The notes below the pieces were generated by a model. The model ran no database searches, was not told where the DNA came from, and saw only the letters and a list, made by a program, of their open reading frames with translations. Positions 1 to 36,226 of a stretch of 36,226 bases of DNA are shown piece after piece. How positions within the stretch are numbered: position 1 is the stretch's first letter; each line of letters opens with the position of its first letter. Source of the DNA: an uncultured Sphingomonadales bacterium (GTDB taxonomy: Bacteria > Pseudomonadota > Alphaproteobacteria > Sphingomonadales > Sphingomonadaceae); contig CAIWFP010000043.1 in assembly GCA_903911985.1 (NCBI GenBank), positions 1 to 36,226 on the forward strand, given 5' to 3'. The position numbers were made by a program, and so were the translations under genes.

Positions 1-4
1 GAGC

Positions 5-25
5 GCGAGGGGGTAACCCCCTCGC
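5..25 (-). terminator. Hairpin downstream of uvrC
   Basis: A perfect 9-bp GC-rich stem (5-13 pairing with 17-25) encloses a TAA loop. It lies just beyond the uvrC stop codon, so it is well placed as an intrinsic terminator for uvrC. There is no clear U-run on the minus-strand side, so Rho-independent function is inferred from position and stem strength only. Confidence 0.45.
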
Positions 26-48
26 ACCTATCCCTTCACCTTCCCCGC

Positions 49-2163
49 TCACCCCCCCGGATGATAAAAATCATACACCGCCCGCGCCACCGCCTCGCTC
101 ACCCCGGGGGTACGCGCCAGATCCTCCAGCGAGGCGGCGCGCACCCGGCTGGCGGTGCCGAAATGCAGCAGCAGCGCCCGTTTGCGCGCCGGGCCCACGC
201 CGGGGATCTCGTCGAGCGGCGAGGCGGTGATGGCGCGGCTGCGCTTGTCGCGGTGGGCGCCGATGGCGAAGCGGTGCACCTCGTCGCGCAGGCGCTGGAG
301 GTAGAACAGCACGGGCGAATTGGTCGGCAGGCTCTTCTCGCGCCCATCGGGGAAGTGGAATATCTCGCGCCCCTCGCGGCCATGGTGCGGTCCCTTGGCG
401 ATGCCGACCACGGCCAGGTCCTCGACGCCGATCTCCTCCAGCGCCGCCATCACCGCGCTGATCTGACCCTTGCCGCCATCGATGAGGACGAGGTCGGGCC
501 AGACGGCGCCATCCTTGCCTTGCCCCTCTTTCCCCGAGGCGCCGCGCTCGGGGTCATCCTCCACGGCGCCCTCGTTCAACAATCTGCCGAAGCGGCGGGT
601 CATCACCTCGCGCATCATGGCGAAGTCGTCATTGGTGTCGGCCTGCCTGATGTTCCACTTGCGATATTGGCCTTTCACAAAGCCCTCCGGCCCGGCCACC
701 ACCATCGCGCCCAGCGCATGGGCCCCCTGAATATGCGAGTTGTCGTAAATCTCGATCCGCTGCGGCACTTCCGCCAGTTCGAGGAACTCGGCAAGGTCGC
801 GCAGGGTCCGCGCCTTGGTGCCGGATTCGGCAAGCCGCCGCTCCAGCGCCTCGGTGGCGTTGCGGCTGGCCTGCTCGACGAGGCGTTTGCGCTCTCCCCG
901 CTGCGGGCACAGGATCTCGACCTTGCCGCCCCCGGTATTATTGGCCCCCTCCTTCAGCGCCTCGGCCAGCAGCTCCGCCTCGGGCAGGTCGCGGTCGAGC
1001 AGAATGACGCGCGGTGGCGGCACCTCCTCATAGAATTGCGCGAGGAAGGCCTGCAGCACCTCGCCCTCGTCCAGCCCCCCCTCAATCAAACCTTGCGTAT
1101 GGCTGGGGAAGAAGGCGCGGTGGCCCCAGTTCTGCCCACCACGGATAAAGAAGGCCTGGATCGCCACCTGCCCGCCCTGCGTGGCCATGGCGAAGATGTC
1201 GCCATTGGGCAGCCCCTCCGCGTTGATCGCCTGCGAGCCCTGAATGAAGGTCGCCGCGCGCAGCCGGTCACGCAGCATGGCGGCGCGCTCGAAATCGAGA
1301 GCCTCGGCGGCGGCGCTCATCTCGCCCTCGATCTCGCGCTGCACATTCTGCGATTTGCCGCCAAGAAAATCCTTCGCCTGCCGCACCAGATCGCCATAGG
1401 CCCCCTCGTCGATCCGCCCAACGCAGGGGGCCGAACACCGCTTGATCTGATAAAGCAGGCAGGGGCGGTCCCGGCGGCTCATGAAACTGTCGGTGCAACT
1501 GCGCAGCAGGAAGAGCTTTTGTAACGCGTTGATGGTGGTGTTCACGCTGCCCGCGCTGGCAAAGGGGCCATAATAATTGCCCCGCTCCCGCCGCGCCCCG
1601 CGATGTTTCATCAACCGGGGAAAGGCGGCATCATCGCGCAGCAGGATGAAGGGGAAGCTTTTGTCATCGCGCAGCAGCACATTGTAGGGCGGGCGATACC
1701 GCTTGATCAGCTGCGCCTCCAGCAGCAGCGCCTCGGCCTCTGAATTGGTGGTGACGATGGTCATCGAGCGGCACTGGCTGACCATGCGCTGTAGCCTCGG
1801 CGGCAGCCGCTCCACCTGGGTGTAATTCGCCACCCGGTTGCGCAGCGCCCGCGCCTTGCCAACATAGAGCACATCGCCCCGCGCGTCCTGCATGCGATAG
1901 ACGCCGGGGCGCAGGGGCAGCGTGGCCTGCACCTCGCGGATGGCGGCAACACCCAGTTCCAGATCCGGCGCGGAATTGCCGCGCAGGGTGGATGTGGCCC
2001 GGTCCTCGTGAAACCGCTCGTCCGAAGCGCGATCAGGGGGCACCGGATTGACCGGCGGCACAGCGGTGCCCGGGGGGGCTGGCGGAGTTCCGGAAGAAGG
2101 GGGCTTGCGGGCCATCGGCGCGGGATAGGCGATGTGTGCCCCCAAGGGGAAGCGGGAAAACAC
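49..2163 (-). CDS. uvrC: Excinuclease ABC subunit C
   Basis: UvrC makes both incisions flanking a DNA lesion in UvrAB-dependent nucleotide excision repair in the cytoplasm. Visible domains, numbered from the GTG at 2163: the GIY-YIG nuclease near residues 83-160 (GVY and YVGKA motifs), a conserved cysteine cluster near 223-247, the UVR motif that contacts UvrB near 275-305 (ALDFERAAMLRDRL), the RNase H-like second nuclease (IYDNSHIQG and LVLIDGGKGQ), and C-terminal helix-hairpin-helix motifs (IPGVGPARK). The start is uncertain. GTG at 2163 has a GGAAGG-type ribosome site but gives a proline-rich tail of about 80 residues before the nuclease; ATG at 2115 is possible but has no evident ribosome site. 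The reading ends in a normal C-terminus, so the gene is complete. Confidence 0.96.
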   Translation of the reverse strand: MFSRFPLGAHIAYPAPMARKPPSSGTPPAPPGTAVPPVNPVPPDRASDERFHEDRATSTLRGNSAPDLELGVAAIREVQATLPLRPGVYRMQDARGDVLYVGKARALRNRVANYTQVERLPPRLQRMVSQCRSMTIVTTNSEAEALLLEAQLIKRYRPPYNVLLRDDKSFPFILLRDDAAFPRLMKHRGARRERGNYYGPFASAGSVNTTINALQKLFLLRSCTDSFMSRRDRPCLLYQIKRCSAPCVGRIDEGAYGDLVRQAKDFLGGKSQNVQREIEGEMSAAAEALDFERAAMLRDRLRAATFIQGSQAINAEGLPNGDIFAMATQGGQVAIQAFFIRGGQNWGHRAFFPSHTQGLIEGGLDEGEVLQAFLAQFYEEVPPPRVILLDRDLPEAELLAEALKEGANNTGGGKVEILCPQRGERKRLVEQASRNATEALERRLAESGTKARTLRDLAEFLELAEVPQRIEIYDNSHIQGAHALGAMVVAGPEGFVKGQYRKWNIRQADTNDDFAMMREVMTRRFGRLLNEGAVEDDPERGASGKEGQGKDGAVWPDLVLIDGGKGQISAVMAALEEIGVEDLAVVGIAKGPHHGREGREIFHFPDGREKSLPTNSPVLFYLQRLRDEVHRFAIGAHRDKRSRAITASPLDEIPGVGPARKRALLLHFGTASRVRAASLEDLARTPGVSEAVARAVYDFYHPGG

Positions 2164-2201
2164 CGAGCCCCGCCTTCCCCCGCCCCCCTAGCTGGCCAGC
2201 C

Positions 2202-4811
2202 TCAGAAGGTCTTGCGCAGCTCCAGCGCCAACACCCGGCCCAGCGGATCGAGCAGGTCGGGCTGATAGGCCTGCGGCGTGGCACCGGTGCCATCGGTCAC
2301 GCGCTGGCGGGAATCGAGCAGATTGTTCGCCTTGAGTGTCAGCCGCGCGCCCTTGAGCACCGGCGCCGCCTTCACCAGCGATGGCCGCTGGTCAAAATCG
2401 ACAAAGGCCCGCAGGTTGAACTTGGCCAGCGCGCCAAAGCGCAGATTCGCGGCCGCCGTCGCGCCGATGGGGTCCACATGGGTGGGCGCGCTCCAGCTGC
2501 CGCCAAGGCGCAGGCCCAGCCCGCTGTAATAGAGGCCGCCATCCACCTCGATGCTCTGCCGGGCCACGCCGCCGGTATCGCCGGTGGCATCGCCGCGCAA
2601 CAGGTCGAGGCTGGGCCCGCCCTGCGCCACCAGCACCCGGTCAACGAATTGCACGGTGTGATAGATCGCCAGATTCCAGCGCCCGGGATAGTTTCCACCC
2701 CTGCCCTGCCCACCCGATGGGGCACCGGGGCGACCCGGAGGGGCCTTGGCGCGCGCCCCTTTCATTCCACCAACAGCCGCATACATCGCCCCATAGCGGC
2801 CCGCACCGGGCGGCAGGGGCTGGCCAAGGGTGCCAAACAGGTTGAAACCCCAGCGCAGCCGCGTCTCGTGCTGGCTGGCCAGATTGACCGGCCGCTCGTC
2901 AATGCTGATGATCGCCCCGTCGCTGCCGCGCGTCACCCGCCCGGGAAATGCCGCCTCGATCGCCGGGGTCAGCAAGGGAAAGCCCGAGGAGACATTGTCC
3001 GAACGATTGTCGAAATATTCCGCGATCAGGTTGGAATTGGCCAGAAACGGCAGCGTCCAGTTCACCCCCAGCTTGATGTCGTGCTCGCGCGTGGCGTGCA
3101 GCGCCGGATTGCCGCCGGTGATCATCGTCACAAGTTCGGTCTTGCCGGTGGTGAAATCGAATACCGGCTGGTTATAGTTGAACAGCTGCGGATCGCCCAG
3201 ATTGATAAAACTGGGCGCGGCCTCGCTGGTGATGAAACTGCCCTGCAGGCTCAGCTTTGGCGTTGGGTCCCAGGTTAAACCCGCGCTCCAGTTGGTCAGC
3301 CAGCCGAAATCGGAGAGCTGGTCGCCCCCGAGGCTGAGATCGAGGGTGATATCGCCCAAGGCAGCGCCAAACACCTCCTTGCGGCTGGTGATGGGCAGCA
3401 CGACATTGACCCCCACGGAGGCATCGCCGCGCTTCAGGCTCGGCACGGGGATACCGGCAGGGCCCACACCCAACTGCGAGGTGGCGCCGGTCTGGTTGCT
3501 CCAGGCGAACCCCGCCTTCACCGTCAGCGAGCTTTCGCCCGCCGGCAGGCGAATCGGATGGCCGATCAGCGTGACAAGGCTGGTCAGGCTGTTGGCATCG
3601 GTTACGGCATGCACAATTCCGGCGGGCGCCAGCGCGGGCAGCTGGCCATCGATGGCCAGCGCACCACTGGCCGCGGCACTTGCCAGCCCGGAGGTATCGG
3701 CCCGGTTGGCGCTCTCGGTAAGCACAAAGGAATGGTTGCCATCCACCGTCGCGGCCAATTGCCACAGGCCCAGCGGCTGGTTCAGCGCGGCCCCGCCCTG
3801 CACGGTGTCGGTGCGGGTAAAGCGGGTGAGCCCGCCCGGCAAGGTCCGCACCATGGATACGTTGGACGGATCGGTCAGGGTGACGGTGTTCAACCCTTCG
3901 AGGCTGTTGCCATCGGCGCGCGAGGCGGCGGCGTTGACCGTCAGCGTGCCGGGCGCGACGCCATGGCCCACCGGCATGGTCAGCGTGGCATTGCCGGAAT
4001 AATCGGCGGCACGCGCGACCAGCGTGCGATAGGCGGCGGGGTCGGGGTCACTCGCCACGCCCGGCTCGGTGCCGGAAAGCTGCGTCACATGGCGCCGCGC
4101 CTCGGTGAGCGGGCTGGTGCGGTCGGCCTTGAGATCGAGGCTGAAGCGGCGGGTCTTCATGATCCGCAGATAGCGCGCCTCCACCTTCTCGGTATCGGTA
4201 CCACCACGATCGGGCATGGAACCCTCCACCTCGATGGAGCGGCTGTTGAAGTTGTTTTTCAGAATGAAATTCACCACCCGCTGGTCGGGCGAATAGCCAT
4301 ATTTCAGCGCCACCTCCTCCGGCAGCACCTCCACCTTGCTGATCGATTCGGGCGGATAGTCGCGCAATTCGCGGAAAGAGGCGATCCGCTGGCCATTGAC
4401 CAGAATGACCGGCATGGAACCGCCCCGTCCCCGGCCGCTGTTGATTTCCGGCGCGATGGCGGCAAGCAGATCGGCAACGGAACTGACGCCGTAAGCGCCG
4501 ATATCGGCCTCTTCAAAGGTGGTGACCGGCGCCTGCGCCGCCTGCACCTGCCCCGGCATCCTGTCGCCATGAACGACGATCTCCGGCCCGGTGCCACGCT
4601 CCGCCCGCGCAATGGCATCGGCCTCGTCAGCCGCCGATGGCGGGACCGCAGCCATTGCCGCCCCCGCATCCGCCGCCGCCGCATTCACCGCCACCGAGCC
4701 GGCCAGCACCGGAGCCGTAATCGCCCCCAGACCAACACCCGACGCGCAGACCAACGCCAGATACGAAGCAAATCCGCACAGTTTCGACTTGGCATTCAAT
4801 CGACGGGTCAT
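2202..4811 (-). CDS. TonB-dependent outer-membrane receptor (core-genome copy)
   Basis: This 869-residue protein should be an outer-membrane beta-barrel that takes up a ligand with energy from TonB-ExbBD. The ATG at 4811 is preferred because AAAAGG lies about 9 bases upstream and the protein then opens with a basic, hydrophobic signal peptide. A plug domain follows (VADLLAAIAP, then PVILVNGQRI, and a stretch around SISKVEVLPEEVALKYGYSP). The barrel ends in the aromatic residue Phe (LRKTF), as is usual for outer-membrane proteins. The C-terminal third contains a Gly/Pro-rich low-complexity loop (roughly codons at 2690-2810). The ligand is unknown. It is not closely similar by eye to the two receptors further right, and it is read convergently with nothing and divergently from infA. 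Confidence 0.85.
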   Translation of the reverse strand: MTRRLNAKSKLCGFASYLALVCASGVGLGAITAPVLAGSVAVNAAAADAGAAMAAVPPSAADEADAIARAERGTGPEIVVHGDRMPGQVQAAQAPVTTFEEADIGAYGVSSVADLLAAIAPEINSGRGRGGSMPVILVNGQRIASFRELRDYPPESISKVEVLPEEVALKYGYSPDQRVVNFILKNNFNSRSIEVEGSMPDRGGTDTEKVEARYLRIMKTRRFSLDLKADRTSPLTEARRHVTQLSGTEPGVASDPDPAAYRTLVARAADYSGNATLTMPVGHGVAPGTLTVNAAASRADGNSLEGLNTVTLTDPSNVSMVRTLPGGLTRFTRTDTVQGGAALNQPLGLWQLAATVDGNHSFVLTESANRADTSGLASAAASGALAIDGQLPALAPAGIVHAVTDANSLTSLVTLIGHPIRLPAGESSLTVKAGFAWSNQTGATSQLGVGPAGIPVPSLKRGDASVGVNVVLPITSRKEVFGAALGDITLDLSLGGDQLSDFGWLTNWSAGLTWDPTPKLSLQGSFITSEAAPSFINLGDPQLFNYNQPVFDFTTGKTELVTMITGGNPALHATREHDIKLGVNWTLPFLANSNLIAEYFDNRSDNVSSGFPLLTPAIEAAFPGRVTRGSDGAIISIDERPVNLASQHETRLRWGFNLFGTLGQPLPPGAGRYGAMYAAVGGMKGARAKAPPGRPGAPSGGQGRGGNYPGRWNLAIYHTVQFVDRVLVAQGGPSLDLLRGDATGDTGGVARQSIEVDGGLYYSGLGLRLGGSWSAPTHVDPIGATAAANLRFGALAKFNLRAFVDFDQRPSLVKAAPVLKGARLTLKANNLLDSRQRVTDGTGATPQAYQPDLLDPLGRVLALELRKTF

Positions 4812-5065
4812 GGGAAACCTTTTCAGGACTTGGTGCCCCGCCGTGGCGCAGGCCGCGCTCCGTGGCAATCCCGGCACGGGTAACATTTTGTCGCCGGCGC
4901 ATGACAGCCTCGGGACGAAAACGCCAAAGTGCATGGCGCATCGCGGCGATTACGCCAAGTCTTTCCTTTTTCGCGATCGCCCGCTATGGGCCTCCCGCGA
5001 AACCCATATTTTGGCCCCCCAGTTACTGGCCTCCCACTTAACTGGCAAAGAACCGAACAGGCGGA

Positions 5066-5314
5066 ATGGCAAAAGAAGAACTGCTAGAGATGCGCGGCAC
5101 GGTGGTCGAACTCCTGCCCAACGCGATGTTTCGCGTGCGGCTGGAGAATGATCACGAGATCCTCGGCCACACTGCCGGCAAGATGCGCAAGAATCGCATC
5201 CGCGTGCTGGTGGGCGATGAAGTCCTCGTGGAGCTGACCCCCTACGACCTGACCAAGGGCCGCATCACCTATCGCTTCATGCCCGGTCGCGGCGGGCCCG
5301 GACAATTTGGGTGA
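5066..5314 (+). CDS. infA: Translation initiation factor IF-1
   Basis: IF-1 binds the 30S A-site during initiation. The 82-residue product is a single S1/OB-fold domain with the family's diagnostic sequence ([11 protein letters not shown], then [25 protein letters not shown], and [13 protein letters not shown]). A short tail ending GGPGQFG extends beyond the usual 72 residues, which I associate with alphaproteobacteria. AGGCGG precedes the ATG. The 254-bp region between this gene and the divergent receptor gene must hold promoters for both; I see no convincing -35/-10 pair there. The 3' end of the gene is the first unit of a 17-bp tandem repeat that runs into maf. Confidence 0.97.
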
Positions 5315-5349
5315 TGGGACAATTCGGTTGATGGGCCAGTTTGGATGAC
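5299..5349 (+). repeat. 17-bp tandem repeat, 3 imperfect copies, joining infA to maf
   Basis: Copies occupy 5299-5315, 5316-5332 and 5333-5349. The first encodes the final residues and stop of InfA; the third supplies the ATG of maf at 5345. The copies differ from each other at a few positions. This is seen directly in the sequence and looks like ancient strand-slippage duplication of the infA end. Confidence 0.8.
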
Positions 5350-5950
5350 CGCACCAGAGGCACCTACCCCCCTGCTGGTGCCGCTTCTGGTTCTGGCCTC
5401 ATCCTCGCCCCGCCGGGCCGAATTGCTCGCCCGTCTGGGGCTTGTTCCCCATCGCGTCGCCAGCCCCGATATCGACGAGACCCCGCTCCCGCGCGAGGTG
5501 CCACGCGCCTATGCCCTGCGGCTGGCCGAAGAAAAGGCGCGGGCGGTGGATCGGGCCCCGGGCGAAGTGGTGCTGGCGGGCGATACCACCGTGGCGCTGG
5601 GCCGCCGCATTCTCGCCAAGGCCGAGAGCGAGGCCGATGTCGCGGCCATGGTCAGCCAGCTTTCCGGGCGCCGCCACTGCTGCATTTCGGCGGTGGCCAC
5701 CATTGATGCCACCGGACAGCTGCGCAGCCGGGTGAGCGAAACGATCGTCGCGTTCAAGCCGCTCTCGGCCGAGGAAATCGCCACCTATGTCGCCAGCGGC
5801 GAGGGGCTGGGCAAGGCCGGTGGCTATGCCATTCAGGGCAGGGCCGAGGCGCTGGTCCGCTTCATCTCCGGCAGCCATTCCGGCGTCATGGGCCTGCCCC
5901 TGTTTGAAACCCGCGCCCTGCTGCGCGCCTCGGGCCTGCCGCTTGGCTGA
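5345..5950 (+). CDS. maf: Maf family nucleoside triphosphate pyrophosphatase
   Basis: Maf proteins hydrolyse nucleoside triphosphates, including non-canonical ones, to the monophosphates; the gene name comes from a septum phenotype. The 201-residue product shows the family sequence in order: [16 protein letters not shown] near residues 16-31, RLAEEKA near 59-65, the AGDTTVAL motif with its catalytic Asp near 78, a central [13 protein letters not shown] stretch, and [12 protein letters not shown] near 157-168. Length is normal for the family (about 190-210). The start codon sits inside the third unit of a tandem repeat, 30 bp after the infA stop, and the end overlaps the probable start of the next gene by 8 bp, suggesting one operon with infA. 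Confidence 0.95.
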
Positions 5951-7028
5951 TCCCGCCCCGCCCGATTCCCTGCCCCTTGGCCCGCCCTTTGGCCCGCCCT
6001 TTGGCCCGCCCACCGGCCCGCCCCCTGGATTTGAATGGCAGATCGAGGAGGGCATCGGCGAGGATCGCGCCCTGTTGATCCACCATGGCGAGGCGATTGC
6101 CGCCCGGCTCGACTGGCCCGGCGGCCTGAGTGCGGGGCAGGTCGAGGACGCGCGCCTCATCTCCCGCGCCGCCGGGGCTACGCGCGGCACCATGCGCTTT
6201 GCCTCTGGCGAGGAGGCGCTGGTCGACAGCCTGCCCCGCGACGCCAGCGAGGGGGCACCGCTGCGCGTCATCGTCACCCGCTCGGCGATTCGCGAAGGCG
6301 GCGCCCATGGCCCGGCCCGCAACAAGCTGGCCCATTGCCGCCCCACAAAGGAGGCGCCGTGCCCCGCCCCGTCCCTCGCCCGGCAGCTGCGGACCGCTGG
6401 CCTTGCCCGCAATATTCCGGCGCGGGTGGTGCGGCGCTTTGCCCCCGGCCTGTGGGACGATGTCTTTGCCGAGGCATGGGATGGCACCACAGGTTTTTCC
6501 GGCGGCGGGCTGATCGTCAGCCCCACGCCCGGCATGGTGGTCATCGATATCGACGGCACCCTGCCCCCCCGCGCCTTGACCCTTGCCGCTGTGCCGGCGC
6601 TGGCCCTGACGATTGGCCGGATGGACCTTTCCGGCCCCATCGCCATCGACTTTCCCACCCTTGCCGACAAGGCCGACCGCCGCGCGGTGGATGAGGCATT
6701 GGCGAAAGCTTTGGCCCATTTTCCCCACGAGCGCACCGCGATGAACGGCTTTGGCCTGGTGCAGATCGTGGCGCGGCAAACCGGGCCGTCGCTGCCCGCG
6801 CGCATCCGGGCCAACCGCGAAGCCGCCGCCGCCCGCGCCCTGTTGCGCCGCGCCGAAGGGGTTGGCGAGGCGGGTGTGCTGCTACTCACCGCGCCGCCCG
6901 CCGTCCGCGCCGCCATCCGGCCCGAGTGGGAGGCCGATCTGGCCCGTCGCACGGGGCGGATTTTGCGCTGGCGGGATGATGCCACCCTTGCGCTGAACGG
7001 CGGATTCGCGCAGGCCATCGCCCCATGA
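5943..7028 (+). CDS. Ribonuclease E/G-like protein
   Basis: The product (about 361 residues from the TTG at 5943) resembles the catalytic part of RNase E/G, endoribonucleases that process rRNA and mRNA. Visible are the [22 protein letters not shown] segment, matching the RNase E/G motif with the first acidic catalytic site, [18 protein letters not shown] with the second Asp, and [18 protein letters not shown] matching the conserved FGL-E/V-R block. It is much shorter than full RNase E or RNase G, and I see no zinc-link cysteines, so activity is inferred. The start is unclear: no ATG lies between the end of maf and the domain, and TTG 5943 overlaps maf by 8 bp. A 12-bp tandem repeat encodes a GPPF/GPPT-rich stretch near the N-terminus. 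The last 4 bases overlap the next gene. Confidence 0.85.
5977..6024 (+). repeat. 12-bp in-frame tandem repeat, 4 copies
   Basis: Four 12-bp units (5977-5988, 5989-6000, 6001-6012, 6013-6024) encode repeated Gly-Pro-Pro-Phe/Thr near the start of the RNase E/G-like protein. Units 1 and 2 are identical; 3 and 4 differ at their edges. Copy number changes would keep the frame. Confidence 0.8.
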
Positions 7029-7228
7029 CCCGAGCCACCAGAACCTGCCCGATCTGCGGCAAACCGCGCCTTGCGGAACACACCCCCTTCTGCTCCACCC
7101 GCTGCCGCGACCGCGACCTGCTGCAATGGCTGGACGGCGGCTATGCCCTGCCCGGCCCCGCCCCGGATCCGATGGGCGATCCGGATGCGATAGAGGGGCT
7201 GCATGATCGCGGCCAGAATGATGACTAG
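7025..7228 (+). CDS. yacG: DNA gyrase inhibitor YacG (zinc-binding)
   Basis: YacG is a small zinc protein that binds DNA gyrase and inhibits it in Escherichia coli. The 67-residue product carries the four zinc cysteines as CPICGK near residues 8-13 and [11 protein letters not shown] near 24-34, followed by the conserved [12 protein letters not shown]. The ATG overlaps the stop of the RNase E/G-like gene in an ATGA junction, so translation is probably coupled. The order maf - RNase E/G-like - yacG is common in alphaproteobacteria. The stop codon TAG at 7226 lies in the first unit of a 14-bp tandem repeat. Confidence 0.94.
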
Positions 7229-7273
7229 CTAATGATGACTAGCTGATGATGACTAGCTGATGATGACTGGCTG
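7218..7273 (+). repeat. 14-bp tandem repeat, 4 copies, at the yacG 3' end
   Basis: Units ATGATGACTAGCTR occupy 7218-7231, 7232-7245, 7246-7259 and 7260-7273 and are nearly identical; the last has GG for AG in its middle. The first unit contains the yacG stop codon. The array lies between yacG and tRNA-Phe. Confidence 0.85.
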
Positions 7274-7360
7274 ATTCCCGCTTGCCAAGCCGCCCCGCCT
7301 TCGCCATAGGCGCGCGACCAACCGCACGGACCGCGCCTTACATGGCACGGACGCGCAAAT

Positions 7361-7436
7361 GCCCGGGTAGCTCAGTTGGTAGAGCACGTGACTGAAAATC
7401 ACGGTGTCGGCGGTTCGATCCCGTCCCCGGGCACCA
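7361..7436 (+). tRNA. tRNA-Phe (anticodon GAA), CCA encoded
   Basis: A complete 76-nt cloverleaf can be folded by hand. The acceptor stem GCCCGGG pairs with CCCGGGC. The D arm is GCTC/GAGC, the anticodon stem CGTGA/TCACG with loop CTGAAAA gives GAA at positions 34-36, and the T arm contains GGTTCGATCCC. The discriminator A and CCA are at 7433-7436. An integrase gene begins 225 bp downstream in the same direction, so the 3' end of this tRNA is the likely attachment site of the island to its right. Confidence 0.97.
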
Positions 7437-7661
7437 TTTTTCTTCAATAGAAACAATGGTTTAATTCTTCGGTTGACCCCTAGCAGCTCTGGAAACAAGC
7501 TAGCACAGTGCTAGCTCAGTCGCGCTACGCTGTCCCAAGGCTTTCATGAGCTTAACGATTTATCGATGCAGCGCTGCTACCCGGTTTAGCACATTTCTAG
7601 CACTGACCGGGCACCCCGTAGACGCTGGGTGCGCGACGAAGTTTAGGGGTATGCAAGCAGC
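7437..7661 (+). promoter_or_regulatory. Leader between tRNA-Phe and integrase, rich in TAGCAC motifs
   Basis: This 225-bp stretch is noticeably richer in A and T than the core genes. It holds TAGCAC at 7501-7506, 7587-7592 and 7598-7603, the inverse GTGCTA at 7508-7513, and TAGCAG at 7481-7486. The pair at 7499-7506 and 7508-7515 forms a perfect 8-bp inverted repeat around one central A. Repeated short sites next to an integrase gene can be recombinase arm sites or excisionase/repressor sites; that role is inference. A TTGACC hexamer at 7473-7478 could be a -35 element but no matching -10 is clear. Confidence 0.4.
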
Positions 7662-8705
7662 ATGAATGCGACCGCATCAGCGGCAAACGAGCCTTTCCAA
7701 CTGTTTAAGCGCGCTGGCAGCGCCAAATGGTGGGTCAGGTTCAGCGTCAAGGGGCAAGGCCAGATCAGACTGAGCCTCGCCACCGACGACGAGGCGCAGG
7801 CCCGACGCAAAGCCCAGGAACAGTGGTTCGAAGCGAACTATCGGGCAAAGCAGGGCATCACTGCCGTCGGCAAAAACTTCGCGCAGGTAGCCGAGGAATT
7901 TATCGAACAGGTTGAGCGCGAGGCCGAACGCGGCGAGCGCACCAAGGATCAAGGACAACGCTTCCCGGCGTTGATCCGGCGCTACTTCATCCCCTTCTTC
8001 GGCAACCGACCCGTCGATGCGATCACGGATAAGGATGTTTATCGCTATCAGGAGTGGCGCAAATCGTACTGGACCACCGGCCCCGGCAAGGACATCCAGT
8101 TCATCGAATACAAGCGCGGCGGCAAAATGCTCCGCCGCCCGGTCGGTGACATGCGCCGCCTGTCCAGCCTCAGCAGCCAGCGCAGCGAAGCCGTCGTACT
8201 GCGCCAGCTCTTCCGACAAGCCGCTCGTTGGGGGCACATCAAGCAAAGCTCGATCCCGGAAGTTGATGCGCCGAAGGTGCCACCCTCTGCCCGGCCCAGC
8301 TTCGATTACGAAGAATTCCAGCGCCTCAGCGAAATCAGCCTCAAGCGTTTGGCCGATACCGATGTGAATGGCCACGTTCGCCGCGACCGAACGGTTCTGC
8401 ATTGCTTCATGATGATCGCCGTGTTCACCGGGATGCGCCCAACCGAACTCAAGCGTTTGTGTTGGGGAAATCTTCGCGGCTATCGCGAAACACGCCAGCG
8501 CCCGATTGGCGAGCGCGACATCACCATCCGCGCACATGGCAAGGGCAAGTCGCGTGAATTTATCCCGCAGCAAGGCTGCATCCCGTGGTTCGACATGCTC
8601 TGGCAACTCTGGATCGAAGCGCAAGGCGTTGAGCCGACTGATGACGACGCCGTGTTCGCTGGCGAGGACGGCAAGCGCATCGGCACCTTTCGCAAGGGCC
8701 TGTGA
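7662..8705 (+). pseudogene. Tyrosine recombinase/integrase, 3' truncated by an insertion sequence
   Basis: Phage-type integrases recombine an island's attachment site with a tRNA gene. The product begins at ATG 7662 and shows a SAM-like N-terminal domain and then the catalytic domain with the first active-site arginine in FTGMRPTELKRL (about residues 259-270) and the Lys-bearing beta-hairpin region near IRAHGKGKSREF. The frame ends at residue 347 with FRKGL and a TGA that is probably the first bases of the IS end. The second catalytic box (HxLR), the third His/Trp and the nucleophilic Tyr are all absent, so the protein cannot be active. The adjacent tRNA-Phe is the expected target. Confidence 0.85.
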
Positions 8706-8760
8706 AGTGGCCCGGTATTTCCGACAGGTTGGCGGCTGAAATAAGCTCTCCAGCCTGATG

Positions 8761-9435
8761 TTACGCCGCCAGTTTGGTTTTCAGATCAGGTGGGGCATGC
8801 CCCACCTGATCTGAAAAATCGATTTGCTCATATGCCTCGGTAGGGGTTCGTCCCGCAAGGGTCGAATGTGGACGGTGGTTGTTGTAATAATCAAACCATC
8901 GACCCACCCCGTTGCGCAGGTCGGAGCCGGTCTCGAAATCGTTCAGGTAGACGCACTCGTACTTGAGCGATCGCCACAGCCGCTCGATGAAGACGTTGTC
9001 CATCCAGCGGCCACGACCATCCATGCTGATCTTGATATTGGCGGCCTGCAGTACGCCTGTAAACGCGAAACCGGTGAATTGACTGCCTTGATCGGTGTTG
9101 AAAATCTCTGGCTTGCCGTAGCGTGCTAGGGCCTCCTTCAGTGCCTCCACGCAAAAGCCGACATCCATCGTATTCGACACCCGCCAGGCTAGAACTTTGC
9201 GGGTGGCCCAGTCCATGATCGCGACCAAATAGAGAAATCCCCGCCGCATGGGCAGGTACGTAATGTCGGTACACCAGACGTGGTTAGGCCGCGTGATCGC
9301 CAATTTACGCAGCAAATACGGGTAGATCCGGTGCTCCGGGTGCGGATCGCTGGTCCGTGGGCGCTGATAAATCGCCGCAAGACCCATCTTGGCCATCAAG
9401 CGTCGCACGCGGTGGCGACCAACCTCATTGGACTT
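8761..9435 (-). pseudogene. IS3-family transposase OrfB, N-terminally truncated
   Basis: About 224 residues remain of a transposase normally near 270-290. All three catalytic acidic residues are present: WCTDITY, FNTDQGSQFT and VFIERLWRSLKYE. The RHRVRRLMAKMGL helix that precedes the domain is also intact, after which the sequence changes to the next IS fragment. GTG at 9408 could start a shortened product, but no ribosome site is evident. The final residues, FSDQVGHAPPDLKTK, are encoded by a perfect palindrome (8778-8817), so the C-terminus may not be ancestral. Confidence 0.8.
8778..8817. repeat. Perfect 40-bp palindrome in the transposase 3' end
   Basis: The two 20-bp halves are exact reverse complements with no spacer; the centre is GGGGCATGCCCC and the outer ends are TTTT and AAAA. 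On either strand the RNA would form a GC-rich stem followed by a U-run, so it can act as a bidirectional terminator. It lies in frame inside the last codons of the IS transposase. Confidence 0.85.
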
Positions 9436-9721
9436 GTGACGGTTTTGTGCCGGTCACCTATTTCACTATGCCACCTTGGCTTCGAATGCGAGCGGGCTGA
9501 TGCCGCCCAGATATGAATGGCGCCTACGCGGATTGTAGAAGCCGTTGATGTACTGAAAGATGGCGGTCTCGGCCTGGCGGCGGGTTGGCCAATTCTGGCG
9601 CCAGAGCACTTCGGCCTTCAGACTTTTGAAGAACGTCTCGACCGCTGCATTGTCATAGCAGTTGCCCTTGCCTGACATGGACGGGACCAGCTTGTGGGCC
9701 TGCAGCTTCTTCTGGAAGTCG
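9436..9721 (-). mobile_element. Fragment of a second IS3-family element (transposase C-terminus)
   Basis: The minus strand encodes the last ~85 residues of another IS3-type transposase: QKKLQAHKLVPSMSGKGNCYDN, AAVETFFKSLKAE with the final catalytic Glu, then YINGFYNPRRRHSYLGG and a stop at 9466. The two catalytic Asp residues and all upstream sequence are missing. The 30 bp left of the stop codon (about 9436-9465) probably form the IS terminus. On the right it is fused within a few bases, near 9720, to the nirB coding sequence, so a deletion has joined the two. Confidence 0.75.
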
Positions 9722-10080
9722 TAGGCGGCAATGGCGGGATCAAGCTGCGCGGCACCGACCTGTTGTGCAAAGTCGTTACCGAGGCCGAGGTGTTGGAGGT
9801 GTGCACCGCATTCATCCAGCTTTACCGCGAACAGGCCTATTATCTGGAACGCACCGCGCCGTGGATTGAACGGGTCGGGCTGGAAACGGTCAAGGCGGCG
9901 CTGTTCGAAGATGCCGGGTCGGTGGCACGGCTGGCCGCCGCGTTTCGCCATTCGCAAAGTTTCATGCAACACGATCCGTGGGCCCGGCTCGCCGCCGGGG
10001 CAGACGCCGAACTGCACCAGCATCTGGCCGAGGTGCGACCCAATCCTGCATCCGCCGTCATCATGGATGGCGCCAAGTGA
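9718..10080 (+). pseudogene. nirB: Nitrite reductase large subunit NirB, C-terminal remnant
   Basis: NirB is the NADH-dependent assimilatory nitrite reductase large subunit, about 800 or more residues, with FAD, iron-sulfur and siroheme centres. Only about 120 C-terminal residues remain, recognisable by VGGNGGIKLRGTDLLCKV, FIQLYREQAYYLERTAPWIERVGL and the AAFRHSQSFMQHDPWA region. The flavin domain and the siroheme-binding cysteines are lost; the left side is replaced by an IS fragment. No start codon or ribosome site is apparent. The stop overlaps the start of nirD. Confidence 0.85.
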
Positions 10081-10457
10081 TCGGCGACTGGCTTGACATC
10101 GGCCCGGTGGGTCAGATCAGTCCCGGCATTGCGCGCACGCTGCCCGTTCGTGGATCCGATGGCAAGCTCGTCCACGAAATCACCATTTTCCATACCATCG
10201 ACAACCATTTCTATACGTTGATCAACCACTGCCGGCACAAGGCCGGGCCGCTCAGCCAGGGCATTGTCCACGGCGCGGTGGTCACCTGCCCGCTGCACGG
10301 CTGGAACATCTCGCTCAAATCGGGTGAGGCGCTGGGCGAAGACAAGGGCTGCGTGCCGACCATCCCGCTGAAAGTGGATGCCGGGCGCATTTACCTGCTG
10401 CGCTATGCGGTGATGGGGACACACCCGCGTGCGCCCCACCCGACCGATGTAGACTGA
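10077..10457 (+). CDS. nirD: Nitrite reductase small subunit NirD (Rieske-type)
   Basis: NirD is the small partner of NirB in NADH-dependent nitrite reduction to ammonium. The 126-residue product starts at GTG 10077, overlapping the nirB stop. It is a Rieske-type [2Fe-2S] domain with ligands C52-R-H54 and C71-P-L-H74, embedded in NHCRHKAGPLSQG and CPLHGWNISLKSGEA; some enterobacterial NirD proteins lack these ligands. The gene is complete, but its partner is a remnant and its promoter has been removed with nirB, so expression and function are doubtful. It could be read from outward transcription of the IS region. Confidence 0.9.
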   Translation: MIGDWLDIGPVGQISPGIARTLPVRGSDGKLVHEITIFHTIDNHFYTLINHCRHKAGPLSQGIVHGAVVTCPLHGWNISLKSGEALGEDKGCVPTIPLKVDAGRIYLLRYAVMGTHPRAPHPTDVD

Positions 10458-10487
10458 GGTGGAGCGCCGGGCCTGAACCGCCCCACC
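10431..10487. terminator. Imperfect hairpins between nirD and the convergent receptor gene
   Basis: GCGCCCCACC at 10431-10440 pairs with GGTGGAGCGC at 10458-10467 (9 of 10 positions), and the latter can alternatively pair with CCGCCCCACC at 10478-10487 (8 of 10). The site lies across the nirD stop and before the convergent TonB-receptor stop, as expected for a shared terminator. No U-run is seen. Confidence 0.35.
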
Positions 10488-10559
10488 TGCCAATTTCGCG
10501 CTCACAAGACCTGCAAATGCGCGCAACCGGCCCGATAAAATCGCGGCGCGCGCGCGGCG

Positions 10560-13025
10560 TCAGCGGACCTTGAAACTGACCGTTACACCATACGTGGCAG
10601 GCAGGCCGGCGTAGCGCGATGTAAAGTCGAAGCCGGTGCGGACGTTATTCCAGTAATATTTGTTGAGCACGTTCTTGCCCCAGAACAGCACCCTCCAGCT
10701 TTCATCCTCGGGCCCATAGCCAAGCCGCGCATCAAGCGTGGCATAAGCGTTGGTGGTAAACGGATGGACCAGCCCCGGCAGGACACGGTTGGCAGGCGAT
10801 GCGGGAACAACGATGCCCGCTCCACCCGGGGTGGTGTCGGATTGCGAACGGCCCGCTACGGTGAACCCGACGAACGGCCCGCCGCGCGCCTTGCCATTCA
10901 ATCGGTAATCGGCACTGAAAGTGTAATTCCAGTGCGGTGCAAACGGCAACGCACTGCCAGCGAAATTGGTTTGCTGGCCCAGGGTGTCGGTGCCGGTATA
11001 TTCGGTGACCTTCGTATCAAGATAGGTGACTGCCGCGTTCAGCGCCAGGCCGGGGGTCGGCCGGACCGACAGGTCACCCTCCAATCCGAAGATATGCGAT
11101 TTTGGCACGTTGGTCAGCACGTCGAGCGTGCCAAACACCGGGTCCTGCAATTTGCCCAGCACCTGCTTGTTGCCATAGTCATAATAGAACACTGCCGCGT
11201 TCAACTGCGCCTTTTTGTCCCACAGGCCGAGCTTTACGCCGCCTTCAAACGCCAGCACGGTTTCCTGCCGGGCGGGCGCATATTGCGATGTCGTCGATGC
11301 CGCAAGATTGGGAAAGCTGCCCGCCTTGTACCCGCGCGATGCATTGACATAGACCAGCGCGTTGCTGTCGATGCTGTAATTGGCACCTGCGGTCCAACTG
11401 AGGTTGTGTTCGTCAAGCGTCCCCTGTGTCGGGGCCAGGCTGGGCTGGAATCCGGTCAGAACGCCGCCGGTAAAGGCCGGCGTTTCGGCATAGCAGCGCT
11501 GGTTATAGGGTGCGCCACCGGCCGCCGCGTTGGCCAGCCAATGGGCATTGCCACCACCGCTGAAAGCATTGGTCAGCGCGCCGCCAAGCCAATCGAACAG
11601 CGTGTTGATCAACCCGTCACCATCATCAAATCCGCAGATGCCGGCATTGTTTTTGCTTTGTGTATAGCGCAGGCCGCCTTTCAGCGTGAATTCTGGCGTC
11701 ACCTTGTATTCGGTATTGCCGAAAACCGCATAGTTTACGATTTTCTGTGTTTCGATCGTTGCGCCACGGGTGATGTTGAAAAACCCTGGGTTGCTGTTGG
11801 AATCATCGGCGTAGGTGTTGTCCTGAATTTCAAAGGTCTTGCTGTTTTCATAGTTGCCGCCGACGATCCAGTGCAGCGCCGAACCATTGGTGTTGGCCAC
11901 GCGCAATTCCTGGTTGAACGACCGGATCGTGCCGTTGTTGACCGCGATGTCAGCGACATTCAGCGACGACCCATCCGAATCGACTATCTGCGACTGCTTG
12001 AAATCGATGTACGACGTCAGCGAAGTGACCGTGATCGCGTCGGTCAGCTTAAGGTCTGTGCGCAGCGCCGCCTGATAGAACGTGCGGCTGCTTTGCGGCG
12101 CAGTGGCAGAGGTCCAGTCGGCCGAGCGTGGATTGGCATCCGGGAATGGATAGGCCAGTTCCTGCGCCTTCACGTTGGCGGGGCTTTGCGGGAACAGCGC
12201 GATGAATTGGCCGGCCTGCGGCTGCGATGAATCGTGCCATGCGTTCAGGTTCAGCGCAAATTTCAGAGTCGAGCTGGCATCCCAGTCAAGCAGCAGGCGG
12301 CCTGCGACATAGCTGGTTTTGCCATTGCGGTCCTGCGGGTGGGTCTTTGCAATCTGCCAGCCGTCGGAATTTTCACCATCGACCGCGACCCGCGCGCGCA
12401 ACGTGGTGGACAGGGGCACGTTGATATAGGCGTTGGCGTGGATATCGCTGAAACGGCCGAGCGACAGATTGCCGCCGGTTTCAAAATGATCCACCGGTTT
12501 GGCGGCGATGTTGTTGATCGCACCCCCGGTCGAATTTTCGCCAAAGAGAGTCCCCTGCGGCCCCTTCAGCACTTCGATCTGCTGCAGGTCATACGACGAA
12601 TGGCTTGCCAGCACCGGAAACGGCAGCGGCACCTGGTCGATATACACGCTGACTGCCGGATAAACGCCCAGCGAGCTGTCGTTGTAGCCGACGCCGCGCA
12701 GCGTGAGAATCGGAGTGTTGGTCGACGAATGGGCGAATTCCAGGCCGGGCACCGCTGCGGCGATATCCTGGATAGTGTTGATCCCGCGCGATCTGATAGC
12801 GTCACCGGACAGGGCGGTAATGGTTGACCCGACTTTGTTGAGTCGTTCTTCGCGCTTGTTGGCGGTGACGATGATTTCAGCCGGGCTGTTTGCTGATGCA
12901 TCAGCCGGTTGTGCCTCCGTGCCGGCTGCTGCGGCCTGGGCATGGGCGTCAACCGCCAGCAGAGGTGAAGACAGTGTTACAGACGTTGCACAAAGCAATG
13001 CAACCTTCACAAAACCAGCATTCAT
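10560..13025 (-). CDS. TonB-dependent outer-membrane receptor, island copy 1
   Basis: An 821-residue outer-membrane transporter. ATG 13025 is preferred over TTG 13043 because GGGGGA lies about 8 bases upstream. The signal peptide ends near AVDAHA, followed by a TonB-box-like EIIVTAN and the plug (VPGLEFAHSS, TPILTLRGVG, YIDQVPLPFP, LKGPQGTLFGENSTGGAIN). The barrel shows alternating aromatic strands to the end, which here is Arg rather than the usual Phe. It is a clear paralogue of the receptor at 19526-21952: long blocks such as NKREERLNKVG and SSLGVYPAVSVY are identical or nearly so. Receptors of this shape in sphingomonads often sit beside catabolic genes and carry the substrate; the ligand is not known. 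Confidence 0.88.
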   Translation of the reverse strand: MNAGFVKVALLCATSVTLSSPLLAVDAHAQAAAAGTEAQPADASANSPAEIIVTANKREERLNKVGSTITALSGDAIRSRGINTIQDIAAAVPGLEFAHSSTNTPILTLRGVGYNDSSLGVYPAVSVYIDQVPLPFPVLASHSSYDLQQIEVLKGPQGTLFGENSTGGAINNIAAKPVDHFETGGNLSLGRFSDIHANAYINVPLSTTLRARVAVDGENSDGWQIAKTHPQDRNGKTSYVAGRLLLDWDASSTLKFALNLNAWHDSSQPQAGQFIALFPQSPANVKAQELAYPFPDANPRSADWTSATAPQSSRTFYQAALRTDLKLTDAITVTSLTSYIDFKQSQIVDSDGSSLNVADIAVNNGTIRSFNQELRVANTNGSALHWIVGGNYENSKTFEIQDNTYADDSNSNPGFFNITRGATIETQKIVNYAVFGNTEYKVTPEFTLKGGLRYTQSKNNAGICGFDDGDGLINTLFDWLGGALTNAFSGGGNAHWLANAAAGGAPYNQRCYAETPAFTGGVLTGFQPSLAPTQGTLDEHNLSWTAGANYSIDSNALVYVNASRGYKAGSFPNLAASTTSQYAPARQETVLAFEGGVKLGLWDKKAQLNAAVFYYDYGNKQVLGKLQDPVFGTLDVLTNVPKSHIFGLEGDLSVRPTPGLALNAAVTYLDTKVTEYTGTDTLGQQTNFAGSALPFAPHWNYTFSADYRLNGKARGGPFVGFTVAGRSQSDTTPGGAGIVVPASPANRVLPGLVHPFTTNAYATLDARLGYGPEDESWRVLFWGKNVLNKYYWNNVRTGFDFTSRYAGLPATYGVTVSFKVR

Positions 13026-13439
13026 TTGGTAATCCCCCAGCAAATTTCTTTATTTCGGCGTAAGCGCAAGACATAAGCTGCAAACGCATACCCAACTGTG
13101 CGCAATAATAGAGCGTTGAATTATCCTGACTATCAGATGTTTTAAATGAATTGATCTGTTAAATTGATCAATAATGTCGAATTTTAGCGCAGGACGCGAC
13201 CGCGGAATCCGTCTCTCTGCCCGGGCCGTGCGGCGGCATTGTTTTCGGGCCATAGCCGACAACATCGGCCTGAGAGGCTTGCGCAATGCCGTTTTGATGT
13301 CGCTGCGATGGCCTGGTCACCGGCACGGGGTCGGATCGCTGATTTATAGAAAATATCGATAGATACGTTCAGACTTCGCCATTGTTTGAAGCGCGCGGGT
13401 CAGTGAAAGAACAGCGGACCAAACAGAGGTATGCTGACA
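13026..13439. other. Divergent intergenic region between receptor 1 and catabolic unit A
   Basis: This 414-bp region has no convincing gene. Its left half (13040-13180) is AT-rich compared with its surroundings and contains the LysR-type box described separately. The right half is GC-rich up to about 13330, then turns AT-rich again at 13340-13390. Promoters for the receptor gene and for the lyase-CoA-transferase unit should lie here. Short frames in it lack ribosome sites and family resemblance. Confidence 0.6.
13150..13172. promoter_or_regulatory. LysR-type operator candidate, ATTGAT-N11-ATCAAT
   Basis: ATTGAT at 13150-13155 and ATCAAT at 13167-13172 are exact inverse repeats separated by 11 bases, fitting the T-N11-A consensus of LysR-type regulator boxes. 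The same stretch also reads as a direct repeat of AATTGATC at 13149-13156 and 13162-13169. It is 125 bp upstream of the receptor start and about 270 bp upstream of the lyase start. Two LysR genes lie in the cluster. Confidence 0.5.
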
Positions 13440-14393
13440 ATGTCTGATAAATCCATGGGATCTGATGCTGGCACTCGGTTCCGGCTGCAACGATCAGAGC
13501 TCGCGGTACCAGCAACGTCCCTGCCTTTTTTCGAAAAGGCGGCACGCGGGCCGGCGGATTCGCTGTTTCTGGATTTGGAGGACGCGGTCGCGCCACAGCG
13601 CCGGGATGAGGCGCGCGAAAATGCAGTGCGTGCGCTTAATGATATCGATTGGGGAACCAAGACGGTGTCGGTCCGGGTCAATGGCTTGGGCACTCGCTGG
13701 GCCCTTGCCGATATTCTGGCGGTGGCGCGCTGCCCGCGGCTGGACATGATCCTGCTGCCCAAAGTGGAAACCGCCGGCGACGTGGTGTTTCTTGACCGGC
13801 TGTTGACCGGGCTGGAACTGGAACTGCCGCGCCAGCGCCCGCTCGGCATCGAAATCCTGATCGAGACCACCAAGGGCCTCGCCAATGTAGAGGCAATCGC
13901 CGCCTCTTCGCCCCGGCTGGAAGGGATCATTTTTGGCGTGGGCGATTATTCGATCGAGCTGGAAAATTTTGACACTGTGTTCGGTGCGCCCAACCCCGAA
14001 TACCAGGTCGCAGGCGCACAGGGTGACCAGTGGCACTTTGCGCTGGCACGGATCGCCAATGCCTGCCGCGCCTATGGCTTGCGCCCGATCGACGGGCCAT
14101 TCACCAACTATGGCGATCCCGATGCCTATCGCGCCAGCGCCATCCGCGCGCGCGCACTGGGTTTCGAAGGCAAATGGGCGATCCACCCCAGCCAGGTGGC
14201 GATCGCCAACGACGTGTTCACGCCCAGCGCTGCGCAAATCGCCTGGGCACGCGATATCGCGGCCAAAATGGATGCGGCGGCCGAAGAGGGCAAAGGCGCC
14301 ATCGGCTTTGAAGGCGTGCTGATCGATCGGGCTCACGTCCTGCTTTCGGGCAAGATCCTGCGCCGCGCGCGGCTTGCCGGGCTGGAGTCCTGA
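13440..14393 (+). CDS. HpcH/HpaI aldolase / citrate-lyase-beta-like CoA-ester lyase 1
   Basis: Members of this TIM-barrel family (malyl-CoA, citramalyl-CoA, citryl-CoA lyases) cleave 3-hydroxyacyl-CoA diacids to acetyl- or propionyl-CoA plus a 2-oxo acid using a divalent metal. Visible motifs: FLDLEDAVAP with metal-binding acidic residues, SVRVNGLG, ILLPKVE, IETTKGLANVE, GIIFGVGDYS, DGPFTNYGD and the conserved KWAIHPSQ near the C-terminal lid. ATG 13440 is chosen because AGAGG is 10 bases upstream; ATG 13431 is in frame but too close to it. Length (317 residues) is normal. It starts unit A and is 2 bp from the CoA-transferase, whose product it probably cleaves. The actual CoA ester is unknown. 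Confidence 0.88.
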   Translation: MSDKSMGSDAGTRFRLQRSELAVPATSLPFFEKAARGPADSLFLDLEDAVAPQRRDEARENAVRALNDIDWGTKTVSVRVNGLGTRWALADILAVARCPRLDMILLPKVETAGDVVFLDRLLTGLELELPRQRPLGIEILIETTKGLANVEAIAASSPRLEGIIFGVGDYSIELENFDTVFGAPNPEYQVAGAQGDQWHFALARIANACRAYGLRPIDGPFTNYGDPDAYRASAIRARALGFEGKWAIHPSQVAIANDVFTPSAAQIAWARDIAAKMDAAAEEGKGAIGFEGVLIDRAHVLLSGKILRRARLAGLES

Positions 14394-14395
14394 TC

Positions 14396-15592
14396 ATGGC
14401 CGGGCCGCTTGAAGGTATTCGCGTGCTCGACATCGCCACGTTTGTGGCTGCGCCGTTCTGCGGCACGATCATGGCCGAATTTGGTGCCGAGGTGATCAAG
14501 ATCGAACAGCCGGGCGAAGGCGATTCACTGCGCCGGTTCGGCACGATGACCGACAGCGGCGACACGCTGGTGTGGCTGAGCGAGGCGCGCAACAAGAAAT
14601 CGGTAACGCTGGACTTGCGCACCCCCGAAGGCGCCGCCATGTTCCGCCAGTTGGTGGCAAAGGCGGACGTGGTGCTGGAAAATTTCCGGCCGGGCACGAT
14701 GGAAAAATGGGGCCTGGGCTATGCCGCGCTGGCCGAAATCAACCCCCGGCTGGTGATGCTGCAGGTCAGTGCCTATGGCCAGACCGGTCCGCTGCGTGAC
14801 AAGCCCGGGTTTGCCCGCATCGCCCATGCGTTCAGCGGCCTGGCCTATCTGGCGGGTGAACCCGGCCGACCGCCGGTGGTGCCGGGATCGACCTCGCTCG
14901 CCGATTACATGTCGGGGCTGTTTGGCGCGGTGGGCGTGCTGATGGCATTGCGCCATGCCGAACGCACCGGCGAAGGCCAGTCGATCGACATTGCGCTGTA
15001 TGAATCAATCTTTCGCGTGCTGGATGAACTGGCGCCGGCCTATGACAAGTTCGGGTATCAGCGCGAACGCATGGGGCCCGATACCGTCAACGTCGTCCCG
15101 CACAGCCATTACGAAACCCGCGACGGCGCCTGGGTGGCGCTGGCCTGTTCCAACGAACGGATGTGGGAACGGCTGTGCAAGGCCATGGCCCGGCCCGACC
15201 TGATCACCGATCCGCGTTATGCCAGCACGCGCCAGCGCGACGCTCACCGTGCCGAGGTCAACGGCATCGTCGCCGACTGGGCGCGCAGCATGGACGCCGA
15301 TGCCCTGTTGGCGGTGTGCGATGCCAACGACGCACCCGCGTCAAAGCTGCTGAACATCGCGGACATTTTTGAAAACCCGCAATATGCCGCGCGCGAAAAC
15401 CTGCGCACGATCGACGACCCGCGGGTTGGCCGGCTGGTGGTGCCGGGGCCGCTGCCGCGCATGTCGCGCACCCCGTCGGAATTGCGCACGGCCGGGCCGG
15501 AACTGGGCAGTTCGAACGCAGACATTTACGGCGAACTGCTCGGCATCGATGCCGACATGCTGGCCGACCTCAAACAACGCCGGATCATCTGA
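14396..15592 (+). CDS. Family III (CaiB/BaiF) CoA-transferase 1
   Basis: Family III CoA-transferases move CoA from a donor such as succinyl-CoA to a carboxylic acid, through an aspartyl-CoA intermediate. The 398-residue protein has the typical N-terminus (GPLEGIRVLDIATFVAAPFC), GAEVIKIEQP, the ENFRPGTMEKWGLGY block, and the candidate catalytic Asp170 in SLADYMSGLFG. The distal region around YESIFRVLDELAPAYDKFGY is also family-like. It begins 2 bp after lyase 1, and 26 bp separate it from the next gene. Pairing of such a transferase with a CitE-type lyase is known from malate/citramalate and itaconate catabolism, suggesting activation and then cleavage of a hydroxy-diacid; the substrate is inferred, not shown. 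Confidence 0.92.
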   Translation: MAGPLEGIRVLDIATFVAAPFCGTIMAEFGAEVIKIEQPGEGDSLRRFGTMTDSGDTLVWLSEARNKKSVTLDLRTPEGAAMFRQLVAKADVVLENFRPGTMEKWGLGYAALAEINPRLVMLQVSAYGQTGPLRDKPGFARIAHAFSGLAYLAGEPGRPPVVPGSTSLADYMSGLFGAVGVLMALRHAERTGEGQSIDIALYESIFRVLDELAPAYDKFGYQRERMGPDTVNVVPHSHYETRDGAWVALACSNERMWERLCKAMARPDLITDPRYASTRQRDAHRAEVNGIVADWARSMDADALLAVCDANDAPASKLLNIADIFENPQYAARENLRTIDDPRVGRLVVPGPLPRMSRTPSELRTAGPELGSSNADIYGELLGIDADMLADLKQRRII

Positions 15593-15618
15593 CCAGGCCC
15601 ATTACGGAGAGTTCACCC

Positions 15619-16956
15619 ATGACAACCGGTCGCCAGATGGCGCTTGTCGCATTCCTGCAGGCACAAAACTGCACCAACTTTCCCGCATCGTGGCGGCACC
15701 CGGCGGCGGTATCGGATTTTCTGACGCCCGAATATTATCGGCGGCTGGGCCGCACGCTGGAAGACGGCGCGTTCCATCTGGCGTTCTTTGACGACCGCCT
15801 GGCCATTCCCGATGTCTATGCCGACGATTTTTCGGTGACGATGCGCGAAGGCATCCGCGCGGTGAAGCTGGATCCGATGCTGTGCGCGATGACGCTGGGC
15901 AATGCGACCGAGCGGCTTGGCGTCGGGGTGACCTATTCGACCACGTATTACGAGCCGTTCCATGTGGCGCGGACGTTTGCCACCCTGGACCAACTGACCA
16001 AGGGCCGCGCGGCGTGGAATGTCGTGACCTCGCTCAACAGTTCGGAAGCGGCCAACATGGGCGCGCGCAGCGTGCTGGAACATGATCTGCGCTATGATCG
16101 CGCCGAGGAATTTCTGACCGTCGTGCGCGGTCACTGGCGCGGCTGGGATGATGATGCGCTGATCCTCGACAAGCAAGGCCTGTTTGCCGATCCTGATCGG
16201 GTGCGGCGGCTGGATCACAAGGGCGAATGGTTCCAATCGCGCGGGCCGTTCACCGTGCCGCGGTCGCCGCAGGGCGAACCGATCCTGATCCAGGCCGGGC
16301 AAAGCGGACGCGGGCGCCAGTTTGCCGCCAAATGGGGCGATCTGGTGTTCGTGATCTATCCCAACCTGAAAGTCGGCCAGAAATCCTACGCCGAATTCAA
16401 AGATGAGCTGGAAAAGCAGGGCCGCCCGCGCGATTCAGTGCGGATCGCCCCTGCGGTCTATACCGTTGTCGGCGAAACCCAGGCCCAGGCCGAAGACCGC
16501 CGCGCGGTGATCGATGCGTTGGTCAAGCCGATCGATGGACTGGTGCTGCTGTCCGAAGTGCTGAATTTCGACTTCGCCGCCAAAGGCTATGATGATCCCT
16601 TCACACCAGAGGAAATGGACGGGATTTCGGGCATCCAGGCGTTTCGTGACCGCGTCGTCACGCTGAGCGGCCGGTCCAATCCCAGCCCGCGCGATTTTGT
16701 GGAATTTACCCGGCGCGGCACGCTGGACGAATTTCCGGTGTTCATGGGTTCACCCAAACAGATCGCGGACCAGATGGAAGAATGGTTCGGCACGGCCTGC
16801 GACGGCTTTGTGCTGGCCGGCAGCGTTGCGCCCGGTGCCTATGAAGATTTTGTGCGGCTGGTGGTTCCCGAATTGCGCCGGCGCGGGCTGTTCCACAAGG
16901 GTTATGAAGGCGCGACCTTGCGCGAAAATCTGGGTATCCCCAAGCCGGTCTTTTGA
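15619..16956 (+). CDS. NtaA/SnaA/DszA-type flavin-dependent monooxygenase (luciferase-like superfamily)
   Basis: These enzymes use reduced FMN supplied by a separate reductase to oxygenate small organic molecules such as nitrilotriacetate, dibenzothiophene sulfone or pristinamycin precursors. The 445-residue protein shows the diagnostic region TLDQLTKGRAAWNVVTSLNSSEAANMG, an N-terminal NFPASWRHP, and PILIQAGQSGRGRQFAAKWGD in the second half of the barrel. GGAGAG precedes the ATG by 8 bases. It sits in unit A between the CoA-transferase and a LysR gene with very short gaps. No flavin reductase gene is in the window. The substrate is unknown; family members are often annotated too specifically. 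Confidence 0.9.
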   Translation: MTTGRQMALVAFLQAQNCTNFPASWRHPAAVSDFLTPEYYRRLGRTLEDGAFHLAFFDDRLAIPDVYADDFSVTMREGIRAVKLDPMLCAMTLGNATERLGVGVTYSTTYYEPFHVARTFATLDQLTKGRAAWNVVTSLNSSEAANMGARSVLEHDLRYDRAEEFLTVVRGHWRGWDDDALILDKQGLFADPDRVRRLDHKGEWFQSRGPFTVPRSPQGEPILIQAGQSGRGRQFAAKWGDLVFVIYPNLKVGQKSYAEFKDELEKQGRPRDSVRIAPAVYTVVGETQAQAEDRRAVIDALVKPIDGLVLLSEVLNFDFAAKGYDDPFTPEEMDGISGIQAFRDRVVTLSGRSNPSPRDFVEFTRRGTLDEFPVFMGSPKQIADQMEEWFGTACDGFVLAGSVAPGAYEDFVRLVVPELRRRGLFHKGYEGATLRENLGIPKPVF

Positions 16957-16968
16957 AGCACCAGCGCG

Positions 16969-17886
16969 ATGGCCAAAATCAATCTGAAGCTGCTGCGCGC
17001 ATTCGAGGCGGTTGCCCGCAACCGGTCGTTCACCGCGGCTGCCGGTGAGTTGCAGCGATCACAGGCGACCATCAGCAGCCAGGTCAGTGTGCTGGAACAA
17101 CAGTTGGGCGTGCCTTTGGTCGAACGGACATCGCGGCGGGTATCGCCAACCACTGCCGGCGCGGATCTGGCCGGCCTGCTTGCGCAGGCATTCACATTGA
17201 TTGATGATGGCATCGCTGCGGCGCGCAGCCATGCGGATGATCGGCGCAGGCGGATCGTGGTCGCCTGTGTGCCATCGTTGTCGGGCGTGCTGATGCCCGG
17301 CTTGCTGGCCGCTTATCGCACCAAAGACACGACGACGCGGATCGATCTGGAAGAGCTGACATCGACCGAGATTGTCGCCGCGCTGCTGGCTGATCGGGTC
17401 GATTTTGGCATCGGACCCTGCGCCACGCCGCTGCCCGCCGGCATTGCCTTTGCCGCTGCCATCGAAGAACCACTGCATGTACTGCTGTCGGCGCAGCATG
17501 TGCCGGCCGGGGCGACCGCAATGCCGTTCGCAAAGCTGGTGTCGCTGCCGCTGATTACCTTGTCAGGTTCGGTGCTGCTGCAGCGTGAACTGGAACAGGC
17601 GGCGGCGGCGCGCGGATTGCGGTTAAGCTCCCACAGCGAAGTGCGCCATGTGCAGACCGCGATCGGCATGGTTCAGGCCGGCGTTGGTGCGGCGGTGGTA
17701 CCACGGCTTGCCCTGCCCGCCAGTTTGAGCGCGGGACTGGTTGCGCTGCCGGTCAGCGATCCGGCAATGCTGCGCACGATCGGTATCATCACCCGCCATG
17801 GCACGCCGCTGCGATCGGCGGCGGCGCGTCTCGCCCGCTATGTTCGCAGTGCGCTTGCCGCAAAAAGCATGATCCCGCCGGCATGA
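16969..17886 (+). CDS. LysR-family transcriptional regulator 1
   Basis: A 305-residue regulator with the N-terminal winged helix-turn-helix (INLKLLRAFEAVARNRSFTAAAGELQRSQATISSQVSVLE, written here only as residues 4-43 of the protein; key part SFTAAAGELQRSQATIS) and a periplasmic-binding-like effector domain (IVVACVPSLSGVLMPGLLA and VDFGIGPCATP). It lies inside unit A, 12 bp after the monooxygenase gene, so it is probably co-transcribed with the genes it controls. Resemblance to the second LysR protein in both domains (CVPS near the domain start, FGIGP, QAGVGAAVVPR versus QAGLGVAILPR) indicates common descent. Its operator may be the ATTGAT-N11-ATCAAT box; that link is inferred. Confidence 0.93.
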   Translation: MAKINLKLLRAFEAVARNRSFTAAAGELQRSQATISSQVSVLEQQLGVPLVERTSRRVSPTTAGADLAGLLAQAFTLIDDGIAAARSHADDRRRRIVVACVPSLSGVLMPGLLAAYRTKDTTTRIDLEELTSTEIVAALLADRVDFGIGPCATPLPAGIAFAAAIEEPLHVLLSAQHVPAGATAMPFAKLVSLPLITLSGSVLLQRELEQAAAARGLRLSSHSEVRHVQTAIGMVQAGVGAAVVPRLALPASLSAGLVALPVSDPAMLRTIGIITRHGTPLRSAAARLARYVRSALAAKSMIPPA

Positions 17887-17915
17887 CCGGCATGCCCGTG
17901 ACCAAAGGACCCGCC

Positions 17916-18755
17916 ATGACCCACCGCCCCCGCCGCAGCGCGCTTTATCTGCCCGCATCCAACGCCAAAGCGATTGCCAAGGCGCGCACGCTGCCCTGCG
18001 ATGTCGTGATTCTTGATCTGGAGGATGCCGTCGCGCCCGATGCCAAGGCCATGGCGCGCGATCAGGCGGTGGCCGCCGTGAACGAAGGCGGTTTCGGGCC
18101 GCGCGAGATTGTAGTGCGGGTCAACGCGCTGGACACCGAATGGGGTGCGGACGATCTGGCGGCGCTGCATCTCTGCAGCCCCGATGCGGTGCTGGTGCCC
18201 AAGGTCATGCACGCGGGTGATGTTGATCACTATGCCCGGCACATGGCCGCAACGACGCCGATCTGGGCGATGATCGAAACCACCGCTTCACTGTTTCGGC
18301 TGGATACGATCGCCGGTGCTGAGCGGCTGACCGCGCTGGTGATGGGCACCAACGATCTGGCCAAGGAAACGGGCGCGCAACCGGGGCGCGATCGCCTGCC
18401 CTTTGTCGGCGCGCTGGGCCTGGCGGTGGTGGCGGCACGATTGCACGGCCGGGTGATTCTCGATGGCGTGTTCAACGGGATCGACGATGATGAAGGGTTC
18501 AGCGCGCAGGCGCGGCAGGCGGTTGAATTCGGCTTTGATGGCAAGACGCTGATCCATCCGCGCCAGATTGATCCATGCAATGCCGCGTTTCTGCCCGATG
18601 CGGCCGAACTGGCCTGGTCGCGGCAGATTATCGAAGCGTTTGATCGCCCTGAAAACCAGCAAAAGGGGGCGATCCGGGTCGATGGCAAAATGGTCGAACG
18701 GCTGCACCTGCACCAGGCGCACCGGGTGATTGCCGCAGCACTCCAGCCGGGGTGA
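17916..18755 (+). CDS. HpcH/HpaI aldolase / citrate-lyase-beta-like CoA-ester lyase 2
   Basis: A shorter paralogue (279 residues) of the CoA-ester lyase family. It shows RSALYLPASN at the start, the LDLEDAVAPDAK motif near 33-44, VVRVNALDTEWG, DAVLVPKVMHAGDV, WAMIETTASL, MGTNDLAKETG and GFDGKTLIHPRQI. ATG 17916 is used because AAAGGA precedes it and the family typically begins just before RSxLYVPA; ATG 17883, overlapping the LysR stop, is in frame but adds 11 atypical residues. It ends unit A and is read convergently with the GST gene. It differs enough from lyase 1 (shorter lid region, different central motifs) to suggest a different CoA ester. Confidence 0.9.
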   Translation: MTHRPRRSALYLPASNAKAIAKARTLPCDVVILDLEDAVAPDAKAMARDQAVAAVNEGGFGPREIVVRVNALDTEWGADDLAALHLCSPDAVLVPKVMHAGDVDHYARHMAATTPIWAMIETTASLFRLDTIAGAERLTALVMGTNDLAKETGAQPGRDRLPFVGALGLAVVAARLHGRVILDGVFNGIDDDEGFSAQARQAVEFGFDGKTLIHPRQIDPCNAAFLPDAAELAWSRQIIEAFDRPENQQKGAIRVDGKMVERLHLHQAHRVIAAALQPG

Positions 18756-18779
18756 GTGGACTGGCTGCGGCGCTGCGGA

Positions 18780-19451
18780 TCAGACGATCTTTTCGACCAG
18801 ATCGAACATGCGCGGGCCGGTCGCGTGCACCGATGGTCGGTCGCGGTGGTGCGCTTCAAACCGCACCAGATTGGGATAGAGCGTGGTCCATGGCGCGATG
18901 GCAGGATCGAATTGCTGCCACGCGGGGATCATCTGCGCCTCTGCCATCGTGTCCAGCGCGCCCAGCATGGCAATGACCGCGATATCGGCAAGGCCAAAGC
19001 GATCCCCCACCATGTATTCGAGGGTGCCGGCGCGCCGGTCGAGATCGGCCAGCCCGCCCCTGACCTTGCGCAGCTGGCGCCGGGTCCATTCGGCGCTGAT
19101 CACATCGCGCTGCATTTCCCAGAACAGCAGCACAAGCGCATCGACCACGCCTTCGGCAATGACATGCACCAGCCGCGCGGTCATCGCCAGATCGGGGTCG
19201 GCGGGCAGCATCGAGACTTGCGGGTATCTGTATTCCAGCCAATCCATCAGATAGGTCGATTCGAACACCGGATCGCCGTCGTCAGGGATCAGAATCGGCA
19301 GTTGTTCCAGCGGGTTATAGCGCGGTGTTAAAGTGTCTGCATGCCACGGCACTTCGTTCTGAACAACGAAGTCCACCCCCTTTTCGATCATCGCGATCCG
19401 CACTTTGCGTGCAAACGGGCTAGGGGTCGCGCTGATCAGGGTCAGGGTCAT
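18780..19451 (-). CDS. Glutathione S-transferase
   Basis: Soluble glutathione transferases conjugate glutathione to electrophiles or act as thiol isomerases and lyases. The 223-residue protein has the N-terminal thioredoxin-like fold with SPFARKVRIAMIEKG (a likely catalytic Ser near residue 11), the cis-Pro region LPILIPDDG and the glutathione-contacting ES pair in VFESTYLMDWLE, then an all-helical C-terminal domain with GDRFGLADIAVIAML. ATG 19451 is chosen because it starts exactly at the first strand; upstream in-frame sequence is atypical. It lies 75 bp downstream of receptor 2 and behind a hairpin. In a catabolic cluster it may detoxify an epoxide or other electrophilic intermediate; that is inference. 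Confidence 0.92.
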   Translation of the reverse strand: MTLTLISATPSPFARKVRIAMIEKGVDFVVQNEVPWHADTLTPRYNPLEQLPILIPDDGDPVFESTYLMDWLEYRYPQVSMLPADPDLAMTARLVHVIAEGVVDALVLLFWEMQRDVISAEWTRRQLRKVRGGLADLDRRAGTLEYMVGDRFGLADIAVIAMLGALDTMAEAQMIPAWQQFDPAIAPWTTLYPNLVRFEAHHRDRPSVHATGPRMFDLVEKIV

Positions 19452-19482
19452 GTCGCCTCCGGTTGTTCGGGATCGGTCTACC

Positions 19483-19516
19483 GTGGCCCGATACCCGCAG
19501 GCGGGCATCGGGCCAC
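19483..19516 (-). terminator. Hairpin between receptor 2 and GST
   Basis: A perfect 10-bp stem (19483-19492 with 19507-19516) surrounds a smaller CCCGC/GCGGG stem. It lies just past the receptor stop, so it could end or dampen transcription into the GST gene. No U-run follows on the minus strand. Confidence 0.5.
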
Positions 19517-19525
19517 TGCCAGTCA

Positions 19526-21952
19526 CTACATGGTAAAGCCGACGGTCAGGCCATAGGTGGCGGGCTTGCCAGCATAGCGGGCAGAGACATCGGATGTCGT
19601 GACAACGTTGGTCCAGTAATAAGTGTTGAGCAGGTTCTTTGCCCAGACCATTACCCTCCATCGCCCGTCCGGTCCTTCGTAGCCAATCCGGCCATCGACT
19701 GTGGCATAGGCCTTGGTCACAAACGGATTGATGAGGCCCGGCAGGATGCGGGTGGTCGGCGCGGGGGCTACAGTGATCGAGCTGCCCCCGGGGACGGTAT
19801 CCGATTTGGAATGCCCGTTGACGCTGACGCCAATAAAGGGCGCGCCACCGTTTTCAAGGCGGTGACGGTATTCCGCATTGATGCCATAATTCCAGCGCGG
19901 CGCGAACGGCAGGGCCTGGCCAGCAAAATTGCGGTTTGCCCCAATATAATCGACGCCGTTGTAGGTATCGATTTTCGCTTCGAGATAGGTCAGCGAGCCG
20001 CTGAGCGTCAGGTCGGGCGAGGCCTTGACCACCACATCGCCTTCAACGCCGAACACGTGGCTTTTGGGGATGTTGCGCAGCACGTCGAGCACACCGAACA
20101 CCGGGTCAACCGCCTTGGTCAGTACCTGCTTGTCGGCATATTTGTAATAAAACACCGCGCTGTTGAACTGAACCTTGCGGTCCATCAGGCTGGCCTTCAC
20201 ACCGCCTTCATAAGCGGTGACCGCCTCTTGCGTCACCGGCGTGTATTGTGATGTTGTCGCCGCCGCCAGAATGGGGAAGCTGCCCGCCTTGTACCCGCGT
20301 GACACGTTGATATAAAGCAACGCTTCCGGATTGAGCCTGTAATCGAGGCCAGCGCGCCACGACACGTTGCTTTGTGACAAAGTCTGTTTGACTTCATCGC
20401 GGTTGGGCACGTTCTGCGCGTTCAGCGGGTAACAGCGCCCCGCGACCGGGCCTGTCGAACCGATCGGGGTAAAGGTGGTGGTGCCGAGCACCCCGCCCAG
20501 AATGTTGAACAGCGTGGCCAGCCGGCCGTCGCCCGCATCAACTGCGCAGATTGTCGCGGCATCCCTGGTGTTGGTATAACGAATCGCCCCCTTCAGCGTC
20601 AGTTCCGGGGTCAGATCGTATTCGCCATTGGCAAAGAACGCATAGTTGCGGATCGATTGGCGGTTGAGCGCCACCGCCTGGAAAAAGTTGTTCAGCGGCG
20701 CGCTGTTGTTGGAATCGTTTAAAAAGGCCAGCCACTGCAATTCGCTGGTCGTGCTCTTTTCCAGATTGGCACCCAGCACCCAGCGAAATGCCGACTTGGC
20801 GATGTTGGACAGACGTAGTTCCTGGTTGAACGAGGTGATCCGCCCGTTGTCTTCCTGAAGGTCCGAGATCAGCAGCGCCGACCCGTCGTTGTCAGAGGTC
20901 TGCTTCTGGTCAAAGTGGTCATACGATGTCAGCGAGGTCAGCTGGATATCGCTGGCCACATTGATGTCGGCGCGGAACGCGATCTGGTAGAATTTGCGAT
21001 CGCTGCGCGGGGTATTGATGCCGGTAGCCCAATCGGCCGCCCGTGCGTTACCGGATGTGAACGGCACCAGCAGCTCTTCAGGGCGCACCGTTGACGGGGT
21101 CTGCGGTTGCAGCAGGATGAATTGCGCCGCCTGGGGCTGCGACGTGTCGTGCCAGCCGTTGACGTTCAGTGCCACATGCACTGCACTGCCCAGATCGCCA
21201 TCGATCAGAAAGCGGCCCGCGAGATAGCTTTGTTTGCCATTGCGGTCGGTCGGGCGGGTGTCGCTGATCTGCCAGCCATCCGAATTGAGCCCGGTGACCG
21301 CGACCCGCGCACGGAAGGAATTGCTGAGCGGACCACTGATATAGGCATTGCCTTCAACCTGGTTGAACCGGCCAAAGCTGACATCGCCGCCGGCTGCAAA
21401 GACCTTGGTCGGCTTAGCCGCGATGTAGTTGATCGCACCACCGGTAGAGTTCTGCCCGAACAGCGTGCCCTGTGGGCCTTTGAGCACTTCGATGCGTTCA
21501 AGGTCATAAGCAGAATGGCTGGCCAGCACCGGAAACGGCAACGGCGCCTGATCGACATAGACACTGACCGCGGGATAGACGCCCAGCGAGCTTTCGTTGA
21601 AGCCGACGCCGCGCAAGGTCAGGATCGGTGTGTTGTTGACGCTGGGGGCAAAGGCCAGCCCGGGCACGACTGCGGCAACATCCTGCAGCGAGGTGATCTT
21701 GCGCTCGTTAAGGTCTTTGCCCGACAGCACCGACACGGTCAGGCCGACCTTGTTCAGCCGTTCCTCACGCTTGTTGGCGGTGACGATGATTTCGCCAGGC
21801 TGGTTGTTGCTGTCCGCGTCGGCAGCGGGTTTGGGCGCCGCTGCGGCCGGGGACGCCGTTTGCGCGACTGCCGTTGAGGCGACGCACAGTGCAGTGGCAA
21901 GGCCAAGTAACCCGCCAGAGCTTCGAACATCCCGCAAGATGGATTTTGTCAT
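19526..21952 (-). CDS. TonB-dependent outer-membrane receptor, island copy 2
   Basis: An 808-residue outer-membrane transporter, paralogous to the receptor at 10560-13025. ATG 21952 is preferred since GGGAGAG lies just upstream and a signal peptide follows (LLGLATALCVASTAVAQ, cleavage after AVA). A TonB-box-like EIIVTAN precedes the plug, which contains VPGLAFAPSV, TPILTLRGVGF, YVDQAPLPFP and LKGPQGTLFGQNSTGGAIN. The barrel retains the same landmarks (DGWQIS, NGKQSYLAGRF, NVSRGYKAGSFP) as copy 1. Differences cluster in the extracellular loop regions, where ligand specificity would lie. It faces divergently from unit C and is likely controlled from the shared intergenic region. Confidence 0.9.
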   Translation of the reverse strand: MTKSILRDVRSSGGLLGLATALCVASTAVAQTASPAAAAPKPAADADSNNQPGEIIVTANKREERLNKVGLTVSVLSGKDLNERKITSLQDVAAVVPGLAFAPSVNNTPILTLRGVGFNESSLGVYPAVSVYVDQAPLPFPVLASHSAYDLERIEVLKGPQGTLFGQNSTGGAINYIAAKPTKVFAAGGDVSFGRFNQVEGNAYISGPLSNSFRARVAVTGLNSDGWQISDTRPTDRNGKQSYLAGRFLIDGDLGSAVHVALNVNGWHDTSQPQAAQFILLQPQTPSTVRPEELLVPFTSGNARAADWATGINTPRSDRKFYQIAFRADINVASDIQLTSLTSYDHFDQKQTSDNDGSALLISDLQEDNGRITSFNQELRLSNIAKSAFRWVLGANLEKSTTSELQWLAFLNDSNNSAPLNNFFQAVALNRQSIRNYAFFANGEYDLTPELTLKGAIRYTNTRDAATICAVDAGDGRLATLFNILGGVLGTTTFTPIGSTGPVAGRCYPLNAQNVPNRDEVKQTLSQSNVSWRAGLDYRLNPEALLYINVSRGYKAGSFPILAAATTSQYTPVTQEAVTAYEGGVKASLMDRKVQFNSAVFYYKYADKQVLTKAVDPVFGVLDVLRNIPKSHVFGVEGDVVVKASPDLTLSGSLTYLEAKIDTYNGVDYIGANRNFAGQALPFAPRWNYGINAEYRHRLENGGAPFIGVSVNGHSKSDTVPGGSSITVAPAPTTRILPGLINPFVTKAYATVDGRIGYEGPDGRWRVMVWAKNLLNTYYWTNVVTTSDVSARYAGKPATYGLTVGFTM

Positions 21953-22289
21953 GATTTTGCTCTCCCATTCGGGCCAGACCCGACTTTTCGTCGGGAACGC
22001 CACCGTTTCCCCATTTTTTCCGACGCTAACGGCCCCCATAAATCTATCAAGCGCGATTATCTGAAGAATTGATTGGAAAAAGGGATTTATCGTTGGGCGG
22101 GGAATGCGGTCGATGGCGGCACTTTGGCGCGGCCGGAACCGGCATGGCCGATTATGTTGCTAATTGAATTAATCATTGAGATAAATCTACTTGCCCGCGT
22201 AACGTGCGCTTCTTAAGTTTTTGCATCGGGCCAAGCCGCTTGCTGTGCCCCAGTGCGCCACATCCACTCTTTCGCCTCGGAACGTCTCG
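21953..22289. other. Divergent intergenic region between receptor 2 and unit C
   Basis: This 337-bp region holds no gene I can support. It has an AT-rich part with AATTGAT at 22067-22073, and TTGAT-N11-A from 22069 fits a weak T-N11-A box. A second AT-rich stretch (22150-22195) contains TAATTGAATTAATCATTGA, a near match to the same motif. Promoters for the receptor and the aldehyde dehydrogenase must be here. The 22010-22030 segment ends in a short T-run without a strong stem. Confidence 0.5.
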
Positions 22290-23774
22290 ATGAAAAATTA
22301 TGGCAATTACATCGACGGGCAATGGGTGCCACCGGTCAGCGGTCTGCATATCGAGACCGAAAATCCTTTTACGCGAAAGACCTGGGCCACGATTGCGCGC
22401 AGCGGACCAGAGGATGTGGAGCGTGCGGTCGCGGCCGCATCGGCCGCGTTCGAACAGGGCCCGTGGAGCAGGATGAGCGCGTCGGCCCGGGGCAAATTGC
22501 TGTGGCGGATGGGCGATCTGCTTGAGGCTAATGTGGAACGGCTCGCGCTGATGGAGACCAGCGACAATGGCCGCACATTGTCCGATATGCGCGGCATTGT
22601 GCGCGCGCTGGCAGACAATTTCCGCTATTTCGCCGGGCTGGCCGACAAAGTCGAAGGCGCGGTGCCGCCGATCGAAAAGGCGGACTATTTCAATTACACC
22701 CGCCACGAACCCTATGGCGTGGTGGCCGCGATCACCCCATGGAACAGCCCGCTGTTGCTGGTGGTGTGGAAACTGGCGCCGGGCCTTGCGGCCGGCTGCA
22801 CATTTGTCATCAAACCACACGAAGTTGCCTCGGTCGGCACGCTGGAACTGGCCGCACTGTTTGGCGAGGCCGGCTTTCCCGATGGCGTTGTCAATGTCGT
22901 TACCGGCACCGGTGCGGAAGTGGGTGAGGCGCTGGTATCGCACCCGAAGGTGCGCAAGATCGCCTTTACCGGCGGCGATGTTGCCGGGCGCGCGATTTAC
23001 CAGTCCGCTGCGCGCGATTTCAAACCAGTCACATTGGAGCTTGGCGGCAAATCACCCAACATCGTGTTTGACGATGCCAATCTGGATAACGCCGCCAAGG
23101 GCAGCGTGCTGGGCATGTTCAACACATCGGGTCAGGCCTGCATCGCCTGTTCGCGCGTGCTGGTACAGGACAGCATTTACGACGCCTTTATCGAAAAGCT
23201 GATCGCGCACACGGCCGTGGCGCGGTTGGGTGATCCGACCGACCCGGCAACCGAAATGGGGCCGATGGGTTGCCGCCAGCATTTCGACAAAGTGATGGGC
23301 TATCTCGACATTGCCCGCGACGAAGGTGCGACAGTGCTGCTGGGCGGAACCGCGGCACGGCGTCCCGGGCTGGAAGGCGGCTATTTCGTCGAACCCACCA
23401 TCCTGGGCGATGTCAGCAACACCATGCGCGTGGCGCGTGAGGAGATCTTTGGCCCGATCATGGCCGTGATCCGTTTCAAGGATGAAGCAGACGCCATCGC
23501 CATCGCCAATGACAGCGATTACGGGCTGGGTGCGGGCGTGTGGACCGAAAACATGCGCCGCGCCATCCGCGTCGCGCATCAGCTGGCAGCCGGGTCGGTC
23601 TATGTCAATTCCTACCGCGTGGTCAGCTATATGTCGCCGTTTGGCGGATACAAGAGCAGCGGGCTGGGCCGCGAAAACGGCGTCGAGGCCATCCGCGAAT
23701 ATCTGCAGACCAAAAGCGTGTGGTTTTCATTGAACGAAACGGCGCCACCCCCGTTTGGCAAGCCTTACGGCTGA
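22290..23774 (+). CDS. NAD(P)-dependent aldehyde dehydrogenase
   Basis: Oxidises an aldehyde to its carboxylate. The 494-residue protein shows every family landmark: AAITPWNSPLLL with the oxyanion-hole Asn152, VIKPHE with cofactor-contact Lys175, IAFTGGDVAGR, the general-base Glu250 in LELGGKSP, and the nucleophilic Cys284 in SGQACIACSR, then EEIFGPIMAVIRF and SPFGGYKSSGLGRENG. ATG 22290 matches the conserved NYIDGQWV beginning; the in-frame ATG at 22221 adds 23 unlikely residues. It opens unit C. In a lactone/ring-opening path an ALDH oxidises the terminal aldehyde of the opened chain, which fits the neighbouring oxygenase genes. Confidence 0.95.
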   Translation: MKNYGNYIDGQWVPPVSGLHIETENPFTRKTWATIARSGPEDVERAVAAASAAFEQGPWSRMSASARGKLLWRMGDLLEANVERLALMETSDNGRTLSDMRGIVRALADNFRYFAGLADKVEGAVPPIEKADYFNYTRHEPYGVVAAITPWNSPLLLVVWKLAPGLAAGCTFVIKPHEVASVGTLELAALFGEAGFPDGVVNVVTGTGAEVGEALVSHPKVRKIAFTGGDVAGRAIYQSAARDFKPVTLELGGKSPNIVFDDANLDNAAKGSVLGMFNTSGQACIACSRVLVQDSIYDAFIEKLIAHTAVARLGDPTDPATEMGPMGCRQHFDKVMGYLDIARDEGATVLLGGTAARRPGLEGGYFVEPTILGDVSNTMRVAREEIFGPIMAVIRFKDEADAIAIANDSDYGLGAGVWTENMRRAIRVAHQLAAGSVYVNSYRVVSYMSPFGGYKSSGLGRENGVEAIREYLQTKSVWFSLNETAPPPFGKPYG

Positions 23775-23820
23775 GTACCCGCGGGGCGTCGACGATAAAA
23801 ATCATGTGGGAGAGTGTGAA

Positions 23821-25059
23821 ATGACAGAGTCTGCTGCAGTTCGGCATCCTCCGCGTCCAAGGATCAGGTTCGGTGTGTTCATGCCACCGATGCATCCGAC
23901 CAACGAAGACCCGACACTCGCGATCCACCGCGATTTTGAACTGATGGAGTTGCTCGACGACCTTGATTATCACGAGGCGTGGATTGGCGAACATCATTCC
24001 GGCGGCTGGGAAATTCACGGCAGCCCGGAACTGTTCATAGCCGCTGCTGCGCAGCGCACGCGCAACATCCGCTTTGGCACCGGGGTGGTGTCGACGCCTT
24101 ATCACCATCCCTATATGGTGGCGGAACGCATCCGCAATCTGGATCATATCACGCGTGGCCGGCTGATGTTTGGCATGGGCCCGGGATCGCTGCCATCCGA
24201 TGCGCATATGCTGGGCGTCGACACGGCCAAGGTGCGCGATCTGCTGGAGGAATCGATCGATCCGATCGCGCGGTTGCTGAACGGCGAGACGGTCACCCAG
24301 AAAAGCGACTGGTTCACGCTGCAGGACGCCCGGCTGCATTTTCTGTCGTACAAGGAAGATGGCGTCGAAATGGCGGTCGCCAGCCAGGTTTCGCCGACTG
24401 GTGCGCGGCTTGCCGGCAAATACGGCATGGGGCTGCTCTCGCTGGGCGCGACCTCGATCGCGGGGTTCAATGCGCTGGCGTCCAATTGGGCGATCGCCGA
24501 GGAATCTGCGCGCGATCATGGCAAGACAATGAACCGCGCCGGCTGGCGGCTGGTCGGACCAATGCACATCGCCGAAACCCGCGAACAGGCGCGCAAGGAT
24601 GTCGAATGGGGGTTCCACCGCTGGGTCGATTATTACCGCCATGTCGCCACCCTGCCGCTGGCGCCTGATGGCGTCGATCCGATCCAGGCGATGGTCGATT
24701 CGGGCTTTGCCGTCGTCGGTACGCCAGAAGATGCGGTCGAACAGATCGAACGGCTGATCGAGGTTTCGGGCGGTTTCGGCGCGTTTCTGCATCTGTCCGG
24801 CAATTGGGCGGATACCGCGCCAACCAAACGGTCCTATGAACTGTTCGCGCGGTACGTTGCCCCCATGATCAATCGCGTCAACGTCAACCGCGTTGAATCC
24901 GAGGCATTTTTGCGCGCCAACCATGGGCAGTTCGCGGCCGCGATGAAATCGGCGGTGGGTGCCAAGATCGACCAGTACATGGCCGAAAAGGGCCAGGACA
25001 ATGTCGCGCCGGTGTTCCAGGAGGTGTTTTCGAAAATCCATCCCGAGGCAGCAGAATGA
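23821..25059 (+). CDS. LimB-like flavin-dependent monooxygenase (luciferase-like superfamily)
   Basis: A 412-residue member of the bacterial-luciferase superfamily, which uses reduced flavin and oxygen. Overall form (RFGVFMPPMHPTNEDPTLAIHRDFELMELLDDLDYHEAWIGEHHSGG region, residues about 16-61) and RIRNLDHITRGRLMFGMGPGSLPSDAHMLG recall limonene 1,2-monooxygenase (LimB) and related terpene and alkanal oxygenases; this similarity is from memory of the family, not a search. The C-terminal VVGTPEDAVEQIERLIEVSGGFGAFL is typical of the fold. It begins 46 bp after the ALDH with GGGAGAG upstream, and its stop overlaps the next ATG as ATGA, so it is translationally coupled to the Baeyer-Villiger-type gene. 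The substrate is not established. Confidence 0.9.
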   Translation: MTESAAVRHPPRPRIRFGVFMPPMHPTNEDPTLAIHRDFELMELLDDLDYHEAWIGEHHSGGWEIHGSPELFIAAAAQRTRNIRFGTGVVSTPYHHPYMVAERIRNLDHITRGRLMFGMGPGSLPSDAHMLGVDTAKVRDLLEESIDPIARLLNGETVTQKSDWFTLQDARLHFLSYKEDGVEMAVASQVSPTGARLAGKYGMGLLSLGATSIAGFNALASNWAIAEESARDHGKTMNRAGWRLVGPMHIAETREQARKDVEWGFHRWVDYYRHVATLPLAPDGVDPIQAMVDSGFAVVGTPEDAVEQIERLIEVSGGFGAFLHLSGNWADTAPTKRSYELFARYVAPMINRVNVNRVESEAFLRANHGQFAAAMKSAVGAKIDQYMAEKGQDNVAPVFQEVFSKIHPEAAE

Positions 25060-26723
25060 CCACCGTTGCTGCTGCCAGTCCGACCGTGGCGCCCGAACCG
25101 GAACAGTTTGACGCGGTGATCGTCGGCGCCGGGTTTGCCGGACTGTATCTGTTTCACACCTTGCGCGGCAAAGGTATGCGGGTACGGGTGATCGATGCTG
25201 CCGATGGCGTGGGCGGCACGTGGTACTGGAACCGCTATCCGGGCGCGCGGTGCGACGTGCTGAGCGTGGATTATTCGTTTTCGTTTTCCGAAGAGATCCA
25301 GCAAGCCTGGGTCTGGACCGAAAAATACGCGGCCCAGCCCGAAATCCTGCGCTATCTGGAATTTGTGGCCGATCGGCTCGATTTGCGCCGCGACATCCGG
25401 TTTTCCACCCGCGTCGAGGCGGCGATCTATGACGATGCCACCGCCAGCTGGTTGGTCCGCACCGATGATGGCCTGACGTGCACCGCGCGGTTCTGCATCA
25501 TGGCGACAGGCTGTCTGTCGATCCCGAAAGAGCCGGACATACCCGGGCTGGCGGCGTTTACCGGCCCGGTCTATTTCACCTCACGCTGGCCACAGCAGCA
25601 TACCGATTTTGCCGGCCAGACCGTAGGGCTGATCGGCACGGGATCGTCGGGTATTCAGGCTGGGCCTGAAATCGCCAAAACGGCCGAACGCCTGCTGGTG
25701 TTTCAACGCACGCCCAGCTTTACCATTCCGGCGCGCAATATCCCGCTAGCTGATGATTTCATGAACGAAATCAAGGCGGACTACGCCGCACGGCGCCAGG
25801 CTGCGCGCAGGCATCCGGCCGGGCACCTGCGGCCGATCACCCGGCGCACGACGTTCAGCTATGACGACAAGGAACGCCGCGAAGCGTTTGAAGGGGCATG
25901 GCAGCGCGGCGGGCAGGACTTGTTCGGCGTATTTGGCGACCTGATCGTCGACGAGGCCGCCAACGCCGAAATCGCCCGGATGATCTATGACAAGATCGAC
26001 GAGGCCGTCGCCGATCCGGCCACTGCAGCAGCACTGAAACCGCGCGGCGCACCGTTGGGCGGGCGGCGCATCTGTCTCGACACCGATTATTACGCGATGT
26101 TCAACCGCAGCAACGTTACGCTGGTCGATGTGCTGGCCGATCCGATCACCACCGTGGTGGCGGATGGTGTGCAGACGCACGGCGCGCATTACCGGCTCGA
26201 TGCGCTGGTGCTGGCCACCGGGTTTGATGCGATGACTGGCGCCTTGTTGAACATCGATATTCGCGGCCGAAACGGGACACCACTGCGCGAAAAGTGGAGC
26301 CACGGCCCGGTTTCCTATCTCGGCATTGCGATCGCGGGCTTTCCCAACCTGTTCACGATTACCGGACCGGGCAGCCCTTCGGTGCTGTCCAATGTCGTCG
26401 CATCAATCGAACAGCATGTCGAATGGCTGGCAGACTTGTTTGACCACATGGACGCCCACGGGTTGCGGGTGGCCGAGGCCGATGCCGATGCCGAGCAGGC
26501 ATGGGTACGCCACGTCTATGATCTGGCTGCACCCACGCTGATGATCAAGGCGAATTCGTGGTACCTGGGCGCCAATGTGCCCGGTAAACCGCGGGTATTC
26601 ATGCCTTATGTCGGCGGACTGGATGTGTATCGCGACAAGGCGGATGCGATTGCACATGATGGCTATCGCGGGTTTCATTTCGACGCAGAAACACCAAACG
26701 TGCGGGCTACGCACGCGGCCTGA
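25056..26723 (+). CDS. Baeyer-Villiger-type flavin monooxygenase with altered fingerprint
   Basis: Type I Baeyer-Villiger monooxygenases use FAD and NADPH to insert oxygen beside a ketone, giving an ester or lactone. The 555-residue protein has FAD-binding GAGFAG (24-29), GGTWYWNRYPGARCD (53-67), NADP-binding GTGSSG (194-199), and the distal DTDYYAMFNRSNVTLVD and LVLATGFDAMTGAL blocks typical of the phenylacetone/cyclohexanone enzyme group. The family fingerprint FxGxxxHxxxW(P/D) is present at 168-179 except that the His is Phe174 (codon TTC). Its codon is clear in the sequence, so this is a real feature of the read. It is coupled to the upstream monooxygenase and ends at a strong hairpin. 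It could be an active BVMO, or a related ketone or N/S oxygenase. Confidence 0.93.
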   Translation: MTTVAAASPTVAPEPEQFDAVIVGAGFAGLYLFHTLRGKGMRVRVIDAADGVGGTWYWNRYPGARCDVLSVDYSFSFSEEIQQAWVWTEKYAAQPEILRYLEFVADRLDLRRDIRFSTRVEAAIYDDATASWLVRTDDGLTCTARFCIMATGCLSIPKEPDIPGLAAFTGPVYFTSRWPQQHTDFAGQTVGLIGTGSSGIQAGPEIAKTAERLLVFQRTPSFTIPARNIPLADDFMNEIKADYAARRQAARRHPAGHLRPITRRTTFSYDDKERREAFEGAWQRGGQDLFGVFGDLIVDEAANAEIARMIYDKIDEAVADPATAAALKPRGAPLGGRRICLDTDYYAMFNRSNVTLVDVLADPITTVVADGVQTHGAHYRLDALVLATGFDAMTGALLNIDIRGRNGTPLREKWSHGPVSYLGIAIAGFPNLFTITGPGSPSVLSNVVASIEQHVEWLADLFDHMDAHGLRVAEADADAEQAWVRHVYDLAAPTLMIKANSWYLGANVPGKPRVFMPYVGGLDVYRDKADAIAHDGYRGFHFDAETPNVRATHAA

Positions 26724-26747
26724 TACCAAGTCGCGCCAAGCGCAGCT

Positions 26748-26810
26748 CATACCGCCCCACCCGACCACCACAGCATGATGGTATCATTGGTGGTCGGGTG
26801 GGGCGGTATG
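26748..26810. terminator. Long perfect hairpin between unit C and LysR 2
   Basis: Positions 26748-26770 and 26788-26810 form a perfect 23-bp stem; the 17-nt loop holds a further 5-bp stem (ATGAT/ATCAT). It lies 25 bp after the BVMO-type stop and 44 bp from the convergent LysR stop, so it can end both transcripts. There is no U-run. Confidence 0.8.
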
Positions 26811-26853
26811 ACTGAACGTCAGTGCAACCCCATATGAACCTGAGCCGCGCCGA

Positions 26854-27765
26854 TCAGGCCACCAAATTGTCAAGCGCGCTGCGGAACCGGTCGACAATCA
26901 ACCCGGTCAGCTCAATCGCGGCGGGCGACAGCGAATTGCCCTTTAGCGTGATCAGGCACAGATTGCGTTCCAGCACCGGATCGACAATCGGCAATGCCTG
27001 CAGTGTCGCGTCCATCGGTTGCGGGATCATGATCCTGGGCAGGATCGCCACGCCCAGCCCCGCCTGTGCAAAGGCCAGCATTGTCTGCACCTGGATTACT
27101 TCGAACGAATTGGTGATTTCCAGCCCGCGCAGCGCCAGTTCGCGGTTGAGCCGGTTGCGCAGCGCGGCAGATGATGACGCCAGGACCACCGGCAATTCTG
27201 CCAGGTCCGCCAGTGTAATCGACGTTAAATCGGGCTTCCAATAGGCTTGCGGCAGCAGGGCATAGATCGGTTCAACCCCGATCAGGGCAAAATCGAAATC
27301 ACTGGTGTCTTCAACCTCGGGACCGATTCCGAACGAAATTTCCTGGCGCGCCACTGCTTGCAGCAATTGCTCCGACGCCAGTTCGCGCAATTCCAGCCGG
27401 ATGCCGCCGCGCTTGCGCTGAAATTCGGCGAGCACACCGGGCAGCACGGTCGCGGCGATGCTGGGCACACAGCCGATCGAGATATGGCCCTGCTGGATGT
27501 TGGCAGCTTCACGAATTTCGCGCAGGCCCTGTTCAAGCGAGGCGACAGCGCGTTGCGCATGGCCCAGCAACTGCACGCCCTCGGCCGTCAATTGCACGCG
27601 CCGGGTGGTGCGGTGAAACAGCGAAACGCCGATCTGTTCTTCTAGCAAACGTATTTGTGTGCTGACCGCAGATTGCGACCGATGCAGCAATTCAGCTGCC
27701 TTGCGAAAGCTGCAGGTTTCCGCAACCACCACAAAGATTTGAATAGCCCTGAGATTGTACATCAT
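26854..27765 (-). CDS. LysR-family transcriptional regulator 2
   Basis: A 303-residue LysR regulator with the winged helix-turn-helix at the N-terminus (SFRKAAELLHRSQSAVS) and an effector domain starting ISIGCVPSIAATVLPG, with FGIGPEVED and QAGLGVAILPR. ATG 27765 or ATG 27762 are both possible; TTG 27771 is less likely. An ATCAATT motif (27767-27773) overlaps the start codon region and matches the half-site of the candidate LysR box, suggesting autoregulation. It is a paralogue of LysR 1. Its gene is convergent with unit C and divergent from nothing nearby; the next genes upstream are transcribed the same way. Confidence 0.92.
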   Translation of the reverse strand: MMYNLRAIQIFVVVAETCSFRKAAELLHRSQSAVSTQIRLLEEQIGVSLFHRTTRRVQLTAEGVQLLGHAQRAVASLEQGLREIREAANIQQGHISIGCVPSIAATVLPGVLAEFQRKRGGIRLELRELASEQLLQAVARQEISFGIGPEVEDTSDFDFALIGVEPIYALLPQAYWKPDLTSITLADLAELPVVLASSSAALRNRLNRELALRGLEITNSFEVIQVQTMLAFAQAGLGVAILPRIMIPQPMDATLQALPIVDPVLERNLCLITLKGNSLSPAAIELTGLIVDRFRSALDNLVA

Positions 27766-27875
27766 TATCAATTAACCCTGGGACCAGATGCCCGGCCGGT
27801 TCGCCAGCGGGCATGGCCAACCATCGTGACATGACCCGATGGCGTCAACGTCTGATTGCGCTTTGCTAGCCCGAA

Positions 27876-28874
27876 TTATGATGCAACAAGCGCGCGCCGA
27901 AAAGCATCAAGCGAATCGTGTTCAAAACGCTGTGCCACGGCGGCCCTGGTGATCAGCGTAAAGCCATGGTAGGCGCCGGGATAGACGTGGAGCTCGGTCG
28001 GCACCCCCGATCGCATCAGCGCTTGCGCAAAGGCAATGTCTTCATCGGCAAACAAGTCGATGGCGCCGGCGGCGATGAATGTCGGTGGCAGCCCGGCCAA
28101 GTCCTGCGCGCGTGCCGGCGCGGCATAGACCGGCACCGGTTCGATCCCGGCCAGATAGCTGGACCAGGCAAAGCGATTGGCCGCGATTGGCCAGACGTAA
28201 GTGCCGGCAACCGGATGCGGCCCGGTGCGATCGTCCAGCATCGGATAGACAAGCGACAGAAACGCAATGGCAGGTCCGTGATGGTCACGGGCATGGAGAG
28301 CCAGACCGGCGGCCAGCCCCCCGCCGGCGCTGACGCCGCGCACCGCGATGCGGGCGCGATCAATCGTCAGAGTATCGGTTTGATCATGCAGCCAGCGCAA
28401 CGCAGCAACGGCATCGTACAGCGCGCCGGGATACGGCGTTTCGGGGGCCAGACGGTAATCGATGGTCAAAATCACGGCATTCAGCGCAACCGCAAGCGCG
28501 CGCATTGCGCCATCCTCGCGCTCTGCCGTCCCGGCCACGAACCCGCCGCCATGCAGGTTCAAAATCGCCGGGTGCGGCCCCGCGCTGGCCGGGCGATGCA
28601 ACAATCCGCTGATCGCGGGCCCATCGGCGCCTGATGGCAGCCAAACCCGTTCCACTGTCAGGCCGACCGGCGGGTCGAGCGGTGGTGTTCGCGCCAGCGT
28701 GTCACGGATTGCAGGCAGATTCGCCAGCGACAGCCCGCCCAAATCCGGCAACACCGCCAGCGCGGGGCGCAGATCGGAATCGACCAGGTGTTCGCCGGAT
28801 GGCGCTGTCACGGCGTGCCCGGGGTGAGGCACGTGCGCGTCGGACCACGCATCATTGTGCGGTATATCCGCCAT
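27876..28874 (-). CDS. Alpha/beta-hydrolase, hormone-sensitive-lipase (acetyl-esterase-like) family
   Basis: These enzymes hydrolyse esters or lactones through a Ser-His-Asp triad. The 332-residue protein has the oxyanion motif HGGG (108-111), nucleophile Ser182 in GVSAGG (180-185), Asp273 in AIDLFADED and His303 in YPGAYHGF. The N-terminal ~90 residues form the usual cap region. It overlaps the SDR gene by 23 bp, so the two are co-expressed. Next to a Baeyer-Villiger-type oxygenase, a hydrolase of this kind could open the ester or lactone product; the sequence alone does not show which ester. Confidence 0.92.
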   Translation of the reverse strand: MADIPHNDAWSDAHVPHPGHAVTAPSGEHLVDSDLRPALAVLPDLGGLSLANLPAIRDTLARTPPLDPPVGLTVERVWLPSGADGPAISGLLHRPASAGPHPAILNLHGGGFVAGTAEREDGAMRALAVALNAVILTIDYRLAPETPYPGALYDAVAALRWLHDQTDTLTIDRARIAVRGVSAGGGLAAGLALHARDHHGPAIAFLSLVYPMLDDRTGPHPVAGTYVWPIAANRFAWSSYLAGIEPVPVYAAPARAQDLAGLPPTFIAAGAIDLFADEDIAFAQALMRSGVPTELHVYPGAYHGFTLITRAAVAQRFEHDSLDAFRRALVAS

Positions 28875-29634
28875 CGATCACGAGTTCCGCGCCGGTGACA
28901 AACCGGGATTCGTCAGAGGCAAGGTACAGCGCGCCCATGGCGATATCTTCGGGTTCGCCAAGATGGCCGATCGGTTGCAGATTGTCGTAGAACACCCGCC
29001 CGGCCTCGGCATCGCCATACCGGCGGATAGATTGTTCGAGCAACGGTGTGCGGATGAAACCGGGGTGGATGGTATTGACCCGCACGTTGATGCGCTCTTT
29101 GGCGCACGAGAGCGCGACCGATTTGCTGTAGAGCCGCACACCGCCTTTGGACGCATTGTAGGCTGCGATTCCGGGCTGGCCGACGATGCCCAGCACCGAC
29201 GAAATGTTGATGATCGATCCGATCACCGGGCTGGTTTCCATCATCAAGGCAAGCTCGTGCTTGGTCGCAAGGAACGTACCATCCAGATTGACGCTGTTGA
29301 TCCGGCGCCATTCGTCAATCGTGGTCTGGGTCGGAAAGGTAAGCTCGGTAACCGAGGTCCCGGCGCAGTTGACCGCAATATTCAGCCCGCCGAATGTCGC
29401 CTTGATATGCGCCATCAAGGCAATCCAGGCCTGTTCATCGACAACATTGTGATGGACATATTCGGCCGTCCCGCCAGCGACGCGGATGTCGTCAACCACG
29501 CCCTGACCCAGATCATCGTTGAGGTCGACCAGCATCACCTGTGCGCCCTGTCTGGCCAGCAAACGCGCGCAGGCAGCGCCAATCCCGCTTGCAGCGCCCG
29601 AAACCAGCGCAATCTTTCCGGCAACCCGATCCAT
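28852..29634 (-). CDS. Short-chain dehydrogenase/reductase 1
   Basis: A classical SDR of 260 residues for NAD(P)-linked interconversion of an alcohol and a ketone. It shows the cofactor motif SGAASGIG (12-19), the NCAG motif near 89-92, and the active-site set Ser146, Tyr159 and Lys163 in ISSVLGIVGQPGIAAYNASKGG (broken here to residues 144-165), with a standard C-terminal VTGAELVIDGG. ATG 29634 has AAGGATGG upstream and begins the conserved region; an in-frame upstream ATG at 29700 adds 22 residues without family sequence. It precedes and overlaps the esterase gene. An alcohol-to-ketone step before Baeyer-Villiger oxidation is the obvious role, but is inference. Confidence 0.94.
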   Translation of the reverse strand: MDRVAGKIALVSGAASGIGAACARLLARQGAQVMLVDLNDDLGQGVVDDIRVAGGTAEYVHHNVVDEQAWIALMAHIKATFGGLNIAVNCAGTSVTELTFPTQTTIDEWRRINSVNLDGTFLATKHELALMMETSPVIGSIINISSVLGIVGQPGIAAYNASKGGVRLYSKSVALSCAKERINVRVNTIHPGFIRTPLLEQSIRRYGDAEAGRVFYDNLQPIGHLGEPEDIAMGALYLASDESRFVTGAELVIDGGYTAQ

Positions 29635-29923
29635 GCGTCCATCCTTATCATCGCTGCGTTGCGCAGCTTGGCCCGTCCGGCATGGCTTGATCGACTGCAC
29701 GAGCCGATCTGCCGGGCCATTTCACATAGCGTAGAGCGCACGCGGTAAACGCTCAATCGGATAATTTCAATTGATTGTTCTGATTGGCGAATGAGTGACA
29801 AATTGCGATCGAGCGCTGATAAATCTGTAAATCGAAATAGTCGTGTCGATTTGTCCGATTGTTGTACCACTCGAAGGTGCATATCCCTTTTCCGCTAATG
29901 ACCGATTATACGAGGCACAAAAG
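29635..29923. promoter_or_regulatory. Divergent promoter region between SDR 1 and unit D
   Basis: This 289-bp region holds no gene. AATTGAT occurs at 29769-29775 within the palindrome CAATTG, with a second GATTG nearby, echoing the LysR-type half-site of the other intergenic regions. The stretch 29755-29870 is AT-rich. It should contain promoters for the SDR-esterase pair and the second CoA-transferase unit. Confidence 0.45.
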
Positions 29924-31129
29924 ATGACCGCACCACTGGAAGGGATGCTGGTTCTTGACCTGACCCGCAACCTTGCGGGACCGTTCTGCACGATGATCCT
30001 GGGCGACCTGGGCGCGCGCGTGATCAAGGTTGAACGCCCGGGCACGGGTGATGACACGCGCGACTGGCAACCACCCAGCTGGGCCGGTCGCAGTTCGCTG
30101 TTTGTTGCCACCAACCGCAACAAGGAAAGCATTGCGATCGACATCGATACCCCCGACGGTGCCGAGGCAATCCGCCGGCTGGCGGCCAAGGCCGACATCG
30201 TGGTCGAATCGTTTCGCGGCGGCAGCCTGGAAAAGAAAGGCTTTGGCTTTGACGATCTGAAGCAGATCAACCCGCGGCTGGTCTATTGTTCGCTAAGTGC
30301 ATTTGGCGCGCGTGGCCCCCATCGCGATCGGCCTGGGTATGACGCGCTGATTCAGGCCTATTCGGGCATCATGAGCATTACCGGGGAACCGGGCCGGTCG
30401 GCGGTGCGCGTCGGGCCGTCGATCATCGACATGGGATCGGCACATTGGGCGGCGATCGGCATTCTGGCGGCGCTGCGCATCCGCGATCAGACGGGTGAGG
30501 CTCAGCATGTTGAAACCAGCCTGCTGGAAACCGGGGTGGCGTGGATGTCCTATTTCGCGGCCGGCTATTTTGCCGACGGATCGGTCGCGGGGCCAAGCGG
30601 TACGCGCCACAGTGTGATGGCGCCATACGAGGATTTTGCAGCGAGCGATGGCCTGCTTTATATCGCGGCCCCGAACCAAAGCTTGTTTGTTTCGCTGTGC
30701 CGGGTGATCGGCAAGCCCGAATTGATCGACGATCCGCGTTTTTCCAGCAATCCGATGCGCCTGACCAATCGCGACGCGCTGCACAATCTGATCGAAGATC
30801 GGCTGCGACAGGATGATTGCACGACCTGGGAAAACCTGATGCTGGAACATGGCATCCCGTGTTCGCGGCTGCAGACGATCGACGAGGTGGTGAAGGATCC
30901 GCAGGTCGTGGCGCTCGATCTCATTCGCAATTTCAACCACCCCGATATTCCCGATTACCGGCTGGTCGATCACCCGATATCCTACAATGGCAACCGCGCC
31001 TTTCGGCTCGACCCAGCGCCTGAACTGGGCCAGCATACCGACGCTGTGCTGCGCTCGCTCGGCTTTGACGATGATGCGATCGAGGCTGCGCGCGGCGGAA
31101 CCCGGGCCGCCCGCACGGCTGCGGACTGA
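29924..31129 (+). CDS. Family III (CaiB/BaiF) CoA-transferase 2
   Basis: A second 401-residue family III CoA-transferase with the standard N-terminus (PLEGMLVLDLTRNLAGPFC), ARVIKVERPGTGDDTR, ESFRGGSLEKKGFGFDDL and candidate catalytic Asp169 in GPSIIDMGSAHWAAIG. ATG 29924 has GAGG upstream; the in-frame upstream extension is not family-like. It opens unit D. It diverges clearly from CoA-transferase 1 in the region after the active site (AAYEDF-type segment here: VMAPYEDFAASDGLLYIAA), so the two likely use different acids. Its product is probably handed to the citrate-synthase-like lyase or the SDRs downstream. Confidence 0.92.
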   Translation: MTAPLEGMLVLDLTRNLAGPFCTMILGDLGARVIKVERPGTGDDTRDWQPPSWAGRSSLFVATNRNKESIAIDIDTPDGAEAIRRLAAKADIVVESFRGGSLEKKGFGFDDLKQINPRLVYCSLSAFGARGPHRDRPGYDALIQAYSGIMSITGEPGRSAVRVGPSIIDMGSAHWAAIGILAALRIRDQTGEAQHVETSLLETGVAWMSYFAAGYFADGSVAGPSGTRHSVMAPYEDFAASDGLLYIAAPNQSLFVSLCRVIGKPELIDDPRFSSNPMRLTNRDALHNLIEDRLRQDDCTTWENLMLEHGIPCSRLQTIDEVVKDPQVVALDLIRNFNHPDIPDYRLVDHPISYNGNRAFRLDPAPELGQHTDAVLRSLGFDDDAIEAARGGTRAARTAAD

Positions 31130-31140
31130 CAGGAGCAAAC

Positions 31141-32085
31141 GTGTCCTCCACCCCTTCCCTCGGCGTCTATCCCGGCCCGATCATCGACACGTTCCTGCAT
31201 GGGCCATGGATCGGGCAGCCTTCGGGTGCGGCGGTGCGCGCCGATCGGGTGGAATGGATTGGCGACCGGCGGTTGCGCCGGGTGATGACAACGTTCCGGC
31301 ATGATGTCCGCGCAGGTGACGGCATCACCTATCTTGCGATACCTGATCTGCTGGCGGCGATGGATGAGGCAAGCGTGGCGCGCGGCATTCTGGCCACCAA
31401 AGTCTATTATCCCGCGCCCGCCGATGCGGTGATTGCGCTCAATCGCGACTTTGCCGCGATGAGCGCAGCCAGCGGCGGCCGGCTGAAATGGATCGCATCG
31501 GCGATCCCCCCCGAACTGGGCGGATCAAGTTATTGGGACGTCATGCAGAATTCGCGTCTGATCGATGCGATCTTCGCTGATCCCGGCTTGTGCGGCATCC
31601 ATCTGACCCCGTCGCCGTGGGGCATTTTGCCCAGCGACCGCTGGTTCTATCCGCTTTACGCCAAATGCGTCGAATATGGCCTGCCGGTGTTTACTTATGT
31701 CGGCGCACCCGGCCCGTTGTGGCCGATGGATCTGAACAACCCTGCGCACCTGGACGAGGTTGCGCTGGCCTTTCCCGATCTGACCATCATCGCGCACCAT
31801 ATCGGCGATCCGTGGACCGACATGGCGGTGCGGCTCGCCGCCCGCCACGAACATTTCTACATCTGCACATCGGCCTGGTCGCCAAAGGCCTATCCCGCTG
31901 CGCTGATGCAATTTCTGGCAGGCAGGTGGCACGGCGTGCGCGGCTGCGACAAGGTTATTTTTGCGTCAGATTATCCGCTGCTCGATCTCGCCATCACCAC
32001 GCGTAATGCCCGCGCGCTGGCGCTTGAACCCGAACGACTGGAAAAATTCCTGTTTGCCAACGCAGACCGGCTGTTCTGGTCATGA
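31141..32085 (+). CDS. Amidohydrolase-2-fold protein with depleted metal site
   Basis: The 314-residue product has the TIM-barrel form of the amidohydrolase_2 family, which includes decarboxylases such as ACMSD and LigW and some hydrolases. GTG 31141 follows AGGAG by about 8 bases. In metal-dependent members the first strand carries DxHxH; here it is D16-T-F18-L-H20. The usual second-half His in the PVxxH segment is Tyr186 (GLPVFTYVGAPG). His219/220 (IIAHHIGDPW) and the late Asp277 (FASDYPLLD) remain. These assignments are alignments by eye. The protein may use a different metal set or be non-metal. It lies 11 bp after CoA-transferase 2. Confidence 0.8.
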   Translation: MSSTPSLGVYPGPIIDTFLHGPWIGQPSGAAVRADRVEWIGDRRLRRVMTTFRHDVRAGDGITYLAIPDLLAAMDEASVARGILATKVYYPAPADAVIALNRDFAAMSAASGGRLKWIASAIPPELGGSSYWDVMQNSRLIDAIFADPGLCGIHLTPSPWGILPSDRWFYPLYAKCVEYGLPVFTYVGAPGPLWPMDLNNPAHLDEVALAFPDLTIIAHHIGDPWTDMAVRLAARHEHFYICTSAWSPKAYPAALMQFLAGRWHGVRGCDKVIFASDYPLLDLAITTRNARALALEPERLEKFLFANADRLFWS

Positions 32086-32101
32086 GCCCAAAGGTAACGA
32101 C

Positions 32102-32890
32102 ATGCATTCGATAAAGACCGACATCGCGTGGAGCGCGCCGGATTCGATCACGGCGTTTGGCCGCGATTTGCCCAGCGAAATCCTTGGACATGTCAGCTTT
32201 GGCGACATGGCGTTTCTGGAAATAACCCGGCGCATTCCGGATGCGAATGAATCGCGTATGTTCAACGCCATGCTGGTCACGCTGGTCGAACACGGGCTGA
32301 CGCCCAGCACAATTGCCGCGCGCCTGACCTATCTTGGCGCGCCCGAAGCGATGCAGGCCGCCGTTGCTGCCGGGCTGTCGGGGCTTGGCAGCGTGTTCGT
32401 CGGCAGCGTCGAAGGCACCGCACAGATGCTGTATGAAGTGATGCCGGCGCCCGATGCCGCGGCCGACCTGCCAGCGCTGGCGCAGGACATCGTGGAGCGG
32501 TTCGCGGCGCGCAAGGCGATCCTGCCGGGCATTGGCCATCCGTTTCACAAACCGATCGACCCCCGCACCCCGCGCCTGATCGCGATTGCCACAGAAACCG
32601 GGTTTGCCGGGCCGTATATCGCCCTGGTGCAGCAAGTTGCCGCAGAGGCCGAGCGGCAAAAGGGCAAATCGCTGCCCGTCAATGCCACCGGCATTCTGGG
32701 CGCGCTGTGCTGCGAAATGGGGTTCGATTGGCGGGTCTGTCGCGGCATTGGCGTGATGGCGCGAGCGGTTGGCCTGGTCGGGCATATCCTGGAAGAGGCG
32801 CGCAACCCGATCGCACGGCAGATCTGGCTGCAGGCCGAGCAGGCAGCGACCGAACATTTTCGCGCAGATCCAGCGGCCACTACGGGTTGA
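32102..32890 (+). CDS. Citrate-synthase-like (citryl-CoA-lyase-type) protein
   Basis: A 262-residue protein matching the C-terminal, catalytic part of citrate synthase, the same form as bacterial citryl-CoA lyase and the ATP-citrate lyase C-terminal domain. Visible: VEHGLTPSTIAARL (with the His64 of the DHxxN-type segment), GIGHPFHKPIDPR with His146 as in the citrate synthase GxGHxxxxxxDPR, and PVNATGILGALCCEMGF. Citrate synthase has catalytic His in LHGGAN and Asp in VNVDFYSG; here the equivalent positions by eye are Phe99 and Thr196. So two of three catalytic residues are replaced, and the family reaction cannot be assumed. It sits 16 bp after the amidohydrolase-like gene. Confidence 0.82.
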   Translation: MHSIKTDIAWSAPDSITAFGRDLPSEILGHVSFGDMAFLEITRRIPDANESRMFNAMLVTLVEHGLTPSTIAARLTYLGAPEAMQAAVAAGLSGLGSVFVGSVEGTAQMLYEVMPAPDAAADLPALAQDIVERFAARKAILPGIGHPFHKPIDPRTPRLIAIATETGFAGPYIALVQQVAAEAERQKGKSLPVNATGILGALCCEMGFDWRVCRGIGVMARAVGLVGHILEEARNPIARQIWLQAEQAATEHFRADPAATTG

Positions 32891-32924
32891 GCGAATACAA
32901 TTGTCAGACGGAAAGACGCAAAAA

Positions 32925-33830
32925 ATGTTGAAAGACAAAGTCATCATCGTCACCGGCGCGGGGCGCGGGATCGGGCGGGAGATCGCGCTGGAACTGGGGC
33001 GACTGGGTGCGAGCGTGGTGGTCAACGACCTGGGCACATCGATTTCGGGCGAAGGCGCAAGTTCCGAACCGGCGCAGGAGGTGGTGGATGAAATCATCGC
33101 CGCCGGTGGCGCGGCGGTCGCCAATGGCGCCAGCGTTGCCGACTGGGATTCGGCACAATCCATCGTCGCGACCGCGGTCGAGCATTTCGGGCGTGTTGAC
33201 GGCGTAGTCAACAATGCCGGCATCCTGCGCGACCGGTTCTTTCACAATATGGACCCGGATGAATGGCGGCTGGTCATTGATGTTCACCTCAATGGCAGCT
33301 TTTACGTCAGCCGCGCGGCGGCACCGGTGTTCCGTGCGCAGAATTCGGGCGCTTATGTCCACATGGTGTCAACCTCTGGCCTGATCGGCAATTTTGGCCA
33401 GGCCAACTATTCGGCGGCCAAACTGGGGCTGGCTGCGCTGTCAAAATCGATCGCCATGGACATGTCGCGGTTCAATGTGCGGTCCAACTGCATATCGCCC
33501 TTTGCGTTCAGCCGGATGATCGGATCGATCCCGACTGAAACGCCGGAACAGCAAGCGCGAGTCGAACGCCTGAAGGTAATGGAGCCGGCCAAGATCGCAC
33601 CGCTGGCGGCCTATCTGGTCAGCGACGCGGCGAACGATGTCAGCGGACAGATTTTCGCGGTGCGGGCGAACGAGATTTTCCTGATGAGCCAAAGCCGCCC
33701 GCTGCGCGCCATGCAGACCAGCGAAGGATGGACTGCCGAAACCATCGCCAGCCGGGCCATGCCGGCATTCCGGGGCAGTTTTTATCCGCTCGACCGGTCG
33801 CAGGACGTGTTCAACTGGGACCCGGTCTGA
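32925..33830 (+). CDS. Short-chain dehydrogenase/reductase 2 (hydroxyacyl-CoA-type)
   Basis: A 301-residue SDR. The cofactor motif TGAGRGIG (10-17), NNAG (96-99), and active-site Ser149, Tyr162 and Lys166 (HMVSTSGLIGNFGQANYSAAK region) are present. NDLGTSISGEG and the long C-terminal extension (about 40 residues after VSGQIF) are reminiscent of the 3-hydroxyacyl-CoA dehydrogenase part of peroxisomal multifunctional enzyme type 2 and related bacterial SDRs. GGAAAG precedes ATG 32925. It could oxidise a 3-hydroxyacyl-CoA produced downstream of a CoA-transferase; the substrate is inferred only. Confidence 0.92.
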   Translation: MLKDKVIIVTGAGRGIGREIALELGRLGASVVVNDLGTSISGEGASSEPAQEVVDEIIAAGGAAVANGASVADWDSAQSIVATAVEHFGRVDGVVNNAGILRDRFFHNMDPDEWRLVIDVHLNGSFYVSRAAAPVFRAQNSGAYVHMVSTSGLIGNFGQANYSAAKLGLAALSKSIAMDMSRFNVRSNCISPFAFSRMIGSIPTETPEQQARVERLKVMEPAKIAPLAAYLVSDAANDVSGQIFAVRANEIFLMSQSRPLRAMQTSEGWTAETIASRAMPAFRGSFYPLDRSQDVFNWDPV

Positions 33831-33991
33831 CCGCCGGTCGCACTCTGCGCACCGTCGCAACATCTCCTAATTATCCAGTATTTTGAATGAATTGTTTTTA
33901 TAAATCGGTTTTTATTCAAATCAGAATCGCGGTAATCCTTGCACTATGCCGGGGCGGATTCGCCTCGGCCGACACTGGCGGGTTTTGCAAC

Positions 33992-34756
33992 ATGGGGCGG
34001 CTGGAAGGTAAAGTTGCAATAGTTACCGGCGCGGCCTCGACCATGGGGATCGGTTTTGCCACGGCGCATCTGTTTGCACGCGAAGGCGCCCGGGTACTGC
34101 TGACCGATATCAAGGGCGATGTGGTAGCGATGCGCGCGCAATCGTTGCGCGATGCGGGCTTTGCGGCATCGGCGACGGCACATGACGTTACACTGCAGTA
34201 CGATTGGGGCCGGGTTCGCGATCACGTCCTGACTGAACATGGCCGGATCGATATCCTGGTCAACAATGCCGGGATCGCGCTGCCGGGTGGGATTGGTGAG
34301 GCAACGCTGGACGACTGGAACCGGCACCTTGCCGTCAACCTGACCAGTGCGTTTCTGGGGTGCCAGATGGCGGTGCGTCAGATGCGCGCACAAGGCGGCG
34401 GCGGTGCGATCGTGAACATCTCGTCCAGCGCCGGTCTGTCGGCATTTGCCAATCTGGCCGCCTATTGCGCCAGCAAGGGCGGTGTGCGGCTGCTGACAAA
34501 GGCCGCCGCGCTCGATGTGGCGGCAGAGGGTATCCGGATCAATTCGGTGCATCCTGGCCACCTGGATACCGACATGATCGCCGGCGCGCGCGCCGTCGCC
34601 CCGGCTATGGTCGCCGCGATGGAGGCCAATGTACCGATGACGTTCCTGGGGGTGCCCGATGATGCCGCTGCCATGATCCTGTTTCTGGCCAGCGATGAAG
34701 CGCGGTACATCACCGGGGCGGAATTTGTGGTCGATGGCGGACTGACCGCCAAATGA
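33992..34756 (+). CDS. Short-chain dehydrogenase/reductase 3
   Basis: A 254-residue SDR with NNAG (91-94), catalytic Ser145, Tyr158 and Lys162 (SSSAGLSAFANLAAYCASKGG region) and a normal TGAEFVVDGG end. Its glycine-rich cofactor motif is TGAASTMGIG, with two residues more than the usual TGxxxGIG spacing, a variant also seen in some SDRs. ATG 33992 is preferred; an upstream ATG 33887 gives a hydrophobic, AT-rich extension from the intergenic DNA. It follows a 161-bp gap with an AT-rich stretch (33875-33930), so it may have its own promoter. Confidence 0.93.
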   Translation: MGRLEGKVAIVTGAASTMGIGFATAHLFAREGARVLLTDIKGDVVAMRAQSLRDAGFAASATAHDVTLQYDWGRVRDHVLTEHGRIDILVNNAGIALPGGIGEATLDDWNRHLAVNLTSAFLGCQMAVRQMRAQGGGGAIVNISSSAGLSAFANLAAYCASKGGVRLLTKAAALDVAAEGIRINSVHPGHLDTDMIAGARAVAPAMVAAMEANVPMTFLGVPDDAAAMILFLASDEARYITGAEFVVDGGLTAK

Positions 34757-34823
34757 GGCAAGGTGCAAGCGCGATCGGCGATCAGACGGGCGTAGGCAGC
34801 AGTTCCGAATTCGAATTTAGCAA

Positions 34824-34829
34824 TATAAT
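34824..34829 (+). promoter_or_regulatory. TATAAT -10 candidate upstream of the deacylase gene
   Basis: A perfect TATAAT lies in the 145-bp AT-rich gap before the last gene. At 17-bp spacing the upstream hexamer is AGTTCC, which is poor as a -35. The assignment is weak. Confidence 0.3.
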
Positions 34830-34901
34830 GAATGATCGTTATTTTCACAAAAAACGCAATCAGCCAGCCAGGCGAATGGCATCGGAAGAGGATGGACCGT
34901 C

Positions 34902-36226
34902 ATGCATGATATCGTAATCCGCAATGGAACCGTGGTCGATGGCACTGGCGCGCCGCGCCGGGTGGCCGATGTAGCGATCGACGGCAACGTGATCACCGCA
35001 GTCGGCGTGGTGCCGGGCGCTGGAGCCCGTGAAGTCGATGCCACTGGCCTGCTGGTCACGCCGGGCTGGGTCGACATTCACACCCACTACGATGGCCAGG
35101 TCAGCTGGGACCCGTTCCTTTCGCCCTCGTGCTGGCACGGCGTGACCACGGTCGTCATGGGCAATTGCGGCGTGGGCTTTGCCCCGGTCAAACCCGATTT
35201 TCACGATCGCCTGATCAACATCATGGAAGGCGTGGAGGACATCCCCGGCACCGCGCTGACCGAAGGCATCACGTGGGAATGGGAAACCTATCCCGAATAC
35301 CTCGACGCGCTGTCGAAAAAATCGTTTGCGATGGATGTCTGTTCGCAAGTCCCGCACGCCGCCGTGCGCACGTATGTGATGGGCGAACGCGGCGGCGACA
35401 ACGAACAGGCCACGCCGCAGGAAATCGCGCAGATGTCGGCGCTGGTCAGCGAAGCGCTCGATGCCGGCGCGTTCGGTTTTTCGTCGTCGCGGATTACGGC
35501 GCACCGCACCGCCGACGGCAAAGTCGTGCCCGGCACGCAAGTCAGCATCGATGAAATGGAAGGGTTTGGCAGCGCGCTCTCCAAGGCCGGCCACGGCGTG
35601 TTCGAAGTGGTGTCCGACATCAATTTTGACGGCATTCCCGGTAGCCTGACCGCCGAGGAAGAAATCGCCTGGATGTCAGAAATGTCGCGCCGCCAGGATA
35701 TCAAGTTCACCTATCTGCTGTTTCAAAACCCGGGCAACCCCGACAAATGGCGCAGCATCATCGAAATGACGCGCAAGGAACAGGCCGATGGCGCGGTGTT
35801 GTATCCGCAGATCAGCATGCGCCCGACCGGCATTGTCATGGGGCTGCAAAGCAGCTTTCACATGTTCATGGGCCGCCCGTCGTATGATGCGATCGCCGCA
35901 TTGCCGTTTGCACAGCAGGTCGAAAAGATGCGCGATCCGGCCATTCGCGCGGCGATCCTGGCGGAAAAGTCCGACAAGCTGCCGTTTGAAGGGACCACGC
36001 TGCGCTATGACATGATGTTCCGGCTGGAACAGGCGGATGGCTGGCTGGACTATGAACCATCGCGCGAATCGAGCGTGCAGGAACTGGCCAAGGCGGCCGG
36101 AATTTCCGAAGAAGCCATGCTGTACGACATGATGATGGAAAACGACGGCCAGGGCTTCATCTATGTCATCCTGGTCAACTATGGCGATTACAACCTGAAT
36201 TTCCTGCACGAACTGATGGACAACCC
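34902..36226 (+). CDS. N-acyl-D-amino-acid deacylase-like amidohydrolase (partial, runs off the window)
   Basis: At least 441 residues of a metal-dependent amidohydrolase are present; the reading frame is open to the last base. It starts at ATG 34902 with AGAGG upstream. The N-terminal beta-sandwich (IVIRNGTVVDGTGAP) is followed by GWVDIHTHYDGQ with metal-binding His60 and His62, then GVTTVVMGNCGVGFAP, whose Cys89 matches the metal-binding Cys of D-aminoacylases. The similarity is to N-acyl-D-amino-acid deacylase and D-hydantoinase-type enzymes, which act on N-acyl or cyclic amide bonds. The presence of an amide hydrolase in this cluster could point to a nitrogen-containing substrate or an unrelated acyl hydrolysis. 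Its end and remaining active-site residues lie outside the window. Confidence 0.88.
   Translation, partial: MHDIVIRNGTVVDGTGAPRRVADVAIDGNVITAVGVVPGAGAREVDATGLLVTPGWVDIHTHYDGQVSWDPFLSPSCWHGVTTVVMGNCGVGFAPVKPDFHDRLINIMEGVEDIPGTALTEGITWEWETYPEYLDALSKKSFAMDVCSQVPHAAVRTYVMGERGGDNEQATPQEIAQMSALVSEALDAGAFGFSSSRITAHRTADGKVVPGTQVSIDEMEGFGSALSKAGHGVFEVVSDINFDGIPGSLTAEEEIAWMSEMSRRQDIKFTYLLFQNPGNPDKWRSIIEMTRKEQADGAVLYPQISMRPTGIVMGLQSSFHMFMGRPSYDAIAALPFAQQVEKMRDPAIRAAILAEKSDKLPFEGTTLRYDMMFRLEQADGWLDYEPSRESSVQELAKAAGISEEAMLYDMMMENDGQGFIYVILVNYGDYNLNFLHELMDN

Follow-up and report, generated by a model that had tools for sequence, protein, structure and literature searches.

A putative LysR-type operator in divergent promoters of an apparent sphingomonad catabolic cluster and its probable assignment to the regulator LysR2

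The cluster and its surroundings

The window, which is the whole stretch of 36,226 nucleotides analysed from an uncultured Sphingomonadales bacterium, encodes proteins that were assigned with Pfam and NCBIfam to TonB-dependent receptors, CaiB-type CoA transferases, HpcH/HpaI-type CoA ester lyases, two LysR-type regulators, two luciferase-like flavin monooxygenases, an aldehyde dehydrogenase, a Baeyer-Villiger-type monooxygenase, an esterase, and short-chain dehydrogenases. This content looks like a sphingomonad catabolic cluster, the substrate of which is perhaps a cyclic ketone or terpenoid. The genes and the candidate operators, with their predicted targets, are as follows.

10560 to 13025, minus strand: TBDR1, TonB-dependent receptor (Pfam TonB_dep_Rec and Plug; start judged from the sequence), predicted left target of O1
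13150 to 13172, plus strand: putative operator O1, ATTGATCTGTTAAATTGATCAAT, T-N11-A, between TBDR1 (start at about 13025) and unit A (HpcH1 start at 13431)
13431 to 18755, plus strand: unit A, comprising HpcH1 (CoA ester lyase), CaiB1, LLM1 (FMN monooxygenase), LysR1, and HpcH2 (Pfam, NCBIfam), predicted right target of O1
16969 to 17886, plus strand: LysR1, paralog inside unit A, 36% identical to LysR2 (Pfam HTH_1 and LysR_substrate)
19526 to 21952, minus strand: TBDR2, predicted left target of O2 (N-terminal comparison with the ortholog in the same-genus genome G249)
22068 to 22090, plus strand: putative operator O2, ATTGATTGGAAAAAGGGATTTAT, between TBDR2 and ALDH; 10 of 12 dyad positions, shuffle p 0.017
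22168 to 22190, plus strand: second conserved dyad-like element, ATTAATCATTGAGATAAATCTAC, in the TBDR2/ALDH region, identical in G249
22290 to 26723, plus strand: unit of ALDH, LLM2, and BVMO (Pfam), predicted right target of O2
26857 to 27765, minus strand: LysR2, proposed cognate regulator, probable ATG start at 27765 (Pfam HTH_1 2e-23, LysR_substrate 4e-40)
29770 to 29792, plus strand: weak candidate operator O3, ATTGATTGTTCTGATTGGCGAAT, between SDR1 and CaiB2; 9 of 12 dyad positions

Intergenic boundaries were set with a codon-usage caller, as a simple ORF-based caller gave poor boundaries. TBDR2 probably starts at 21952, so that the longest-ORF start at 22039 would be 87 bp too far upstream, and the site at 22068 would therefore lie about 116 bp upstream of TBDR2, near the 125 bp that separate O1 from TBDR1. 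The distance from O1 to HpcH1 is long, at 259 bp vs about 100 bp in the same-genus genome G035. Both domains of LysR2, an N-terminal HTH_1 and a LysR substrate domain, score above the Pfam cut-offs.

Three relatives from the same genus carry all or part of the cluster: G239 has the cluster in a version that is 99.8% identical and evolutionarily uninformative, G035 has it rearranged and spread over three contigs, and G249 has the LLM1-HpcH2-GST-TBDR2/ALDH part. The genomes that share the nearly identical version (window 12962-27883; L032/L043/L044), G000 and G239, are assigned to different species of the genus; the likeness could stem from a recent acquisition that both share, or the same population could have been binned twice. 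On the left side of TBDR1, an integrase-like gene that weakly matches phage integrase, together with fragments of a transposase (rve), at 7662-10023, suggests a mobile boundary of the cluster. Other neighbourhoods of HpcH1 (CoA lyase) in the order were without the cluster. A module of CoA lyase, CaiB, and LLM monooxygenase is mobile on a Pseudosulfitobacter conjugative plasmid (L050:4179-7709), where it is accompanied by an IclR regulator; LLM1 neighbourhoods on Pseudosulfitobacter, Diaphorobacter, and Methylobacterium plasmids were rejected as footprints, as the LLM1 relatives there stand with other regulators.

The dyad at 13150 and its copies in divergent promoters

An earlier note on this DNA had described a perfect T-N11-A inverted repeat at 13150-13172, and sequence inspection bears this out: O1 matches the ATTGAT-N11-ATCAAT dyad at 12 of 12 positions, and its arms reach 7 bp (ATTGATC-N9-GATCAAT). 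A motif search found the exact dyad in a single copy, O1, in the 2.64-Mb assembly to which the window belongs, together with 1 additional site at one mismatch. In the 2.8 Mb of G035, the dyad occurs three times when up to one mismatch is allowed, and two of these sites are in promoters of this cluster: one in the HpcH1/SDR2 promoter (C184:2041), the other (C153:3588) preceding the CitSyn-LysR2 operon by 85 bp. End-to-end alignment of the regions upstream of HpcH1 in the window and G035 revealed no homology; thus, what is conserved there is the motif and not its position. Read as an RNA hairpin, the dyad is weak (-6.2 kcal/mol) and is followed by no T-run.

The note had called for a motif search here and in homologous clusters, and matrices built without any site from the window place 13150 first, and the G035 promoters carry the dyad with no more than one mismatch. 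A matrix made from the two G035 sites alone gives 13150 as the best window match at 32.7 bits, and its next matches (22068, 13146, 29770, 22151, and 29774) all fall in three divergent promoter regions, TBDR1/HpcH1, TBDR2/ALDH, and SDR1/CaiB2, which total 878 bp. When a site from Aminobacter (see below) is added to those from G035, 13150 is again the best window match at 29.9 bits. O2 is the second-best place in the window for the matrices without window sites, and O3 is third or fourth best with the G035 matrices; on its own, O3 is not significant (shuffle p 0.26). In the same-genus background, which comprised about 446 kb of readable DNA with the two sites chosen for matching set aside and six short contigs read as N, one comparable unselected place reached 16.6 bits and the following one 12.2. 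In the opposite direction, training on the sites of the window and Aminobacter gives a matrix that recovers the two G035 sites and adds another at C184:2196, in the promoter region that also holds C184:2041. Across these four sites (window, two G035, Aminobacter), five of the 11 spacer columns are invariant, and the spacer columns had played no part in finding the sites; the sharing has a P of 4e-5 vs local 11-mers and 8e-4 vs spacer composition. The operator consensus, which rests on the small number of four sites, would be about ATTGATCnGTTTnnnTGATCAAT.

The half-site AATTGAT or ATCAATT lies at 13149, 13162, 22067, 27767, and 29769, and within genes also at 30720, 34538, and 35619. The raw count by itself is unremarkable, 8 in the window vs 4.3 expected, since 10 of 100 shuffles also reach 8. 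The half-site is nonetheless concentrated in the cluster's three divergent promoter regions, where its density is 4.56/kb; the corresponding values are 0.13/kb for 194 intergenic regions taken from the two nearest genomes and 0.20/kb for AT-rich stretches of 300 bp (n = 17 only). Equal frequency in other AT-rich intergenic DNA, which the earlier note had named as speaking against its reading, is therefore not what is seen. Just three 7-mers are common to all three regions, among which AATTGAT has the lowest background, and shuffles of the two non-seed regions contained it in both in 1.25% of cases. GATTTAT/ATAAATC is enriched to the same degree and is probably a degenerate second arm of the dyad.

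Within the TBDR2/ALDH region, O2 lies in a block that is identical to G249 at 49 of 53 aligned positions; its left arm is not strictly conserved, as it reads ATTGTT, a one-base difference, in G249. For the second, weaker activation site that a LysR-type operator would have one to three helical turns away, the candidates are a conserved CTATC-n9-TATCT, with its centre 26 bp from O2, and a poorer CTATC near O1; no such element was found in G035. The element at 22168-22190 lies inside a 29-bp block that is invariant in G249 and is the best match in the entire 5.9-kb G249 contig (13.7-13.9 bits). The two nearly invariant blocks, 22042-22094 and 22166-22194, carry GATTTATC and its reverse complement GATAAATC, and ATAAATC/GATTTAT is present in these blocks and in the other two divergent regions.

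The half-sites that the earlier note had listed at 22067, 27767, and 29769 are all present. The one at 27767-27773 (minus strand) does not hold as an operator: it abuts the LysR2 start codons on their 5' side, where there is no divergent promoter, its best dyad is 6 of 12 (shuffle p 0.99), and we judge it to be a chance half-site. The sites at 13150 and 22068 are convincing candidates, and that at 29770 is a plausible one.

Relatives of LysR2 and the choice of regulator

In G035, the LysR2 ortholog is 52% identical, has a nearly identical recognition helix, and adjoins a site. Homologs at 37-47% identity are encoded on plasmids of Aminobacter, Variovorax, Cupriavidus, Paraburkholderia, Ancylobacter, Marinobacter, Agrobacterium, Neorhizobium, Roseomonas, and Rhizobium; this subfamily spans alpha-, beta-, and gammaproteobacteria, and the site itself was found in its alpha and beta members. 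In Aminobacter, ATTGATCCGTTTTTCTGATCACT lies between the LysR gene and a divergent dehydrogenase, and in Ancylobacter, Agrobacterium, and Neorhizobium, ATTGGT-N11-ACCAAT adjoins the LysR start. Scanned with the sphingomonad matrix, loci of 13-19 kb had their best match immediately 5' of the LysR gene in six of nine cases with 39-47% homologs and in none of eight with homologs at or below 38% (hypergeometric 0.007), a boundary at 39% that is partly post hoc because the grouping by identity was made after the first ten results were known. On the Paraburkholderia plasmid, the site upstream of LysR ranks second, behind an exact dyad, ATTGATCACGCAAATCGATCAAT, at 6915 (L116:6915-6937), which lies at the 3' end of the LysR gene and upstream of a GMC oxidoreductase. 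In Variovorax, the LysR gene (47%) and an LLM1 homolog diverge from each other, and only a weak match is found there (5.2 bits); as this score and that of the best Cupriavidus match (11.0 bits) are low, rank rather than score is the argument at these two loci. Upstream of six unrelated LysR genes, the dyad was matched at only 6-8 of 12 positions. Further close orthologs of LysR1 or LysR2 across the order and phylum were not seen among the matches listed.

LysR2 very probably docks at O1, since the same sequence adjoins LysR2 relatives in quite different bacteria, and this likely partner of O1 is encoded in the same catabolic cluster. The reading of O1 as a LysR-type box agrees with its T-N11-A register (exact at 13150-13172), with the location of the sites in the divergent promoters TBDR1/HpcH1 and TBDR2/ALDH, and with the apparent retention of the site alongside a LysR gene in G035 and among the plasmid homologs of LysR2. 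The earlier note had suggested a tie of the separate units to one regulator or to two related ones; the tie between units stands, and the choice narrows to LysR2 because conservation tracks the orthologs and homologs of LysR2, while LysR1 is missing where sites persist.

LysR1, binding the boxes alone or in competition with its paralog, is a possible but distinctly less likely partner. It is co-encoded with unit A immediately downstream of the promoter that holds the perfect box, it is 36% identical to LysR2, and the two recognition helices are equal at two predicted contact positions (Q, S). At E<=1e-40, however, LysR1 was found in G000 and G239 only among 196 genomes of the genus, and G035 keeps the sites with no LysR1 found downstream of LLM1, an absence that refers to the orthologous position in an 87% assembly. 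It is also not at the orthologous LLM1-HpcH2 junction in G249 (L098:1180-1360 vs window 16920-17960; assembly 87%), so that on this comparison LysR1 is a presence/absence gene in an otherwise collinear operon. No plasmid homolog was detected at E<=1e-30, which leaves LysR1 without footprint support. Somewhat less likely again is that LysR1, as a lineage-specific paralog, was recently inserted into a LysR2 regulon, with both proteins reading the same boxes and LysR1 tuning or antagonising LysR2 at the TonB-receptor and catabolic promoters.

A general LysR-type regulator would be a far less probable partner. OxyR is a LysR-type protein, and an exact ATTGAT-N11-ATCAAT copy lies at the ahpC promoter of G239, upstream of an ahpC/ahpF-like pair (C45:52944; L071:9944-9966), which is possibly an OxyR site. 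G239 also has a dyad with one mismatch where another LysR gene begins, a gene that diverges from a two-subunit CoA-transferase operon (C21:44533; L072:9533-9555); given these two copies, the arms of the dyad are not confined to LysR2. Against OxyR, conservation tracks LysR2 homologs at their own promoters in other genera, and an exact copy elsewhere is absent from both the assembly of the window and G035.

That the dyad and half-sites arose by chance from AT-rich promoter composition is very improbable. The raw AATTGAT count is near expectation over the whole window and a generic dyad with 6-bp arms is not rare in AT-rich DNA, but the leave-out matrices, the intergenic background, the shared spacer columns, and the cross-genus footprints all exceed chance; the dyad is real. 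Equally hard to credit is a non-LysR regulator, either an FNR/CRP-type protein (TTGAT-N4-ATCAA) or a GntR/MarR-type protein on the compact palindrome TTGATCAA, for although the half-site TTGAT/ATCAA is FNR-like and a 10-bp palindrome, ATTGATCAAT, occupies 13163-13172, the spacing is 4 for FNR and 13 in O1, and G035 and Aminobacter both keep the N11 dyad but not the central palindrome.

Proposed mechanism and comparison with known systems

As a classical LysR operator, the dyad can be assigned with good comparative support to LysR2 and to two or more of the cluster's divergent promoters. The compared sequences show that the dyad exists, is rare, recurs in divergent promoters, and is conserved with LysR2 relatives; we infer binding by LysR2, the geometry of its tetramer, activation rather than repression, and an inducer. 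A LysR2 tetramer would place one dimer on the symmetrical ATTGATC-N9-GATCAAT as its recognition site and reach from there to a weaker site close by, near the -35 region. The tetramer would then be shifted by a pathway metabolite so that it contacts RNA polymerase, and both diverging units, TBDR1 and HpcH1-CaiB1-LLM1-LysR1-HpcH2, would be turned on together. The copy at 22068-22090 and its conserved neighbour at 22168 would play the same role for TBDR2 and ALDH-LLM2-BVMO, and for SDR1/CaiB2 this role may fall to the weaker copy at 29770.

Such a mechanism is already well known, an ordinary type of switch that is here newly assigned to a regulator. The sequence ATTGATCnGTTTnnnTGATCAAT provides a testable operator consensus for the LysR2 subfamily, and the assignment predicts that a single regulator couples TonB-dependent uptake receptors to the adjoining catabolic operons, a coupling that would aid the search for the inducer and substrate of an uncharacterised sphingomonad pathway.

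The classical LysR-type box is T-N11-A, with an extended consensus CTATA-n9-TATAG in gammaproteobacteria (PMC5002191). O1 resembles it in being an interrupted dyad with T-N11-A in the same register, in its location in divergent promoters, and in being kept with a regulator; it differs in its arms, which are TGATC and not CTATA, in the position of the LysR2 gene, which ends one unit and is not divergent from the first target, and in having several predicted target promoters. The likeness to BenM/CatM lies in membership of a catabolic LysR family and in the T-N11-A dyad; these are the nearest solved LysR structures by sequence, and their relation to LysR2 is distant (phmmer 72 bits). The BenM/CatM operator is ATAC-N7-GTAT. 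The letters of the nod box core of NodD-type regulators, ATC-N9-GAT, are contained in O1, but no nod genes were seen in the window and the predicted targets of O1 are catabolic genes and TonB receptors. Closest in form is ATTGGT-N11-ACCAAT of Ancylobacter, Agrobacterium, and Neorhizobium, which stands beside LysR genes 39-44% identical to LysR2 and shares the spacing and most arm letters of O1, but has G for A at arm position 5 and other targets, tricarboxylate transporters in Ancylobacter and Agrobacterium.
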